Positions 1 through 64,000 of a stretch of 64,000 bases of DNA are shown here, in pieces. Each line of letters begins with the position of its first letter. Position 1 is the stretch's first letter. Source of the stretch: Leptolyngbya sp. Heron Island J (lineage in GTDB: Bacteria > Cyanobacteriota > Cyanobacteriia > Phormidesmidales > Phormidesmidaceae); contig NZ_AWNH01000103.1 of the NCBI RefSeq assembly GCF_000482245.1, forward strand, positions 62,001-126,000. Reading direction: 5' to 3'. A program made the position numbers and the translations under genes. The notes beneath the pieces were generated by a model, which worked only from the letters and a program-made list of their open reading frames with translations, had not been told where the DNA came from and made no database searches.

Positions 1-14
1 GTAGCGCTTACGTT

Positions 15-28
15 GTGCCGCGCGGCAC
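15..28. repeat. 14-bp GC-rich palindrome
   Basis: GTGCCGCGCGGCAC is a perfect palindrome lying upstream of the first gene. It resembles the short GC-rich hairpins scattered through cyanobacterial genomes, and it could equally be the terminator stem of a gene off the left edge. No T-run follows it. Confidence 0.4.
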
Positions 29-223
29 TTAATAGATATCCTTGACAGAATCATTCCTTAAACCGGTAACGCCCTTACAATCAATAGGAGCTGGTACAGC
101 AAATGTGCATTAGGATATTTGCGCATTACATTGGTGGCGTCATCAATACCTTACAAGGTACTCAGTCTCATCACCAATGTGACCAGCGATTAGCAGCTTA
201 CAGAACTTTTAGACCCAGTCCCC

Positions 224-730
224 ATGCAATTATTTCGATTTATTCTGCCCCTGTTGGTTGCCATTTGCCTATTGTTCACTGGCTCTCCTGCTTTAGCTGC
301 ACCTGTAGCTGTATTGCCGGGTCTCAAAGGAGTATTTACGGGTACTCCCCCCACTGATATCGGTGTTTATGAGCAGCAACTGAGTGCCTGTCCCACCTCG
401 CCTAACTGTGTTAGCAGCAGCGCTAGTGATGATGAACACTATATTGCGCCGATTGAGTATACAGCTGCATCTGATGCGGTCCGCGACAAACTGGTGGCCG
501 TTTTGAACAATCAGCCCCGTACTGAAATTGTTGAACAGACCGATGAGTATATTCGAGTCGAGTTTACCAGCCGTCTGATGGGGTTTGTAGACGATGCTGA
601 ATTTTATTTTTCGCCCGATGGTAAAACCGTTGCCATCCGTTCTGCGGCGCGGTTAGGTGAATCGGATTTGGGTGTGAATCGGCGGCGGCTAGAGCAGTTT
701 CGCTTGGCGCTCCAGAGTTTAGGCGCTTAA
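224..730 (+). CDS. Secreted DUF1499 family protein
   Basis: A 168-residue protein with a signal peptide (hydrophobic 5-24, cleavage after ALA near residue 25). The mature part carries the DUF1499 hallmark CPTSPNCVSS with Cys56 and Cys62, followed by IAPIEY and a C-terminal RSAARLGESDLGVNRRRLE block typical of the family. DUF1499 proteins are small, common in cyanobacteria and plastid lineages, and have no proven biochemical role; the paired cysteines may form a disulfide in the periplasm or thylakoid lumen. The ATG start has no strong Shine-Dalgarno but is fixed by the signal peptide. It reads into the GNAT gene after a 31-bp gap, so they may be co-transcribed. Confidence 0.88.
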   Translation: MQLFRFILPLLVAICLLFTGSPALAAPVAVLPGLKGVFTGTPPTDIGVYEQQLSACPTSPNCVSSSASDDEHYIAPIEYTAASDAVRDKLVAVLNNQPRTEIVEQTDEYIRVEFTSRLMGFVDDAEFYFSPDGKTVAIRSAARLGESDLGVNRRRLEQFRLALQSLGA

Positions 731-761
731 GGATAACAACTGCTGATCGGATCAAAATACC

Positions 762-1610
762 GTGGTCTCTAATCATTGCCATATTCGACCCATGACTCGC
801 GGCGAGCTAGACATTGCCGTTGATTGGGCTGCTGCAGAAGGCTGGAATCCAGGGCTGTACGATGCTGATTGCTTTTACCATGCTGACCCCACTGGGTTTT
901 TGATGGGGTTTCTCGATGGCGAACCGCTGGCTTCGATTTCAGCTATTAAGTATGGTGATTCCTTTGGTTTTATTGGCTTTTATATTGTCAAACCAGAATT
1001 TCGGGGGCAAGGCCACGGGTTGGCCCTTTGGCATGCAGCGCTTGAGTCTCTCAAAGGGCGTAATGTTGGCCTAGACGGTGTGGTTGCCCAACAGGAAAAC
1101 TACGTCAAGTCTGGGTTTAGCCTGGCGTATCGGCAGATCCGCTATGAGGGATTGGGTGGGGGCATTAGCGCTGCTTCGAGCTGCACACCATTGGCCGCAT
1201 TGCCAGTGGAGAAAGTTGTTGAGTATGATCGGCAATTTTTTCCTGAGGTGCGATCGCACTTTATCCAATGCTGGGTTATCCAACCCCATCACCATGCCAT
1301 CGCCATAGTAAAGGAGCAAACCCTGGTGGGCTATGGCGTCCTGCGCCCCTGCCGCAGTGGCTATAAGATTGGCCCACTGTTTGCCGACACCGCAACCATG
1401 GCCGATGCAATCTTCCGAACCCTGGTAGCCAACGTTCCCCCAGGACAGCCATTTTATTTAGATGTCCCAGAAGTTAATAGCGCCGCCATTGCCCTGGCTG
1501 AGCACTATGAAATGCGCTGTGTATTTGAAACAGCGCGGATGTATACCCAGAGCGCTCCACAGTTACCCCTCAACAAAATTTTTGGTGTAACCACGTTTGA
1601 GTTAGGGTAG
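762..1610 (+). CDS. Two-domain GNAT N-acetyltransferase
   Basis: A 282-residue protein. Residues about 7-130 form a GNAT fold with the acetyl-CoA binding segment around YIVKPEFRGQGHGLALW (the R/Q-x-x-G-x-G/A pyrophosphate loop is RGQGHG). Residues about 150-280 form a second GNAT-like domain as in YitH-type acetyltransferases. The substrate cannot be told from sequence. I take the GTG at 762 because the first beta strand (HIRPMTRGEL) would be cut by the alternative ATG at 792. It follows the DUF1499 gene on the same strand and precedes crtI by about 70 bp. Confidence 0.85.
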   Translation: MVSNHCHIRPMTRGELDIAVDWAAAEGWNPGLYDADCFYHADPTGFLMGFLDGEPLASISAIKYGDSFGFIGFYIVKPEFRGQGHGLALWHAALESLKGRNVGLDGVVAQQENYVKSGFSLAYRQIRYEGLGGGISAASSCTPLAALPVEKVVEYDRQFFPEVRSHFIQCWVIQPHHHAIAIVKEQTLVGYGVLRPCRSGYKIGPLFADTATMADAIFRTLVANVPPGQPFYLDVPEVNSAAIALAEHYEMRCVFETARMYTQSAPQLPLNKIFGVTTFELG

Positions 1611-1683
1611 TGCGATCGCCTTAGAACGCTACAATATTAGAAATAAATATTAAGTGTTCGTTACATTGGGACGGGAGTTGGTT

Positions 1684-3330
1684 ATGGGGCGTAAGCAAGC
1701 CATCGTAATTGGGGCTGGAATTGGCGGACTTGCCATGGGTATCCGCCTCCAAAGTTTAGGATTTGATACCACCATTGTGGAAATGCTGGATGCCCCCGGT
1801 GGTCGCGCTTACGTCAGGAAAGCAGACGGCTTTACCTTTGACATGGGACCGACGGTAATCACGGTCCCTCACTTTATTGAGGAACTGTTTTCCCTAGAGC
1901 GTGATAAAGCAGCCCTCACCCAGGACGACTTCCCCACCGAAATTGTCGACGAAAGCAAGCGTATCAAGTCTGGTATCTCGGGTGGTCCCAACACCAGTCG
2001 CTACGTCAAAATTGTGCCAGTGCTGCCCTTTTACCGCATCTACTTTGATGACGGCACCTTCTTTGACTATGACAGCGACCCTGAGAACACCCGCCGACAG
2101 ATTCTAGAGCTAGGTGAACCCGGCGATTTAGAAGGCTATCATCGTTTCCACGCGGCCGCCAAAGCCGTCTTTGAACGCGGATTTTTGGAGCTAGGCTATA
2201 CTCACTTTGGCAGTGTCGGTTCCATGCTCAAGGTGGTGCCCGAACTGCTGAAGCTAGATGCCGTACGCACCCTATTTAGCTTTACCAGCAAATATTTTAA
2301 GAGTGACAAACTGCGTCAGGTGTTTAGCTTTGAACCACTGCTGGTAGGCGGTAACCCTCTTTCAGTCCCTGGCATTTACGCCATGATTCACTTTGTTGAA
2401 AGTACCTGGGGTATCCACTTTGCCATGGGCGGCACCGGTGCTTTGGTCAGCGGCTTTGTGAAAAAATTTGAGGACCTGGGGGGCAAGATTATCTACAACG
2501 CCAAAGTCAGCAAAATCAATGTCACCAAAGAAAACGGCAAGAAAGTTGTTCAGGGCATTACCCTGGCTGATGGGACAGTAATGCAGGCCGATGCGGTTGT
2601 CTCCAATGCAGATTGGGCCACCACCTATGGCAAGATGATTGAGTCTAAGTATCGTTTCTGGAACAGCGACCTGCGGGTAAAAGTGACCCAGCAGTCCATG
2701 TCGGTATTTGTCATGTACCTTGGCTTTAAGGCTGACGGTAACGAGAATGCCAAGCTGCGGCACCACAGCATTATCCTGGGTCCCCGTTATGAGGAGCTAC
2801 TAAAAGATATCTTTGGTCGCAAGATCATGCCCAAAGATTATTCTCAGTATGTGCATCTGCCCACCCTGACCGATCCGTCCCTGGCTCCTGAGGGACATCA
2901 TGCGGCCTACATTCTGGTACCAGTTCCTAACAATGCTTCGGGCATCAACTGGGATGAGACGGGTGAAAAACTAAAAGACAAGGTGCTCACCTTTATGGAT
3001 GAGCGGGGCTATCTGCCCAATATCAAAGAGCGGTTGGTACATTGCAGCTACATTACCCCTGACTACTTTGAGAACACCATGATGGCCCACATCGGTAATG
3101 CCTTTGGTCCTGAGCCTACACTGATCCAGTCGGCATTCTTTAGACCCCATAACCGCAGTGAGGATATTGCAAACCTCTATATAGTTGGGGCTGGAACTCA
3201 GCCAGGGGCAGGTACACCTAGCGTGATGATGTCTGCCAAAATGACAGCTCGTCTGGTGGCTGAAGATTTTGAGGTTGCCCCCGAGATTGTTGGCGGTACA
3301 TCTGAAACTAAAGAGCCCTCTTTGGTGTAA
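1684..3330 (+). CDS. crtI: CrtI-type phytoene desaturase/carotenoid oxidoreductase
   Basis: A 548-residue FAD enzyme of the CrtI family, predicted to desaturate phytoene or a related carotenoid at the membrane. The N-terminus has the dinucleotide fold (VIGAGIGGL at 8-16 and an acidic end of strand 2, then APGGRA). Also visible are the GPTVIT motif, [25 protein letters not shown], and the C-terminal FAD motif [14 protein letters not shown]. Its length is slightly above usual CrtI (about 500) because of an insert near residues 80-105. The ATG at 1684 is preferred over an upstream GTG at 1654 because GGGAG sits 7 bases before it and the Rossmann strand begins directly. CrtD- or CrtN-like specificity cannot be excluded. 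Most cyanobacteria use CrtP/CrtQ/CrtH instead, which makes this notable. Confidence 0.85.
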
Positions 3331-3393
3331 GCGGTTAGCCGCTATAGCGTGACGTTGGAGCGTCAATCGCTCATCAGCTGAGATAAAGATTGT

Positions 3394-3436
3394 TCAGGCC
3401 CCCAAATCCCTAATGCTGGGGGGCCTGAGTTTTGTT
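3394..3436 (+). terminator. Rho-independent terminator after crtI
   Basis: A 10-bp stem TCAGGCCCCC/GGGGGCCTGA (3394-3403 and 3419-3428) with a 15-base loop, followed by GTTTTGTT. It starts about 60 bp after the crtI stop. Confidence 0.85.
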
Positions 3437-3471
3437 ATCCCAAACTTTGTGAAACACCAGTATGCTTGATT

Positions 3472-3508
3472 GGGCGATCAGGATTATTTTTGACAGGGCG
3501 ATCAGGAT
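3472..3508 (+). repeat. 13-bp direct repeat
   Basis: GGGCGATCAGGAT occurs at 3472-3484 and again at 3496-3508, 24 bp apart (start to start), upstream of the small membrane peptide gene. It may be a tandem regulator site or a chance duplication. Confidence 0.35.
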
Positions 3509-3670
3509 GTTCACGTAGCCGTACATTAAAAGTAACGAAAAACTAAGAGTATTTACCTATTTTTTGCAAACCAGCCCATCCTCCTTAATCAGCGAACATA
3601 ATTAACACTTTCAGGGTGATTTGCTACCGTCAAGCCATCAAAGTGGCGGATATGAGGGGTTTTATTCAGG

Positions 3671-3693
3671 TGACCTAGGGACATCTTAGGTCA
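3671..3693 (+). promoter_or_regulatory. 7-bp inverted repeat in the leader of the small gene
   Basis: TGACCTA (3671-3677) and TAGGTCA (3687-3693) are perfect inverted arms around a 9-base loop, 32 bp before the ATG of the 57-residue peptide. It could be an operator or a 5' UTR hairpin. There is no T-run, so it is not a terminator. Confidence 0.4.
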
Positions 3694-3724
3694 TCTCGTT
3701 GATCGTTGTGCCCAAGGAGTTCCC

Positions 3725-3898
3725 ATGGTATTTCTTCCCGCAATCATTGTGTTTGCTGCTGTTTTTCTGCTCTTTTCCAAAGAAGTTCTGACAACAAAAG
3801 AGAAGCCTCAGAAGAAAGTAAAGACTGAGGTTTCTGAGCCAAGTATGTCTGATGTACTCCTCAAATATAAGATTCTCAATGAACTTGAAAAATCTTAG
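3725..3898 (+). CDS. 57-residue single-pass membrane peptide
   Basis: This open frame encodes 57 residues: a hydrophobic helix at about 3-17 (LPAIIVFAAVFLLF), then a basic stretch rich in K and E (TTKEKPQKKVKTE), and a C-terminal amphipathic segment ending NELEKS. AAGGAG at 3714-3719 is an ideal Shine-Dalgarno 5 bases before the ATG, which is the main reason to believe it. The topology suggests an N-terminal anchor with a cytosolic tail, as in small photosystem or thylakoid subunits, but I recognise no family. It stands alone between the crtI terminator and a MITE, with an inverted repeat in its leader. Confidence 0.6.
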   Translation: MVFLPAIIVFAAVFLLFSKEVLTTKEKPQKKVKTEVSEPSMSDVLLKYKILNELEKS

Positions 3899-4029
3899 GG
3901 GTAGCCATTGATCTATTCCTGAGGTTCAGCTTATAAGGCCTATGGGTCAAAATAAATGCCAAAGTGCCTGCTAATTCTTTTTGTCTAGGTTGTGAAAATG
4001 TTGCTGCTTTAGGAGAGTGTCTGCATACT

Positions 4030-4120
4030 GGTGTTACTGATCCTTCCTATGATTTCATCTGTTGAGTCTGGGCGAATCGCACTGTTTTGAGATCGGTTCA
4101 TTCTCTAAATCAGCAACGGC
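4030..4120. mobile_element. MITE copy A, 91 bp
   Basis: The ends are GGTGTTACTGA and TCAGCAACGGC, imperfect terminal inverted repeats matching copies at 51974 and 61281. The flanks TGCATACT (4022-4029) and TTCATACT (4121-4128) agree at 7 of 8 bases and look like a decayed 8-bp target duplication. Internal sequence such as TATGATTTCATCTG is shared with the 51974 copy. It has no coding capacity. It lies 15 bp beyond the stop of the FAD oxidoreductase gene. Confidence 0.82.
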
Positions 4121-4135
4121 TTCATACTTTCAGGT

Positions 4136-5248
4136 TCAAGTTAGGTTCAACATGGTCTCCACAGTTATTGCTGTTCCCGGTGCCAACAACACTCCATTGC
4201 GATAATGACCGGTTGCCAAAATCACATTTTCATAGCCTGCTAACGGCTTAATCACTGGAGCTCCTTGACCCTGAGGACGAGGTCGTAATCCGCTCCAGTG
4301 ACGCAGGGTTCTTGCCTGGGCTACGGCTGGACAGTAGCTGATGGCAATTTGGCGCATTTGTTCTAAATACTCCAGGTTCGGCACCATTTCAATGTCATCA
4401 CCTAGGGGAAATTCAACCGCTTCACCACCGGGAGGAAATTCTACGGTGGCCCCTACCCAATAACGTTTTTCTCCTAAGGGCACCAAATGGACATCATGGC
4501 CGTTGAGCACCGGTTGAAAAATATTGTCATCTAGGGGGTGATCTAGCTCAATTTCTATGGCTTGGCCCAACACTGGGATCATCGGTAGTGGTTCTTGCCC
4601 GAGCTGGCTTAAGTCTGCTGAGTTTAGACCTGCCGATATAATCACCCAGTCTACTTCTAAGGTTTCTTCGGGTAGCTGGAGCTGAGAGCAATAGCCAGCT
4701 CGTTTATTTAAGCCTAAAACTGGGCTTTGCCAGTGGGTAGTGACGCCGCGCTGTTGGGCCGCTTCAACCAGGGCTAATGTTAGTTCTTGGGGATGAACCT
4801 GACCGTCTTGGGGGGAGTAGATGGCGGCGGCTGCCGTATTGGCATTTACCTGGGGGCAGCGTTCGTGTAGCTGTTGTGGTGACCAGATTTCTAAGGGATA
4901 TCCTTGGTTGGTGCGTTTGGCCTGGAGCGATTGCCAGCGTGGGATTTGTTCAGGGTCAAAACAGAGGCTGACTAGGCCCTGGATGTGAGGAATCGGACGT
5001 TCTAAAGATTTTTCTAGTTCGGGGAGTAGTGTTTTGTAGCGCTCAATGCTGTCTCGACGCAGTCGCCAGTTGCGGCCTTTGACTTTGTGGCTGATGATGC
5101 CCATTAAAACGCCCAAGGCTGCTTGGGTAGAGCCTTGGGCAGGATTCTCTTGATCGATGATATGAATGTCAAGATGGCTGTGGCGACTCAGCTCGTAAGC
5201 TAGGGTAGCGCCAACTATTCCACAACCAACAATAGCAATTCGTGTCAT
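4136..5248 (-). CDS. FAD-dependent amine oxidase of the DAO/glycine oxidase family
   Basis: A 370-residue protein of the D-amino acid oxidase superfamily (ThiO, SoxB, DadA relatives). The N-terminal Rossmann motif is IAIVGCGIVGATLAYELS (Gly8, Gly10, Gly13), the acidic end of strand 2 is HIIDQ, and the C-terminal family signature is HWSGLRPRPQGQGAPVI with ILATGHYRNGVLLAPGTA. This motif set fits glycine oxidase-like enzymes that release H2O2 and an imino acid, and ThiO feeds thiamin thiazole synthesis, but the substrate is inferred only. There is no signal peptide. It starts 8 bp after the psbQ stop on the same strand, so the two form a probable operon. Confidence 0.85.
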   Translation of the reverse strand: MTRIAIVGCGIVGATLAYELSRHSHLDIHIIDQENPAQGSTQAALGVLMGIISHKVKGRNWRLRRDSIERYKTLLPELEKSLERPIPHIQGLVSLCFDPEQIPRWQSLQAKRTNQGYPLEIWSPQQLHERCPQVNANTAAAAIYSPQDGQVHPQELTLALVEAAQQRGVTTHWQSPVLGLNKRAGYCSQLQLPEETLEVDWVIISAGLNSADLSQLGQEPLPMIPVLGQAIEIELDHPLDDNIFQPVLNGHDVHLVPLGEKRYWVGATVEFPPGGEAVEFPLGDDIEMVPNLEYLEQMRQIAISYCPAVAQARTLRHWSGLRPRPQGQGAPVIKPLAGYENVILATGHYRNGVLLAPGTAITVETMLNLT

Positions 5249-5256
5249 CCAGTGGC

Positions 5257-5730
5257 TTAATCTACAACTGATTCCTCGGTGGGTACGAGGTTGAGCAAGG
5301 TGCTCAAATCTTTGGCAAAATTGATGTAAGCCGCATTGGTGCGGTTGCCATCAAAAGCGCCAACAGCGGCGCTCATGGTTTCGAGGTCGGCTGAAATCTT
5401 GTCTGATAGTTTCAAGGCTTCGGCTTTATCGTCGGGTAATAGTTGAAAGGCTAAGCGGTTCATGCGCTCTCTGAGTTCGCCTAGGGGACCGTGGATAAAG
5501 TTATCGATATTAGCCCAGTTTTCTTCACGGATATAGCCTGCTAGCTCGGGAAGACGGTCTTTTGACGTTTGAATACGACCTGCGTAAACTGCGATCTGAG
5601 CGATCTGCTCGGTGGAGTATGTGGGGGGTGCAGCCGCCTGACCGCCAGAACTGCAGCTGACAAGTAGTGTCGCGATCGCAACCAGAAATATGCCCATAAG
5701 CGATCGCGCCAGTGATCGAAACCGTTCCAT
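5257..5730 (-). CDS. psbQ: Photosystem II lipoprotein PsbQ (CyanoQ)
   Basis: A 157-residue lipoprotein. The lipobox LLVSC places the lipidated cysteine at residue 26, as in cyanobacterial PsbQ. The mature part is all-helical, with the characteristic YAGRIQTSKDRLPELAGYIREENW near residue 50 and a four-helix bundle pattern to the end. CyanoQ binds the lumenal face of photosystem II beside PsbO and stabilises the oxygen-evolving complex. The start is fixed by the signal peptide. The downstream FAD oxidoreductase follows after 8 bp, an unexpected operon partner for a photosystem subunit. Confidence 0.92.
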   Translation of the reverse strand: MERFRSLARSLMGIFLVAIATLLVSCSSGGQAAAPPTYSTEQIAQIAVYAGRIQTSKDRLPELAGYIREENWANIDNFIHGPLGELRERMNRLAFQLLPDDKAEALKLSDKISADLETMSAAVGAFDGNRTNAAYINFAKDLSTLLNLVPTEESVVD

Positions 5731-6161
5731 ACCTGCAATACCTCTTAAAATGCTCCCAGTGCGATGTGCGCTAGATATTTAAGCCATAACGCAGCATCAA
5801 ACCCAGCTAATTATAGTACGTCACTCATGGCGAAATCACGTTCATACTAGCCTTATCGAGGACTACTAAGAAGGTAATCAATGCCTAGCATTTTGATTCG
5901 TTCAATGATACTGACGCTCTAACGATATGTAGCAATTTAATTCCGTATTCACGAAAGTTTTTTATTTCAGTCAGAAATTTGAGGTAGACGGCGCAGCTGG
6001 TGGTTTTGTTCCTGTCAAATGTATGGACGATTTGAATACTCTTATTGAAAAGGCTCAACTCTCCATACATCAATTATTTAGCCGCCTTTTCAATCTTTCA
6101 TCCCCTGTAGTTATCCGCATTGTGCTTGACCACTTAATGTGCAGGAAGCAGAAAGAGAATA
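5731..6161. other. Intergenic region between psbQ and the CTERM protein
   Basis: About 430 bp between divergent genes. A 62-codon frame on the minus strand (5885-6073) has no family resemblance or ribosome site, so I do not support it as a gene. The region must hold the psbQ promoter and the promoter of the gene at 6162, but I see no clear boxes. Confidence 0.5.
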
Positions 6162-6779
6162 ATGAAGCCCATTTTGCATAAAATAACAGTTGGATTAGGC
6201 GTAGTAGGTTTCCTACTAGCTTGCTCGCAGAGGAGTGCAAACGCTTTCAATCTAAAGGCTGAGACGTTAAATGGCTCACAAGTCGTACAAGATAGTCGAA
6301 CTGGATTGACCTGGCTAAAATTAACTGAAACAGATGGATTAAGCCCTAATAGTGCATTGACTAGATTTCCAAGTTACTCCTGGGCTAATGGTGAAGCAGT
6401 AAATGGGTTATTTTTATCTCTACAACAGGACTTTGGAGGTGAAATTTTTAGCGTTAATACAGGTGGAATTTCGGGAGCTAGAGCACAAAATAGTGCATTT
6501 TTATCTCTCTTTGGCTTGACCCTGCCAGGGGGGGCTCGCGGATGGTATGACCAAGAAATTGTCGATAACTCCTCCACTATGGTCCGTGTATCCACAAATA
6601 CTTTGATAGTCGCCAGGTTTATTGGTATCGGCGACTCAGGGGCTGCAAGGCGTCAATCTGGTGTCTTCTTAGTAAAAGACAATACTCCCGCTGAACCCAT
6701 TCCCACACCAGCTCTCCTTCCTGGTCTCATCGGCATGGGGGTCGCCGCCCTGCGTAAACGTATTCGTGAGCCTCAGTAA
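6162..6779 (+). CDS. Exported protein with PTPA-type PEP-CTERM sorting tail
   Basis: A 205-residue protein with an N-terminal signal peptide (hydrophobic 8-20, cleavage after ANA near residue 28) and a C-terminal sorting signal: PIPTPALLPGLIGMG, a hydrophobic stretch, then the basic tail RKRIRE. This is the cyanobacterial PTPA variant of PEP-CTERM, recognised by an exosortase and normally destined for the outer surface. Between them, DSRTGLTWLKLTETDGLS resembles the start of Lcl/DUF1566-type domains. The body is otherwise unassigned. The ATG is well placed after AGAAAGAGAATA. It stands alone, with the downstream membrane gene 131 bp away. Confidence 0.78.
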   Translation: MKPILHKITVGLGVVGFLLACSQRSANAFNLKAETLNGSQVVQDSRTGLTWLKLTETDGLSPNSALTRFPSYSWANGEAVNGLFLSLQQDFGGEIFSVNTGGISGARAQNSAFLSLFGLTLPGGARGWYDQEIVDNSSTMVRVSTNTLIVARFIGIGDSGAARRQSGVFLVKDNTPAEPIPTPALLPGLIGMGVAALRKRIREPQ

Positions 6780-6910
6780 AACATATCTCTGGGTGTAGTT
6801 ACACTGTTGACGGGTTCCTTGCGATCGCAAAATACAAACTTTGTCTAATACCATGCATATTGGATATTAGGTTTACCGTATTTAGCCAGATAACAACAGA
6901 GCCCGTCACT

Positions 6911-7252
6911 ATGAGATTACTCGTTCAACTTATCGGCCTAGTCCTCATGCTATTTGGGATTTATTTTCTAGGCAAAAACATTTTCTTCACAACTAATGTT
7001 AGCCCTTACTTCTGGCGTGGCCTTGCTGCCGATGCTTCAATCTTTTTACTGTGTGCTGGTATTTGTCTCCTAGTATTTATGCCCCTTGGATTCATGAAGC
7101 AGTTAGGTTGGATTTTTGTCGCCGCTGGCATCCTCTGTATTTTTGTCAGTAGTCGAGCAATTCTAAACCCCACTAGCCTCTGGCAATTTTTCGTTGCAAC
7201 AGCATCCATGGCGTTTGGGTATCGGTTGTTTGCTACTGGTCGGATGGCTTAG
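6911..7252 (+). CDS. Small four-helix membrane protein, unknown
   Basis: A 113-residue protein that is almost entirely hydrophobic: helices at about 1-22, 32-56, 58-78 and 84-108. I do not recognise the family. An in-frame TTG at 6860 would extend it by 17 polar residues, but the ATG at 6911 starts directly before the first helix and gives a more natural membrane protein. No strong ribosome site is visible for either. It is likely a single-gene unit; the function is unknown. Confidence 0.6.
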   Translation: MRLLVQLIGLVLMLFGIYFLGKNIFFTTNVSPYFWRGLAADASIFLLCAGICLLVFMPLGFMKQLGWIFVAAGILCIFVSSRAILNPTSLWQFFVATASMAFGYRLFATGRMA

Positions 7253-7568
7253 CTCTGAGCTGAAGCATTATGCGGAGAGCGGGAGTAAGGAGATTGCACA
7301 ACAATAAAGTCCCAGGTTGAGGCTGTAGATGGGTGGATGAGTGATGGGGTAACGGGAAATTATTGAAGCGCTGGAACCGAATGACTCTATCAACAACAAT
7401 AAGCCTAAACATAGAAGTTCCTGAAGCTCTCTATCTCTCTATAACAAAGTGACTCGATACAGTGATTCGATACATAGAAGAGGATCGGGAATGGGATAGC
7501 GATCTCCCCCGCTAAGGAATGGGGAGCAAACAGTTAGTTTTGACTTTGCTGATGTTCGCATAGCCCTT

Positions 7569-7630
7569 ACCCCAGCCTTCTCCCCCGGAGAGGGAGCTAG
7601 ATTCCAAGTGTCTTCTCCCCTCGGGAAAAA
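7569..7630. repeat. Dispersed C-rich cyanobacterial repeat
   Basis: The stretch ACCCCAGCCTTCTCCCCCGG then AGAGGGAGCT, repeated in degenerate form as TCTTCTCCCCTCGGG, is of the 'CCCCAGCCCCTCTCCC...GGAGAGGGG' type found in many copies in filamentous cyanobacterial genomes. It can fold into a hairpin. Assignment is from pattern memory; copy number was not checked. Confidence 0.45.
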
Positions 7631-7762
7631 GAGTTAGGATGTAGACGCCTGAGTGGCTACTCCCAGAGTGGGCAAAAAGCTGGACATTAATAAATCCTGA
7701 TTCCTAAGCTGCGCGATAACGGGAATCCCCTCCCGAAAGAAAAGCTGGAATTTAGTGTGGCT

Positions 7763-7921
7763 ACACCCGTCTTCAGCGAAGGGTGTGTTTGCAGGAAAAT
7801 ACCCCCGGATGGAAACAAGGGTATTTTGTACATCTATGAAGTAATGATAATGAAATCGCTAATAAATTCCATCTACTGGGCTTTAGCCAGGACTTCTGCA
7901 CGAATCCGACTGGATTCGTGC
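7763..7921 (+). ncRNA. Candidate structured RNA with GGAAACA loop (Yfr2-like?)
   Basis: Three hairpins lie in series: ACACCC/GGGTGT (7763-7768, 7781-7786); AAAATACCC/GGGTATTTT (7796-7804, 7819-7827), a 9-bp stem whose 14-base loop contains GGAAACA at 7811-7817; and GCACGAATCC/GGATTCGTGC (7898-7907, 7912-7921), a perfect 10-bp stem with a 4-base loop. GGAAACA in an unpaired loop is the hallmark of the cyanobacterial Yfr2 (Cyano-1) RNA family. The motif is short and there is no clear T-run after the last hairpin, so this is a candidate only; strand is assigned from the loop motif. Confidence 0.3.
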
Positions 7922-8221
7922 TCATTACTTAATAAAAAGACTTAGCATACTTTTCGCTGCTGCATCGGGAAAGCTGCCGCAGTTCATCACAACCGCTTAG
8001 ATTAACTACGACCTTTGGCTGAGTTGGAGCTCATCTAACCACCTCAAAGCTTGCGACTAAAGTCTAGCTATTTGCGCTGAATCGTATGAACATACTAGCG
8101 CAGATGGGGGCAGACGAATGGACTTGGGGCACTGTTCCTAACTATGAAACACCTATAAAGAAACGAGCCTCAATGCCTCTTGTATTAAGGGTTTTTAATG
8201 CGAACTTTGTAGAGCGATAAG

Positions 8222-8250
8222 AAAAAACCCCTGATTTGACTCAGGGGTTT
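8222..8250 (-). terminator. Terminator of the CHAT gene
   Basis: AAACCCCTGA (8225-8234) pairs with TCAGGGGTTT (8241-8250) around a 6-base loop. On the minus strand the stem is followed by a run of T (AAAAAA at 8222-8227 on the plus strand). It lies about 200 bp beyond the CHAT stop codon. Confidence 0.8.
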
Positions 8251-8322
8251 CATGAAGAATGGAATTGTATTTATATGACGAATACTGCAGCCAAAGTTCC
8301 GTAGAAATACTTTTTAGACGAA

Positions 8323-8367
8323 GGTATAGGACGCTACCTAAGACCGTCGCAGTGCTTCGCCTATACC
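8323..8367. repeat. 8-bp inverted repeat downstream of the CHAT gene
   Basis: GGTATAGG (8323-8330) and CCTATACC (8360-8367) flank a 29-base loop. It lies in the 3' region of the CHAT transcript before its terminator. The role is unknown. Confidence 0.35.
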
Positions 8368-8448
8368 CGAAGAGTTAAGGGGGATAGGTTCGACTCTCAA
8401 GCACTGATCCTCTAAGTGCTCTGCGAACTCTGTTTAGAAAGGGTTTTA

Positions 8449-11400
8449 TTACCAAGGACTGCCGATGGTGGTAAAAGAGGCCCAAAAATAGGGATGGGAA
8501 AAGAGGCTACTGTCAATCTGAGATAGATCTTCCGGTAGCTCCAGGGTGCCCCCAGACCAGATCAGCTGGCCGTTTTCTACTTGAATGTCGCCATTGAGCA
8601 TGGCCAGTTGGGCCTGGCGTAGGGCTTTGGCCTTGATCGGTTCGGTTTGTAAACTGGTGTAAAACTGGGTCATCAGTCCGGCGGTGCCCACATCGTCTAC
8701 TTTCCATAGGCTGGCGATGGCGGTTTTAACTCCAGCCTGTACGGCTAAGCCAGCAAATCCTAGTTCGGCTTCTTCATTGCCTAGGGCTGTGCGGCAGGCA
8801 CTGAGTACCATCAGCTCAACAGCGGGATCATTTAACCCTAGCGATCGCACCTGGTCGAGGCTAAGACGCTGGTCCCAAAACTGAATGTAGGAATTGTCGA
8901 GACTGCCCGCTTTAAATTCACCGTGGGTGGCCAGGTGGACAATGCCGTAAGGTTTACGGGCGCGGCTAGCCTTAAGGGCATCAGGGGTAAAGGTTTCGTT
9001 GATCACAAAGTCGCCGGGCCATAGCTGGTCGGCAATAGTGCTGAGTTCGATGGGGACAGCGGGTAGTTCAGGCTGGTCGGCAAAGTCCGAGGCTCCCATG
9101 GCTAAGACTTCGGTCTGGCGTACGTCCACATAGCGCAGGTCTGTCAAGCTAACGCTGGGCATCAGTCCGACGCTGTAGCGCTCGATCAGAAACTGGTCGC
9201 CATTGTGGAGGGCGGATACGGGGAGCGATCGTAATCCAGGCGGCATCACAAAGGCCAGATTGGTAATCCCCCGTTGTGTGAGTTCCGCTTCTAAGGGGTC
9301 AATCAGCCAGGAATCTAGCGCTTGAGCTGCACTCAGATAGGTGCGGGTGCGGAACCGACCGGGATTAATCACATTACGACGGAACCGATCAGCGGTTCTT
9401 TGCAACTGTTCATGCTGAACCGGCAGCGTCTTTAGAATGGGTGGACCATCCGGTGTGATCACCACCAACTCAAGGATGTCAGTGGCCTGAATTTCACGAC
9501 CAGCTTTGGGAGCCACTGCACCAGGCTCACCTGCTGTATCCCCTGGGACAAAGGAGACATAAATAATGGCGGGCGGCTCGCCGGTTTCTTCCGCAATTAA
9601 CGACAGCTCCATCTGGACCTGCGGCAGGTTGGGGATGGTGCCTTCTTCTGTACCCAGGTTGAGATAGTCTTGAAACTCGTCAGTATAGCGAGTCTCATTC
9701 CGTAAAATTGCCTGCTGGGCATCGGGTAGCAGTTGGGGTTCAACTGAGATCACCACCTCTGGATTGTCATCTATAAGTTCTGGTCTGGGACGATTGGTGG
9801 TGCAATCGGCATCACAGTCATCTACATCCGGTAGTTCAGGGTCCGGGTCTGGATCAGGATCGGGGTCCGGATCGGGGTCCGGGTCTGGATCAGGCGGGTC
9901 TCCTGTTAAGATTGAAATATCTCCTCGAATCTCATCGCCTAGAAAAGACTCAACAGGTTGAATCTCACTCTCGGTTGCAACAATGGCACCAGCTGTACCA
10001 TTGACCCCAGCATCACCCACATCAAACGGAGTCAGACCGTTGCCGCCGTGGGTAATGGTGACCTGGCCGTTACGGCTGAGCACACTGCCCTCTAAATCAG
10101 GAAAATTTCCTTCTGACATAAACAGTTGAGCAATGCCTAAGGCTCTAAAGAACTTTGGCGTTGTCACGGTAATATCACCATTGGCGACCAAACTCTCCAC
10201 TTGAATATCGTTGTCGCTAATTAGAGTTAGCTGGTTGCCTGTATTTAGTTCGTCCGATATTAAAATACCTATGGGATTGGTGGTGCTATTACCAGTGATT
10301 TCCAGAGAGCTGTCAAGTGTGTTCAGATTCCCATCGATACGGACCCCAACATCGGTCTCACTGTTGCCAACTAGCGTAATCCCATTACCTGAGAAAATTG
10401 CAGCGGTCTCTTCAATGAGAATGCCAGGCCGATTACCAGCGGTACCGGTTAAGCTCACCAATCCACCCAGTCCCTCTTCAGAAAAGATAGCGGTTGTATC
10501 AACAGTGTTGTTGCCCGCTATAAGAATAGCTGAGAGATCGCCTGCTCTAGTTAAATTACTGCTGTCGGCTGATATGGTTAGATCTCCACCAGAGGTGTTA
10601 ATGGCGCTGCCAAAAAAGATTTCGCCAACCGTGTCAATCACCACTTGACCTACACCACCGCCGTTTGTATCCGCCAGCAGCTCCACATTCAGTGGCTGTG
10701 GCGGCAGGCCGAATTCGCTGTTGAGTTCTAAATCTGGCTGAATCGTACCATTAATAAAAATACTGCCCGCAGCTTGTAGAGATAAGGTCGCCTCACCATC
10801 AATGGTGTCATAGAACAAATCACTGACCAGGGTAATATTGCCCTCTTCTGTACCATCAGTCCCTGTGGTTATGGTTACCGTTCCTCCTTGACCCAGGGCA
10901 TCAATAATTAAACCAACATTGATCTGGGCAGGGGAGGACAGGGGACTGAAAACATCACCTGTTTCGTCAAAGGGCGTTGTTTCAAAATTGCCAATCTCCA
11001 CATTTAATGGATCAATCAGCCATAAACCGGCGGTGCCCGCTGGGGCCGATACATTTGGAGTATTGTTCCCTAGGGTTAACCCCTGCAGACCGCTAGTTTC
11101 AATCAGACCGCCGTTCCCACCGTTAGGACCGCCTTTGGCTAAAAACTGTCCCAGGGCGTTGGTGGTTTGATCGCTCCAGACAATGATTTCACCACCGTTG
11201 CCATTCACCGTAGCACTGGCATCGACAACAGAATCCGCACTGACATAGACAATCTCGGCATTGGGTAATGGTCCCTGGCCTTGATAGCTGCCACCAATCT
11301 GGATGACACCACCGCCGTCAGGGTCGCTAGCATCGAGCTGACTGCTAACCATCCCGACAGTATCTCCTAGCAGGGTAATGTCCCTGGCGGTGATTTCTCC

Positions 11401-12252
11401 ATTGACAATGGTGGTGCCAGGGGTATTTGGGATGGCCAGGTCGCTGTTGACCAGTCGTACAGTTCCGTCGGTGTCTAACTCCAGACTACTGATGGTAGTA
11501 TCCCCTGCTCCCGTTAAGAGTTCTGGCAGGGTGAATGGAGATAATACTGTGTCGCCGCTGGGGGCAATGTCATAGCTGAGCAGTGAACCGTCTGGGCTGA
11601 GACGAATCATTTGTTCACTGGCAACAGATGAGATCGCAACCTCTCCAGCTGATAGATTGCCGGTGGAAACAACGGTGCCACCCGCCAACATCAGCGAGTT
11701 GTTTTCACCAAGATTTAAATTAGCGGTATTGACCACTGAACCGAGGCGACTCAACCGAAATACCAACCCCGTTGGACTACCCACAAGACTGCCATAGTCA
11801 GGGGTGCCCACCATCTCCAAAATGTCTTCTCCAAAGGCCAATCCATCAGCGGTAGAAACACTCAGATCGCCCGGTAACGCCAGGGTCGCATCTGGACCAA
11901 ATACCACCCCCACTGGATTCAGCAAAAATAGATTGGCCGTGCTGCCTGTGATCCCTAGCTGGCCATTAATAATCGATGGATTCCCACCATTAATTCGCCC
12001 AATTACATTCACCACATTGGGCTGAGTTATGAAGGTAGCGGCTTCTGCTGAGGTAAGACCAAATTGTTCAAAACTATGAAAGAGATTCTCTCCATCGTTG
12101 GAGCGGGTTCCCCCTGTAATCTGATGGTCGCCATTAACATTCGTAACAGTTGTATTGGCTCCATTGGGGGTAATCGACTGCGCCCCAACATTACCCCCCC
12201 CGACTAACAGGCCACTGATGATCAGGGCTGCACAACTTCTGATGCATACCAT
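8449..12252 (-). CDS. Filamentous haemagglutinin-type secreted CHAT caspase-like protease
   Basis: A 1267-residue exoprotein. After a signal peptide (cleavage near GAQS, residue 25) comes the TPS/haemagglutination-activity domain (about 28-180, with the typical NGENLFHSF-like segment and FLLNPVGVVFGPDATL), which is the signal for TpsB-mediated export. Residues about 180-780 form a beta-helix-like repeat region. A (DP)n linker lies near 786-806. The C-terminus (about 950-1267) is a CHAT domain, a caspase-like peptidase fold, with catalytic His1110 in HLATHGEF and Cys1153 in VLSACRTALG. The start ATG is preceded by GGAG at 9 bases. Related haemagglutinin/CHAT proteins are recurrent in filamentous cyanobacteria; the target is unknown. 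No TpsB partner is present in this window. Confidence 0.88.
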   Translation of the reverse strand: MVCIRSCAALIISGLLVGGGNVGAQSITPNGANTTVTNVNGDHQITGGTRSNDGENLFHSFEQFGLTSAEAATFITQPNVVNVIGRINGGNPSIINGQLGITGSTANLFLLNPVGVVFGPDATLALPGDLSVSTADGLAFGEDILEMVGTPDYGSLVGSPTGLVFRLSRLGSVVNTANLNLGENNSLMLAGGTVVSTGNLSAGEVAISSVASEQMIRLSPDGSLLSYDIAPSGDTVLSPFTLPELLTGAGDTTISSLELDTDGTVRLVNSDLAIPNTPGTTIVNGEITARDITLLGDTVGMVSSQLDASDPDGGGVIQIGGSYQGQGPLPNAEIVYVSADSVVDASATVNGNGGEIIVWSDQTTNALGQFLAKGGPNGGNGGLIETSGLQGLTLGNNTPNVSAPAGTAGLWLIDPLNVEIGNFETTPFDETGDVFSPLSSPAQINVGLIIDALGQGGTVTITTGTDGTEEGNITLVSDLFYDTIDGEATLSLQAAGSIFINGTIQPDLELNSEFGLPPQPLNVELLADTNGGGVGQVVIDTVGEIFFGSAINTSGGDLTISADSSNLTRAGDLSAILIAGNNTVDTTAIFSEEGLGGLVSLTGTAGNRPGILIEETAAIFSGNGITLVGNSETDVGVRIDGNLNTLDSSLEITGNSTTNPIGILISDELNTGNQLTLISDNDIQVESLVANGDITVTTPKFFRALGIAQLFMSEGNFPDLEGSVLSRNGQVTITHGGNGLTPFDVGDAGVNGTAGAIVATESEIQPVESFLGDEIRGDISILTGDPPDPDPDPDPDPDPDPDPDPELPDVDDCDADCTTNRPRPELIDDNPEVVISVEPQLLPDAQQAILRNETRYTDEFQDYLNLGTEEGTIPNLPQVQMELSLIAEETGEPPAIIYVSFVPGDTAGEPGAVAPKAGREIQATDILELVVITPDGPPILKTLPVQHEQLQRTADRFRRNVINPGRFRTRTYLSAAQALDSWLIDPLEAELTQRGITNLAFVMPPGLRSLPVSALHNGDQFLIERYSVGLMPSVSLTDLRYVDVRQTEVLAMGASDFADQPELPAVPIELSTIADQLWPGDFVINETFTPDALKASRARKPYGIVHLATHGEFKAGSLDNSYIQFWDQRLSLDQVRSLGLNDPAVELMVLSACRTALGNEEAELGFAGLAVQAGVKTAIASLWKVDDVGTAGLMTQFYTSLQTEPIKAKALRQAQLAMLNGDIQVENGQLIWSGGTLELPEDLSQIDSSLFSHPYFWASFTTIGSPW
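9838..9897 (-). repeat. Tandem 6/12-bp repeat encoding (Asp-Pro)n
   Basis: Alternating GGGTCC/GGATCx-type units encode about nine Asp-Pro dipeptides inside the CHAT protein near residues 786-806, just before a Cys-containing DDCDADC segment. Such repeats form stiff extended linkers and are prone to length change by slippage. Confidence 0.8.
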
Positions 12253-12391
12253 CGTTAATGTCTCCAGCAGATAGGGTATCTCACACCATGACCTATATTC
12301 CTAGTAATGAGGGATTTTACCGGAATATCTATGGAGTTCTATGTGATCTTGTTGTGAATTTATCTAGTTTTGATACAAGAAATAACACAGT

Positions 12392-13405
12392 TTACGTATC
12401 ACGTAAGTAACCATTCTGGTGATACCACTGTACTGTATCTTTGATAGTCTCTTTCAGAGGACGATAGGAGGTTTTTAGCCCCTGAGCTGCTTTCGAGGCG
12501 TCGAACCACTGTCTTGACATCATGATTCTCACTATATCGCCATGAAAGAAAGGTCTCTTCCCCCTAATGCGACCAATCAGGTTTTGCAAAAATGTCCATA
12601 GGGGGACCGCAAATCGGGGTAGCTTTTTGCTAGGGACTGGCTGCCCACTAGCTTCGGACAGGTCATGCATGATTTCACTGACCGAGTAATAGCCCCCGGT
12701 AACCAGGTAGCGTTCATTGGGCAGACCGGAATAGACGGCGGATAACATGGCCATGGCCACATCACGGGCATCCACAATGGGAATCCCACCACCCGGTATC
12801 ACAGGAGCTTTACCTTTTAAGAAGTTAAGAATAAACCGTCCCATCTCTGTAGGGGCAGAATCGTTAGGTCCCATCATGCCGGCGGGCAAAATCAGGACTA
12901 CGGGAAGCTTGTGGGATTTTAGAAAATTAGAAATGGCTTCTTCAGCCATCAGCTTACTCTTAAAGTAGGGATTCTTATGGTTCCATTCCTGGAAGGGCGT
13001 GGACTCGTTACTGGGAGCTCCGCCACGGATAATACCGACACAGCCGCAGGCGCTGCTAACGTGGATCACCTTAGAGACTCCAGCCTGATCGGCGGCTTCG
13101 AGCAGTTTGACGGTGGCATCGACGTTAATGGCCTTAAGTTGCTGCCAGTGATCGCCATAATCAAAGGATTCGCGAAAGTAAGATGCGGTGTGAAATAGCA
13201 CATCACAGCCCTGTAGATAATGGGCAAAGGCATCGACCTCTTGCAGGTCTCCCTGGATGATTTTCAACTTGGGATGTTCTTCTAGAACCTTACTGGCTTT
13301 GGTTAACTCACGCGTTAATGCAATTACCTCAAATCCCTGACTTAGTAGCAATTGGGTTAGGTTGCTACCTAGCAGACCGGTACTGCCAGTCACAAACGCT
13401 TTCAT
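12392..13405 (-). CDS. Extended SDR NAD(P)-dependent epimerase/reductase
   Basis: A 337-residue extended short-chain dehydrogenase. TGSTGLLGSN (6-15) is the TGxxGxxG cofactor loop; HVSSA (about 115-119) carries the active serine; Tyr147-x3-Lys151 in YFKSK is the catalytic pair. Overall layout (FHTASYF, LILPAGMMGP, VDARDVAMAM) resembles dihydroflavonol 4-reductase and 3-beta-hydroxysteroid dehydrogenase-like enzymes rather than sugar epimerases. The substrate is unknown. The gene follows the CHAT gene's start by 140 bp on the same strand and is followed downstream by CHAT, so read-through is possible but not shown. Confidence 0.88.
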   Translation of the reverse strand: MKAFVTGSTGLLGSNLTQLLLSQGFEVIALTRELTKASKVLEEHPKLKIIQGDLQEVDAFAHYLQGCDVLFHTASYFRESFDYGDHWQQLKAINVDATVKLLEAADQAGVSKVIHVSSACGCVGIIRGGAPSNESTPFQEWNHKNPYFKSKLMAEEAISNFLKSHKLPVVLILPAGMMGPNDSAPTEMGRFILNFLKGKAPVIPGGGIPIVDARDVAMAMLSAVYSGLPNERYLVTGGYYSVSEIMHDLSEASGQPVPSKKLPRFAVPLWTFLQNLIGRIRGKRPFFHGDIVRIMMSRQWFDASKAAQGLKTSYRPLKETIKDTVQWYHQNGYLRDT

Positions 13406-13731
13406 AAAAACTCCTATATGTGGATAAAACTGGCTGAATATGAATAATGCCCTGCTAGAGCAGGATGTACCGCAGCTATCAGACGGTTGAGTCTAGTCGG
13501 TATCGGTGTAGAGCATGTAATGGCTCAGTAGATAAGCCAATCATTGGCAACCTGATAGTCACCAGCCATTCACCAGAACCATATACAGACTCAAATACTG
13601 ATAATCCGATGCAATATGTATCTCTTTAGTGCTTTGTGCTTAGTATCTCAGTCAATTTAAGTAAATATATTGGGTCTTGATTTTGTCTTGATATTTGATT
13701 AGAGATGTCAGATTAGGGCTCAGGGTTCCTT

Positions 13732-13770
13732 AAAAACCCCACCGGGTTGTTCTTTAGGACAACCCGGTGG
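13732..13770 (-). terminator. Strong terminator after the antiporter gene
   Basis: On the minus strand CCACCGGGTTGT pairs with ACAACCCGGTGG with a short loop, followed by GGTTTTTA. It begins a few bases after the antiporter stop codon at 13775. Confidence 0.88.
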
Positions 13771-13774
13771 CAGG

Positions 13775-15391
13775 TTAATCCACTAACACTTCTTGTAAGA
13801 GCGGTGCTAGTTCGTCCTTTATCTGTCCAGCTCGGATAAACTCGGCGTAGGTATCTGACTCAATCGCTAATAGTTCTTCTTTGATTTGCTCAGCGGCAAA
13901 GGTTTGCAGGTCTGGATATTTGGCCTGCAGGGTTTGTAATTCTTCCTGGAGTTTGTCCACCTGACCCTGGACTAAGGCGAGCTGATAGCGACCAAATTCG
14001 GCGTCAACTTCCTGTCGCTCCATGAGTTCTTTAATCCGGCCGATGACTCGGTTGAGGGCCACCCGTCTGGCAATGGCCTGCATGTATTCTTGTCGTAGGG
14101 GCTGATCACCTAGGAGATTCAATGCTTCTAGCAGTGGTTTGGTGGTTAATCCCTGGACCAGCAGGGTAAACAACATGACGCCAAAGACCGTGGCAATAAT
14201 CTCTTCTCGTTCGGCTAGGGCGGCAGGTACACTCAGGGCCAGGGCGACGGAGACAGAGCCGCGCAGTCCTCCCCACCAGAGTACGGTTTGTCCTTGCCAG
14301 CTGATGTCTGTGTTATCAGGGGTGATCATGTTGCTAAAAAAGCTGAGGCCAAAGACACTGATCAAACGAGCCAGCAGCATGGTTGCGATCGCAATGCCAA
14401 TGGATTCTGTATAGTTACTCAAACTGCTGAACTCCACCTGATCCCCAATCAGTAAAAACACAATGGAGTTGACAAAAAATGCCAGAAATTCCCAAAACTC
14501 TGATACCACCAGCCGAGTCCGAGGGTTCATGCCAATGCGGGACCCAAAGTTGCCCAAAATCAACGCTGTAGTGACGACCGCAATCACTCCAGAGCCCCCC
14601 AGCTCCTCCGCCACAATGTAGGTGCCATAGGCCGACACCAGGGTGAGCGATTGCTCCACCAGCGGTAGATCAAACCGCTGGGTCAAAAATGAAATGCCAA
14701 AACCAATCAGGGCACCCGTGCTGACGGCAATGCCGGTGAAGACCAAAAACTGGGCAATGGTCACCGATAGGTCAAACTGTTCTACACCCAGGGCAATGCC
14801 AATCACCAGGTTAAAGGCAACAACCGCCACCCCATCGTTAAACAGACTCTCGCCCTCCATCAGCGTCGTCAGCCGTTTATTCACCCCTAGTTCTCGAAAT
14901 AGGGCCACCACCGAAACCGGGTCGGTGGCCGATAGACTGGCCCCCACCAGTAGGGCCGTGGCCAGGGATGCTCCAGCCACATTCAGCAATCCCCAAAGCA
15001 GTGCGCCCACGCAGATCACCACCCCAACAATGGCGTAGAGCACAATCGGTATCCAGTCTCGCTTGAGGTTTTCCCAGCGGATATTCCAGGCCGCCTCAAA
15101 CAGCAGCGGCGGCAAGAAGATAAACAAAATGAGCCCAGGCGATAGATTCACCAGTCGCACATTCAGCACCGCCAAGCCTAGACCAACCAGCAGCAGCAGC
15201 AGCGTGTAGGGAATATTCCGCAGCCAGCTGACGACCCGCGATAGCGTGGCCACCCCCAAAGATACGGAAAGCACCAGCAAAAACTGACGCAGGTTTTCTT
15301 CAATGGCTGCATCTTCAACCATGATGTCCGTAGCGGCGGCAGCAGTCGCTAAAACACCGTGCAAATCAGGCAAACCACTCTCTAAGACCAT
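13775..15391 (-). CDS. CPA1 family Na+/H+ antiporter
   Basis: A 538-residue monovalent cation/proton antiporter of the CPA1 (NhaP/NHE) family, inner membrane. About 12 transmembrane segments span residues 35-425. Family motifs are ATDP at 155-158 and the ion-binding Asn185-Asp186 pair in GESLFNDGVAVV; FLPPLLFEAAW and WWGGLRGSVSVALAL are further signatures. A soluble C-terminal tail of about 105 residues (430-538) is rich in coiled coil and probably regulates activity. It is expected to exchange Na+ or K+ for H+ in salt and pH homeostasis. An internal Met24 could be an alternative start; the first 24 residues are poorly conserved in character. Confidence 0.9.
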   Translation of the reverse strand: MVLESGLPDLHGVLATAAAATDIMVEDAAIEENLRQFLLVLSVSLGVATLSRVVSWLRNIPYTLLLLLVGLGLAVLNVRLVNLSPGLILFIFLPPLLFEAAWNIRWENLKRDWIPIVLYAIVGVVICVGALLWGLLNVAGASLATALLVGASLSATDPVSVVALFRELGVNKRLTTLMEGESLFNDGVAVVAFNLVIGIALGVEQFDLSVTIAQFLVFTGIAVSTGALIGFGISFLTQRFDLPLVEQSLTLVSAYGTYIVAEELGGSGVIAVVTTALILGNFGSRIGMNPRTRLVVSEFWEFLAFFVNSIVFLLIGDQVEFSSLSNYTESIGIAIATMLLARLISVFGLSFFSNMITPDNTDISWQGQTVLWWGGLRGSVSVALALSVPAALAEREEIIATVFGVMLFTLLVQGLTTKPLLEALNLLGDQPLRQEYMQAIARRVALNRVIGRIKELMERQEVDAEFGRYQLALVQGQVDKLQEELQTLQAKYPDLQTFAAEQIKEELLAIESDTYAEFIRAGQIKDELAPLLQEVLVD

Positions 15392-15878
15392 GACATACGA
15401 ATACCGGCAATCAAGGCTACATGATAAGGGCTTTATCGTTTATTTAGTCAGGGAACTTGCAATTTGCCTAAAATCTCTCTCTTTGGGCGGAATTGGGCCA
15501 TCCGGGAGTCTTGTCTAGGAACCAATACATTCTCGTTTACGCATCGCCAGCATCAGCACCTAACAGATTGAGCCTAAAGGTTATGGGTCTGTAAAGACCG
15601 ATAAATATTCGGTGTTTGTTGGCCACGCATCGGATGCAGGATGCTGATGATTTGCGGGGGCACTGGACATTTGGATAGGAAAAAAGTCTATCTACCCAAT
15701 AACGCTGATTGGGCTGTACCAGGGTCAGGCTCATTATTTATCGAACGTATAGTTAGCTCACTTAATTCATTAGGAGCAGCCCTGGGGAGCCCCTGACGCT
15801 GCCCGCCGTTAATTTTGCATAGCTCCTGCTCTCCCGCGACCAAGCTTATCCGTCAGATTTACCGATAAAAAAGCCCCT
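15392..15878. other. Divergent intergenic region
   Basis: 487 bp between the antiporter (minus) and the DUF4347 protein gene (plus). It must contain both promoters. I see no convincing operator or small gene; a 65-codon minus-strand frame at 15537-15734 has no support. Confidence 0.5.
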
Positions 15879-18752
15879 ATGACATCTTTTATACTTCCTG
15901 CTAAGTCTGATCATCGTCAGCCGATAGAACCGCGCGTCCAGATCGACGAAACTGCCCTGGCGATTTTTGATAGTCGTGTGGATGACTTGCCACTTTTACT
16001 GGCAGGGCTGCGACCTGGGGTCAGTGCCCATGTGCTGGACCCGAACCGTGATGGCATTGAACAAATTAGTGAGTTGGTGCGTCAGCATCCCACCACATCC
16101 CTGACCCTGGTGGCCCATGGTGCGCCCGGTGAGTTGCAGCTGGGGGCTGACAAGCTGCAACTGGCCAATCTCAATACTTATACTCAGCATCTGAAAAGCT
16201 GGTTTAGAACCGCTGATGCGGCCCGTCTGACCCTATTGGCCTGTCAGGTAGCTGCCGGGGATGCGGGTACGGAATTTGTCGCAGGGTTGGCAGAGTTGAC
16301 CGGGGCTGTGGTGACGGCGGCAGCGACTGTTGTGGGGAATGGGCAATGGCCCCCCGTCGCTACTCAAACATTTCGGCAGTCGGTGTTGGATACCTATAGC
16401 GCTACCCTGGTGCTGACCTTTAAGCAGGCGATCAAAGATGGCAGTCTGGATGGTGGCGATCCGGATGTGAATCGATTGTTTGGCACATCGGGGGTGACGG
16501 TGAGTCCCGATGGCACCCAGGTGTTTGTGACCAGTGCAATCGATGCTTCCCTGACGGTCTTTAATCTGGATGCGTTTGGGAATTTGACATTTAGTCAGGT
16601 GATCCGAGATAGCTTTGAGGTAGACGAATTATTTGGGGCCTTTGGGGTGGCGGTGAGCCCCGACGGTAGCCAGGTGTTTGTGGCGAGCACGGGGGACAAT
16701 TCCCTGACGGTGTTTAGCCGCGATAGTGCTGGCATCCTGACGGAGCAACAGCTGCTAAAAGATGGCCGGGGTGATATTGAAGCCCTGGAAGGAGCAACTG
16801 ATGTTGCGATCGCGCCCGACGGCAGTCAGGTGTATGTGGTCAGTTCAGTGGATTCAGCCCTGACGGTGCTCGATCGAGATGAATCTGGCAACCTCACTTT
16901 TCGCCAGGCCATTGTCGACGATTTTGGTGGAGCCAACGAACTCTTTGGAGCTTCAGGGGTGGCGGTGAGTCCTGACGGTAGCCAGGTGTTTGTCACCAGC
17001 CAAGACGATGCCGCCATTACCGTTTTTGATCGAGATGCCTCAGGTAATTTATCCTTTCGTCAGGCGATTAAAGACGGTCAGAATGGGGTCGAGCATCTAT
17101 TTGGAGCCTCGGGAGTCGTAGTCAGCCCTGACGGCAACCAGGTCTATGTCGCCAGCGCCGTTGATGCGGCCATCACCGTCTTTGATCGCAATGCTGACGG
17201 TACCTTGAGTTTTGCCCAGGTGGTGCTTGATGGGGACGATGGTGCTGAACTCTTTGGCGGCACCGGCGGCACCGGCATTGTCACCGTGGACGGATTTACT
17301 GGCATTAGCATCAGCCCCGATGGCAACCAAGTATTTGTTACTAGCTTTGGCGATAGTGCCATTACCGTCTTTAATCGAGACGCGGCCGGACGACTCACCG
17401 TCGACCAGGTGATTCAAGATCAAGATGGGGTCAACGGAGCTAATGAACTGGCAGGAGCCATCGGTGCAGTTGTTAGCCCTAATAATCAGCAAGTCTTTGT
17501 GGTTAGCACCACAGATAATGCCCTGACCGTTTTTAACCGTGACCTGGCTCCCAACCTGCTCAGCATTACCCGGCAGACGCCAGCCACCACCGAGACCGAC
17601 GCTGATACGCTGGTGTTTCGCGTCACCTTTAGCGAAAGCATCCAAAACATTACCGCTACTGACTTCACTGTGTCCGGTGGCTCCACCGCGACGGTTAGCA
17701 ATATCACCGCTGTCAGCGCTACCGCTTACGACATTACTGTGTCCGGTGGCGACCTGGCTGACTTTAACGGCATCGTTGGTCTGGACCTGGCTGCTGGTCA
17801 AGACATTACCGACCCCATTGGCAATTCATTGCCCACCACCGAGCCGACGATCGATGAAACCTACAGTCTGGTTAACGAAACCATAATCACCCCCAACAAG
17901 CCGGCCCAACTCACCCCGCTATCAGGGTTAGAGATTACCGGGTTAGGGACTGACAACACCCTGCGTCTGCATGTGCAAGCGGTGGATATTGCAAGCGTGG
18001 GTGAGATTCGGATTATTGACGTGAACGGTGCTAACCGTACTCAAATCGGTGAGTTCTTTTTACTGGAAGGCGGTCGGTTACCAGCTGCCTACAGGCCTGC
18101 GTTTAGTATCGATAGCAGCCAGGTTAGCGAAGGACAGTTTTTAGAATTTCAGCTGGTAGTAGACGGCACGATTCAGCTAGCAACACCAGCGGTGATTAGT
18201 GCCACTGAAGTGGCGCTTAACTTTGGGGAAGGCACCCAGCTAACGGTCGAGACCTTTACCCAAACGGCAACAACCAATCTGTTGGTGAATGATGCGGCTG
18301 CAATTGACCTGACTGGCCAGACTGGTGTGGTCAATGTTGACTTTACCGTCTATCGCGAAGCGGCCCTGAACAGTACCATCGGGTTTTACACGACTGACTT
18401 GATTGACGGTGGCATCCGCGATCCCCTCACCGGCAACACGTTACAACCCGGCGATGCTGGCTACAAAGAAGCGGCTCTGGCCAACCGACTCGATATAGAA
18501 CTAACCGGAAAAAATAATCAGGTCAGCACATTCTCTGCTGAACTCGCTGCTGGCGGATTCTTGGCTATCTTCCTGGTGGCTGATGGCGGCAATCCAGCCA
18601 CGGGAGAAGTCTTCTTTAGCCATGCCGGGGCCAATAACAACAACGATGACCACGCTCGACTCCTGGGCGACAATATGTTTGGCTTTGAAGATTTAAGCGG
18701 TCTTGGCGATCGCGACTATAACGATATGGTGGTGGAGTTTTCGCTTGGTTAG
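15879..18752 (+). CDS. DUF4347 / seven-bladed propeller / DUF4114 exoprotein
   Basis: A 957-residue modular protein. Residues about 25-175 are a DUF4347 domain with His80 (TLVAHGAPGELQLG) and Cys122 (LLACQVAAG). From about 185 to 560 there are seven repeats of about 50-60 residues, each shaped xQ.I.D......LFGA.GVxVSPDGxQVFV.S..D.A.TVF.RD..G.L, which gives one complete seven-bladed lactonase-like beta-propeller. Residues about 565-680 look like an Ig-like domain (FRVTFSESIQNITATDF). The C-terminus (about 860-957) is a DUF4114 domain ending in LSGLGDRDYNDMVVEF. There is no classical signal peptide; acidic Gly/Asp-rich DUF4347 proteins are often type I exported. A role in surface or matrix biology is inferred only. 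Confidence 0.85.
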   Translation: MTSFILPAKSDHRQPIEPRVQIDETALAIFDSRVDDLPLLLAGLRPGVSAHVLDPNRDGIEQISELVRQHPTTSLTLVAHGAPGELQLGADKLQLANLNTYTQHLKSWFRTADAARLTLLACQVAAGDAGTEFVAGLAELTGAVVTAAATVVGNGQWPPVATQTFRQSVLDTYSATLVLTFKQAIKDGSLDGGDPDVNRLFGTSGVTVSPDGTQVFVTSAIDASLTVFNLDAFGNLTFSQVIRDSFEVDELFGAFGVAVSPDGSQVFVASTGDNSLTVFSRDSAGILTEQQLLKDGRGDIEALEGATDVAIAPDGSQVYVVSSVDSALTVLDRDESGNLTFRQAIVDDFGGANELFGASGVAVSPDGSQVFVTSQDDAAITVFDRDASGNLSFRQAIKDGQNGVEHLFGASGVVVSPDGNQVYVASAVDAAITVFDRNADGTLSFAQVVLDGDDGAELFGGTGGTGIVTVDGFTGISISPDGNQVFVTSFGDSAITVFNRDAAGRLTVDQVIQDQDGVNGANELAGAIGAVVSPNNQQVFVVSTTDNALTVFNRDLAPNLLSITRQTPATTETDADTLVFRVTFSESIQNITATDFTVSGGSTATVSNITAVSATAYDITVSGGDLADFNGIVGLDLAAGQDITDPIGNSLPTTEPTIDETYSLVNETIITPNKPAQLTPLSGLEITGLGTDNTLRLHVQAVDIASVGEIRIIDVNGANRTQIGEFFLLEGGRLPAAYRPAFSIDSSQVSEGQFLEFQLVVDGTIQLATPAVISATEVALNFGEGTQLTVETFTQTATTNLLVNDAAAIDLTGQTGVVNVDFTVYREAALNSTIGFYTTDLIDGGIRDPLTGNTLQPGDAGYKEAALANRLDIELTGKNNQVSTFSAELAAGGFLAIFLVADGGNPATGEVFFSHAGANNNNDDHARLLGDNMFGFEDLSGLGDRDYNDMVVEFSLG

Positions 18753-18915
18753 CCCAGCTTGCGATCGCATTCCTAAAATGGCAACAACTTTATACTGGGG
18801 CTGGTTCATCAATGGAACCGACCTAGCCTGTAACGTTCGCCCCAAAGAAAGTGCCTAATGCCCTGCGGCCTGGAGTCACTCATCCTTACTTTGAACACAG
18901 GTATTGATATTTGCC

Positions 18916-18937
18916 TAGCAAAACGGACTGGTAAAAT
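18916..18937. promoter_or_regulatory. Degenerate operator, partner of the 18942 palindrome
   Basis: Centred at 18925, exactly 32 bp upstream of the centre of the main palindrome. Over 22 flanking positions it matches the consensus TTTTACTAAAC-S-GTTTAGTAAAA at 14. The same offset is seen at the second locus. Confidence 0.5.
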
Positions 18938-18941
18938 TAAT

Positions 18942-18972
18942 GCTATTTTACTAAACGGTTTAGCAAAATAGC
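18942..18972. promoter_or_regulatory. 31-bp palindromic operator (TetR-like), locus 1
   Basis: A palindrome with 15-bp arms (14 of 15 matched) around a central G at 18957; the core is CTAAAC-G-GTTTAG. It lies 128 bp upstream of the pentapeptide gene that opens the efflux cluster. An almost identical palindrome lies at 25195. The symmetry and core are of the kind bound by TetR-family repressors; the regulator is not encoded in this window. Confidence 0.75.
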
Positions 18973-19099
18973 ATGCACTCTATTAATACTCGATGGCAGA
19001 AAATTAGCAGCTATTTCATCGATTCAACAATCTCACGTTAGTATCCATCCCTCCCTATCGGTAAAAACATTTAATAAAATCCCAAGGAAGGTTACTGTT

Positions 19100-19846
19100 G
19101 TGGCTAATTCTGAGCATATTCAATGGCTTAAACAAGGCGCTATTGTCTGGAATCAATGGCGACAAAAAAATCAATCCCTACGACCCGATTTTAACAGCGA
19201 CTATTGCCGAGGTTGTTGTCTAGTGGGCGCACAGCTCAGCTACAGCAATTTTCACGGCAACGACTTACTGAGGGCTAATCTAAGTCAGGCTCAGCTGATA
19301 GAGGCAAACCTGGGCAACACCTCACTACGCAAAGCAAATCTCAGCGAAGCTCAGCTGTACAAAGCAAATTTGATGCAGTCAGATGCGCGGGAGGCCAACT
19401 TTAACCGGGCTAACCTCCGCTATGCAGATTTAATCAAAGCAAATCTTAGCAAAGCCCAGTTTATTGAAGCTGAGCTTCCTCATACCCTATGGATTAAGGC
19501 AAATTTAAGCCAGACAGTTCTGATCAGAGCTAATCTTCAGTGGGCCGATTTTACTGGAGCCTCTTTGACTGGAGCCGATCTGAGTAAAGCTGACTTACGA
19601 GGAGTGAGCTTTTTAGGAGCCGATTTACGAGGTGCAATTCTCATGGGCAGCCGTCTAGACAACGCCTTATTTGAAGAAGCCAATCTGCAAGGGGCGAATT
19701 TTACTGGAGCCTATTTTGTTAAGAACGATCGGTCCGATGGCTTTAGAACAGTGGATGTAACAGTCTCATCTCCGCCTGCAGATCGATCTTTATTAATGTC
19801 ATATACTTCATCAGAACAACTCAATGTTACTCAATCTGCGAGCTAG
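19100..19846 (+). CDS. Pentapeptide repeat protein heading the export cluster
   Basis: A 248-residue soluble protein. Residues about 45-205 are tandem A(N/D)LxxA-type pentapeptide repeats (for example LRANLSQAQLIEANL, ADLSKADLRG), predicted to fold as a right-handed quadrilateral beta-helix. The N-terminus (IQWLKQGAIVWNQWRQKN) is the short cap common in cyanobacterial members. The GTG start has AAGGAAGG about 9 bases upstream. Some pentapeptide proteins protect DNA gyrase (Qnr, MfpA); here the position ahead of a MacAB-like exporter would fit self-protection, but that is inference. It is separated from the adaptor gene by 334 bp. Confidence 0.88.
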   Translation: MANSEHIQWLKQGAIVWNQWRQKNQSLRPDFNSDYCRGCCLVGAQLSYSNFHGNDLLRANLSQAQLIEANLGNTSLRKANLSEAQLYKANLMQSDAREANFNRANLRYADLIKANLSKAQFIEAELPHTLWIKANLSQTVLIRANLQWADFTGASLTGADLSKADLRGVSFLGADLRGAILMGSRLDNALFEEANLQGANFTGAYFVKNDRSDGFRTVDVTVSSPPADRSLLMSYTSSEQLNVTQSAS

Positions 19847-20180
19847 GATCTACAGTGACGGTAGGGATGATTTTAGTCCTGGGTCTGCTGGTGGATGTCT
19901 TCATTAAAAACAATTTTTGGATGTTATAAACCCATGTGTAATTGAGACTGCATTTATGCAGCTGCAGGAAATTTATGATATTTTCCACTGGACGTAAAAT
20001 TGTGTAATCGCATCCTTTACGATTACGTGGATCAAAACTCATTGGCAGACAACCTTAAATATGCTGTTCGTCCATTTGAGCTGGGGAATGTGAAAATTTT
20101 CATGGTCCGTTAGTGACTTTTGGCAGATTAAAAATAAACAAAATTCAATTAATTTAAGGGCATTGACCAGGGCTCCTTTT
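19847..20180. other. Intergenic region between pentapeptide and adaptor genes
   Basis: About 330 bp with no supported gene. A small inverted repeat CTGCAT-tt-ATGCAG lies at 19948-19961. The adaptor operon probably has its own promoter here. Confidence 0.45.
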
Positions 20181-21599
20181 ATGAGTTTGCCATTGCCCCA
20201 ATTCTCTGACCATAGTCCTATCTCGAAAGCAGGAACCGCTTTTAAGCATCCAGTTAAACATCGCCTTGTTCAAGGTACTGTTGGCTTCTTGCTTTTGAGC
20301 ATCCTCACAGGCGATAGCTATCTGCTCTATCGGCAGTTTGTTCTGATCCCCCAGCAGCAAGAACAAGCCCAAACGCTGACGGTTGATGTTGAAACTGCCA
20401 CGCTACCAATTACGGTCGCAGCTAACGGGACCGTTGAGCCTGAGCAACTGACGAATGTTAGCCCTAAAACATCAGACCGTTTGGAAAGCGTGACCGTTGC
20501 TGAAGGCGATGCGGTAGAAATAGGTCAGGTTTTGGCCTATATGGACAATTCTGACTTGCAAGGCCAGTTGCTCCAGGCGCAAGGGCAGCTGGCCTCAGCC
20601 CAAGCAAATTTGGCCATGCTGGTTGCTGGCAATCGCCCCCAAGAGATTGCCCAAGCTGAAGCAACCTTAGCCAGTGCCAAAGCTAGCTTAAACCAGGCTG
20701 AAGAGGAGTTGAGTCGCTATGAGGCCCTTTATTCCCAGGGGGCGATCTCCGCGCAAGAAACCACGGCCTACCGCACCGCTCGCGATACGGCTCAGGCCCA
20801 GGTGAAAAGCGCACAGCAGGCATTAAATCTTAGCCAAGCGGGTACCCGCCAAGAAGAAATCGATCAGGCTGAAGCCGCTGTGACCCAAGCGAAAGGTGCT
20901 TTAACCACAGTTGAGACTCAGATTGAAGATACGGTGATTCGGGCTCCTTTTAGCGGGATTGTCACTGCCCGCTATGCTGACCCAGGAGATTTTGTTTCTC
21001 CATCAACTGCCGCCAGCGAAACGTCGTCATCGTCGTCATCGTCGATTCTCTCGTTAGCCTTTAACTACCAGGTTGTTGCTAACGTGGCAGAGACTGATAT
21101 TGCTCAGATTCAAACCGGGCAGCTGGCTAAGATTCAAGCTGATGCCTACCCAGATCGGCAGTTTGAAGGGACCGTAGTCCAGGTTGCAGAGCAGGCAACG
21201 GTCAGTTCTAATGTGACTAGTTTTGAGGTGCGGGTCAATCTTTCTGAAGCAGCGCAGCTACAGCCTGGAATGAATGTAGATATTGAATTTCAAGCCGGTG
21301 AACTGACTGATGTAATGGTGGTGCCCACCGTTGCCGTTGTACGAGAAGAGCAGGGAGAAGGTGTGCTGGTGCTGACAGCAGAGGGGGTGCCTCGATTTCA
21401 GCCGATTGAAACTGGATTAACATTTGATGATCAGACAGAGGTGATTGCAGGACTTGAGGGGGATGAAAAAATTGTGTTGAGTGCGGCTCAGGGATTACCT
21501 GAAAATCGACAAAATCGAGGCGGTCCACCTTTGATACCGGGGGACGGCTCTGGTAATGGCCCTAGCGATGGCGCACCAAGAGGAGGTCCTGGTGGTTAA
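20181..21599 (+). CDS. HlyD/MacA-type membrane fusion adaptor
   Basis: A 472-residue periplasmic adaptor of a tripartite or ABC exporter. One N-terminal transmembrane anchor (about 32-52) precedes a lipoyl-like strand region (TVDVETATLPITVAANGTVEPEQ), a long alpha-hairpin coiled coil (about 120-245, Ala/Gln/Glu rich), the second lipoyl half (DTVIRAPFSGIVTARYADPGDFV), and beta-barrel and membrane-proximal domains. The last 30 residues are a Gly/Pro-rich tail. I use the ATG at 20181; the TTG at 20163 has its purine run too close. It overlaps the permease gene and should form a complex with it and the ATPase. Confidence 0.9.
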   Translation: MSLPLPQFSDHSPISKAGTAFKHPVKHRLVQGTVGFLLLSILTGDSYLLYRQFVLIPQQQEQAQTLTVDVETATLPITVAANGTVEPEQLTNVSPKTSDRLESVTVAEGDAVEIGQVLAYMDNSDLQGQLLQAQGQLASAQANLAMLVAGNRPQEIAQAEATLASAKASLNQAEEELSRYEALYSQGAISAQETTAYRTARDTAQAQVKSAQQALNLSQAGTRQEEIDQAEAAVTQAKGALTTVETQIEDTVIRAPFSGIVTARYADPGDFVSPSTAASETSSSSSSSILSLAFNYQVVANVAETDIAQIQTGQLAKIQADAYPDRQFEGTVVQVAEQATVSSNVTSFEVRVNLSEAAQLQPGMNVDIEFQAGELTDVMVVPTVAVVREEQGEGVLVLTAEGVPRFQPIETGLTFDDQTEVIAGLEGDEKIVLSAAQGLPENRQNRGGPPLIPGDGSGNGPSDGAPRGGPGG

Positions 21600-22866
21600 G
21601 ACTCAAGCACGTTTAACCTACCTGCCATCAATCTCCATAACAGAGATTTTAACGATGGCGATCGCAGCTCTCTGGAGTAACAAATTGCGCACGGCCTTAA
21701 CCATGTTAGGTGTCATCATCGGCATCACCGCCGTAATTGCGGTCACCTCTGTAGGGCAAGGGGTACAGTCTGCTACAGAAGCAAATTTGCAGGGACTGGG
21801 TGCAGATCTTTTGCAGGTGCGGGCCGGGGCTGCAAATACTGGCAACGTCAGCCAGGGTAGTGGCAGTGCCACCACGCTCACCTGGAGCGATGCCCAGGCG
21901 ATTGAGTCCCAGGTGTTATCCGTTGGAGCCGTGACGGCCTATCTACAACAAACAACTCAAGTGGTTTATGCCCAAAACAATATGTCTACAACCGTCTTGG
22001 GCACGGATACAAATTATGCAGAGGTGAATAACATTACACTGCAGTCGGGACGTTTTTTTACCCTAGATGAACTGACAGCCGCTCAGCCAGTGGCGGTATT
22101 GGGACCAACTGTAGAAGATGAATTATTTGGTAGCGATACTTCTATTGGCAAAAGTATTCGCATTCAAGGACAGCGGTATAGCGTGATTGGGATTGCCAAT
22201 GAGAAGGGGGCCCAGGGTCGAGAGAATCCTGACGAACAGATCTATGTGCCGCTGACGAATATGTCTGCTCGGTTGGTCGGCAACAACGCCCTAAGCGGGA
22301 TTGCCGTTCAGGGTATTTCGATAAAAGTGACTGAGCAAGACCAGTTAGAAGCAGCTGATTTCCAGATTACAAACTTGTTGCGAGTGCGTCATAACATTTA
22401 TCCCGCCAAGGGTGATGAAGATGATTTTCGGATTGTGAGTGCTGCTGATTTGGTGGAGACATTGACCAGTACGGTGGGTTTGTTTACGATTATGGTGGTT
22501 GCGATCGCAGGTATCTCTCTAGTCGTAGGCGGTATCGGCATTGCTAATATTATGCTGGTGTCAGTGGTAGAGCGCACCCGAGAGATCGGTATTCGTAAAG
22601 CAGTCGGGGCGACCAATCAAGCGATTTTGAGTCAGTTTTTGATAGAGGCAATCTCAATTTCGGCTGTGGGTGGAGGCTTAGGAGTAGGGTTGGGAGTGGC
22701 CATTGCCCGGATCGCCGCCACCTTATTTGATTTTCCCTTTGTAATTTCTCTCTGGGCGATTGTTTTAGGAGTGGGTCTTTCTTTTGTGATTGGTATTGTC
22801 GCCGGTGTGATTCCCGCCCGCAGTGCTGCAAAATTAGATCCGATTATTGCCCTGAGAAGCGATTAG
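21592..22866 (+). CDS. MacB-type ABC exporter permease
   Basis: A 424-residue permease of the MacB/FtsX type. One transmembrane helix near residues 35-55 (LTMLGVIIGITAVIAVTSVG) precedes a large periplasmic domain (about 60-290), then three C-terminal helices with the FtsX signature SVVERTREIGIRKAVGAT. The GTG at 21592 is chosen because AGGAGG (21581-21586) lies 5 bases before it; an earlier in-frame ATG at 21556 would lie inside the adaptor gene. The overlap with the adaptor stop is 8 bp, which points to translational coupling. MacB systems export peptides, macrolides or lipoproteins; the substrate here is unknown. Confidence 0.9.
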   Translation: MVKTQARLTYLPSISITEILTMAIAALWSNKLRTALTMLGVIIGITAVIAVTSVGQGVQSATEANLQGLGADLLQVRAGAANTGNVSQGSGSATTLTWSDAQAIESQVLSVGAVTAYLQQTTQVVYAQNNMSTTVLGTDTNYAEVNNITLQSGRFFTLDELTAAQPVAVLGPTVEDELFGSDTSIGKSIRIQGQRYSVIGIANEKGAQGRENPDEQIYVPLTNMSARLVGNNALSGIAVQGISIKVTEQDQLEAADFQITNLLRVRHNIYPAKGDEDDFRIVSAADLVETLTSTVGLFTIMVVAIAGISLVVGGIGIANIMLVSVVERTREIGIRKAVGATNQAILSQFLIEAISISAVGGGLGVGLGVAIARIAATLFDFPFVISLWAIVLGVGLSFVIGIVAGVIPARSAAKLDPIIALRSD

Positions 22867-22899
22867 AAAAGGGTCTTATCAGGTCCAAAAATTAATGAA

Positions 22900-22960
22900 G
22901 AGACGTTCCATGGAACGTCTGTACGTTCAATAGGAGAGACGTTCCATGGAACGTCTGTAC
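22900..22960. repeat. Two copies of a 25-bp unit with a 20-bp perfect palindrome
   Basis: AGACGTTCCATGGAACGTCT occurs at 22901-22920 and 22937-22956, each flanked by G and GTAC so that 25 bp are duplicated 36 bp apart. This is a dispersed cyanobacterial palindrome type. It sits inside the exporter operon, between permease and ATPase, where the transcript would fold two strong hairpins. Confidence 0.88.
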
Positions 22961-22964
22961 ATCT

Positions 22965-23642
22965 ATGGCTGCCATGATTTGGATGGAAGACATTCGCAAA
23001 ACCTATCAGTTGGGTGAAGTTAATGTCCCCGTACTCAAGGGGATTGATCTAACCATTGAAGAAGGTGATTATGTCTCGATTATGGGAGCCTCAGGTTCCG
23101 GAAAATCTACCCTGATGAATATTATCGGTTGTCTGGACCGTCCGTCTGCTGGCCACTATGTGCTGGAAGGACAAAACTTGACCACGCTAAACAGCGAAGG
23201 ACTGGCCTATATTCGCAATCAGCGCATTGGCTTTGTCTTTCAGCAGTTTAATCTGCTGCCTCGCTCAACTGCGTTAGAAAATGTCATGCTGCCGATGATC
23301 TATGCGGGGGTGAGCCGTCGTCAGCGGCGAAAACAGGCAGAATCAGCTTTAATGCGGGTAGGGCTGGGCGATCGCATGGGCAATCGACCCAGCCAGCTCT
23401 CTGGGGGACAACAGCAGCGGGTTGCGATAGCACGCGCCCTTGTCAATCGACCAGCATTGGTCCTGGCTGACGAACCCACAGGTGCACTCGATACCCAAAC
23501 GTCTTACGAAGTGATGACACTTCTCAGCGAACTCAACAGCCAAGGAATTACTGTCATCATTGTCACCCATGAGCCCGATATCGCAGCACAAACCCGTCGT
23601 GTTATTCATGTGCAAGATGGTCTGCTTCAAAGAGAAAATTAA
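22965..23642 (+). CDS. ABC transporter ATPase of the MacB/LolD type
   Basis: A 225-residue nucleotide-binding subunit. Walker [10 protein letters not shown] is at 41-49, the Q-loop glutamine near 93, the signature LSGGQQQR at 145-152, Walker B VLADE at 166-170, and the switch histidine in VTHEPD. The sequence context ([33 protein letters not shown]) is typical of the LolD/MacB/YknY subfamily. It energises the upstream permease and adaptor. In E. coli MacB the ATPase and permease are fused; here they are separate as in Gram-positive YknYZ. It is separated from the permease by about 100 bp that carry two palindromic repeats. Confidence 0.93.
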
Positions 23643-23763
23643 CCCTTTCGGGTCTTGCAAAATTTTGATCACTCTGTTATTTGAGACACGGTCTCCTAGC
23701 AGAACTTCCTTGTATCCAATTTGATAACTAGCACCTACTTCGTGAATGCTTTGGCTATCTTTC

Positions 23764-23777
23764 GTACGTTAGTACGT
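23764..23777. repeat. Short inverted repeat upstream of the cysteine-motif protein
   Basis: CGTAC and GTACG arms around a 4-base spacer, about 35-45 bp before the ATG at 23810. It is a possible operator or chance. Confidence 0.25.
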
Positions 23778-23809
23778 GAATCAGTGCATTTCAGAAGACT
23801 ACTTTTAGG

Positions 23810-24946
23810 ATGTCTATTAAAGCTGCTAGCCTTTTCGCCAGTTTAATGGTTTTCGCCAGTGGAGCTGCCCATGCCCTCCAATCTCTCCCTGCTGATGCGC
23901 CCCTGCCCTCTACTCTGCCAGGTCTAGTCGCTCGCCGCATTCAACTAGACTTGGCGAGACGTCTGAATGTTCCGCCTGAAAATATCATTATTGGAACAGC
24001 GACACCTCAAACTTGGAGCGATCAGTGTCTGGGTTTAGCGCAACCGAACGAAAGCTGCACAGACACAGAGACAAAAGGATGGCGGGTAGAGGTAGAAAGC
24101 TCGCAGCAACGATGGGTTTATCGCAGCAATCGCGCCGCCCGTCGTCTGTATCTAGAACCCTTGCCCAATAGCACTGACTTTAACCAAAGAGACTTTTCTG
24201 CAGACATTAGCCAAACGTTACTCGAAACGGTTGCACAACAGGTTCAGCAACCCGTAGAAAATCTACAAATTCTAGAAGTCCAGGCCGCCACCTGGGACAG
24301 CTGTGTTGGCATTGCTGAATTCGGCGTAACGTGCACACAGGAGACCATTCCAGGATTTCGAGTACTCGTCAACGATGGACCAAAAGACCAGGTCGGCAAC
24401 CTGCAAAGAGACAGCTGGCCAGAGCATCGAGAATTTCAAAGAGAATGGGTGTACCATCTGAATGAAGATGTTTCAGAGATTATTCAAAATACAACCGCCA
24501 GTGACGAAAAAGGTCGAACAGCCACCTGGTTTCGCCGCTCACTAGAGCGTCCTGAGGATCTAGCCCCTCAGGTTGTTTTTCAAACGAGAGCTCGTAACGA
24601 TTTTGCCGGGAATATATATATCACAACGCTAACGGCCGACGGCACGTTGAGTAGGGAGTTGATAAGTTCCAATCCAGACGATAACGCTGCATTAGAGGTC
24701 ATTCCCTCACGTCAGGTCTCCCACTCAGTCGCCACCGAATTTGGCATGCTGTTAGAACGGAAAAACTTTTCTAACCTTGATCAGATGAGCTATACCAATG
24801 AAGATCAGTATCTTGCCACACACGGTACCTTCACGCTCATTAATTATGAAACTGTTGTTGAGATTACCGCTGAAAATGAGGATTTGCCTGCTGACTTGCA
24901 GACTATCCTCGAAGCCTGGGAGACTTTGATTACGTCTTTCCCATAG
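23810..24946 (+). CDS. Secreted protein with duplicated cysteine-pair domain, unknown
   Basis: A 378-residue protein with a signal peptide (1-22, cleavage after AHA). Two copies of a roughly 90-residue unit follow: a leading helix (ARRIQLDLARRLNV / LLETVAQQVQQPV), then TWSDQCLGLA with Cys73 and Cys83, G-W-R-V-E-V, and RWVYRSN; the second copy has TWDSCVGIA with Cys165 and Cys175, G-F-R-V-L-V, and EWVYHLNED. Both pairs are 10 residues apart, suggesting one disulfide per repeat. Residues about 240-375 form an unrelated C-terminal part. I have no named family; similar repeats occur in cyanobacterial lipoproteins by memory. It follows the exporter ATPase by 167 bp and may be its substrate or accessory. 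Confidence 0.72.
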   Translation: MSIKAASLFASLMVFASGAAHALQSLPADAPLPSTLPGLVARRIQLDLARRLNVPPENIIIGTATPQTWSDQCLGLAQPNESCTDTETKGWRVEVESSQQRWVYRSNRAARRLYLEPLPNSTDFNQRDFSADISQTLLETVAQQVQQPVENLQILEVQAATWDSCVGIAEFGVTCTQETIPGFRVLVNDGPKDQVGNLQRDSWPEHREFQREWVYHLNEDVSEIIQNTTASDEKGRTATWFRRSLERPEDLAPQVVFQTRARNDFAGNIYITTLTADGTLSRELISSNPDDNAALEVIPSRQVSHSVATEFGMLLERKNFSNLDQMSYTNEDQYLATHGTFTLINYETVVEITAENEDLPADLQTILEAWETLITSFP

Positions 24947-25166
24947 TTGACTTTTTTGAGTATTATTATGAACATTGTTAGAAAAGACGCCAGAGAAATT
25001 GTAGATGGAACTAGTGTAATCACATAAAGTGATCCTCCGTCTAACCCTGCTGCTGCCCTTGACGCTACTGTTGAAAACTCAGACTCTGCCATCGCTGTTA
25101 CAGCAGCCATGTGCGGTGGCATCTGTCAGACAATCAGAGCATTGGCATATTAGGTATTGACATCTA

Positions 25167-25189
25167 GTTAATTAGACGGTTCAGTAGTG
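25167..25189. promoter_or_regulatory. Degenerate operator, partner of the 25195 palindrome
   Basis: TTAGAC-G-GTTCAG centred at 25178, exactly 32 bp upstream of the main palindrome centre. It matches 14 of 22 consensus positions, the same score and offset as at locus 1. Confidence 0.5.
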
Positions 25190-25194
25190 CTATA

Positions 25195-25225
25195 TTTATT
25201 TTACTAAACCGTTTAGTAAAATAAA
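25195..25225. promoter_or_regulatory. 31-bp perfect palindromic operator (TetR-like), locus 2
   Basis: Two perfect 15-bp arms flank a central C at 25210; the core TTTTACTAAAC-C-GTTTAGTAAAA matches the palindrome at 18942. It lies 209 bp upstream of the hydrolase gene. This places the hydrolase in the same predicted regulon as the pentapeptide/MacAB cluster. Confidence 0.8.
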
Positions 25226-25434
25226 ATTATTAGTCTTTGCTGATTGTTTCTAGCAGAGGTGTGGATTTATGTTTTGCAGCAAGATGTTACGCGAGGTTTA
25301 CTCCCATAATTTTTTCGGCTTCCCTACAACAGTAGCTGCAAGAGCCTTTTATAGAGCACCCCTGAGCTATCGGCAAAATATCCGGCTACCAATCTATCGA
25401 CAACAAACTTTATAAATAACCTCAGGGAGCTCAC

Positions 25435-27036
25435 ATGCTAACAAGATTTTGGCTAAATCGTAGATTACGGTTTCTATTCATTACAGCTGTGACTGGATTG
25501 TTGCAACTGCTTTTATTGACTACGCCTGTTTTGGGGGTGGAACGTATTTATGCGAGCTTTGGCCCACTGGAACGATACATTGAAGTTGCAGATCTGAAAA
25601 CCTATGTAGATACAGGTGAGCTTCCTAATAGTCTTAGTTTCTTGCGCCGTTTTCTCAGCCCAGAACGGCTTGAACGGCTGCGTAGTGGATTGTCAACCAG
25701 TGCAAATATAGATGTGGTAACGGTTTCCCGGTTTCTCTATACCACCCAAGGAGAGGCAATTTTACAGTGGCTGGGAGAGTTAATCCAAACCCAGGGACGA
25801 CAAAATGGAGCCCTTGGGATTCGAGGCTCTTTGATCTTGGCTGCAGCGGACCCTGACGGTGGGTTGAATGCGCTCAATGTGCTGAAGCATTTTCCGACTC
25901 AGGGGGTGCGGGTAGATTTGCAAACCCTGTTAGGCGTAGCCAGAGCCGCCACTAATCAAATCAACCAAACCCAAGCAGTAACAACACAAATTCATGAACA
26001 GGCTAGCTATGTGGGTGACGGCGTCGCAAAAGCTGACGTGTCAGCTCGCGACCTAACATCACCTGGTCCGAGTGTTTGGCAGTTGCTCACCCTAACAGAA
26101 ACCTCGTTACCCACCGATCTCTATCTGCCTGCAGGAGACACACTACCGCTAGTTGTTGTCTCCCATGGTTTGGGTGGCGATCGCACCACTCTAGCCTATT
26201 TAGCCGAACATCTTGCCTCCCATGGTTTTGCTGTGGCTGTCGTTGAACATTCAGGCAGCAATAACGAACAAATCGGAGCCCTCTTAGGCGGCGAAGTGGG
26301 TGAAGTCGTTGAACCAGAGGAAATGGTGCGCCGACCTTTGGATATTCAAACGTTACTCACTGAGCTGGATGCCTTACGCGACCCCACCCTGCGCGATCGG
26401 CTCGATTTCCAAAACGTTGGCGTATTGGGGCATTCCATGGGAGGCTACACCACACTGGCTTTAGCTGGTGCTACTGTTGATTTAGACACCCTGGAGCAGA
26501 GCTGCCCACCCCAGATTAAACAGCTAAATTTATCGCTGTTGTTGCAGTGTTTGGTGCCGTCTCTGCCACAGCCTCTGCCAGAATTACACGATGACCGGGT
26601 GAAGGCTGCGATCGCAATTAACCCTCTCGATAGTGCGGTATTTGGCCCCGCCGGTATGGCCAATATCAAAATTCCTACCATGATTGTCTCGGGCAGTGCC
26701 GACACGGTAACTCCGGCCCTAGCTGAACAACTTCGCCCCTTTACCTGGCTACAGGTACCGGAGCGCTATCTGTTGTTAATAGAAGGTGGTACTCACTTTT
26801 CAGCAATCTATGATTCACAGGGGAGTGAAGACCCAATAGCCTTGCCAGAGGAAGCTTTAGGACCTAACCCTCAGCTGGCTCAAGACTATGTTAAGGCGAT
26901 GAGTGTGGCGTTTCTCAAGACCTATCTAGCAGAGGACGACACCTACCGGCAGTATCTAGACCCGTCACACATAGCCGGTCTCAGTCAGCCTGAGCTACCT
27001 ATGGTTTTGGCCCGTAATGTGATGATTGAGGATTAA
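25435..27036 (+). CDS. Secreted DUF1400/alpha-beta hydrolase (lipase or PAF-hydrolase-like)
   Basis: A 533-residue exported hydrolase. A signal peptide (about 1-34) is followed by a cyanobacterial DUF1400 domain (about 35-165: VERIYASFGPLERYIEVADL, PERLERLRSGL). From about 225 an alpha/beta hydrolase fold begins: oxyanion segment VVSHGLGGDR, nucleophile elbow GHSMGG with Ser334, the acid probably in VSGSADTVTP, and the catalytic His in GGTHFSAI. The layout resembles platelet-activating-factor acetylhydrolase and chlorophyllase-like proteins of cyanobacteria. It is predicted to cleave an ester lipid or polyester outside the cytoplasm. CTCAGGGAGCTCAC precedes the ATG as ribosome site. A perfect palindrome lies upstream. 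Confidence 0.88.
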   Translation: MLTRFWLNRRLRFLFITAVTGLLQLLLLTTPVLGVERIYASFGPLERYIEVADLKTYVDTGELPNSLSFLRRFLSPERLERLRSGLSTSANIDVVTVSRFLYTTQGEAILQWLGELIQTQGRQNGALGIRGSLILAAADPDGGLNALNVLKHFPTQGVRVDLQTLLGVARAATNQINQTQAVTTQIHEQASYVGDGVAKADVSARDLTSPGPSVWQLLTLTETSLPTDLYLPAGDTLPLVVVSHGLGGDRTTLAYLAEHLASHGFAVAVVEHSGSNNEQIGALLGGEVGEVVEPEEMVRRPLDIQTLLTELDALRDPTLRDRLDFQNVGVLGHSMGGYTTLALAGATVDLDTLEQSCPPQIKQLNLSLLLQCLVPSLPQPLPELHDDRVKAAIAINPLDSAVFGPAGMANIKIPTMIVSGSADTVTPALAEQLRPFTWLQVPERYLLLIEGGTHFSAIYDSQGSEDPIALPEEALGPNPQLAQDYVKAMSVAFLKTYLAEDDTYRQYLDPSHIAGLSQPELPMVLARNVMIED

Positions 27037-27670
27037 ATATCTCTATGTACAGGGCAAAAACATAATCGCCTGATGAAGAGTCACTCTTTACTCTTCACCC
27101 TTCATCAAGGGCGAAATCCCCATTTTTAGCTTTGACACGCTGCACTAGGGATTAAAACCTTGCCTGTAAAATAGTTGGCCAGGCATTGACCGCCATCAGC
27201 ATTTTTGCAAAAGGCTAATTTTGAATGGGCGATTGCCATAATCTTATGTTAACCTTTTCTTAAAGTCGAAGTTTGAAGAAAAATCCGCTGTCCTTTCAAA
27301 CGCTTTCCTTAGTTAAGCGACTAATTTCTAAAACTTTGTCTGTATACCGAATCAGTGCATCAACCATCCAAAATCACTGAGTCACAACCTACAGTTTTGA
27401 CTTAGTCAATACAATTCATATTAACTCCTAGACTCAAACTGCTACAGCGAAAGACTCTATGATTGACAAAACTCTTCTCATATAGATGTTTTAGATCTGT
27501 CAAGAAGTTCGACTTATTGTTATAGAGAGCTTATGTTTTAAGCCCAATACATGTTTGACAGTTGCTTACTGTTAACTGTGAAATAGTGGTTTTCGCCATT
27601 TAAGAAGATTTTGGAATTTGGCTTTAGATATCCTTTGAAAGATTCTCAATAGAGAGATTTTGATTTGCTC
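27037..27670. other. AT-rich intergenic region
   Basis: About 630 bp without a supported gene. It holds a nested hairpin at 27071-27107 (TGATGAA/TTCATCA with inner GAAGAGT/ACTCTTC) 35 bp after the hydrolase stop; it lacks a T-run and is a weak transcription end candidate. The remainder is AT-rich. Confidence 0.5.
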
Positions 27671-28306
27671 ATGATGATATTCAAAGAGCGCTGGCATCTG
27701 CTTATATTTATTCCTTCAATTTTATTGATCCTGGCAATTGGTCTAGCTAAAGTACTATTTCAGGTCCCTATTTATAAGTTAATTGGAGATGTTTTCTCGA
27801 TTGCTGATATTCACCCACTCTCCGGTTTGCTCTCGAATATCGGTGTTCTTCTATGGTGTGCGGCAGCAACAATCTGCTTCTTCGTTGCAGGTGTTTTGAG
27901 ACAGACCAAAAACTATAGAGTCATCCCTTTTCTTCTGGCTTCTGCCTGTCTGTCTATGTATCTGTTAATTGACGATTTTTTCCTACTTCACGAGGAGCTA
28001 GTTCCTACCTACATCGGCATCTTGCAGAATACAGTTTTGATGCTAATAATGATTGCGGTCGTCGTGTATCTTTTCTGGTTTCGCCGAATTATCTTGCGAA
28101 CTCAATATGGATTTATGCTGATAGCGATTGGATTCCTAGGCATTTCTGTTGGGGTTGATACTGTCCTTAAGCCGTGGCTACTTTTTCTCGGAGAGTGGAA
28201 GTCCCTGCTTGAAGATGGAGCTAAACTTATAGGTATTACCAGCTGGCTCAGTTATTATACAGATGTAGCCTATCAGTTTTTGTTAGATAAATCTCGTATC
28301 ATTTAG
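27671..28306 (+). CDS. Polytopic membrane protein with DDxFLLHE motif, copy 1
   Basis: A 211-residue protein with about six transmembrane helices. Conserved polar residues sit in or beside helices: Asp101-Asp102-x2-Leu-Leu-His107-Glu108 (DDFFLLHE), a WFRRIIL segment near 136-142, and Leu-Leu-Glu181-Asp182-Gly-Ala-Lys185 followed by GITSW. The minus-strand gene at 60448 shares all of these, so this is a family. I do not recognise a named domain. Paired Asp/His/Glu in membrane helices recall intramembrane metal-dependent hydrolases such as the ceramidase-like group, but that is speculation. The ATG at 27671 is chosen over a TTG two codons earlier. Confidence 0.75.
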   Translation: MMIFKERWHLLIFIPSILLILAIGLAKVLFQVPIYKLIGDVFSIADIHPLSGLLSNIGVLLWCAAATICFFVAGVLRQTKNYRVIPFLLASACLSMYLLIDDFFLLHEELVPTYIGILQNTVLMLIMIAVVVYLFWFRRIILRTQYGFMLIAIGFLGISVGVDTVLKPWLLFLGEWKSLLEDGAKLIGITSWLSYYTDVAYQFLLDKSRII

Positions 28307-28324
28307 CTTGCTACAACGAGTTAT

Positions 28325-28370
28325 GCTGTTGCTGATTTAGGGGGATGCACCAGCCTGTTAGAAATTCCCT
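28325..28370. mobile_element. Truncated MITE copy D
   Basis: GCTGTTGCTGATTTAG followed by GGATGCACCAGCCTG and TTAGAAATTCC matches the right end of the MITE family in reverse orientation (compare the reverse complement of 61281-61372, about 80 percent over 43 bases). Only half the element is present; it ends where the histidine-kinase fragment begins, so it probably marks the break. Confidence 0.65.
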
Positions 28371-28373
28371 ACT

Positions 28374-28547
28374 AGCACGGTTTGGGTCTCGTCTTCGATA
28401 GGCATTGGCTTTTTCAAGCTGAATGTTAATCGCGGCCAGATGATGGCCCAAACTGTCGTGAAGATCTCGGACCAGACGATTACGTTCTGCGATCGCCACC
28501 AGATCAGCCCCACGGGCCGAATAGTGTTTTAGCTCGGGGTGTGTCAC
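28374..28547 (-). pseudogene. Histidine kinase fragment (HisKA_3 dimerisation region)
   Basis: Fifty-eight codons read as the phosphoacceptor region of a NarL-type sensor kinase: ELKHYSARGADLVAIAERNR, then LVRDLHDSLGHHLAAINIQL and EKANAYRRRDPNRA, with the phosphorylated histidine in DLHDSLGHH (residue 30 of the fragment). No sensor domain lies upstream and no ATPase domain downstream. After RDPNRA the frame enters a partial MITE. It is clearly a remnant of a larger gene and unlikely to be functional. Confidence 0.8.
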
Positions 28548-28673
28548 ATATAAGTTCTGTGAATATGGGTGTTACTAAGTAAATTTGCTAGCTAAAATCC
28601 GGGGATACAGAATCCACCAGGGCCTGACTACACGTTAGCCTCTACGTGGTTGTAGCTACCGCAGGCAAATCCT

Positions 28674-29642
28674 ATGGAACCCCCTGAAACTCTTAAACTC
28701 AATCCTGTCAATGCAGTTCATTCCCAGTCACAGGCCAAGTACGGGGCTAAAAAGGTCATCATCCTAGAAGGCGCTGAGGACATTAGCCTAGCGAGCGCTG
28801 CATTGACCCATAACTATATCGTTGGGGGCCACCTAGATCGCGATCCAATGAATACGTCGTTTATGCCTGATAGTGAGCATATCGGTGTGTTGGTTTCAGG
28901 TGCACAGATTGACTCGTCTACCTTCATTGGCCACTATCCGGGGCTAAATGCAGATGCCCTCGATGATAATCACCCAACGGTCATTCACAACAGCCGTTTT
29001 GTCCTGCTAAAAGGGCGGGGGTACAAATTTCAGATTGTTATTCCCATCAAGCAACCTGTTACAGAATATCAGCCAGCTGCTGTGGGTAAAGGGGTAAACC
29101 TCAGCCGCGCTAACTTTAAGCAAGCTGACTTAGCCGGTACCGACTTTACCGGCTGTAATTTAGAAAGTTCCAACTTTACCGCAGCTAACTTAAGCGGCTG
29201 CAACTTTACTGGAGCAAACTTGGCCAGATCCAGTTTTAACGGTGCCGATCTATCAAACGCGATTCTCACAGGTGCTAATTTAGCTGGCGTTGACTTTAGT
29301 TCTACGGTGACCTCTGAAGCCACGGACTTTGGTCATGCTTATTTGGTCGGTGCTCGGTTCTATTGTCTAGGTGGCGAAAAATTTGCCTACCTGGGCTGTT
29401 TTCATGGAGCCAGATTTACGGACGGAGAGAGACGTATTGAGGTCGCCAACGCTGACTTTAGTAGGATTTCCAACCTGGTTGATGGTCAATTTGCTTGTTT
29501 TTACAAATCTGATGTTGTTTTGCCCGCTAATGTAGAATGCATTTCTACCAACAGATTTGTTGAAGCCAGAGAAACATCCCCTGCTGTTAGCGAAGCCGCT
29601 GCTTCAAAGACGTCTGCTGCTTGGGGAGAAGAAGGATTTTAA
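28674..29642 (+). CDS. Pentapeptide repeat protein with unknown N-terminal domain
   Basis: A 322-residue protein. The first 135 residues form an unrecognised beta-rich domain (VIILEGAEDISLAS, HIGVLVSGAQIDSSTF). Residues about 140-215 are pentapeptide repeats with unusual F and C at the centre (ANFKQADLAGTDFTGCNLESSNF), giving a short beta-helix. Residues about 215-285 are a less regular, aromatic and cysteine-containing region, and the tail is low complexity (Ala/Ser). There is no signal peptide. The ATG has no strong ribosome site, but the frame is long and repeat-bearing. No close relation to the 19100 protein beyond the repeat type. Function unknown. Confidence 0.82.
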   Translation: MEPPETLKLNPVNAVHSQSQAKYGAKKVIILEGAEDISLASAALTHNYIVGGHLDRDPMNTSFMPDSEHIGVLVSGAQIDSSTFIGHYPGLNADALDDNHPTVIHNSRFVLLKGRGYKFQIVIPIKQPVTEYQPAAVGKGVNLSRANFKQADLAGTDFTGCNLESSNFTAANLSGCNFTGANLARSSFNGADLSNAILTGANLAGVDFSSTVTSEATDFGHAYLVGARFYCLGGEKFAYLGCFHGARFTDGERRIEVANADFSRISNLVDGQFACFYKSDVVLPANVECISTNRFVEARETSPAVSEAAASKTSAAWGEEGF

Positions 29643-29861
29643 GCCGACGACTCTCTAGTGGGGTATGGGCGCTGCTACCTAGCACCTTTAGCGTTAGGCA
29701 ATGTAGTTGTCGTGGCTGCACTCTACCCGTAGTGAAAACTTAATGAGATACGAAAACTTATCTGATGACTCAGCTGATTGTGCCACCATAGCTCAGCCTG
29801 ACTCCTAGAATGCATAGACGATCGCAGCCCAACATCGCTTACTACACAATTTCCTAAAAAA

Positions 29862-29876
29862 TATGCATAATGCATA
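29862..29876. promoter_or_regulatory. 15-bp MarR-type palindromic operator
   Basis: TATGCAT-A-ATGCATA is a perfect palindrome 33 bp before the marR-like start codon at 29910. Position and symmetry fit an autoregulatory MarR operator overlapping the core promoter. Confidence 0.7.
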
Positions 29877-29909
29877 CATGTTTTGAGGTAGATATTATCT
29901 CGGTCAAAT

Positions 29910-30428
29910 ATGGATAACGAAAGAACTGCTAATCTTCTAGGGGCGCTGGCCCTTAGCCTGGTCGACTCCCTAAATTCAGCGATAAAAACTGTCGGATACG
30001 GTGGAGAAGCTCCGGCTGCTCTGGTTACTCTAGGAGCCAATCCTGGACTTTCAATTAATACACTCCGGCAAATCCTTAACCTTTCGCATCCGGGGACTGT
30101 ACGGCTGATTGACCGTCTCGCAGCTCAGAATCTGGTGGAACGTCGGTCTGGGGTGGATGGTCGAACACTAGCTCTTTTTCTCACAGAGGGAGGTCATGAG
30201 CGACGTCAGGAAATTTTGACCGATCGCAAGCAGCAGCTACAGCTTGCCTTAAGCTCACTGACCCAGAGCGATCGCAACCAGCTAACCCGACTCCTAGAAA
30301 AAATGCTCACAGCAGTAACAACCTCTGAGCTTCGCAGTTATGCCATCTGTCGTCTTTGTGAAGAAGAGGCATGTCCGGCCGATAGCTGCCCAGTAGAACA
30401 AAAATATTGCCAGCTACATAACCCATGA
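29910..30428 (+). CDS. MarR family regulator with cysteine-rich C-terminus
   Basis: A 172-residue winged-helix regulator. The recognition region is about 50-95 (SINTLRQILNLSHPGTVRLIDRLAAQNLVERRSGVDGRTLALFLT, the typical DGR wing). The C-terminal tail carries Cys147-x2-Cys150-x4-Cys155-x4-Cys160-x6-Cys167, a possible redox or metal-sensing element. A perfect palindrome at 29862 suggests autoregulation. The stop overlaps the start of the EamA transporter (ATGA), so the regulator and transporter form an operon and the transporter is its likely target. The ligand is unknown. Confidence 0.9.
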   Translation: MDNERTANLLGALALSLVDSLNSAIKTVGYGGEAPAALVTLGANPGLSINTLRQILNLSHPGTVRLIDRLAAQNLVERRSGVDGRTLALFLTEGGHERRQEILTDRKQQLQLALSSLTQSDRNQLTRLLEKMLTAVTTSELRSYAICRLCEEEACPADSCPVEQKYCQLHNP

Positions 30429-31306
30429 ACAGCACCTTGCTTGCCATTGGTTACGCCTTTTGTTGGGGGATGGGCGTTACCCTGACCAAAGTCGCCTTAT
30501 CAGCAATTACGCCAACAACGCTGCTGATTATTCAGCTCTTTTCCAGCGTTCTCTTTTTAATAACGGTTTGTTGGCTAACAGCTCAAAAGCTACCGTTTTC
30601 CTGGCAACATCTCAAACAGGGAGTCGCTGGCATTTTTGAACCCGCCCTCGCCTACATGTTTGGTATTGTCGGCATACAAATGACCACTGCCAGCAATGCC
30701 ACACTGATTGGCTCAACTGAGGTAATTTTAACCATTTTGTTGGCTGCGATTTTTCTAAATGAGAGGCTGACACGCCTAAAGCTGCTGCTGGCTAGCATTA
30801 GCTTTGTGGGAGTTTCTTTATTGATGTTAAAAGATGTTCAAAATACTGACCAATCTTCACTTATGGGCGATGTCCTGGTGCTAGTGGGAACTCTTTTTGC
30901 AGTATTCTATGCGCTTTTAAGCAAACGTCAGATCGCAACAGCCCATCCATTGCAGCTGACCACATCGCAGCAAACGATTGGCTTAATAACAACGGTGTTG
31001 TGTTTTGGTGGGCTATCGCTGCTTAATCCAGTTTATGCGGTCAGTGCGGCCAACATTTCCCTGCCGTTTTGGCTGCTTGCCATTGGTTCAGGCATTATGC
31101 AGTACGCTCTGGCATTTTTGTTATATCTCATTGCTCTGCAAACGGTACCGGCAAGTCATGCGGCATTTTATCTAACCCTAATTCCTGTTTTTGGTGTGAC
31201 GAGTGCAGTGCTAATCATTGGTGAACAGCCAAGTTTTGCTCAGGCTATTGGGGGCTGTTTGGTAGTGGCATCATCCTATTGTGCCAACAGATTAACAACA
31301 TTATAA
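30425..31306 (+). CDS. EamA/DMT family transporter
   Basis: A 293-residue inner-membrane protein with ten predicted transmembrane helices in two EamA repeats (about 1-135 and 145-290), each ending in the typical xxGxxLI/xxxGEQ pattern (IFLNERLTRLKLLLASISFVGVSLL; VLIIGEQPSFAQAIGGCLVVASSY). Drug/metabolite transporters of this type export amino acids, toxins or metabolites. Translationally coupled to the upstream MarR regulator by a 4-base overlap, so expression is presumably induced by a compound it exports. The specificity cannot be inferred. Confidence 0.92.
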   Translation: MNSTLLAIGYAFCWGMGVTLTKVALSAITPTTLLIIQLFSSVLFLITVCWLTAQKLPFSWQHLKQGVAGIFEPALAYMFGIVGIQMTTASNATLIGSTEVILTILLAAIFLNERLTRLKLLLASISFVGVSLLMLKDVQNTDQSSLMGDVLVLVGTLFAVFYALLSKRQIATAHPLQLTTSQQTIGLITTVLCFGGLSLLNPVYAVSAANISLPFWLLAIGSGIMQYALAFLLYLIALQTVPASHAAFYLTLIPVFGVTSAVLIIGEQPSFAQAIGGCLVVASSYCANRLTTL

Positions 31307-31380
31307 AAATCATTGACTATGCCTCTTATAGGGTGCGTTTGCATCCGGGTAAAGCACCCCATGAAGACAATCGAGTCACT

Positions 31381-31785
31381 TCACCGGATGGGTTTTATCA
31401 TCCTGTCATCATATCGACAGCTAATACTAACCTGAACCTGGGTATCCACGACCCGTGCCGGATATATCGGCAGACAGATGGTGGCGTCATCCATGCATTC
31501 CCCTGTCTTCAGGTTGAAGTTCTGTTTATAAATTGGCGATGCAACTTTTAAAACTCCTTGGCGATCGCCAACAATACCCCGCGACATCACAAACGCCTGG
31601 CTAAATGGGTCAAAGTTTCCTGTCGCGTACACTTCATCTGTTTCGCCTATCCGAAAGATAGCGACCTGCTCTGTGCCTAATAGGGCGTTGACGCCGGTAT
31701 TGGGCGCGATCGCATCCAATGTACAGATGGTCACCCATCCTGTGGTGTCAGTGTTCACGGACGTAGTCGATAATGATTGCACCAT
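31381..31785 (-). CDS. nirD: Nitrite reductase small subunit NirD
   Basis: A 134-residue Rieske-like NirD protein. It has the NirD pattern WVTICTLDAIAPNTGVNALLGTEQVAIFR, then GNFDPFSQAFVMSRGIVGD and a terminal ICLPIYPARVVDTQVQV; like other NirD proteins it lacks the Rieske cysteine/histidine pairs. It associates with NirB in assimilatory NADH-nitrite reductase. The start at 31785 is preferred to an upstream frame opening because AGGA lies 6 bases before the ATG. It follows nirB on the same strand by about 70 bp. Confidence 0.9.
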   Translation of the reverse strand: MVQSLSTTSVNTDTTGWVTICTLDAIAPNTGVNALLGTEQVAIFRIGETDEVYATGNFDPFSQAFVMSRGIVGDRQGVLKVASPIYKQNFNLKTGECMDDATICLPIYPARVVDTQVQVSISCRYDDRMIKPIR

Positions 31786-31854
31786 TGGAATTCCTATAGT
31801 TCTAAATGCTTTCTGAGACAACATCAGCGGCCCAGCGGCCCGCCGGTAAAACAA

Positions 31855-34419
31855 TCAGTATTGCGGCGGTGTCACGAGAGCCTGACTCTGGTTTAAGACC
31901 ACCCGTTCCGCCTCCGTGGCCGGACGTTTTTGCCCCCGTTCTTGTACATAGGCCAGTGACGGATCAGCATCATCTGCGTTAACAAAGTGCCGGAAACGCT
32001 GGACCTTTTCTGGAGTCTCGATAGTTGCTTTCCACTCACACTGATAGGTATCCACGTGATACTGCATCTGGGCTTCTAACTCATCGGCAATCCCTAGAGA
32101 ATCTTCGATGACCACCTGTTTCAGGTAATCTAGACCGCCCTCTAACTTGTTAAACCAGGTGGAGGTGCGCTCTAGCTTGTCTGCGGTGCGAATGTAGAAC
32201 ACTAAAAACCGATCGAGATACTTGATCAGGGTTGCTTTATCAATGTCTGCCGCCAGCAGTACTGCGTGTTGTGGCTTCATGCCGCCATTGCCGCACACGT
32301 AAAGGTTCCAGCCGTTTTCCGTGGCGATAATGCCAAAATCTTTACCCTGAGCTTCGGCGCATTCTCGCGTACAGCCTGATACGGCTGACTTCAGTTTATG
32401 AGGCGATCGCAACCCGCGATAGCGCAGCTCTAACTCAATCGCCAGACTGGTGGAATCCTGCACCCCAAACCGGCACCAGGTACTACCCACACAGGACTTC
32501 ACCGTCCGTAGCGCCTTACCATAGGCATGACCCGACTCAAAGCCCGCATCCACCAACCGTCGCCAGATTAGCGGCAGCTGGTCCACTCGGGCCCCAAACA
32601 GATCCACCCGCTGGGCACCAGTAATCTTGGTATACAGGTCAAACTCCTGGGCCACCTGACCTAACACAATCAGCTTTTCAGGGGTAATCTCTCCTCCTGG
32701 TATGCGAGGAATCACAGAATAGGTACCATCCTTTTGGATATTGGCCAGAAACGCATCGTTTGTATCCTGTAGACCGATGTGAGGCGTATTCAACACATGG
32801 TCGTTCCAGGCAGAGGCCAGCATTGATGCCACCGTAGGCTTGCAAATTTCGCAGCCATACCCGGTCCCGTATGTGGCCAACAACGTATCAAATGACTTGA
32901 TTTGCCCCACCCGCAGGAGGTGATACAGCTCCTGACGAGAATAGGAAAAATGTTCGCACAGGTGATTTTTTACCTCTACCCCAGCCTTCTTCAGTTCCGA
33001 GGTCAACAAATCCTTCACCAACGGCACACAGCCACCGCAGCCAGTCCCCGCCTTCGTACACTTTTTCAGCGTGGGCATATCTGTCAGACTATCCTCACGG
33101 ATGGCTTCACAGAGCTGTCCTTTGCTTACATTATTACAGGAACAAATCTGGGCCGTATCCGGCAGGTTCTCCACACTGAGTGAATTTGTCACGCCACTTG
33201 TCGGTACCAACAAACTCAGCGGATTAGCCGACAATGTTATCTGGTTCTGCACCAGCGGTAACAACGTGCCATAGGCAGAGGCATCACCGATCAAAATGCC
33301 GCCTAGTAACAACGAACCCTCTGCATTGACCACCAGCTTTTTGTAGGTGCCTGCCACGGTATCGGTTATCACCAGCTCTTTGGCTCCAGGAGTCTTGGCG
33401 AAATTATCCCCAAAGCTGGCCACATCCACCCCCAGCAGCTTGAGCTTGGTGGACATGTCTGCTCCGGTAAACTGCTGGGCTGCTGCCACGTCCAGCAGAC
33501 AATCACTGGCGACGGCGGCCATGTGATATCCCGGTGCTACCAGGCCAAAGATCCGTCCCTGATACAGCGCACATTCGCCGATGGCATATATGGTGGGATC
33601 AGAGGTCTGACAAGATTCATTAATCACGATGCCGCCGTGCTTGCCAATCTGCAGGCCACAGGTGCGTGCCAGTTCATCCCTGGGTCGAATCCCCGCCGAG
33701 AAGACAATCATGTCCGTCTGCAACGATGTTTCATCGGCAAACTGCATCGATACCAGCTTGCCATTCTCACTGACAATGTTTGTTGTCACCTTACTGGTGT
33801 GTACCTGTACCCCCAGCGCTTCAATTTTTTCTTTGAGAATGGCACCGCCTGCCTCGTCAATTTGTACCGGCATTAACCGGGGGGCAAACTCCACTACATG
33901 GGTTTCTAGCCCTAAAGACTTTAGGGCATTGGCACATTCCAACCCCAACAGGCCACCACCGACAACAACGCCCACACGAGATTGTTCCCCATAGGCTTTA
34001 ATCGCTTCTAAATCCTCAATGGTGCGATAGACAAATGTTCCCGTCGCATCATTGCCTTTAATCGGTGGTACAAATGGATAGGAGCCAGTGGCCAAAACTA
34101 GCCGATCATATGCAACCTCAGCCCCGTTGGCCGATCTGACAACCTGCTGTTCGCGATCAATCTCAATTACCTGGTCACCGATATAGATCTGAATGTCATT
34201 GTCTTGATAAAACCCTGGTTCCACCAGCGTCAGGTCAGCGGCTGTTTTATCGACATAATATTGGCTCAAGTTGACCCGGTCATAAGCAACTCGGGGTTCC
34301 TCACAAAATGTAATCAGATTCCAGCGATCGCAACCACCCTTCTCGACCATTAATTCGAGAAACCGATGTCCGACCATTCCATTGCCAACAACGACGAGAG
34401 TTTGCTTGCTGTTCGGCAT
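31855..34419 (-). CDS. nirB: NAD(P)H-nitrite reductase large subunit NirB
   Basis: An 854-residue cytoplasmic enzyme that reduces nitrite to ammonium with NAD(P)H. Domains in order: FAD/NAD pyridine nucleotide-disulfide oxidoreductase (about 5-310; VVVGNGMVG and VVVGGGLLGLE), BFD-like [2Fe-2S] domain (Cys426, Cys428, Cys461, Cys464), then nitrite/sulfite reductase halves with siroheme-[4Fe-4S] ligands Cys643, Cys649, Cys683 and Cys687 (SCVGSTWC, SGCTREC). All expected ligands are present, so the enzyme should be active. Length matches bacterial NirB. Followed by nirD. Most cyanobacteria use ferredoxin-dependent NirA, so this pair is unusual. No nitrate reductase or transporter gene lies in the window. 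Confidence 0.94.
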   Translation of the reverse strand: MPNSKQTLVVVGNGMVGHRFLELMVEKGGCDRWNLITFCEEPRVAYDRVNLSQYYVDKTAADLTLVEPGFYQDNDIQIYIGDQVIEIDREQQVVRSANGAEVAYDRLVLATGSYPFVPPIKGNDATGTFVYRTIEDLEAIKAYGEQSRVGVVVGGGLLGLECANALKSLGLETHVVEFAPRLMPVQIDEAGGAILKEKIEALGVQVHTSKVTTNIVSENGKLVSMQFADETSLQTDMIVFSAGIRPRDELARTCGLQIGKHGGIVINESCQTSDPTIYAIGECALYQGRIFGLVAPGYHMAAVASDCLLDVAAAQQFTGADMSTKLKLLGVDVASFGDNFAKTPGAKELVITDTVAGTYKKLVVNAEGSLLLGGILIGDASAYGTLLPLVQNQITLSANPLSLLVPTSGVTNSLSVENLPDTAQICSCNNVSKGQLCEAIREDSLTDMPTLKKCTKAGTGCGGCVPLVKDLLTSELKKAGVEVKNHLCEHFSYSRQELYHLLRVGQIKSFDTLLATYGTGYGCEICKPTVASMLASAWNDHVLNTPHIGLQDTNDAFLANIQKDGTYSVIPRIPGGEITPEKLIVLGQVAQEFDLYTKITGAQRVDLFGARVDQLPLIWRRLVDAGFESGHAYGKALRTVKSCVGSTWCRFGVQDSTSLAIELELRYRGLRSPHKLKSAVSGCTRECAEAQGKDFGIIATENGWNLYVCGNGGMKPQHAVLLAADIDKATLIKYLDRFLVFYIRTADKLERTSTWFNKLEGGLDYLKQVVIEDSLGIADELEAQMQYHVDTYQCEWKATIETPEKVQRFRHFVNADDADPSLAYVQERGQKRPATEAERVVLNQSQALVTPPQY

Positions 34420-34863
34420 ACTGATCCTATTCTCAACTCATTGACCAAACAATGCGCGATCAGTATCGAAAAAAACAATCCCTCTATCCGGCTTTTGCTC
34501 AAAATTAATGCATGATCTGCATATATGAGCTATCGTCTTTTTTCTTGCTACATGTCAAGTAAATATTGGTGAAAAAATACAACAGTTTCTGCGTGAACCT
34601 TAATAAAGCGAGATGGATGTTGTATTCGTTTACTGGGGCAGAGGTGTCGGTGCCTGGATCTCCCGATGTTTCTCCAATTGATGTCCCTAATCCATCCTTT
34701 CGAATCAACCACAGAACGACTTGCACATATCGGTTTATCGACATATCATCAAGGCGTGAGCTGTGTCGAGTAGAGAGGCAACTATTTAAAGGCGCAAGGC
34801 GATTTTTCCTTTTAAGGTTGTTCTTATTTCAGCTCAACACGTGTATCTAGGGAGGCAATTGGT
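34420..34863. other. Divergent intergenic region upstream of nirB
   Basis: About 440 bp. Two opposing frames (34505-34744 minus, 34566-34850 plus) overlap each other and have no family support. A weak NtcA-like GT-N10-AC match (34463-34476) lies 44 bp upstream of nirB but lacks a well-placed -10. Confidence 0.45.
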
Positions 34864-35031
34864 ATGCCACGTCAAGTCGGTGCGCGTTATGCCTGTGAGA
34901 AGTGTGGAGCCCAGCTGGTTTATGAAAAGCCATGCCCCTGTCCAGAAAGTATGCCCCATTCAGAAATCTGCTGTGGAGAGCAGATGAAGCTGGTGCAAGC
35001 AGGGACTCCGGAGAAAACGAAGAATAGCTAG
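34864..35031 (+). CDS. Desulforedoxin-like small iron protein
   Basis: A 55-residue protein. RYACEKCG (Cys11, Cys14) and ICCGEQMKLV (Cys36, Cys37) give the CxxC...CC arrangement of desulforedoxin and the N-terminal domain of desulfoferrodoxin, which bind one Fe(Cys)4. Two extra cysteines (Cys24, Cys26 in PCPCP) lie in the loop, which is not typical. AGGGAGG at 34849-34855 is a strong Shine-Dalgarno 8 bases before the ATG. Family members act in electron transfer or superoxide detoxification. It lies between divergent nirB and tehB, with no obvious partner; the catalytic desulfoferrodoxin domain is absent. Confidence 0.82.
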   Translation: MPRQVGARYACEKCGAQLVYEKPCPCPESMPHSEICCGEQMKLVQAGTPEKTKNS

Positions 35032-35190
35032 GGCGTTGCCCAAGGAAGGCACTTGTTCTGAAAGTGCCAATATGCAGATAAGTAGGCTTTGATGTAAGTG
35101 CTTGGCTAAGGCTGGGTGCGAAAAACTACTGTCGAAGTCTTAGTTAGAACGGTCAGTATTGAGGGCAGTGCAAGACTGCAGAAGTGACCC

Positions 35191-36084
35191 ATGACAACAG
35201 CAATTACAGACTCACTGGTGAAATACAAAAACTTACCTATTTGGACAGAAATAACATTACCAGAATCATTTCAAACCCAGCACAATACAAAGTCAGGCAC
35301 CTGGGGAAAAATCACGGTAGTAGCAGGTCAGTTGCAATATGAGGCCCTAAATGAAACTGGCGAACTCCTGTCTACCAATATCATCACTCCACAGCATACA
35401 GACTTTTTTGTATCGCCAGAAGCCTGGCATCGGGTCAAACCTTTAGGTCCCCTGCGCTGTTTTGTTGAGTTTTACTGTCGCTCCGAGGACTACTTTCAAA
35501 AGAAATATCACTTTGCCGCTCCTCACCGAGATGTCCAGGCGCTCATCCAAGGACCTTTGGCAAATTATCAAACGATGAACGTCTTAGATTTAGGCTGTGG
35601 TAAAGGTCGCAATGCTACTTACTTATACGCTCAGGGGCATCGGGTGACAGCGTTAGATAAAAATGCCAGTGCTATTCAACATCTTCAGGAGATTATTCAA
35701 ACAGAAAAGGCTGAAGATAGATTTCAAGCTCGTGTGTACAAAATTGAATCAGCCGCTCTCGATGACCAGTACGATTTGATCATTTCCACAGTTGTTTTTC
35801 AGTTTTTGAGGTACAACACTCTGTCCAGTGTGATTGAAAACATGCAGGCTCAAACTAAACCCCAGGGCTACAACTTTATCATTGCCCCGGTTTCGTCGTC
35901 GGAGTCTCCCTGTCCCATTCACTTCCCGTCTACCTTTGCACCCCAGGAACTGCGTAATTACTACAACCACTGGCATATCTGTGAGTATCAGGAACAACGG
36001 GGAACATTTCATCGCAAAGATAGTAACGGCAACCCTATTGAAGCGACCTTTGCTACCTTACTGGCTCAGAAACGCGTAGTCTAA
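35191..36084 (+). CDS. tehB: TehB-type SAM-dependent methyltransferase with N-terminal TehB/DUF1971 domain
   Basis: A 297-residue two-domain protein. Residues about 10-105 form a cupin-like DUF1971 domain (LPIWTEITLPESFQTQHNTKSGTWGKI, SPEAWHRVKPL). Residues about 108-297 form a class I methyltransferase with the SAM loop VLDLGCGKGRN (131-141) and ALDKN for the ribose hydroxyls. The arrangement matches the longer Haemophilus-type TehB (about 286 residues) rather than the E. coli single-domain form. TehB detoxifies tellurite by methylation; physiological substrates may include selenium compounds. It follows the desulforedoxin-like gene by 160 bp on the same strand. No tehA is present. Confidence 0.9.
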   Translation: MTTAITDSLVKYKNLPIWTEITLPESFQTQHNTKSGTWGKITVVAGQLQYEALNETGELLSTNIITPQHTDFFVSPEAWHRVKPLGPLRCFVEFYCRSEDYFQKKYHFAAPHRDVQALIQGPLANYQTMNVLDLGCGKGRNATYLYAQGHRVTALDKNASAIQHLQEIIQTEKAEDRFQARVYKIESAALDDQYDLIISTVVFQFLRYNTLSSVIENMQAQTKPQGYNFIIAPVSSSESPCPIHFPSTFAPQELRNYYNHWHICEYQEQRGTFHRKDSNGNPIEATFATLLAQKRVV

Positions 36085-36129
36085 AAGATGTCAGGATAGC
36101 TCGTTCTCGCCCCAATCATCCGAACCGTT

Positions 36130-36165
36130 CCCCGTAGGGGCATTGCATGCAATGCCCCTACGGGG
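36130..36165. repeat. 36-bp perfect palindrome (dispersed repeat, possible terminator)
   Basis: Two perfect 18-bp arms (CCCCGTAGGGGCATTGCA and its complement) with no spacer. It lies between convergent tehB and the transporter fusion gene, where it could end both transcripts. This GTAGGGGCATTGCATGC-type palindrome is recurrent in cyanobacterial genomes (by memory). Confidence 0.85.
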
Positions 36166-36249
36166 ATGTTCCCACGGCATGTGTGGCTGAACCCAGTTGA
36201 CTCAACATAATTGTTATGTCAACCTTCACCATTAACTCATAACAGTCTG

Positions 36250-39200
36250 CTACAGGCTTTGCAGTGTCTCATCTCCCACACGGGCATTATTAGCCACAAA
36301 CTTCTTGGCTGAGCGAAACTTATCTGTTTCTCGTAACTGCTGGCTCATAAACCGACAAATCTCCAGCAAAATGTGGGGCCGCTGTGTCGTCAGACTAATA
36401 AACCGCTGTTTCTCCAGCTTTAGCAGCATACAATCATCCTTGGCAATTGCTCCATTCCATCGAGGCGAATCATCAAACAGAGCAATCTCACCAAAATAGT
36501 TGCCAGCAGCCAGCTGCTTGATCTCTCGTTGCTCATCATCGACGGTTTTCACAATCTGCACTGCCCCTGAAGCAATAATATACAGATGAGATCCCCAGCT
36601 TCCTTCTTCAAAAATAGTCTCACTGGCCATAAACTGCTGAGGTACGATCGCTTCATCAATCAGCAATAGTTCATCTAAGGAGAGATTTTGAAACAGGGCG
36701 ACATCTTTGAGAATCAGTAGACGGTTCATAAGCGTGTCGGGAGTAGAAGGCTGTAGCGCCGTGTAGACATCCTGTAACAGTGGTGGGGTGGGAAATAAAT
36801 CACGGGCGACCGCCTGAACAACAGGATCAACATCCTTGAGCGAGGCTCTGGGGATTTTGGCCAGGGCAATTAATGCTCCGGCCCGTAACCATCGATCCTT
36901 GGATTCAATGGCCTCTAGTAGGATTTTATAACCTTTGTTCCGTAACCAGTTCAGTGATAACGGACTGTCTTGAGGGAAGCTGGTAGTTTCGGCGTCTTGT
37001 TCTAGCAAGGGCAACAGCGGCAAAATAAATCGACGATGGCTGAGGGATGCCAGCACCTCAATGGCATTGGAGCGATCGCGACTATCTGTAGTTGCAAAAA
37101 TTTGATTGACCGTATTCACAGTGCGGCTATGGCCCAGACAGGCTAGCACATAGAGTACTTTCTGAAGCAGCCGCTGGTGGTAGTCCTCAATCGCTACCGC
37201 CAGCGGCTGCCAGTTAGGATCGGTCTGGGGAATCAGGGTGCGCCAGCGCCGCGTATGGGCGACCTGCTGAAAATTGTCGGCCAGATGAGCGTACAAGATG
37301 TCGCTGGCCTGCCGGGTACGGATTTTACCAATGGTTGCGATCGCGCTATTCACCGTTTCCCGTTCTTTCGCTGCCAGCAGTGTTTTCGCCTCGGCCAGAC
37401 CTCCTTTTGCTGCCAGCCAGGTAGCCGCCTGTTCCCGTACACGGGGATGACTATCCCCCAGGGCTGTTGTCAGCGGGGTGAGATCATCATTGCTTTGTTG
37501 CCACAGATTGAGTGCAGCAATCCTCACCTCTGGCTGGGTATGGGCAAAATACCGCTGGGCCAGCGTCAGCACCTGGGTCCGTCTGGCATCGGGCAGCGTT
37601 TCCATTAAATTGGCCAGTGTTTCTAAGCCCAGCTGTTGAGTAGCGGCACTGCCCTGGGGCAACAGATGCGTAGTCAGCAGTTCGACTAAGGTGGCATCGG
37701 CACTGCGAGCCACCACTCGGATGACAGCTTTGGCGATGCCTTCATCTAACATGGCCGAGGCAATCGTCGTAAATGCCTCATCGGTAATGGCTGTGCCCTG
37801 GAGCTTGGCGACGATGGCTAGCGATCGCAAACTTGGATCATCAGCTTTAGACAGCTCATCCAAGCGCTCCTCTTCGATTGGCTGTTGCTGCACCATCAAA
37901 ATTTCCAGCGCCGTCAACCGACAGGCCAGAGGCTGATCTGGCTGCAGCTGCTCCTGCCAAACTGACCATAGCCTGGTCTCTTCTAGAACCCCGCTTTCTT
38001 CTGATTCTGGATCACCTGTACCAAAGCCCATGCCTGGATCAAAGCCATCACTAAACAGGGTCACCACCGCCGAGCGCACCTGCCGATCGGCTTCGGGGAG
38101 TAGTGCCAGTACATCTGCTAAAAATGTGGCCGGTGCCCCTAATCGTGTTGCCAGGTCTAACCCCTTAATCTGGTCATAGCGGTCCCCGGACTGCAGCAAC
38201 GTTTGGATGGTGCTTTTTAGTGGCAATACCGCCTGACGGCTGGCCAGCTGGTCTAAGTCAATGGCATCGGTGCGAATCAGATCTTCCAACCCGGCGGTAT
38301 AAAAGCGCCCCATGGGCAGTCTGACTAGCAAAAATAGGATGACCAGACCGCTGACAAGCCAGGTAATCTGGGGCAGCGTGAGAGTATTTTCACACAGCCA
38401 CAGAAACGCCCCAGCACAGGTCAGCCCCACCGCGTAGATCAAACCATCGCTGAGGGTCCGAACCCGACCCATAAATTCTTGGGGAATGGCGTTGTAGTTA
38501 AGCTGATGGACTGGCAGGTTGATGGCTTTGTAGAGGGCATCGCTGTTGAGCTGTAGACCAATGGCGGCGGGTAGCTGACCGTTGATACCTAAGCCTAGAA
38601 AGGCGGCCAGGGTGGTAATGGGAAAGACCACGTTCATGCGGGCTACCCCTAACCAGCGCAGCAGGGGTCGGGTTAGACCGTAAAGGACAGACATTTGGAC
38701 GATGCTAACCACTACCCGCATCAGACCTAAAAAGCCGGTTAGCTGCCGTTGGTTAAACTGCTGGCCGTAGATGCTAAACCATAAAAATTCGGAGCTGAGA
38801 TAGATGATTACCAGTAGAAAGCTACTGGCGGCTAGGAAAATGACGAGCGGATAGCGCTTGGCTAGCTCTGGAAATGATTGCAGTGATTCAAGCACACCGA
38901 CGGTGGCACCGGACTTGCTGCTAAAGGGGCGCTGGGTGCGATCAAGATAGGCGAGTTGGACCAGTGCGATCGCAATTACTACTGGCAAACACAGCAATAA
39001 ATCCTCAGTCCGGAGCCAGCGCGACAGCCCACCCACCAGCCCCCCGCCCACTAAAGCACCAGTGGCTTGGACAATGCCAATATACGGAGCATACTGCTTG
39101 TATTCCAGGGTATTGAAATAGTCAGTCAGTAGGCTGGGATAAAGAATATTGTTGCAAATGTCCCACTGAAAAAAGCTAACAATCAGCAGGCCGTAGTAAA

Positions 39201-39510
39201 CCGGTGTGGAGTCTAGGGGCAGTGCCAGTCGCAGGACAATGACCGCTGCCAGCAGTGCCGCCAGGGCTCCACAAAAAAGTTGAGTCGTCCGAACCCGCTG
39301 CACCACCTGGCTGACTGCAATATAGGCCGGCATCGAGCACAGGCCGATCAGCATAAACGCGATGGGCAGACGGTTAGCCCCCAGCTGGCTGACAAAAATA
39401 GAATTAGCTACTGCGATCGCCATCACACTCTGCACCAGCACCGTTACTGCCAGCAGTAACAGCTGAGTTAGACGGCTATTCTGTAACGATTTGAACGCAG
39501 TGAGCATCAA
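36250..39510 (-). CDS. MFS/ATP-ADP-carrier-like transporter fused to HEAT repeats and a cNMP-binding domain
   Basis: A 1086-residue fusion. Residues about 10-410 hold 10-12 transmembrane helices resembling the MFS/NTT (nucleotide transporter) group (FFQWDICNNILYPSLLTDYFNTLEYKQYAPYIGIVQATGALVGGGL). Residues about 430-935 are HEAT-like helical repeats. Residues about 945-1060 are a cyclic nucleotide-binding domain with the phosphate cassette FGEIALFDDSPRWNGA: the Glu and the Arg are kept, but the usual A-A/T after Arg is replaced by Trp-Asn. The last residues are a charged tail. The design suggests transport gated by a cyclic nucleotide or by protein contacts on the HEAT solenoid. Substrate unknown. 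Confidence 0.82.
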   Translation of the reverse strand: MMLTAFKSLQNSRLTQLLLLAVTVLVQSVMAIAVANSIFVSQLGANRLPIAFMLIGLCSMPAYIAVSQVVQRVRTTQLFCGALAALLAAVIVLRLALPLDSTPVYYGLLIVSFFQWDICNNILYPSLLTDYFNTLEYKQYAPYIGIVQATGALVGGGLVGGLSRWLRTEDLLLCLPVVIAIALVQLAYLDRTQRPFSSKSGATVGVLESLQSFPELAKRYPLVIFLAASSFLLVIIYLSSEFLWFSIYGQQFNQRQLTGFLGLMRVVVSIVQMSVLYGLTRPLLRWLGVARMNVVFPITTLAAFLGLGINGQLPAAIGLQLNSDALYKAINLPVHQLNYNAIPQEFMGRVRTLSDGLIYAVGLTCAGAFLWLCENTLTLPQITWLVSGLVILFLLVRLPMGRFYTAGLEDLIRTDAIDLDQLASRQAVLPLKSTIQTLLQSGDRYDQIKGLDLATRLGAPATFLADVLALLPEADRQVRSAVVTLFSDGFDPGMGFGTGDPESEESGVLEETRLWSVWQEQLQPDQPLACRLTALEILMVQQQPIEEERLDELSKADDPSLRSLAIVAKLQGTAITDEAFTTIASAMLDEGIAKAVIRVVARSADATLVELLTTHLLPQGSAATQQLGLETLANLMETLPDARRTQVLTLAQRYFAHTQPEVRIAALNLWQQSNDDLTPLTTALGDSHPRVREQAATWLAAKGGLAEAKTLLAAKERETVNSAIATIGKIRTRQASDILYAHLADNFQQVAHTRRWRTLIPQTDPNWQPLAVAIEDYHQRLLQKVLYVLACLGHSRTVNTVNQIFATTDSRDRSNAIEVLASLSHRRFILPLLPLLEQDAETTSFPQDSPLSLNWLRNKGYKILLEAIESKDRWLRAGALIALAKIPRASLKDVDPVVQAVARDLFPTPPLLQDVYTALQPSTPDTLMNRLLILKDVALFQNLSLDELLLIDEAIVPQQFMASETIFEEGSWGSHLYIIASGAVQIVKTVDDEQREIKQLAAGNYFGEIALFDDSPRWNGAIAKDDCMLLKLEKQRFISLTTQRPHILLEICRFMSQQLRETDKFRSAKKFVANNARVGDETLQSL

Positions 39511-39608
39511 TAAAAATTTAGGGCCATAACCTATTCATAGTATTAAATAGTCATGACAGAAAAATACAATGTTCGTAATTTGTTCGCATCACCACGGTCC
39601 CAAATCCC

Positions 39609-41114
39609 TTACCTACCCGCTCCTTCCTGTTCATCCAACTCCTGCTGTACAGACCGAGGCAGTCGGTCAATAGGTTCAATAGTAGCTAACTCATCCCCGG
39701 TAGCGGTTCCTAGGGCCTTAAATTTACGAGCACTCACTAATACTCGGTTTTCCAAAGATCCGACTGCCTTATTAAACGTATCAACCGTCGCATCCAGACC
39801 CCGCCGCATTTTCTGCAAATGGCCGGTAAACACCCGTAGCCGATCATACAGCTCCCGACCTAACGTGCTGATCTGCTGAGCATTTTCCGTAACGGCATCC
39901 TGCTGCCAGCCATAGGCAACCGCCTTAAGTAAGGCAATTAACGTTGTGGGGGTGGCCAGAATCACCCGCTGGGCAATCCCAGCTTCAATGAGACCGGGGT
40001 CTTGTTCCAGGGCAGCACTAAAAAAAATCTCTCCGGGCAAAAACAGCACCACAAATTCAGGACTCGGTTGAAACTGGTCCCAGTAAGCTTTTTGCCCCAG
40101 CTGCTGAATATGGCGACGAACCTGTTGGGCATGCTCCTTCAGCTTGTTGCTACGTAACGGTTCATCCGTCATATCCAGAGCCTCTAAGTATGCAGCCAGA
40201 GGAGCTTTGGCATCGACAACGATACGACGCTGCTGGGGTAGCTGCACCACCATATCGGGGCGTAAAGACCCGTTGCCAGTCGTTACCTGTTGGCTAAAAT
40301 CACAGTGCTCGACCATCCCCGCAATCTCCACTACTCGTTTTAGCTGAATTTCACCCCAGCGTCCTCGCACATTGGGAGCCCTGAGCGCTTTGGTTAAGTT
40401 GGCAGTTTCCGTTTGGAGCTGCAGCTGCCCCGTGGCCAGCTGGGTGATCTGCTCAGTCAGCTGGCTGTAGGCCGATAGCCGATTGCGTTCCAGATCTTGT
40501 AGATAGGTTTCTACCTTAGTTAAAGACGATTGCAGTGGCTGCACGAGGCTATCAATCGCCTGCTGTCGCTGTAATAACTCACCACTCGACTGGGAGTGAA
40601 ACTGCCCCAGCTTTGTCTGAGCCAAATTTAAGAATGTCTCATTGTTTGTTTGCAATGCTTCTGCCGACAGTGCCTTAAATGCTTCCGTCAAGCGTTCTCG
40701 GGCCTGGTGCAACAGTGTTAGCTTGCCATCGACGGCCTGTTGCTGTTCCTGCAGCTGGGTTTGACATTGGGCCAGCTGGGCTGTGAGCTGATTTTTGTCT
40801 ATTTGCAGCTGCTGTAGTTGTGTCTGTAGCTGTTCCGTGTAGGCTGCTTTAGTTTCAGCCGCTGCTCGCTGAGCTGTCGCTGTCGTTAACGCCTGTTGCT
40901 GTTGCTGTAGATCTATTTGCAGAGCGTGGAGCTGCTGCCGGAGATTGCCTAGTTGGGTCTCCTTGGTTTGCAACTGCTCAATCATGGTGGCACGTTCAGC
41001 AACTAGGTCACTCTTAGCCCGCTCCCGCACAACCTGATACCGAGACTGCCAAATCAACCAGCTCACCAGGCAGCCCACCCCTGTCCCTGCCAGAAACGTT
41101 ACCGGCCCTTGCAT
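39609..41114 (-). CDS. rmuC: DNA recombination protein RmuC
   Basis: A 501-residue RmuC family protein. A short N-terminal hydrophobic helix (about 3-19) anchors it; residues about 25-170 are a glutamine-rich coiled coil; the RmuC core (about 195-470) has the conserved VRGRWGEIQLKRVVEIAGM, LRPDMVVQLPQQRRIVVDAKAPLAAY and FVVLFLPGEIFFSAAL. The core resembles PD-(D/E)XK nucleases. RmuC limits inversions between short inverted repeats. The gene lies upstream of the transporter fusion on the same strand, with 98 bp between, so they may share a transcript. Confidence 0.93.
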   Translation of the reverse strand: MQGPVTFLAGTGVGCLVSWLIWQSRYQVVRERAKSDLVAERATMIEQLQTKETQLGNLRQQLHALQIDLQQQQQALTTATAQRAAAETKAAYTEQLQTQLQQLQIDKNQLTAQLAQCQTQLQEQQQAVDGKLTLLHQARERLTEAFKALSAEALQTNNETFLNLAQTKLGQFHSQSSGELLQRQQAIDSLVQPLQSSLTKVETYLQDLERNRLSAYSQLTEQITQLATGQLQLQTETANLTKALRAPNVRGRWGEIQLKRVVEIAGMVEHCDFSQQVTTGNGSLRPDMVVQLPQQRRIVVDAKAPLAAYLEALDMTDEPLRSNKLKEHAQQVRRHIQQLGQKAYWDQFQPSPEFVVLFLPGEIFFSAALEQDPGLIEAGIAQRVILATPTTLIALLKAVAYGWQQDAVTENAQQISTLGRELYDRLRVFTGHLQKMRRGLDATVDTFNKAVGSLENRVLVSARKFKALGTATGDELATIEPIDRLPRSVQQELDEQEGAGR

Positions 41115-41513
41115 AGATAAAGTACATAGTTACTAACGTCCCATACAGTAGCACCCGTACTTGTAGATCGTAAAATTGAGGCTAGCGTCCCCTGCCGCTA
41201 TCTGCTCAAGACTATCCGCGCGAGCATTTCAGCAAAATCGCGTTCATTTAGGCACAGCGACCGGGTACTTTCATAGAGATATGAATAAGTGTTGATAATA
41301 GACAGGGCTTTTAGGAATACAGCTGACTATAGGAGCACAGCCAACCGCCATCGTTTGACCCAAACCACAGGTTCATCCAGAATTTAAGGTTCTCCTATTA
41401 AAAAAACTCAGGGTTTAAACTTGGATGTGGTTTATGTTTTGATAGGAGCTGGCCTTTTCGCCCATGTATCACTATCCACTGCAGCGATTAACTTCATCAG
41501 AGTCTTATAGGGA
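41115..41513. other. Divergent promoter region
   Basis: About 400 bp between rmuC (minus) and the DUF3038 gene (plus). No gene, repeat or clear operator is seen. Confidence 0.5.
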
Positions 41514-42122
41514 ATGACCGTTAAAAGCCCACCAGAGAAACCTGTCAGAGCGCCAATATTGGACAAGCTGCCAAGCTACGGCATCCAAAGCGATGAGTGC
41601 CCCCGCCGGGCCAAAACGCAGCTAGACTTTATTATGCTTGCCATTGAAGCCCTTGAACTGAATGCATCTCAGGTGATGTTGACTGCTATCAAGGAATTGG
41701 GAGTGCAGGATGTGCTCAAAAGTCGAGTGTATCTCTGGCGGTTGCGTAGCACCAATCCGCTCAGAAAGTTTAACCAGCGGCAGCCGCTCACATTAGAAGA
41801 GGCTAAGGCATTGGTCCTGGTTGTATGTTATCTGTGCCGTAAATTAACGGTGCTGATTCGTCAGCTGTTCTTGGGATATCAACAACTGCAGGATCAGCAA
41901 CTTACTCTCGATCACCATTTTCGCTTGGCCAAATATCTGAAGCGATTTCGGGCTCACTTTCGGGCTCGTATGAATCCTAAGCGAGCGATGGTGTTAACCT
42001 ACAGCACGGATGAAAAACTGGATGAATTAGCCCTCTCATTATTAACTCAGCTATTGCTATGCACTGGCACTCGGGGAGAAGAGCGGCTCTGGGCTAGCCT
42101 CTTTGATGGGGAGATATCATGA
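41514..42122 (+). CDS. Cyanobacterial DUF3038 protein
   Basis: A 202-residue soluble protein. The segment CPRRAKTQLDFIMLAIEALELNASQVML followed by RVYLWRLRSTNPLRK and LTLEEAKALVLVVCYLC is the DUF3038 pattern, found essentially in cyanobacteria and of unknown role. Helical throughout. The stop overlaps the next gene (ATGA, 42119-42122), so it is translationally coupled to the DUF4335 gene, the usual partner in cyanobacteria. The start ATG follows TTATAGGGA. Confidence 0.88.
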   Translation: MTVKSPPEKPVRAPILDKLPSYGIQSDECPRRAKTQLDFIMLAIEALELNASQVMLTAIKELGVQDVLKSRVYLWRLRSTNPLRKFNQRQPLTLEEAKALVLVVCYLCRKLTVLIRQLFLGYQQLQDQQLTLDHHFRLAKYLKRFRAHFRARMNPKRAMVLTYSTDEKLDELALSLLTQLLLCTGTRGEERLWASLFDGEIS

Positions 42123-43630
42123 CGATTCAACGACAGTATGTGCTGCCAAACTGCAGCTTAATGTTAGAAGGGCTGAGTGCAGACACCTCCAACGTGCTCT
42201 CGATTCTAGCCAATGCTGAATTTAAATTCGTTGGTATTGATCAATCTCTGTCCGGTGGCATGGAGTTTTTTAATGCCCTGGTTGGAGCTGTGAGCGCTTA
42301 CTGCCAACGGCTGATCAGTGGTCTAGACCATCCAGAGCATGTAGCCTCTCAGTCATCACTGGTAGCGGTTGAACCCGACGAAGGCCAGTACCACCGTCTA
42401 ATTGTTAAGCCTGGCATTTTAAACGCGCCGTCTGGTGAGAGTGCAGACGATACTGCCCTGCAAACTATCAAGCTTTCTACAGTGCAGCTGTTTGACATGG
42501 CTGAAGCCATCGATCAGTTCTATGCTGATGCTCAAACGCTACCTGATGTTTCGATAAATCTGGCACCGCTGCCCCGTAAGTATGTCAGACCGGAAGAACC
42601 CCTGACCCAAAGAGCACTCTCCCCATTGCTGGGATTGGGTACCTTAGCTGCTGCCGCTCTAGGACTGTTCTTCTTGCCGGTGCCAGAACTGGCTGAACCG
42701 GAGGGGCTAGACCCCCAGGTTACCTTGGAGGAGCCCACAGGGGATGTGCCTATCACCGCCCCCCCTGGCGATGATGCCACTGCGCCTGAGACCGCTGACT
42801 CCGTACCTGACGACAGCGAAATCGAACCAGAGGCTGAGGCGACCACGATCACTGATGCCGCTCAGCTCGTAGCTCTGCAACAGCAGGTACAGCAGCAAAT
42901 TAGCGATGCTTTGCCAAGCGATACTGCCTTTGAGCAATCCTTACGCTATCAAGTTGCCGTAGCTGAAAATGGCGATATCGTTGGCTATAATCCTTCAGAC
43001 GACGCTGCTCTAGAAAATATCGATAACACTCCCCTACCGGCGCTTACCTATATTCCTGTTGATGAAACGGTGGCAGGAGCCGTCGCTCAGTTTGATGTCA
43101 CATTTCTGCCAGATGGCACAGTGGAGGTAGTGGCTGACCAAATCGTCACCCCCGAACCTTTGGCTCCGGAGTCTGAGGCACTACCCGATACATCTGGCGA
43201 TGACGATGGTGCTGAAGAACAATCATCGACACAATCACTCAGCATTACAGCAGATAGCAGCGCTGAACCGGATAACTCTGAAGTTACTGCGGTCAGTACG
43301 TCCGGTGGGCAACTGTCTAACACAATTGCTACGCCTATTCGCGATCGCGATCGCATACTTGCACTCAACCAGCAGCTCAGACGCACCATTATCGAGAATC
43401 GCGATCCTGATCGGACTGGACCTGAAATCCGCTACCGCATCCGTCTGGACGAGGAGGGCAATGTCACGGGCTATGAGGCCACTAGTCCTGAAGCAGAGCG
43501 AGATGTAAATGCTTTCAATATCCCTGAGCTGGTTACTGCTATCCCCGACGAGAGTCCTCAGCTTGATTTTCTAGTTGTGATTAACGATGACAATGTAGTA
43601 GAAGTCAACCCGTGGGACGGCTGGCCTTAG
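42119..43630 (+). CDS. Cyanobacterial DUF4335 membrane protein
   Basis: A 503-residue protein. Residues about 1-145 are the DUF4335 domain (IQRQYVLPNCSLMLEGLS, FKFVGIDQSLSGGMEFFNALVGAVSAYCQRL). One transmembrane helix at about 168-187 follows, then a long acidic, Pro/Thr/Glu-rich periplasmic region with two homologous segments (about 230-315 and 415-500), each reading LQQQVQQQI...RYQVAVAENGDIVGYNP / LNQQLRRTI...RYRIRLDEEGNVTGYEA. The gene is coupled to DUF3038 upstream and followed by an OmpA-type gene, suggesting an envelope function. Not characterised to my knowledge. Confidence 0.85.
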   Translation: MTIQRQYVLPNCSLMLEGLSADTSNVLSILANAEFKFVGIDQSLSGGMEFFNALVGAVSAYCQRLISGLDHPEHVASQSSLVAVEPDEGQYHRLIVKPGILNAPSGESADDTALQTIKLSTVQLFDMAEAIDQFYADAQTLPDVSINLAPLPRKYVRPEEPLTQRALSPLLGLGTLAAAALGLFFLPVPELAEPEGLDPQVTLEEPTGDVPITAPPGDDATAPETADSVPDDSEIEPEAEATTITDAAQLVALQQQVQQQISDALPSDTAFEQSLRYQVAVAENGDIVGYNPSDDAALENIDNTPLPALTYIPVDETVAGAVAQFDVTFLPDGTVEVVADQIVTPEPLAPESEALPDTSGDDDGAEEQSSTQSLSITADSSAEPDNSEVTAVSTSGGQLSNTIATPIRDRDRILALNQQLRRTIIENRDPDRTGPEIRYRIRLDEEGNVTGYEATSPEAERDVNAFNIPELVTAIPDESPQLDFLVVINDDNVVEVNPWDGWP

Positions 43631-43658
43631 TATTAGTCAAAGCTAGAGGAGCATTGCC

Positions 43659-44657
43659 ATGTCTGATGAGCAATACCCCAACCTCCCTACGCCTCACCCA
43701 ATTTCCGAGATATCTCCCACCCTTGAGGCTGTTCCGCCCGCTCCCCCTCGACGTTGGCTCACCTATGGAGCCCATGTTTTATTAGGTGTGGCTGTCTTAC
43801 TAGCGGGGATGCCCCTGGCCTGGCTACTTGGTATTGGTATGGCCAGCTTGATGCCTGCCCCCGGCAAACAGATGCCTTTGCAGGAGGTGGCGCTACGGCG
43901 AACCAATCGAGTGATTACAGAAATCTATCGTTTACCCAGCCGTTGGCGACCGGCACCTCCCCCCGAAACACGCATCGAGCCCATTCCCATTCCCACCCAA
44001 CCCATTGCGCCACTCACGACGCCCCCAGCGGCCTTAAATGACCGTGAGCATCAGCTGGCTACCGAGGAACTGGCGGCGCTGCAACAGGAATTTGAAACCA
44101 TCCAGAAGCGACTATTTGACCTGGAAAGTAAGCTTGGGCAGGCTCAATCGACCGCAGAAGTCGAGAGTCGGCTGGTTGAGCTAGAGCGTCGACTCAACCC
44201 TGAATCTGTTGCCCCTCGGTCTGATCTAGAGCCAACGGAGCAGGCAAACACTGATCTACAAACGGATGTGTCCGCCCAGCCCACCACCCGACATCCGCTT
44301 CTGGAAACGACCGAACTCAAGATTACCCTGCCCAGTGATGCCCTATTTGCCCCTGGTGAAGCTCGCCTCCTGACGACTGCGCCAGAACTGTTGAGCAGTA
44401 TCTTTGAAGATCTGGCCCAATATCCCAACGCCACCATCCTGATTGGTAGCCATACCGATGACCATCTGGAGCCCTACCAAAGCCTCAACCTAGCCTTTCA
44501 ACAAGCCAGTGCTTTAAGGGCCTATTTGGCTGGCAATTTACCAGAGCATCGCTGGATTACCATCGGCTATGGTCAAAACCGTCCCATTACCGATAACAGC
44601 ACATCTCAATTTCGTCAGCGCAATCGCCGGATTGAAATTGCTATTGATCGCCGTTAA
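43659..44657 (+). CDS. OmpA-domain envelope protein
   Basis: A 332-residue protein with a Pro-rich cytosolic N-terminus, one transmembrane helix (about 37-63), a Pro-rich segment, a coiled coil (about 128-180) and a C-terminal OmpA peptidoglycan-binding domain (about 225-332; LIGSHTDDHLEPYQSLNLAFQQASALRAYL and RQRNRRIEIAI, with the diaminopimelate-binding Asp/Arg region). It should link the inner membrane to peptidoglycan, like MotB or YiaD relatives. It is 28 bp after the DUF4335 stop, so the three genes form an operon. AGAGGAGC precedes the ATG. Confidence 0.9.
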   Translation: MSDEQYPNLPTPHPISEISPTLEAVPPAPPRRWLTYGAHVLLGVAVLLAGMPLAWLLGIGMASLMPAPGKQMPLQEVALRRTNRVITEIYRLPSRWRPAPPPETRIEPIPIPTQPIAPLTTPPAALNDREHQLATEELAALQQEFETIQKRLFDLESKLGQAQSTAEVESRLVELERRLNPESVAPRSDLEPTEQANTDLQTDVSAQPTTRHPLLETTELKITLPSDALFAPGEARLLTTAPELLSSIFEDLAQYPNATILIGSHTDDHLEPYQSLNLAFQQASALRAYLAGNLPEHRWITIGYGQNRPITDNSTSQFRQRNRRIEIAIDRR

Positions 44658-44702
44658 CGGCATGCTGATAATCAACTCACCTATTCCGCGTCCTTGCTTG
44701 TG

Positions 44703-45698
44703 ATGAAAGTTGTCTACTTTGGCACCCCGCAGTTTGCGGTACCTAGCCTTGTCCGTTTGCTTAAAGCGCCTGACTTTGAAGTTATTGCTGTCGTCACTCA
44801 ACCAGATAAACGACGGGGGCGAGGCAGTAAAGTGACGCCGTCTCCAGTCAAGACCGTGGCTACTGAAGCGGGTATTCCGGTGTTGCAACCCCAAAAAATT
44901 AAAAAAGACACTGATACCCTTGAATTTCTAAGTAAATCACAAGCGGATGCCTTTGTTGTTGTTGCCTACGGTCAAATTCTCTCGCAGGAAATTTTAGATA
45001 TGCCGCGGCTGGGGTCGATTAACGGCCATGGCTCAATTTTGCCTACCTATCGTGGGGCCGCCCCTATTCAATGGAGTCTTTACCATGGTGAAACCGAAAC
45101 GGGGGTAACGACCATGCTCATGGATGCTGGTATGGATACTGGCCCCATGCTGCTTGAAGAAACGATTCCCATTGGCCTATTGGATAATGCTTGGACCATT
45201 GCTGATACATTGTCCAAATTAACCGCTGAACTGCTGCTGAGCACACTGCATAAGCTCGATGGTCAAGCCATTCGCCCTATTCCCCAAACTGAGGGGTATG
45301 CGACCTATGCACCGCTAATTCAAAAAAATGACTACATGATTGACTGGCAACGTCCAGCCTTAGATATTCACAATCAGATTCGGGGGTTTTATCCCAACTG
45401 TGTGACCCAGCTGCGCCAGCAGCCCCTCAAAATCAGTGCCACCGTGCCGTTATTTGACAGTGTTTGGCCTCACCTGCCCCAGGATTATCAGCCCCTCCAG
45501 CAGGCCTATAGCCAACTAGAGCCCGCTAGCCCTGGCAAAATAGCGGCTATTTGGAAGAACCATGGGCCTGTGGTAGCTACAGGTGCTGGGTATTTACTGT
45601 TGTATCAGCTACAGCCAGCGGGTAAGAAATCTCAGTCTGGCTGGGCCTTTGCCAACGGCAGTCGGTTAGAACCGGGAGAATCTTTAGGCCCCTCATAA
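44703..45698 (+). CDS. fmt: Methionyl-tRNA formyltransferase
   Basis: A 331-residue enzyme that formylates initiator Met-tRNA with 10-formyl-THF. VVYFGTPQFAVPSL starts the fold; the catalytic site is in INGHGSILPTYRGAAPIQW (Asn, His) with the downstream Asp in MDAGMDTGPML. The C-terminal tRNA-binding domain follows from about 205. Length and motifs match bacterial Fmt. I use the ATG at 44703, three codons after a TTG, because the canonical N-terminus begins MKVVYFG. It follows the OmpA gene by 45 bp on the same strand. A terminator follows. Confidence 0.96.
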   Translation: MKVVYFGTPQFAVPSLVRLLKAPDFEVIAVVTQPDKRRGRGSKVTPSPVKTVATEAGIPVLQPQKIKKDTDTLEFLSKSQADAFVVVAYGQILSQEILDMPRLGSINGHGSILPTYRGAAPIQWSLYHGETETGVTTMLMDAGMDTGPMLLEETIPIGLLDNAWTIADTLSKLTAELLLSTLHKLDGQAIRPIPQTEGYATYAPLIQKNDYMIDWQRPALDIHNQIRGFYPNCVTQLRQQPLKISATVPLFDSVWPHLPQDYQPLQQAYSQLEPASPGKIAAIWKNHGPVVATGAGYLLLYQLQPAGKKSQSGWAFANGSRLEPGESLGPS

Positions 45699-45717
45699 AG
45701 GTATTTTACAGCTGCAA

Positions 45718-45751
45718 AAACAGACCCCCAGCCTCGGCTAGGAGTCTGTTT
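45718..45751. terminator. Bidirectional terminator between fmt and sigma factor
   Basis: AAACAGAC (45718-45725) pairs with GTCTGTTT (45744-45751), with an inner CCCAGCC/GGCTAGG stem. A-run on one side and T-run on the other serve both convergent genes. Confidence 0.85.
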
Positions 45752-45779
45752 AGATGTCCAGGAAAAAACTAAAGTCGCT

Positions 45780-46766
45780 TTAGCCAGCTGCCAAATAGCC
45801 TTGGAATGTAGCCTTACGGCGACGGAGATGCTTCAGGGCTTGCTGCTCTAGTTGACGAACACGCTCACGACTGATGCCCATGCGCTGTCCTACCTTAGCC
45901 AGGGATAGCTGAGTACCATCAATCAAACCAAAGCGTAGATTGATGACTTCCTTTTGCTGAGGAGTCAGCTCGGTCAGCATATTGCGAATGTCCTGCCGCA
46001 GTGACTGTTGAACGGTATAGTCCTCAGGGGATACGGTTTCATCCTCTAGCAGTTCCTGTAGCTCTGTGTCCTGGTTGTCGCCAATGCGGACATCCAGAGA
46101 AATGGGCTGGCGGGACATGGTTAAATATTCCCTGACCTGCTCGGGGGATAGATCAAGCTCCTGGCCAATTTCACCAACCGATGGGCTACGACCTAGCTTT
46201 TGGGCTAGCACCCGCTGCTCACGCTTGATCTTATTGAGCTTCTCAGTAATGTGAATCGGCAACCGAATGGTGCGTGACTGCTGAGCAATGGCACGGGTAA
46301 TTGCCTGCCGAATCCACCAGTAGGCGTAGGTGGAAAACTTATACCCCTTCATCGGGTCAAATTTTTCAACACCGCGCTCCAGACCCAGCGTGCCCTCTTG
46401 AATCAGATCTAGGAACTCAAGGTTGCGCTTTTGGTATTTCTTGGCTACGGCCACTACCAGTCGCAGGTTTGCCTCAATCATTTTGCGCTTTGCTCGCTGA
46501 CCATGCCTTAGCTGATGTGCTAGTTCGGTCTCGGAAATACCAGCAGCCTGAGCCCATTCTACGCGACTAGCATCATGACCAAGGTCTTCGTCTAACTTCT
46601 CCTTAGTTGCTTGCAAAGCCATTAAGCATTGCACCTGTTTACCCAGCACGATTTCTTCTTCATGGGTAAGCAAAGGTACGCGTCCAATCTCCTGGAGATA
46701 GGTACGGACTGTATCAGTGCTGTAGGCAACTTGGGGAGTTCGTTTTGGGGCTTTCAGCTTTGACAT
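45780..46766 (-). CDS. Group 2 RNA polymerase sigma factor (sigma-70)
   Basis: A 328-residue sigma-70 factor. Region 1.2 ([21 protein letters not shown]), region 2 ([55 protein letters not shown], with the -10 recognition and melting aromatics), region 3 and region 4 ([20 protein letters not shown]) are complete. Absence of region 1.1 and the length point to a cyanobacterial group 2 sigma (SigB-SigE type), used in stress, dark or nitrogen responses; the exact letter cannot be assigned from sequence alone. A 1.2-kb non-coding region lies upstream. Confidence 0.93.
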
Positions 46767-47975
46767 AGCTTTTAGTGGACCTCCGCTGGAAAAAGTGTGT
46801 CGAGTGCAGGGAGTAGGTTCGACCTTTACCCCTGGCTTGATTTGTTAAATGACGAGCTGTATCTGTAATACGTAGAACACAACAAGATCGGATTTCAATT
46901 TGGTGAAATCTCCCTAAAATCCGTTTCAAACGTCCAGGTTAAGGTCAAACAAAATACCTGTTGTGTTTACAGAAAAACGAACTCAAGTCGGATTCATTAT
47001 GAGTTTGATTTTACCTTAAGTGACAGTGTTGATGGCACTAGATGAAGTAACTCTCATAAAACACCTCTCCATTGCCCTTACTTTAAATTGCGTAGATGAG
47101 AAATCCACATAAACTAAGATTAGAGCTACCTGAGAGAACAAGGATAAACGACAATCTCTACGTTATCAGTATGACTTAGGTTTTCAGGCATTTAGGTGAG
47201 GTTTCCCTTGGGCAATAACCGAACTATCAAAGTCGATTAATTTTTTTTCTATACTCACTCCACTTACTGTGTAGACGTGTCTTCTCGGGAATTTGGCTAA
47301 CTCCAAAGTTTAGGGATGAACCAGTGGCAATTCTGTAGTGATTAGAACAACTTTTGTCTTATTTCGAGACTAAACCTCACAATCAACATGCGCTATAGAT
47401 GCAATCAATGAAGGCCTATGAATGAAATAGATAATTATAGTTTTTCTAAACAGGACACAACCTTGTTTTAGAGGATTAGCCACCGAGGAATAGTACCATA
47501 ATTTAGTTCATTTGTACTAATGATTGTGTGCAATTCTTACATAGATACTTTTGAGCAGACATGAGGAGTGTTTATAAGTCCCCAACTGTTGCACCTTACT
47601 GAGAATAAAACGTAATAAAGCGGTCTAGACAAACCAAGGAAGACACGATTGGCGTCATTATAGCTCTAGTTTTAGGTGAAAGTAATCAATACTGTGACAC
47701 CTGGGTTAATCAAGAAGAGTGTCACATTTGTTTATCAGGGTTATTGCTAGTCATTCTTTATTCGTGAATACACTGTATTCGTAACTATATTTACGTCACT
47801 CCAGGACAAGACTGTAGTTAAATAAGGACATTCCTGTTCTAAGCTCTGTGTTTCCCGCAGTCGGTTGGTCGTCAAGATTACTTGAATTTCCCCAGTATTC
47901 TGAAAAGCTGTGTATCAATGGGCACCTTGAAAGTAGTTGAGTACCCACGACCTATTCAGCTAATCAAGGAATGTT
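46767..47975. other. 1.2-kb non-coding region upstream of the sigma gene
   Basis: AT-rich and without any frame I can support, between divergent sigma-factor (minus) and small-protein (plus) genes. I searched it for tRNA-like, Yfr1-like and 6S-like motifs and found none convincing. Its length suggests a long 5' leader or unannotated small RNAs. Confidence 0.5.
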
Positions 47976-48182
47976 ATGGCTCTGAACAAATCTGCCAACG
48001 ATCTATCCCACGGCTCGAGTTCTAATCAAGACCCAGCGTTTTGGCAGCAGCTGGACAAGGACTTTCCCTTTGAAGGTGTTGATGAAGAACAGCTACGGCA
48101 GCAAACAGAGCAGTGGATACAATGTGCAAGTGAAATTTTAGGACTGCCCCCCTCGCGTGCCCAAAAGAAATCAGCCCGTTAG
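47976..48182 (+). CDS. 68-residue conserved-looking small protein, unknown
   Basis: Encodes 68 residues: a polar N-terminus, then [47 protein letters not shown]. The composition is acidic and helical, and the codon use looks like a real gene. AAGGA at 47966-47970 gives a ribosome site 5 bases before the ATG. It is convergent with the AGE epimerase gene and overlaps its end by 4 bp. I have no family name. There is no membrane segment; it is probably a cytosolic small protein. Confidence 0.65.
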
Positions 48183-49390
48183 GCCATGGCCTGGCTATGT
48201 TGCCAACCGAGATACAGGGCTCTGGGCACATGGAAACATCCTTTCCACTTACCGCCTTTTAAGGATAGTAAGACCTCTCCCTGGCGGTTGAGGTAACCAA
48301 ACCATTCACCGTGGTCTGGATCATTAAATCGAGACCAGGCATAGTCATGAACGATTTGATACCACTGCCAGCAGTCATCTCTCTGGGTGAGGCGATAGGC
48401 CAATAGCAGGGCTACCAGGGTTTCTAAATGGACCCACCAGAGTTTTTGGCTCCATTCCAACTGCTGAGGGGGATGACCCCTGCGGTCTAAAAAGTAAAAA
48501 ATGCCGCCGTATTCCTGGTCCCAGCCGCGTTCAAGAATTTTGAGGGTAGTTTCAACAGCGCGATTAATGAGCGCTGTGTCCTGGCGTCGCTGGCCAATTT
48601 CCATCATGAACCACATTGCTTCAATGCCATGACCCGGATTGAGGAGTCGTCCTTCAAAACAGTCGATAGGAGAGCCGTCTGGGGCAATGTGTTCATAGAC
48701 TAAACCGCTTTCGGTATCTAAAAACTCTTCCATGACAGCGTGAACGGTTTGATCGAGGACTGATTCAAGGTGGTCTGGTGTCAGTAGCCAGTCCATTTCT
48801 AGGGTGAGGTTTGCTAAAATCATTGGCACTGCTAAGGACCTCATGGGGCGAGTGCCCGGATAGACCTTGTTGTATTGACCTTTGGGATTATCCTGGCGAC
48901 GTAGGACATTGTTGTAGGCCTGCAGTGCAATTTCTTTAGCGTTGCGAACTGACAAGTCAGCCCTGGCGCTATTGCGACTGGCCTGAGCATACTGACTAAA
49001 GGCCATGGCGGCAAAACAATCGGAAAAAATGTTGTAGGGTTGCACCAGGGGACGACCCTGACGGTCCAGGGAAAAGTACCAGTTCCCTGTTTCATCACGC
49101 CCGTGGTTAGCTAAGAAATCTGCGCCGTGGCGAGCGACCTCCAGCCAGTCAGAGCATTGTTCTAGACGGTTATACAACATAGAAAATGTCCAGACCTGCC
49201 GGTTCTGTAGCCAGATAAATTTATCGGTATCGTAAACTTTCCCCTGGACGTCTAGACAAGTAAAGTAGCCCCCGTAGTCAGGATCTAAAGAATGGCATTG
49301 CCAGAATGGCAAAACAGTCTCCAGTAGGGTGGATTTATAGAGCTGTGCCAGGGCGCTAAAATCCTTGTGGGACAGACGTTCAATCAACAT
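48179..49390 (-). CDS. AGE family epimerase/isomerase
   Basis: A 403-residue (alpha/alpha)6-barrel protein of the N-acylglucosamine 2-epimerase family. Conserved features: [13 protein letters not shown] near 60-72, the substrate-binding [13 protein letters not shown] with catalytic His (about 253), KLWWVHLE, and the C-terminal [12 protein letters not shown] with the second catalytic His. The family includes GlcNAc 2-epimerase, cellobiose 2-epimerase and mannose isomerase; in cyanobacteria GlcNAc-like activity has been reported for related proteins, so ManNAc or hexose epimerisation is the best guess. Full length. Convergent 4-bp overlap with the small-protein gene. Confidence 0.9.
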
Positions 49391-50008
49391 CAGGATACGT
49401 GTCGGCTAATACGGCTATTTAGGTGATAACACTATCTCATGCTTGTAGAGGTGCTACGGAACCCGAGTCAGGAGAGGGCTGTGATTTTTTGGGGACAACC
49501 TGTTGAGGTCGGTCGATCGGTGGGGTTGATGCGATCGCATATCAATACAATTTGTTGAGTTCATAAGTGCCACGGGCAGTCTATAAAGACCAGCCAAAGA
49601 CTATCCAACAAGCACTGCCCAAATTACCGATGAACGCCTATGCTGGTCTCTGAAGACATGATGGAACTGAAATATCAAGAGATTTTGGAATACCAGGAGG
49701 TCGTCACTAATGCTGCCATTAACCGGATGACCATTGATACTGTTAGGAACCAGGCGACTAACATAGAACTGGCAATCATCACCAGTCTGCTGCTGGGATG
49801 TTGCACCAGGGTATTTATACTTAGTCAAAATCACAAGCACCCACGTTAGTGATGGGCTGGTATATTCACGATTGGTTGTTAGTTGTGGATATCGATACTT
49901 ATACCTATCTAAGATTTGCTGTCTTAGGGGTGCCTCTGAAGGGTGGTTTGAATAGTTAGGCTGAGTCGCGTCAAGATTCACATAATTAAAGTAAGGAAAT
50001 CGCAGTGT
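49391..50008. other. Intergenic region with two unsupported frames
   Basis: About 620 bp between divergent AGE and M23 genes. A minus frame at 49601-49981 and a plus frame at 49640-49849 overlap each other antisense; neither shows a family, ribosome site or convincing composition, so I leave both out. One HIP1 site occurs near 49530. Confidence 0.45.
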
Positions 50009-50878
50009 ATGGTCATTCGACGTCGAGAGGTTTTAGCAGGGCTATTGGCGACTGGTGGCATCGTGATATGGGGGGGGATGAGTCAAACAGCCCATGCCTA
50101 CGACGTGACGATTACACCCACATCTCCTCAGCTGGGGGATACCATTTCTGTGATTGTGCAGGCGAGTCGTGGGAATAGCGTGCCGCCAACGGTTACGGCG
50201 AATGGCAAAGAGTATCCCAGTTTTCCCTTAGCCAATAATCGTTTTCGCGCCTTTGTGCCCACGAGCCCCCTTGATCCACCAGGACGCCTGGTGATTCAGG
50301 TCAGTGGTCAGGAAGAAACCCGTAATCTGGCAGTTGGGGTACGAGATCGCAGTTTCCGCACCCAATGGATCACCCTGCGAGGGAGTGGCAGTCTGGGGAC
50401 AGACCATGAATTTGATCGCGTCGATGCATTTAAGCAACTAGTCAGTCCGGACCGCCACTGGAACGGCCCCTTGTTACGTCCAAGTCAGGGACGAGTGAGT
50501 TCTGAATATGGGGTACAGCGTTATTACAATGGTGAATTTGCCGAAGGTTATTACCATCGCGGCGTAGACTATGCGGCGGCTACCGGGTCCCCTGTGGTCG
50601 CGCCTGCGGCCGGCTACATTCGGCTTGTGGGACGTGTGAGCGAGGGCTTTGAACTCCATGGTAATACCGTTGGTATTGACCACGGCCAGGGGCTGTTGAG
50701 TATTATGATTCACCTCAGTCGTATTGACGTTAGTGAAGGTGATTTTGTCCAGGCGGGGCAACGTATCGGGGCGATTGGCTCCACCGGGGCATCTACAGGC
50801 CCCCATCTCCACTGGGGACTGTATATGAATGAGGTCGCTGTTGATCCGGTGCCCTGGCGCTTTGACGGCTTTGAGTAG
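50009..50878 (+). CDS. Exported M23 family metallopeptidase (Tat-type signal)
   Basis: A 289-residue peptidase. The N-terminus IRRREVLAGLLATGG carries a twin-arginine-like motif and a hydrophobic core, with cleavage after AHA near residue 30. An Ig-like domain (about 32-112) precedes the LytM/M23 domain (about 155-285). Zinc ligands are His183 and Asp187 (HRGVDYA) and His268 in GPHLHWG, with His266 and His235 as catalytic partners. It is predicted to cut peptidoglycan cross-links in the periplasm. All residues are intact, so it should be an active enzyme rather than an EnvC-type activator. AAGGAAAT serves as ribosome site. Confidence 0.92.
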   Translation: MVIRRREVLAGLLATGGIVIWGGMSQTAHAYDVTITPTSPQLGDTISVIVQASRGNSVPPTVTANGKEYPSFPLANNRFRAFVPTSPLDPPGRLVIQVSGQEETRNLAVGVRDRSFRTQWITLRGSGSLGTDHEFDRVDAFKQLVSPDRHWNGPLLRPSQGRVSSEYGVQRYYNGEFAEGYYHRGVDYAAATGSPVVAPAAGYIRLVGRVSEGFELHGNTVGIDHGQGLLSIMIHLSRIDVSEGDFVQAGQRIGAIGSTGASTGPHLHWGLYMNEVAVDPVPWRFDGFE

Positions 50879-50914
50879 TCACGGCGCAGTGTATGGTTCG
50901 TTGGCGTGCTCGGG

Positions 50915-51916
50915 TTAAACAGACGACAGTCTTAGGGTTTTTGGGGCACCCTTGCGAACAATGCAATTACTGGCGGTAGCTCTGGCATCGATGACGTTCG
51001 TAACACCTAGCTGGTAAAGCTCAGCCTGGGGTTTTTGGAATGAACAGGAACTAATACCGAGAAAATACCGACTGCGTACATGGGCCAAAATCTCCAGGGG
51101 TAAATGTCTGGCGCTGGCGGATATTGCTGATGTCTGGAAGCGGTTAGGACTCTGACAAATGATTTCCTGCGCCAAAAAAATTAAAGCGTCAGGGGTATCG
51201 ATGTTTAAAATAGCGGTTACCTCAGCTGTTGTAGCACTGTAGCCATAGGCAAAGGCGGCGGCTAGAGCCACATTGAGAAATCCATGCATCTGGACAGTGG
51301 TCCCATTCGGTAGAGTTTGCCAACTGCGTAAAGGATGGGACAAGCCGTCAGTCGCCTTAAAGGGAATTCTGGCACTGGCACAGGCCACTATAAACTGAGC
51401 CAGGGCTTCGGCACTGGGAAAATCGGCGGCGGTTGGTCCACCCGTATGAACGTTAACAGCAGCGCGGGTTCCCTGGAGGGTGGAAAGATAGTTGGGAAGG
51501 GTGTTGTCATCTAGAGGAACGGTGAAGAAGAGATCGCTATGGGGGGGGAGATGAGGGAGTAGAGGTGCGATCGCATCGGCTGTTGCCATCTCAAATTCAA
51601 GGGCTGAGATGGTCAGCTTATTTTGTTTTTTTAGCCACGGCGCTAATCTATCGAGTGCTTCTGCAGATGGGGCCAGGGCAATGCTGAGCGGCCAAAAAGC
51701 AGCTGCATATTGTCGGCTTAACTGTTCTAAACAAGTCTCAAATTGAGGCAGTTGAGATAGGGATACCACAAACCGGCCCAACATCCAGCGATAGGAACTC
51801 CTACTATAACGTTCGTAGGCAGCAACCGCTGCTGACATATTTAGTGCTGCAGGAGAAAATAGCCCTGCATAGTCAATCAACGTTGAGAGCAATAATCGAA
51901 GGGAGGGAGCAGTCAT
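50915..51916 (-). CDS. Conserved hypothetical protein, TIM-barrel-like
   Basis: A 333-residue cytosolic protein. The start LLSTLIDYAGLFSPAALNMSAAVAAYERY and the pieces FVVSLSQLPQFE, INVHTGG-like VNVHTGGPTAADF, FKATDGLSHPLR and MHGFLNVALAAAFAYGY belong to a conserved family of unknown function seen in several bacterial phyla (by memory). Alternating strands and helices suggest a TIM barrel of phosphoenolpyruvate-type folds, which is inference. It is convergent with the M23 gene, 36 bp apart, with no terminator visible. A MITE lies just upstream of it. Confidence 0.75.
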   Translation of the reverse strand: MTAPSLRLLLSTLIDYAGLFSPAALNMSAAVAAYERYSRSSYRWMLGRFVVSLSQLPQFETCLEQLSRQYAAAFWPLSIALAPSAEALDRLAPWLKKQNKLTISALEFEMATADAIAPLLPHLPPHSDLFFTVPLDDNTLPNYLSTLQGTRAAVNVHTGGPTAADFPSAEALAQFIVACASARIPFKATDGLSHPLRSWQTLPNGTTVQMHGFLNVALAAAFAYGYSATTAEVTAILNIDTPDALIFLAQEIICQSPNRFQTSAISASARHLPLEILAHVRSRYFLGISSCSFQKPQAELYQLGVTNVIDARATASNCIVRKGAPKTLRLSSV

Positions 51917-51973
51917 GTGAGAGCAATGTGCTTTGGAGGGATGAGTCTATGACGTATAACAGGTCAAAGGGCG

Positions 51974-52064
51974 GGCGTTGCTGATCCGAACTATGATTTC
52001 ATCTGTAAAGTCTGGACTAATTACACTTCTTTCAGACCGGTTCATCCTCTAATTCAGCAACGGC
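51974..52064. mobile_element. MITE copy B, 91 bp, with 8-bp target duplication
   Basis: Ends GGCGTTGCTGA and TCAGCAACGGC are terminal inverted repeats with one mismatch. AAAGGGCG flanks it on both sides (51966-51973 and 52065-52072), a perfect target-site duplication. No coding capacity. Confidence 0.93.
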
Positions 52065-52312
52065 AAAGGGCGACATTCAGAAAGGTAGCTATGATAGACC
52101 ATATACATTATAGTCTCACCCATCACTATGGAACAACGTCTATGTTATTACCATAAAATCTCTAAGAGAGTTTTGTGATCGTTGAGTAATAGTCGTTAAC
52201 ATGACCATATTTGCAGCGCTAATCAGATTAAATTGTCTGCATCAGAGAAAATCTGTTATCAACTCTGTTAATGATGAACTCTTCTAAATGATTACCTGAT
52301 GAGTCCATGAAC

Positions 52313-52337
52313 AAAAAAATAAGCCCGATGTGGGCTT
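52313..52337 (-). terminator. Terminator of the kinase-thioredoxin gene
   Basis: On the minus strand AAGCCC-acatc-GGGCTT is followed by ATTTTTTTG. The stem (52321-52326, 52332-52337) lies about 75 bp after the stop codon at 52413. Confidence 0.88.
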
Positions 52338-52412
52338 GAAATGTGAGCCTGAATATCAGCTGTCAGGCCAAAATTCTGCTATTAGTATCTGATTACGTTA
52401 ATCTCTGACGAT

Positions 52413-53303
52413 TTACTTTAGAAAACGAGTTACTGCGGCACTATAGGCCTGATAAGGTTTCACACCTGTTAGCGTTTCCACCAGTTCACCACCTTTGAAG
52501 AACATCACTGCTGGCATGCCCTTGAGCCCAAATCGCTTAGGCACTTGCTGATTTGCATCAAAATCTATCTTCATCACATTCGCACGGTCTTTATAGGCAT
52601 CCGCCAACTGATCAATTAACGGCGTCACCAGCTTGCAAGAACCACACCAGGATGCCATACAATCCACCACCAGTAGAGATTCATTGGCTAAAAGAGAATT
52701 TAGTTCTGATTCATCGCGAATAAAGCGAGCGGCTCCTGTTTCTGTTTGAAACAGTTCAAATAGTGCCTGGGTAATCTCAGCAAAAGAGAGACTGGCGTTA
52801 ATGGTTGTTAGCTGTTGTTGCTGCCGATAATACTCAAGTAACGGTGTGATCTCTTGTCGATGGTGGGTTAAACGGCGACGAATAGCCGAAATTGGTATCT
52901 CTGGACCGGCCTGGGCCGATAATCGATCGATCAACAGTCCGGTCATGGCCTTGAGCTCAGCCACCTTTGCTACAGGCTGACCTACTTTCAATAACAACTC
53001 ATTCAAGCTTTGAGCCTGGTCCAGCGTTCGGGGAAATCCATCCAAAACCCAGCCCTGCAGCATGACATCTGGTTGCTCAAACCGTCTTCGCAGCAGCTTC
53101 ATAACTAAATTATCCGGGACCAGCTCTCCAGCTTGCACATATGGATGCGCCTCCAGTCCAACAGCCGATCCTTTGGCGATAGCATCACGGATCAGCTGTC
53201 CCATGGATACATGGGGAATGTGCCAGTGGGTGGACAATGCCTGTGCCTGTTCCTTAACACCTATACCGGGAGGCCCTAAAAGAATAAGCTGCTTAAATTC
53301 CAT
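52413..53303 (-). CDS. Adenylate kinase-like domain fused to thioredoxin
   Basis: A 296-residue fusion. Residues about 4-187 match nucleoside monophosphate kinases: the P-loop region LLGPPGIGVKEQAQ (9-22), VSMGQLIRDAI, GELVPDNLV, the hallmark DGFPRT (88-93) and a final RRLTHHRQEITPLLEYY. The canonical P-loop GxPGxGKGT lysine is replaced by Val16 (a Lys follows at 17), and the LID segment is short, so kinase activity is doubtful. Residues about 195-296 are a thioredoxin domain with WCGSCK (Cys220, Cys223) and cis-proline in GMPAV (264). The redox site is intact with Ser in place of the usual Pro. A role in redox-dependent nucleotide sensing is inferred. A terminator follows. Confidence 0.9.
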   Translation of the reverse strand: MEFKQLILLGPPGIGVKEQAQALSTHWHIPHVSMGQLIRDAIAKGSAVGLEAHPYVQAGELVPDNLVMKLLRRRFEQPDVMLQGWVLDGFPRTLDQAQSLNELLLKVGQPVAKVAELKAMTGLLIDRLSAQAGPEIPISAIRRRLTHHRQEITPLLEYYRQQQQLTTINASLSFAEITQALFELFQTETGAARFIRDESELNSLLANESLLVVDCMASWCGSCKLVTPLIDQLADAYKDRANVMKIDFDANQQVPKRFGLKGMPAVMFFKGGELVETLTGVKPYQAYSAAVTRFLK

Positions 53304-53585
53304 CGAATAGACCCTTGTAAACCATAACGGCCACTGTCTTCAATCGACTGTGCCTACAGCTCACCAGTATGTTTTAAGAGCTGGCGATGGTTGGATTTCT
53401 ATGCATATTCCTTTAGATTTTGGCTGTTTTCCCTTTACTGACAAACCCTGTCAGGCGCTGACAAAACCGAGGGGCTATCAGCTTGGTTGGGCCGTCAGAT
53501 CTAGTGAAGTTAAGCAATGCAACGTTACGTAAAGTAGTCAAACCAGGCAATACTAGTAGTATGTGTCGAATGTTATGCGTTATTG

Positions 53586-53962
53586 ATGACTACCCAGCAG
53601 CGATTCTTAAATGTGGTAATTTGTGTCGCAGTCCTGATTAACCTGGTCATTTACCCTCAACTGAGCTGGGCCTTGGAGCTCAAGGTAGCCAGACCATAGA
53701 AAAGACCGCTACGCTGGTGGGGCCAAAAGCAAGGGCACCGATTCCGATTTATTTGCGGCCGGCACCTAACCAGCCCAATGTTGGCTATGGTGTCAACGGT
53801 GATTCTGTCACTATCATGGAGCAATTAGCCAGCTTTTTACCTGAGGCCGATCAAAGCACGGCCTGGAACCATATTCGATTAGACAATGAGCCCTACACCG
53901 AGGGCTGGGTGCAAGGCAAATTTCTCCTGATGCTGGATGCTGAAACAGTGGGCAGTGAATAA
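53586..53962 (+). pseudogene. Frameshifted secreted SH3-like domain gene
   Basis: An ATG at 53586 opens a signal peptide (MTTQQRFLNVVICVAVLINL followed by VIYPQLSWA) that ends at a stop at 53697 or so. The remaining protein continues in another frame as SQTIEKTATLVGPKARAPIP then IYLRPAPNQPNVGYGVNGDS and ends at 53962; this part looks like an SH3b-type domain (IYLRPAPNQPNVGYGVNGDSVTI, W-N-H-I-R, GWVQGKFL). A shift between about 53660 and 53695 joins the two. Either it is a recent pseudogene or the sequence has an indel error; programmed shifting is less likely. Confidence 0.65.
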
Positions 53963-54023
53963 TGTTTCAACAGTTTATCCTGCCATGCCACTTTTGAGAC
54001 TTAGGTGAAAGCTATTGCCCATA

Positions 54024-55355
54024 CTAGTTAACGACTATCAGTGAGTGGGCACCAGGTCCGGTTTCTATTCTATAATCTGTTCGCTCTAAGCTGGTGCCAT
54101 TAATCACACGCCAAAACTCTAATGCTCCGCGCCGTGGTTCTGGTGTCTCATATTCAAACACCCCTGCGACAACATACCGATCAGACGCATCAAAGGCAAT
54201 CCCTTCCGGGAGAATGCCATCAAATGTCCAGTCGCCCGTCTTAGTCATCTGACCGCTTATAGGGTCAAACTGAATCAGAGACAGCGACGATTGGCTGTAG
54301 CCTGGTTCATCAGGAGAAAGCCATGTCTGACCAATATTACTGGTAGCAATGAGAGTACCATCGTTGGAGAAGGCGATACTCTCAGCATGTCTTGGTAAAG
54401 AAACACCTCCCACGACAAAATGCTGAGCTGTCTCAGTTTCATCGAGCGGAGCCATCTCAATCACGGTGAGTTGGGATGGCGGCGCGTTGATATAAAAGCC
54501 CTTAACGTCGGGTCCCCACTGCAAATCATTGGTTACATAAAAACTGCCGTCGGGAGAAAACTTGCCAGACATTGGCCATTTAGAGGTGACAACGCGGTTA
54601 CCCCAGGGCATTACATCTTGAACATTACCATCAGCATCGCGAGTAACTTTAAAGAATTGCACCTGGCCTCGAAAATTGGCATTGACCGCGATAATATCTG
54701 CCGTAGGATGCCATTCTACATGATGGGGTAGCATGCCACCGTCCGGTAACTCTGCTATGGGTGAGAAGTCCTGCATCGTTAGCTGGACTGGCTCACCAAA
54801 GCGACCATTGGTAAACGTAACAAACGTCGGTGGGGCATCTGGGTCTTTAGTTGCCAGGGCCAGTGTGGTACCGCTGGCATCGAGGGCAACTCCTTGAGGA
54901 TCAATACCTACCTCTACTGCCGCGATTACCGTTGGGTTTGAGAGGTCCGATACGTCAACTGCGCGTAGGGTTGTACCCAGATCAAGATCGCTAATCAGCT
55001 GATCGTCCAGCTCTCGCTGTTGCTTGGTTTCAGCCACAAAAATAGTGTTGCCATCTTGAGAAGCCACCAGACTGTAAACAGGATTGATAACAGAATTAGA
55101 GACTTCAATTGTGCTGGTCAGTTCAGGCGCAGCGGGCAGCGGTAGTGTTACTAATGAAAGCTGATCAGGTCCTCGTGGTTCCCCCAGCTGTCCGTCGATA
55201 TAAGCATAGGCACGCATATCACCATCAGATATGGCAGCAATGTATCGACCTTGAAAATCTGGGGGTTTTTGGGCATTTACTGGTTGGCTGTAGGCAACCG
55301 TCACAGCGGCGGCAAGCCCTGCCAAAACGGCAGCAATTCGCTTTACGGTAAGCAT
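54024..55355 (-). CDS. Secreted beta-propeller protein, third gene of the P460 operon
   Basis: A 443-residue protein with a signal peptide (1-28, cleavage after VNA). The rest consists of beta-propeller repeats of the lactonase/YncE kind (VYSLVASQDGNTIFVAET, DPQGVALDASGTTLALATKD, MSGKFSPDGSFYVTNDLQWG, ESIAFSNDGTLIATSNIG, EGIAFDASDRYVVAGVFEY), about seven blades. No heme or PQQ motif. The final HSLIVVN closes the ring. It starts 33 bp after the stop of the lectin-like gene and is last in a three-gene operon, so it probably acts in the periplasm with the cytochrome P460 protein. Function unknown. Confidence 0.85.
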   Translation of the reverse strand: MLTVKRIAAVLAGLAAAVTVAYSQPVNAQKPPDFQGRYIAAISDGDMRAYAYIDGQLGEPRGPDQLSLVTLPLPAAPELTSTIEVSNSVINPVYSLVASQDGNTIFVAETKQQRELDDQLISDLDLGTTLRAVDVSDLSNPTVIAAVEVGIDPQGVALDASGTTLALATKDPDAPPTFVTFTNGRFGEPVQLTMQDFSPIAELPDGGMLPHHVEWHPTADIIAVNANFRGQVQFFKVTRDADGNVQDVMPWGNRVVTSKWPMSGKFSPDGSFYVTNDLQWGPDVKGFYINAPPSQLTVIEMAPLDETETAQHFVVGGVSLPRHAESIAFSNDGTLIATSNIGQTWLSPDEPGYSQSSLSLIQFDPISGQMTKTGDWTFDGILPEGIAFDASDRYVVAGVFEYETPEPRRGALEFWRVINGTSLERTDYRIETGPGAHSLIVVN

Positions 55356-55388
55356 TATTGAAAATCAAAAACAACACTAACACCTGAA

Positions 55389-56291
55389 CTAGTTACTCAT
55401 AAGCTCTCTCAGCCTTGTTTCTGAAAGTTGAGGATTAAAAGAAACCCTTGGGTCAAGGGTTGCTAGGGGAAAACGGGGCGTGCTGGGTCGACGAAAATCA
55501 ATTGATTCGACATAGGCTACTAAATCTGCACTTTGCTCTGATGCTCCCTGTTCATTGTATTCCTGATAGTTGGGATAATCTGGAGCTAACGAATCCCAAT
55601 CAGCATAGGCGGTTAAACCTACGTTGAGCGTTTCGGGCAAGTCAGGGCGAATAAACTGGTCAAGAACTTGCCATTCCCTAGAGTTTTCGGCTTGATATAA
55701 CAGCGTGAAAAGTTCACCAGAACGACCAATCCGCAATCGGACCCAGCCCTCTGGCGCATCGGAAATTTTTAATGTGGAAAGACTGTTGTAGGTCGATTTG
55801 ACTTCAAACTGTGATTGACCAGCTGGAAAAGCGGTGCCAACACTAAAGAATAGCCAGTTTTCTTGATTGGGTGTCCAGTTCGCGGGGGTGATTGCCCGTG
55901 GTGCTCGAATAAATAGACCTGCCAAGGAGAATGAGCGCTGCGGCATAGGGCTTTGAGTGCCGTCTACTCTGATGTGGGTTGTAACGATAAAATCTCCAGT
56001 TACCTGACGATAAAGATGACCCGCTGTATTATCTTCAAACCAGCCGGAGGATCTGGGTCGTAGCATTAAACTGTCATTCTCGATGCTAGGAGGCTCCCAC
56101 TTCGGCACCCATCCCTCCACTTGAAATTCTTGCCAGCCTTGAAGTGCCTGTGGGTGATCAAAGCGAGTCGATAGCGATCGCAAGTCGTCTTGATGCTCTT
56201 CAACTTCGGCAGCTACCATCTCTGGCATTGGGCTGCCCGCAGAACCGGCCATGATAATTCCTCCTAAAATAAGGAAAATAAAACGTCTCAT
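55389..56291 (-). CDS. Secreted concanavalin-like (DUF1349-type) protein
   Basis: A 300-residue protein with a signal peptide (about 1-28, cleavage after VAA). Residues about 45-250 form a jelly-roll resembling DUF1349/laminin G-like lectins: SLMLRPRSSGWFEDNTAGHLYRQVTGDFIVTTHIRV, LAGLFIRAPRA, WLFFSVGTAFP, WVRLRIGRSGELFTLLYQ, LNVGLTAYADWD. Such domains bind carbohydrates or act as structural modules. It is 29 bp after the P460 gene and 33 bp before the propeller gene, all on the minus strand. The partner function is unknown. Confidence 0.82.
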   Translation of the reverse strand: MRRFIFLILGGIIMAGSAGSPMPEMVAAEVEEHQDDLRSLSTRFDHPQALQGWQEFQVEGWVPKWEPPSIENDSLMLRPRSSGWFEDNTAGHLYRQVTGDFIVTTHIRVDGTQSPMPQRSFSLAGLFIRAPRAITPANWTPNQENWLFFSVGTAFPAGQSQFEVKSTYNSLSTLKISDAPEGWVRLRIGRSGELFTLLYQAENSREWQVLDQFIRPDLPETLNVGLTAYADWDSLAPDYPNYQEYNEQGASEQSADLVAYVESIDFRRPSTPRFPLATLDPRVSFNPQLSETRLRELMSN

Positions 56292-56320
56292 AGAATTTCC
56301 TGTGTATTGTTAAATGAGTA

Positions 56321-56959
56321 CTATCGACAGACAGAGGTGCCAAATTCTGTTGTCTGGTGTTGCACCTGGTTTGTTCTCGCTGCCGTTAGCAGTGCTGGCA
56401 GGGTAAACAAATAGTCGCGATCGCGAACCATAGTATGACAGCTAATACAGGACCCTTGACTACTGGAAACCAGCCTGCCAGCAGGGCTGAACCAGGCTGA
56501 GCGCCATTCACCGCTGTCGGCATTAACCCGCCAACCGCTCCGCTTTTCTCGAATAAACACATTGTTTAATCCTGTGGGGGTCAGATGTTTATTGTTGCCC
56601 TGTTGGGCAGAGTGAGTTTCCATCACAATCACAGTACCGCTGGGTACTGTTTTACTGGTGGCAAGCGCCTCAAGGGATGGACGATTGACGTACATCTTTC
56701 TAACAATGTTGCTATTAGGGCAATCGACGGTTGCATACTGGACAAACTGCTGTTGATAAGCGGTAGGAAACTGGATGAGACCAGCCCCCGACGCTGCTGG
56801 GCCAGGTGTGTAGCCAGATGCTGTGATCGTATCGGACGCGGAACTGTGGGGATAGCTTATGTTCTGATCAGGCATAGTTAGCGAACTGATCGCTATCGCA
56901 ACGCCAACCGACATCAAAAAAAGAACCAATCCTGAAATCCATCTTGAACGTGGCATCAT
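56321..56959 (-). CDS. Exported cytochrome P460-family protein
   Basis: A 212-residue protein with an N-terminal anchor or signal (8-28). The mature domain has the P460 pattern: VRKMYVNRPSLEAL, SGTVIVMETHSAQQGN, REKRSGWRVNADSGEWRSAWFSPAG and the c-type heme site Cys171-Ile-Ser-Cys174-His175. In characterised P460 proteins a lysine or tyrosine crosslinks to the heme and the enzyme oxidises hydroxylamine or binds NO; which residue would crosslink here is not assigned. First gene of a tight three-gene operon, divergent from lysR. The last residues include Cys211, an extra cysteine. Confidence 0.85.
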   Translation of the reverse strand: MMPRSRWISGLVLFLMSVGVAIAISSLTMPDQNISYPHSSASDTITASGYTPGPAASGAGLIQFPTAYQQQFVQYATVDCPNSNIVRKMYVNRPSLEALATSKTVPSGTVIVMETHSAQQGNNKHLTPTGLNNVFIREKRSGWRVNADSGEWRSAWFSPAGRLVSSSQGSCISCHTMVRDRDYLFTLPALLTAARTNQVQHQTTEFGTSVCR

Positions 56960-57043
56960 GTGTCACCTTGCATAACAGTTAGACAGGACTGACATAAATT
57001 TTGCAGAAACAGGGGATGTATCCCACCATAAACAGGTGAGAAT

Positions 57044-57092
57044 AATACTGTCCAATGCTTTTTAGGACAGTATTAATAACATAAAGTTATTA
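57044..57092. promoter_or_regulatory. Two inverted repeats between P460 operon and lysR
   Basis: AATACTGTCC (57044-57053) and GGACAGTATT (57065-57074) are perfect 10-bp arms with 11 bases between. TAATAAC (57074-57080) and GTTATTA (57086-57092) follow, sharing a base. The 136-bp divergent spacer is where a LysR regulator normally binds; these are the likely recognition and activation sites. Confidence 0.7.
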
Positions 57093-57094
57093 CT

Positions 57095-57979
57095 ATGAAG
57101 CTTCACGCCTTTCAGTATTTTGTCACCCTTGCCGAGGAACTCCACTTTGGTCGGGCCGCTGCTCGTCTACAGATTACTCAGCCTGCCCTGAGCAGGCAGA
57201 TTCACAGGCTGGAAGCAGAAATGGGGGTAACGCTACTCTATCGGACAAAACGCACGGTAGAGCTAACTGAAGCGGGGACTGCATTCTTAGTCGAAGTTCG
57301 CAAAGCATTACAGCAGTTGGATGCAGCGGTCCAGCTGGCGCAGCGCATTGATCGAGGAGAAGTCGGTTCGCTGCGGATTGCCTTTACGCCCTCATCGATG
57401 CACACGGTACTGCCGGATATTTTGCGGAATTTTCGCGATCGCTATCCCGACGTCAAATTAGCCATGAGCGAGATTTGTACCCTTGACCAAGTGAATGGTC
57501 TGAGAAAAGAGACGATCGATATTGGTTTTCTCCATCCACCCTTAGAAGCATCTTTTCTAAATCTATATCCGCTGCAGGGCGAAAGACTCTTAATTGCCCT
57601 ACCCGAAGGTCATGCCCTGGCCAGACAACACCAGCTATCGCTAAAATCCCTGGCAGCCGAGCCGTTTATCGTACATCCACGCCATGAGGGACCGGTGTTA
57701 TATGACCAATTTCTAGCCCTGTGCAGAAAGGCTGGATTTGAGCCTAATATTGTTTATCGTGACAGTAAACATCAAACCCGCGTTGGTCTTGTTGCTGCTG
57801 GCACTGGCATTACATATGTACCAGAAAGTCTGCAAAAAGTTGGTTTATCCGGCGTTTCTTATTGTTCACTCGTCGATGACTTTTTAGAACTGCAGCTAGC
57901 CGTTGCCTGGCGACGACAGCAGGTATCTCCGGTAATTGAAGAGTTTTTAGAGGTCGTTGAGCAGGTCACCCATGATTAG
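57095..57979 (+). CDS. LysR family transcriptional regulator
   Basis: A 294-residue LysR-type regulator. The N-terminal winged helix (LHAFQYFVTLAEELHFGRAAARLQITQPALSRQIHRLE, 3-40) is followed by a linker helix and a periplasmic-binding-like effector domain (about 90-290; LRIAFTPSSMHTVLPDIL). It resembles the CatR/BenM/AlsR group that respond to small acids, but the ligand is unknown. Divergent from the P460 operon with paired inverted repeats between, so that operon is the probable target. The end overlaps the convergent GNAT gene by 4 bp. Confidence 0.93.
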   Translation: MKLHAFQYFVTLAEELHFGRAAARLQITQPALSRQIHRLEAEMGVTLLYRTKRTVELTEAGTAFLVEVRKALQQLDAAVQLAQRIDRGEVGSLRIAFTPSSMHTVLPDILRNFRDRYPDVKLAMSEICTLDQVNGLRKETIDIGFLHPPLEASFLNLYPLQGERLLIALPEGHALARQHQLSLKSLAAEPFIVHPRHEGPVLYDQFLALCRKAGFEPNIVYRDSKHQTRVGLVAAGTGITYVPESLQKVGLSGVSYCSLVDDFLELQLAVAWRRQQVSPVIEEFLEVVEQVTHD

Positions 57980-58494
57980 CGTGTTGCTCCCTCAAGAACA
58001 AACAGGTGTGCTTTGTCTGGGAGGCTTGGCATTTTCACAAGGCCATGGTCTTTGAACCCGGCTTTTTTGGCAACACTTTGCGAAGATTGATGCGTGGGTG
58101 AAATGGGGGCAATGACTCGATGATAGCCTAATGCGTTGAGGGCGTATTGGGAGATTGCGATCGCAATCTCCGTCCCGTAGCCCTGTCCCCTTGCCTCCGG
58201 CATCACCGCATACATCACCTCGACCGTTGCATCATCATGAGGGTTCAAGCCACAAAACCCGACAAACCGTTTGCTAGCCTGTTCTTCAACCGCAAACGCA
58301 AGCATCGGCTGCTCAGAACTATAAGAAGCAATCGTCAACTCAATTAGGCTTTTAGCTCCCTCACTAGTTGTTTGTTCATTTGTAAATGTTAGAAATCTTG
58401 TCGATTCAGGCTCTGTCATAAAGCTGACAAAAGGATCAACGTCTGCAGAGATAAACTCGCGAATTTGTAATCTTGCAGTGTTAATCGGCTCCAT
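57976..58494 (-). CDS. RimJ/RimL-type GNAT acetyltransferase
   Basis: A 172-residue acetyltransferase of the GNAT_3 type: RLQIREFISADVDPFVSFMTEPESTRFLTF, then VEVMYAVMPEARGQGYGTEIAIAISQYAL with the acetyl-CoA loop ARGQGYG, and AKKAGFKDHGLV. Members acetylate ribosomal protein termini, aminoglycosides or small molecules; the substrate is not predictable. The ATG at 58494 is preferred to a TTG six codons earlier because the canonical fold begins a few residues later. Convergent 4-bp overlap with the LysR gene. Confidence 0.88.
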   Translation of the reverse strand: MEPINTARLQIREFISADVDPFVSFMTEPESTRFLTFTNEQTTSEGAKSLIELTIASYSSEQPMLAFAVEEQASKRFVGFCGLNPHDDATVEVMYAVMPEARGQGYGTEIAIAISQYALNALGYHRVIAPISPTHQSSQSVAKKAGFKDHGLVKMPSLPDKAHLFVLEGATR

Positions 58495-58605
58495 AGTCGA
58501 GTGGCTCAACAAGAGTATTCTTCAGTTTTATGGAATAGTTTAGCCTGAAGCTTAACAAACAGATGCGTGACCAGAGCTATTTGTAAATAAAATCTATGGA
58601 TAATG

Positions 58606-58845
58606 CTAATGTGATAGCCCCTGGGTTGGCTCCCAACGAATTGTCAGCGTTGTGCTTTCACGCTCAACAAATGCTTGATGGTATAAATTTGCACCCCAAG
58701 CAATAAAATCCCCTCGTTTTTCAAGCAAATAGTTGTGCGTATCAGGAGATTTAAAGTCAGGACTGCTAGAGAACGCTATTCGAAAACCGCCGTTTTCACT
58801 CATCAACATAGTTACAGTGCGACCATAGCTAATGGGTTTATTCAA
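58606..58845 (-). CDS. Small cupin-like conserved protein
   Basis: A 79-residue protein. YLLEKRGDFIAWGANLYHQAFVERESTTLTIRWEP matches the pattern of small cupin-like conserved proteins in which GDYVxWGPGxxHxxxAxxDSxxxTIRW is invariant (by memory). It would form a single beta sandwich. The start is uncertain: TTG at 58845 has GGAG 11 bases upstream; ATG codons at 58809 and 58803 would shorten it by 12 or 14 residues. No operon partner. Function unknown. Confidence 0.65.
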   Translation of the reverse strand: MNKPISYGRTVTMLMSENGGFRIAFSSSPDFKSPDTHNYLLEKRGDFIAWGANLYHQAFVERESTTLTIRWEPTQGLSH

Positions 58846-59136
58846 CCCTCTCGTTTCTCCAAACTATCATTTGCTCGTCAACGTCAAGTAATTGCGTCAA
58901 GTAATTGCCGCGAAACTTGAACCCAGATTTTAGCTATCATTTTGGCTTAAGATCCTGTCCATTCACAGAACTTATACGGTTTACTGCTAGATTTTAAGGG
59001 CGCTACTTCCTATTATTTCGGTCAGCTTCGCTCTCTACCGATTGCATCATGCTGAGTTCTGTTGGCTGCAAGATGCTCATGGAAGATGCATTGGTACCAG
59101 TGACACAATGTGGCAGATGCACATCTAAGGGGCTTC

Positions 59137-60378
59137 GTGCCTGATAGTTCCATGTTTTATAGATTCTGTCGTTCCCTGCGGCGGTTTTTTCACCGCTCCC
59201 GCACCCTTAATAATGAACCGCTAAATAAAGTTAGCCTGGTAGTCGTTATCCTGATCGATATTTTTATTTTGACCAATGTGTTTATTGGTTTAAATGATGT
59301 TGGTCAATGGTATATGTCTCCTGCTGAGGCTTATCCTTGCTATGCCGAGTGGGATAGCTATCGTGTTCAGACGGCTGAGGATAAAGACTTTAATCTGGTT
59401 CGCTGGGCAGCTGATCAAAACAATGTTGGTTTAAAACCCCAGTATGAGCGAGCAGCGATTGATCGCTTAGGGGAAGTAAGCGATCTCTGTTTGCAGTATG
59501 CGGATGCCAAGGATGCCATTAAACAGTCGGACAATACTAACCGATTGGAGCAGTTGAGCGAGAAGGAAGATGCGATCGCAACTCTAGAAAATACAAATCG
59601 CACCATCCGCCAGCAGTATGACTCTACGCTCCTAGAAGAAATTGCAGAACAACCCCGTGAGCAATCCATTAATCTAACCAGTGCCGACCAGGCCAAGGCG
59701 ACACTAACAGAGAATGAGGCTCAGATTACGGCCCTCAAAGCAGAAATTACAACCCTGAAGGATGAACTCCTATCAAATCCAGAAAGTGCAGCTTTTCTCA
59801 CCCTCCTCAACCAAAATGCTGCATTTCAAACCGTTGAGCAGGGGTATGACAGAGCCAGTTTCTGGTATCCCAGTATTCAGCTAGCTTTTCAGGCAGTTTT
59901 CCTAGTGCCTCTGATTTTGGTCGCCTTTGGCGTTTACACTATCGCCCAGCGTAAACGCTATGGCCTCATTGCCCTAATTAGCTGGCATCTCCTGGTCATC
60001 TTTTTTATCCCATTAATTCTCAAAGCCTTTGAGTTTATGCAGATGGGAGTCTTGTTTACCGCTGTCTTTAACATTGTCACTGTCCTATTTGGTAGACTGC
60101 TGTTTTTGGTCAGCTACATTTACATTTTGCTGATTCCGCTGCTGGGCTTTGGTGTGATCAAGTTTGCTCAACGGTTTATCTTTAACCCTAAACTTCAAGC
60201 GGCAGGCCGCATACAAAAGTCACGCTGCATTAAGTGCGCCAAAAAGCTCCAGGCCCACGATAGCCATTGTCCACACTGTGGCTATCATCAGCACCAGGAG
60301 TGCAATCACTGTCATCAGCCCACATACAAGTATTTGCCCTACTGTTATCATTGTGGCCAACCTATGGCGACTAGGTGA
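59137..60378 (+). CDS. Membrane protein with coiled coil and double zinc ribbon
   Basis: A 413-residue protein. One N-terminal transmembrane helix (about 30-52), a large exposed region with a coiled coil (about 125-225), three to four further helices (about 240-355), then a cytosolic C-terminus with two zinc ribbons: CIKC...HCPHCG and ECNHC...YCYHCG, all eight zinc ligands present. Double zinc ribbons usually bind nucleic acid or protein. I choose GTG at 59137 because AAGGGG lies 4 bases before it; a GTG at 59110 or an ATG at 59152 are alternatives. No family name is known to me. The gene is isolated. Confidence 0.72.
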   Translation: MPDSSMFYRFCRSLRRFFHRSRTLNNEPLNKVSLVVVILIDIFILTNVFIGLNDVGQWYMSPAEAYPCYAEWDSYRVQTAEDKDFNLVRWAADQNNVGLKPQYERAAIDRLGEVSDLCLQYADAKDAIKQSDNTNRLEQLSEKEDAIATLENTNRTIRQQYDSTLLEEIAEQPREQSINLTSADQAKATLTENEAQITALKAEITTLKDELLSNPESAAFLTLLNQNAAFQTVEQGYDRASFWYPSIQLAFQAVFLVPLILVAFGVYTIAQRKRYGLIALISWHLLVIFFIPLILKAFEFMQMGVLFTAVFNIVTVLFGRLLFLVSYIYILLIPLLGFGVIKFAQRFIFNPKLQAAGRIQKSRCIKCAKKLQAHDSHCPHCGYHQHQECNHCHQPTYKYLPYCYHCGQPMATR

Positions 60379-60447
60379 TGAGTTGCTCAGCCGTGTACTC
60401 AAGAAAGTTAATGGGATGACAAAAGAGTTGGACTAAAAGTGCAATTG

Positions 60448-61224
60448 TTAACGATCTTGAGGAATGTGTACCTTGTGTGTTGCTTGTTGTGTTGAAATAT
60501 CACTGGAATAGTGGTGCAGCCCAATATTTGATTTGGCTGCACTGGCCCTAATTGAGTATTTGCCAATTTGGAAGCAATAAACCAGCCAGCTGATAATCCC
60601 GGTGAATTTTGCACCATCTTCAAGCAGATAGGAGAGTCGTCCTGAGGCCAGGAGTGGGATTGGAGCAGAGAGATACGCTATATCTAATACAAAATCTAAT
60701 GTATAGGAAAGGCCAAAGAAGACGAGTGAGATCGCTATCAATGGGTAGCCCATCTTGAGAATCAGTCGATGGAATCTAAATAGGTAAAAAAGCAGTAACC
60801 CGCCATAGCTAGCATAGGTAACTCTTTCTGGTATGCCCAACGCGGGTAAAACAGTTTCATGGAGTAAGAAGGCGTCATCAAGACCCAGGACTAATGTGAG
60901 AAACATTGAAGCAAACAAAAACTGCCTGATCTGTTGATGAATTCTATGGTTTTCAATAACGATAGCGCTAAAAAAACATAGCATTGCTGCGGCAGCCCAG
61001 CAGAAGAGACCGATTTGAGAAAGAAAACCGGCATAGGCAGGAATGCCACCGATAGCTGTTATATCCCTGGTGAGCTGAGCGATGGGAACGTCATGCCAGA
61101 GATGAAAGAAGACTACTTTGCCTAAGAAAATAGTGGAGATGGCTGCAATTAATCCGATTAATGGCAAATTCTCTCTAAATTGTATGTAGAGGGAATAAAG
61201 TAAATTCTTTCTTGTTGGAATCAT
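60448..61224 (-). CDS. Polytopic membrane protein with DDxFLLHE motif, copy 2
   Basis: A 258-residue paralogue of the 27671 protein. It shares GFLSQIGLFCWAAAAMLCFF, Asp116-Asp117-x-Phe-Leu-Leu-His122-Glu123 (DDAFLLHE), FYLFRFHRLIL, and Leu-Leu-Glu202-Asp203-Gly-Ala-Lys206 followed by GIISW; about six transmembrane helices. It has a longer N-terminus and a 40-residue polar tail rich in His. Retention of the same acidic/His set in two divergent copies argues for a catalytic or ion-binding site. Convergent with the zinc-ribbon gene. Function unknown. Confidence 0.78.
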   Translation of the reverse strand: MIPTRKNLLYSLYIQFRENLPLIGLIAAISTIFLGKVVFFHLWHDVPIAQLTRDITAIGGIPAYAGFLSQIGLFCWAAAAMLCFFSAIVIENHRIHQQIRQFLFASMFLTLVLGLDDAFLLHETVLPALGIPERVTYASYGGLLLFYLFRFHRLILKMGYPLIAISLVFFGLSYTLDFVLDIAYLSAPIPLLASGRLSYLLEDGAKFTGIISWLVYCFQIGKYSIRASAAKSNIGLHHYSSDISTQQATHKVHIPQDR

Positions 61225-61280
61225 GGAAGAGCTTTTGGATAAGAAATATGAGTAATGCTAAGTCGTGAAGCAATAATTGA

Positions 61281-61372
61281 GGCGTTGCTGATCCGAACTA
61301 TGTTTTTATCTGCAAAGATGCTGATATATGGCATTTCTAACAGATCGGTTCATTCTCTAAAGCAGTAACGGC
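61281..61372. mobile_element. MITE copy C, 92 bp, with 8-bp target duplication
   Basis: Ends GGCGTTGCTGATCC and GCAGTAACGGC; flanked by perfect duplications ATAATTGA (61273-61280 and 61373-61380). Shares ATCTGCAAAG and GATCGGTTCATTCTCTAAA with the other copies. Confidence 0.93.
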
Positions 61373-61388
61373 ATAATTGATAGTTTTG

Positions 61389-62462
61389 TTAATTCATGGG
61401 ATTTTTTGTAAGAGAATAGCATTTCATGAAGCTTTTTAAGCGAGTTTCACAGAGGGCTAAAAGTAATTCAGTACAGTGATTTCGTGTGGCAATACGAGTG
61501 CTGATATGGATATGGCGCACCAAGGTTAAAAGGGTGTATCGCTCAATCTCATAGCGTAGGTTCTCAGCCGATAAGCCAGGGATGGAGAAGGTATTGATAA
61601 ACGTCTCTCGTAATGCCGTTTCTCGATCTGCCATCGCATTAGGATTACCAGTCTCCCGTAAGCTTTGTTCTGTGATGTGAGCAATAAAGTTACCGATATC
61701 CAGGGCTGGGTGTCCCTGGCAATAAAGGTCCAGGTCGACGAGCCAGATGCGATAGCGCCAGCGCTGACTTATCAGTTCGCAGTCTACCAACACCTGATCG
61801 CCATAAAAGTCACGATGGATGCCTACCACAGGTGTAGTGTAATCAGCGGCTGGATGATGGGCAACTATTTGATTGCAAGCGTCTAAGATGTTCTCAATGG
61901 GAGTTTGCCAGTGGGGATATTTTTGAGCAACCCGAGGTAAGCGGGCATGGAGAATATTCAGTTCATCAGTGAGCGTTTGTTGTTTAGCTGTAGGCATGGG
62001 GATGCCATGCAGTTTGTGGGCCAGACCGGCAATGCGGTGACAAATGGCCACCCCATCGTTAGTGGGCAACAGCTCGGTAACAGCAATGCCCGGCACCTTG
62101 CGCTGGAGCCACATCCGCCAGCCAGGAATAACGCCTACGGGTTCAGGCACTGAGTAACCGTCTGGACTGTTGTCATCAAACCCCTGATTCCACAGCGCTT
62201 GCTGAAGGTGATAGCTGGTGTAGTCAGTCCCCTTGGCACGGATTTTACCCAGCAGGGTGAGGGGGCCACTATGGGTCTCAATGTGATACTCGATTAGGGC
62301 ACGGCGACCCAATTTATGCCGCACCAGGTTGGCTGCTGTTATCCGCTGGACATTCGGGATAACTGTGCAGAGTCGGTGTTTGGCCTGCTGAAGATTCAGA
62401 GCAGTTTCAAGAAAAGGAATCTTAGGATCGATACGGTGATTAGAGCGATTGATAGTTGGCAT
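61389..62462 (-). CDS. APH-type phosphotransferase/kinase family protein
   Basis: A 357-residue aminoglycoside phosphotransferase-fold protein. The catalytic loop is GIHRDFYGDQVLV (His216, Arg217, Asp218, Asp222) and the metal-binding loop WLVDLDLYCQGHPALDIGNFIAH (Asp243, Asp245, Asp255). The N-lobe contains a LLGKIRAKG lysine strand. The substrate may be an aminoglycoside, a sugar or a lipid precursor; sequence does not decide. It lies 105 bp downstream of the ABC exporter gene on the same strand and may be co-expressed with it. A MITE lies immediately downstream. Confidence 0.85.
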   Translation of the reverse strand: MPTINRSNHRIDPKIPFLETALNLQQAKHRLCTVIPNVQRITAANLVRHKLGRRALIEYHIETHSGPLTLLGKIRAKGTDYTSYHLQQALWNQGFDDNSPDGYSVPEPVGVIPGWRMWLQRKVPGIAVTELLPTNDGVAICHRIAGLAHKLHGIPMPTAKQQTLTDELNILHARLPRVAQKYPHWQTPIENILDACNQIVAHHPAADYTTPVVGIHRDFYGDQVLVDCELISQRWRYRIWLVDLDLYCQGHPALDIGNFIAHITEQSLRETGNPNAMADRETALRETFINTFSIPGLSAENLRYEIERYTLLTLVRHIHISTRIATRNHCTELLLALCETRLKSFMKCYSLTKNPMN

Positions 62463-62567
62463 ACAAGATATTACGGTAGGGGCTGGCCTTGTGCCTGCCC
62501 AATTTCTAGGTAAAAAACAATGTGATAGATGCTGACCTTGTGCTTAGCCAATGGCCAGGCGAAATCA

Positions 62568-64000
62568 TCAACAATGTGACAAAATCACATCATCTTGAAT
62601 AGCGGACTGCATCCTAAAGAGAGTGGCATAGGGACCATTTTTTCTCATTAGCTCGCTATGGTTGCCCTGTTCTACCACCTGTCCCTGTTCCATATAGAGA
62701 ATCTGATCAGCAGGGGTGGCTAAATGCAGATCGTGGGTAATCAGAAATGTAGTGCGGTTCTGAGCGAGGCGGCGCAGGGCTTCAGCCACAGCCTGTTCGC
62801 TGGCGTTATCAAGACCGCTAGTGGGTTCATCAAGGATCAAAATGGGGGTGCGCCGCATGGCAGCACGAGCGATCGCAACTCGCTGCCGCTGACCGCCAGA
62901 CAGGGTGCTACCTCGTTCGCCCACCACCGTATCGTAGCCCCGGGGCAGCGCCATAATGAACTGATGGGCATTGGCAAGACGGGCCGCCGCTTCAATCTCC
63001 CGATCGCTAGCACCGGCAATGCCATAGGCAATATTCTCTCGAATGGTAGCAGCAAACAATAGGCTATCTTGCAAGACGACGCTGATTTGGGGGCGCAGGC
63101 TCTCTAGCGTGTAGTCACGAATATCCTGCCCATCTATTTTAAGTTGGCCAGCGGTGGGGTCATAAAGCCGCAACAACAAACTCATCAAGGTAGACTTACC
63201 ACTGCCGGAGGGACCGACGAGGGCAATCTGTTGCCCTGGTTGCACCGAGAGGTTAATCCCTTTCAGGATTTCCTGGTCAGGGGTATAGGCAAAGTGCAGG
63301 TTTTGCAGCTGGACAGAACCTTTGAAGATGGGGGCTGGGGTGGCATCGGTGCGATCGCAAACATCTGGTTTTTGTTCCAATACATTCAAAATCCGCTCGC
63401 CTGACGCCGCTGCTTTGGATAACCGCCCCGTGTATTTAGCAAAGTTTTGCACCGGCTTAAATGCATTCTTTAAGTAGGTCAAAAACACCAGCACATCGCC
63501 GGGAGACAGCGCATCTTGAATCACTAGCCGGGCTCCATACCAGAGCACTAAGGCGGTTCCAAGAGCAATTAACACATCCACCGTCCGCTCCAGGTTGGCG
63601 GCCAGTCGTTTGGTCTCCACACTCTCGGCCAGACTACTGCGATTTTGTTGGTCAAACACATCAGCAAAGGCATCTTCTAGAGATAATGCCTGTACCAGTT
63701 TGATGGCGGAGAGCGATTCGGCAGCAGTCGCAGCAACGGCCCCCTCCCGCTGACGTTGTTGTAAGGAGGCACTGCGAATCCGGCGACTCAGGCGGGTGGC
63801 TGCAAACCCAAATAAGGGAAATGTGACCAGGGATAGCAGGGTGAGCTTAAAATCTAACCATGCCATCACCCCAATCATGCTGGCCAAGGTTAAGACACTG
63901 ACCACCAACGGTAAGGCAGCGGTTAGCAAAATTTCCTGTAATCGATTAGCATCGCTGCTGACGCGCACAATCAGGTCACCACTGCGGGCTTTGCTGTGGT
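62568..64000 (-). CDS. ABC exporter with fused permease and ATPase (truncated at window edge)
   Basis: Partial gene running off the right edge; the frame is open to 64000. The visible part is the C-terminal two-thirds of an MsbA/type I exporter: transmembrane helices with SGDLIVRVSSDANRLQEIL, then an ATPase with Walker [11 protein letters not shown], signature [14 protein letters not shown], Walker B ILILDEPTSGLD and the H-loop LITHDLHLA. Such half-transporters dimerise and export lipids, peptides or drugs. The product ends with a Cys-containing tail. The start lies outside the window. Confidence 0.92.
   Translation of the reverse strand, partial: HSKARSGDLIVRVSSDANRLQEILLTAALPLVVSVLTLASMIGVMAWLDFKLTLLSLVTFPLFGFAATRLSRRIRSASLQQRQREGAVAATAAESLSAIKLVQALSLEDAFADVFDQQNRSSLAESVETKRLAANLERTVDVLIALGTALVLWYGARLVIQDALSPGDVLVFLTYLKNAFKPVQNFAKYTGRLSKAAASGERILNVLEQKPDVCDRTDATPAPIFKGSVQLQNLHFAYTPDQEILKGINLSVQPGQQIALVGPSGSGKSTLMSLLLRLYDPTAGQLKIDGQDIRDYTLESLRPQISVVLQDSLLFAATIRENIAYGIAGASDREIEAAARLANAHQFIMALPRGYDTVVGERGSTLSGGQRQRVAIARAAMRRTPILILDEPTSGLDNASEQAVAEALRRLAQNRTTFLITHDLHLATPADQILYMEQGQVVEQGNHSELMRKNGPYATLFRMQSAIQDDVILSHC

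Follow-up and report, generated by a model that had tools for sequence, protein, structure and literature searches.

In the accessible part of PMC8277102, the arrangement given for the majority has the tetR gene and the exporter genes pointing away from each other, with a palindrome in the promoter they share; some DevBCA-like exporters function in drug resistance, and TetR control of DevBCA/HgdBC exporters is not mentioned in that part. Local efflux repressors of the AcrR, MtrR, NalC, and AefR type resemble, in being divergent from an exporter, the tetR gene that we found on contig C98 of the Leptolyngbya sp. Heron Island J genome. The system described here differs from them in its extra sites at distant loci, a pentapeptide-repeat gene and a hydrolase gene in the 64,000-nucleotide stretch of DNA that was analyzed (the window), as well as in the sites at TolC-type genes of other genera and in its frequent doublets of variable spacing. 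The DevBCA/HgdBC system of Anabaena, with its TolC homologue HgdD, is comparable in that the exporter linked to the C98 tetR gene matches the models for DevB, DevC, and DevA, whereas the exporter of the window itself is MacAB-like. Operator doublets, in which two dimers sit near each other on a single promoter, are known from QacR-type TetR proteins. Unlike those, the palindromes here are separate, often of unequal quality, and 21 to 35 bp apart, and their cooperation is putative. FrrA, a flavonoid-responsive TetR protein of Bradyrhizobium, is encoded beside efflux genes (accessible part of PMC4070704), and the C98 TetR likewise adjoins an efflux system.

As a type, the switch is ordinary, but this specific circuit has apparently not been described before. 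The open-licence literature searched yielded no description of it and no instance of CTAAACCGTTTAG, and the "tetr" strings in the accessible parts of PMC6161253 and PMC6692557 were tetrazolium, Tetrahedron, and similar words. Judged from sequence, the window palindromes are most likely TetR operators that would control the pentapeptide gene and the hydrolase gene, because a tetR gene with a site was found, such a site accompanies 24 of 24 homologues, the window sites rank high with a matrix from other genomes, and the hydrolase clade has a fitting context. We assign a probability of roughly 80% to their being operators of the AefR-like C98 TetR, acting by the mechanism proposed below. For a group with few descriptions of TetR circuits and of DUF1400 hydrolases, this would name a regulator together with its operator and a few target genes; three papers in the literature searched mention DUF1400 along with cyanobacteria. 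It would also tie an uncharacterized hydrolase to DevBCA export, and it would mean that two palindromes suffice to lead to a regulator encoded far away.

Two palindromes in the window and their rarity in the genome

The preliminary description of the window reported a palindrome common to two loci, preceded at each by a weaker copy at a distance of 32 bp, and this pattern proved to be far above chance. The palindrome ahead of the pentapeptide gene, GCTATTTTACTAAACGGTTTAGCAAAATAGC, matches in 14 of 15 arm pairs, and the one ahead of the hydrolase gene, TTTATTTTACTAAACCGTTTAGTAAAATAAA, in all 15 (Table 1). With up to 3 mismatches, TACTAAACSGTTTAGYA gave 4 strand matches, or 2 places, in the window, where shuffles gave an expectation of 0.25. 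Scored against a 21-position consensus built from the window sites themselves, the main sites reached 20 and 21; the partners, both given earlier as 14 of 22, were recomputed as 14 (center 18925) and 15 (center 25178) of 21, and besides the main sites they are the only positions scoring at least 12 within 45 bp. In 20,000 dinucleotide shuffles, a score of 14 was reached upstream of locus 1 in 1.2%, a score of 15 upstream of locus 2 in 0.035%, and at least 14 at both loci together in 0.01%, never with the same offset. Both window promoters also contain GGTATTGAYAT in the same register; a promoter scan reported nothing at the first copy, despite the -35-like TTGAYA within it.

Table 1. Positions of the features discussed, in window coordinates unless contig C98 is named
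Feature	Position	Strand	Remarks
Shared element copy 1, GGTATTGATAT	18900-18910	+	Holds -35-like TTGAYA
Weaker partner of operator 1, center 18925	18915-18935		14/21
Main operator 1 (putative), 31-bp palindrome, center 18957	18942-18972		Core 18949-18965; upstream of pentapeptide-repeat gene
Segment without match in sister genomes	18744-20100		Operator 1 and pentapeptide gene; versus G005 (18744-20087 versus G004)
Pentapeptide-repeat protein, 248 aa, putative target	19100-19846	+	Not at matching place in sister genomes G004 and G005
HlyD/MacA-type adaptor	20163-21599	+	Regulon membership doubtful
MacB-type permease	21556-22866	+	Regulon membership doubtful
ABC ATPase of MacAB-like exporter	22965-23642	+	Regulon membership doubtful
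Segment without match in sister genomes	23719-28540		Cysteine protein, operator 2, hydrolase, ORF 27665; versus G004 from 23666
Cysteine-containing protein, 378 aa	23810-24946	+	No Pfam or NCBIfam match
Shared element copy 2, GGTATTGACAT	25153-25163	+	Sequence match to 18900-18910
Weaker partner of operator 2, center 25178	25168-25188		15/21
Main operator 2 (putative), 31-bp perfect palindrome, center 25210	25195-25225		Core 25202-25218; upstream of hydrolase gene
DUF1400 alpha/beta hydrolase, 533 aa, putative target	25435-27036	+	Close relatives behind devA of tetR-devBCA cluster
tetR, AefR-like regulator	C98:40244-40888		Site of its own at C98:40170-40186

The whole genome (8.06 Mb, 49% GC) holds three places with at most 1 mismatch, where 0.05 would be expected from base composition, and the third lies on contig C98 between tetR and a divergent devB-devC-devA exporter. 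At up to 2 mismatches there were 5 places versus 4 for the reversed pattern, and at up to 3 there were 16 versus 41, so that only close matches are meaningful, the looser thresholds giving no excess over the reversed pattern. Weak matches on contigs C109 and C66 fall inside ORFs. A dispersed repeat with hundreds of copies, which the preliminary description had named as the outcome that would speak against its reading, is ruled out by the count of three strong copies. A reading of the palindromes as repeats of a mobile or structural kind, such as hairpins, terminators, or remnants of insertions, in place of operators is very improbable: the strong copies, three in 8 Mb, each precede a gene, and the position beside tetR or devB is conserved over many genera. 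A repeat would nevertheless fit the arms of at least 15 bp and the palindrome of about 45 bp in the sister species G004, both longer than a TetR site requires, the likeness of operator 1 to a minus-strand terminator, and the location of both window copies within segments absent from the sisters.

The genome was also scanned with a matrix. The matrix held 34 sites from tetR promoters of other genomes, including three of the same genus (G004, G005, and G007) and none from this genome (G000). It excluded duplicates, sites that scored below 16/21, and 8 loci of a 40-genome set (L083 as a duplicate and 7 lacking a nearby site), and the scoring covered 150 of the 2394 candidates from a first look. 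The three places ranked first were the tetR-devB promoter (E value, 3e-6) and the window sites at 25210 (1e-5) and 18957 (0.003), a ranking that lacks full independence in the case of the window sites, because the rows were chosen by likeness to the window consensus. Operator 1, one base off the consensus, was the lowest of the three (E values, 0.003 and 0.007), and the next two places (0.145 and 0.40) lie inside ORFs.

The TetR protein of contig C98 and matching sites in other genomes

None of the 28 TetR_N matches in the genome is on the contig of the window, in line with the earlier statement that the window has no TetR gene. The TetR gene that had been predicted, with a site for autoregulation, is present on contig C98, divergent from devB and with the palindrome between them. 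Its product matches TetR_N (PF00440; 66.0 bits, cut-off 24) and the AefR-like C-terminal domain TetR_C_7 (PF14246; 58.1 bits, cut-off 22). It falls in no named NCBIfam family (AcrR, BetI, RutR, FasR, and others), the 19 matching models all being far below cut-off. By sequence profile, the best solved relatives are the TetR/AcrR proteins 6g87, which we take to be FrrA, and 6g8h, followed by 3bhq, 8wrf, and NalC (8ke8), with AefR (3cdl) in ninth place. The adjoining exporter exceeded the cut-offs for DevB (TIGR02971; 353.1 bits, cut-off 129), DevC (TIGR01185; 431.9 bits, cut-off 290.35), and DevA (TIGR02982; 367 bits, cut-off 295.8).

With the window-derived consensus, a site of at least 15/21 was found by tetR or devB in all 24 non-Rhizobiales TetR homologues, and a site of at least 17/21 in 17 of them; block shuffles gave a mean of 0.4 of 24 (maximum, 2), and the reversed consensus gave 0 of 24. 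The Rhizobiales homologues differ, and with them the comparison to FrrA, in that none of 18 has such a site (best, 13/21). A motif-free scan of the 24 non-Rhizobiales regions found 23 palindromes, 15 of which, spread over 14 regions, contain CTAAAC or GTTTAG. In 22 of the 24, the top-scoring site is in the interval from tetR to the start of a leftward ORF; the site of L211 extends over the start of the longest ORF call, and in L231 no leftward ORF of 150 amino acids was found beside it. Three of the 24 (L230, L231, and L234) have no DevBCA set. The region of L232 was widened to 1300 bp for site scoring and the palindrome scan because its site adjoins devB.

In a wider set of 30 TetR homologues, seven (L062, L068, L071, L074, L078, L079, and L084) have no site of at least 14 within 400 bp, and in L062 and L068 sites are present farther away, by devB. 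Within the genus, four of eight genomes encode the TetR (G000, G004, G005, and G007), each with a 0-mismatch site; the other four, two of them 70 to 75% complete, have no place with at most 1 mismatch. G003 gave one weak matrix match (E value, 0.08). The 40 genomes were chosen from 143 with site-bearing ones favored, so that 32 of 40 is not a rate. Some genomes carry two labels (L211 is G005, L212 is G004, L217 is G048, L219 is G036, L221 is G050, L225 is G032, and L229 is G007).

Binding of the palindromes by another regulator, such as a MarR-like protein (29910 to 30428) or one of the other TetR proteins, would be favored by the number of TetR_N matches in the genome. It is nonetheless improbable, given the site beside a C98-type TetR in every non-Rhizobiales homologue and given that no fourth place in the genome was found with at most 1 mismatch or a matrix E value below 0.1. 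The MarR-like label itself comes from reading the sequence, with no profile.

Doublets occur at 16 of the 24 non-Rhizobiales tetR promoters, the others having a single site. Their spacing (n = 16) is 21 to 22 bp in 11, 28 to 31 bp in 4, and 34 bp in 1; the C98 tetR promoter itself has a doublet spaced by 27 bp, and L075 and L080, where the second site scores at least 15, have spacings of 35 bp. A site at a hydrolase gene in G029 has no 32-bp partner. The 32-bp, one-face geometry proposed earlier is thus weakened: the two window promoters agree at 32 bp, but the spacing is not fixed across homologous promoters, the range being 21 to 35 bp.

Putative targets and the MacAB-like exporter

The proposal that the hydrolase gene is a target gains support from its position and from the gene context in other genera. 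Relatives lie behind devA in five genomes (G014, G032, G048, G050, and G036, the last with one ORF between), and a lone relative in G029, where the TetR is also present, has its own 19/21 site. In the tree, the hydrolase clade has a support of 0.937, and the subclade that joins the window gene to those of G036, G032, and G039 has 0.946. A DUF1400 gene was found in just 4 of the 24 non-Rhizobiales tetR loci, some of which are incomplete, and a close relative in G011 (L205) has no devA and no site of at least 14 within the 2 kb that surround its start. The hydrophobic N terminus, read by eye, suggests that the hydrolase may be exported.

For the pentapeptide gene, what speaks for its being a target is its position. 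It was rejected as a conserved member, as the best site at 13 other homologue loci scored 15/21 (L325 and L326) and lay more than 600 bp from the match. Each putative target lies with its operator in a segment that has no match at the corresponding place of the sister genomes, which hold other DNA in place of the second segment.

The preliminary description also placed the HlyD protein, MacB permease, and ATPase in the regulon, and this part was not borne out. The block fails the DevBCA models (DevB, 92.4 bits, cut-off 129; DevA, 202.2 bits, cut-off 295.8), with no DevC match and MacB-type domains instead. It is collinear in the sister species G004 and G005, where it stands without the pentapeptide gene, the cysteine protein, or any site of at least 14; membership is doubtful because the block persists where both segments and both sites are missing. 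The earlier view that the genes from the pentapeptide protein through HlyD, MacB, and the ATPase to the cysteine protein form one transcript, repressed by the C98 TetR, is unlikely. They do all run in the same direction, the pentapeptide gene and its operator stand directly before HlyD, and read-through from the pentapeptide promoter is possible because no plus-strand terminator-like site was found in 19847 to 20162. However, the gap between the pentapeptide gene and HlyD measures 316 bp, and no site above 13/21 was found in some 500 to 600 bp before HlyD in G004, G005, G032, G028, G039, and G012. Moreover, collinearity with the sisters restarts at 20088 (G004) or 20101 (G005), 62 to 75 bp before HlyD, so that an old HlyD promoter may persist.

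The cysteine protein was rejected as a conserved regulon member, the 15 regions compared having other neighbors and no site of at least 16. Its homologues occur in 80 of 143 genomes. PADLOC, run on four proteins, gave no defense match.

Proposed circuit and further site-bearing loci

With the palindromes read as operators of the C98 TetR, this protein probably represses itself and the divergent DevBCA-type exporter through a common palindrome of 17 to 21 bp. At the window promoters, a TetR dimer would occupy the main site, aided by a second dimer on the partner 32 bp upstream, and the bound dimers would block transcription of the pentapeptide and hydrolase genes. A ligand, probably a lipophilic compound handled by the exporter, would free the DNA of TetR. 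In several genera the hydrolase relatives belong to the tetR-devBCA cluster; here the gene lies elsewhere, presumably under its own copy of the operator.

We tentatively suggest that one TetR might run a complete envelope-clearing module in filamentous cyanobacteria, made up of the DevBCA pump, a TolC-type duct as its exit through the outer membrane, and a DUF1400 hydrolase that would be exported to act on the cargo or its conjugates, and that the operator might move with single genes, such as the hydrolase and pentapeptide genes, re-assembling the regulon without a cluster. In eight other genomes a site lies upstream of a TolC-type gene. Four of these genes are OEP by Pfam (L295, L298, where the gene is in two frames, L299, and L310), and four (L300, L302, L303, and L306) were called TolC-type by neighbor gene and length. 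Near the starts of the two TolC-type genes found in this genome no site reached 15, and the same holds for those of the genus, G004 and G005 sharing a 14/21 match 28 bp upstream. Some of the 20 places extracted from the matrix scans precede other genes (L296, L305, L307, L309, L312, and others).

The putative operator pair and its probable regulator gene

Both palindromes and the weaker partner 32 bp upstream of each were found at the positions given in the preliminary description (see the table for positions and scores against the 21-position consensus TTTACTAAACSGTTTAGTAAA, which was taken from the window sites). Across the window and 24 further loci (308,106 positions), scores of at least 14 occurred at 37 positions and of at least 15 at 8, counting the main sites and their partners. 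When the two upstream stretches were shuffled 20,000 times, the partners never coincided at one offset. With at most one mismatch allowed, the genome (8.06 Mb, 119 contigs; the window is C103:62001-126000) contained a single copy besides the window pair, on contig C98. It lies between a gene for a 214-amino-acid TetR protein and devB, which diverges from that gene and leads into devC and devA. It is the autoregulatory copy called for in the preliminary description. A Na/H antiporter gene with a Usp domain lies behind this tetR.

A matrix was built from sequence only, using 34 of the tetR-linked sites of other genomes. Its top three places in the genome were the tetR-devB promoter, operator 2, and operator 1, and the next two (E values of 0.145 and 0.40) were within open reading frames. 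The ranking of the window sites is not fully independent, because the rows were chosen for their similarity to the window consensus; what is independent is that the tetR promoter, and no other place, joined them at the top.

Positions and scores of the putative operators and other features (window coordinates unless a contig or locus is named)
Feature	Position	Remarks
Operator 1, main site	18957 (center)	20/21; before pentapeptide-repeat gene
Operator 1, partner	18925	14/21
Operator 2, main site	25210 (center)	21/21; before DUF1400 hydrolase gene
Operator 2, partner	25178	15/21
Copy beside tetR	C98:40170-40186	
Segments absent from sister genomes	18744 to ~20100; ~23719-28540	Nothing or other DNA there
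Operator copies in genome G089	L020:1352-1697	Four, 17 to 20 of 21, in 350 bp upstream of tetR homolog
Operator in sister genomes	L048:9828; L294:4464	Between flavin oxidoreductase and response regulator genes
Short reading frame	24968-25156 (+)	19 residues, inner stop, 41 residues; CGGIC near end
Perfect 30-bp palindrome	36147	CGTAGGGGCATTGCATGCAATGCCCCTACG; unrelated to operator
DUF4347/beta-propeller/DUF4114 protein	15879-18752	Repeats cause internal DNA matches
Open reading frame	8449-12252	1,267 amino acids
MarR-like, then EamA-like transporter gene	29910-31306	Assigned by sequence reading only

Linkage of the site to TetR genes in other genomes

The TetR alignment yielded 42 relatives from the named collection, 24 outside the Rhizobiales (23 cyanobacteria by title and Pyrinomonas) and 18 within. 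A site of at least 15/21 lay near tetR or devB in all 24 non-Rhizobiales loci, reaching at least 17 in 17 of them; block shuffles of the same loci gave a mean of 0.4, and the reversed consensus gave none. The best score in the 18 Rhizobiales loci, a soft control that is distant and of other base composition, was 13/21. A motif-free scan of the 24 regions found 23 palindromes, 15 of which, spread over 14 regions, contained CTAAAC or GTTTAG; beyond these, the L234 palindrome was a close variant of that type. In a wider set of 30 TetR homologs, 23 had a site of at least 15 within 400 bp, and seven had no site of at least 14 in that range. Within the genus, all four genomes with the TetR (of eight) carried a site without mismatch; no site with at most one mismatch was found in the other four, two of which are only 70 to 75% complete.

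Doublets proved real and common at tetR promoters (16 of 24 homologs), and both window promoters have exactly 32 bp, as had been proposed for cooperative binding. However, the spacing varies elsewhere from 21 to 35 bp, being 21 to 22 bp in 11 homologs, 28 to 31 bp in four, and 34 bp in one, with 35 bp in loci L075 and L080 and 27 bp at the Heron Island J tetR promoter itself. Two sites 32 bp apart could lie on one helix face, which sites 27 bp apart could not. In our reading, the partner is auxiliary and strengthens occupancy, rather than being part of a fixed cooperative frame. Since GGTATTGAYAT is also common to both window promoters, in register, one promoter may have been copied from the other.

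Putative regulon members and other candidate targets

The window hydrolase is a well-supported putative regulon member. Its homologs directly follow devA in genomes G014, G032, G048, and G050, and follow it with one intervening open reading frame in G036. G029 has a lone hydrolase gene with its own 19/21 site 169 bp ahead; the same genome carries the TetR gene next to devB and devC, and two sites are present there (L297). In a tree of 30 homologs, the window hydrolase fell inside this group (support, 0.937), together with those of G036, G032, and G039 (0.946). As evidence to the contrary, a DUF1400 gene was present in only 4 of the 24 named TetR loci, and G011, the next relative, had neither devA nor a site beside its gene. 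For the pentapeptide gene, also a putative member, the support is positional only.

In other genera, the site recurs before TolC-type genes in at least 8 of 18 genomes scanned (G021, G023, G028, G029, G032, G036, G046, and G048). A profile confirmed OEP for four of the eight, and a number of these sites have only moderate matrix E values (0.01 to 0.04). Of the eight loci (L295, L298, L299, L300, L302, L303, L306, and L310), seven have a PDZ-like gene as the other neighbor, and in many cases an undecaprenyl-diphosphatase-like gene follows it; both names come from sequence reading.

The MacAB-like block had also been placed in the regulon, which the sister genomes, Leptolyngbya sp. PCC 7375 (G004) and Adonisia turfae CCMR0081 (G005), argue against. 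Both share with the window the gene order DUF4347 protein, HlyD, MacB, and ATPase, and both lack the two operator-bearing segments; no site of at least 14 lay in the regions examined. Each window operator was thus acquired or retained with its own segment, and the block is therefore not an old target, although it may now be transcribed by read-through from the promoter of operator 1. Elsewhere, both sisters have an operator between two other genes (profile run on G005); the G004 copy is contained in a longer palindrome, of about 45 bp.

That TetR proteins control efflux genes is long established; in the literature searched, nothing matched this set of targets or such dispersed operators, which therefore look new. 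The site, the regulator gene, their linkage, and the recurrent targets are what the analysis shows directly. By analogy with reviewed TetR biology (PMC8277102), a dimer would cover the promoter until lifted by a ligand. Judging from the gene set, exporter, exit duct, and hydrolase would handle a lipophilic compound.

The short reading frame just before operator 2, behind the MacAB-like exporter, may be what is left of a gene for a small exported peptide.
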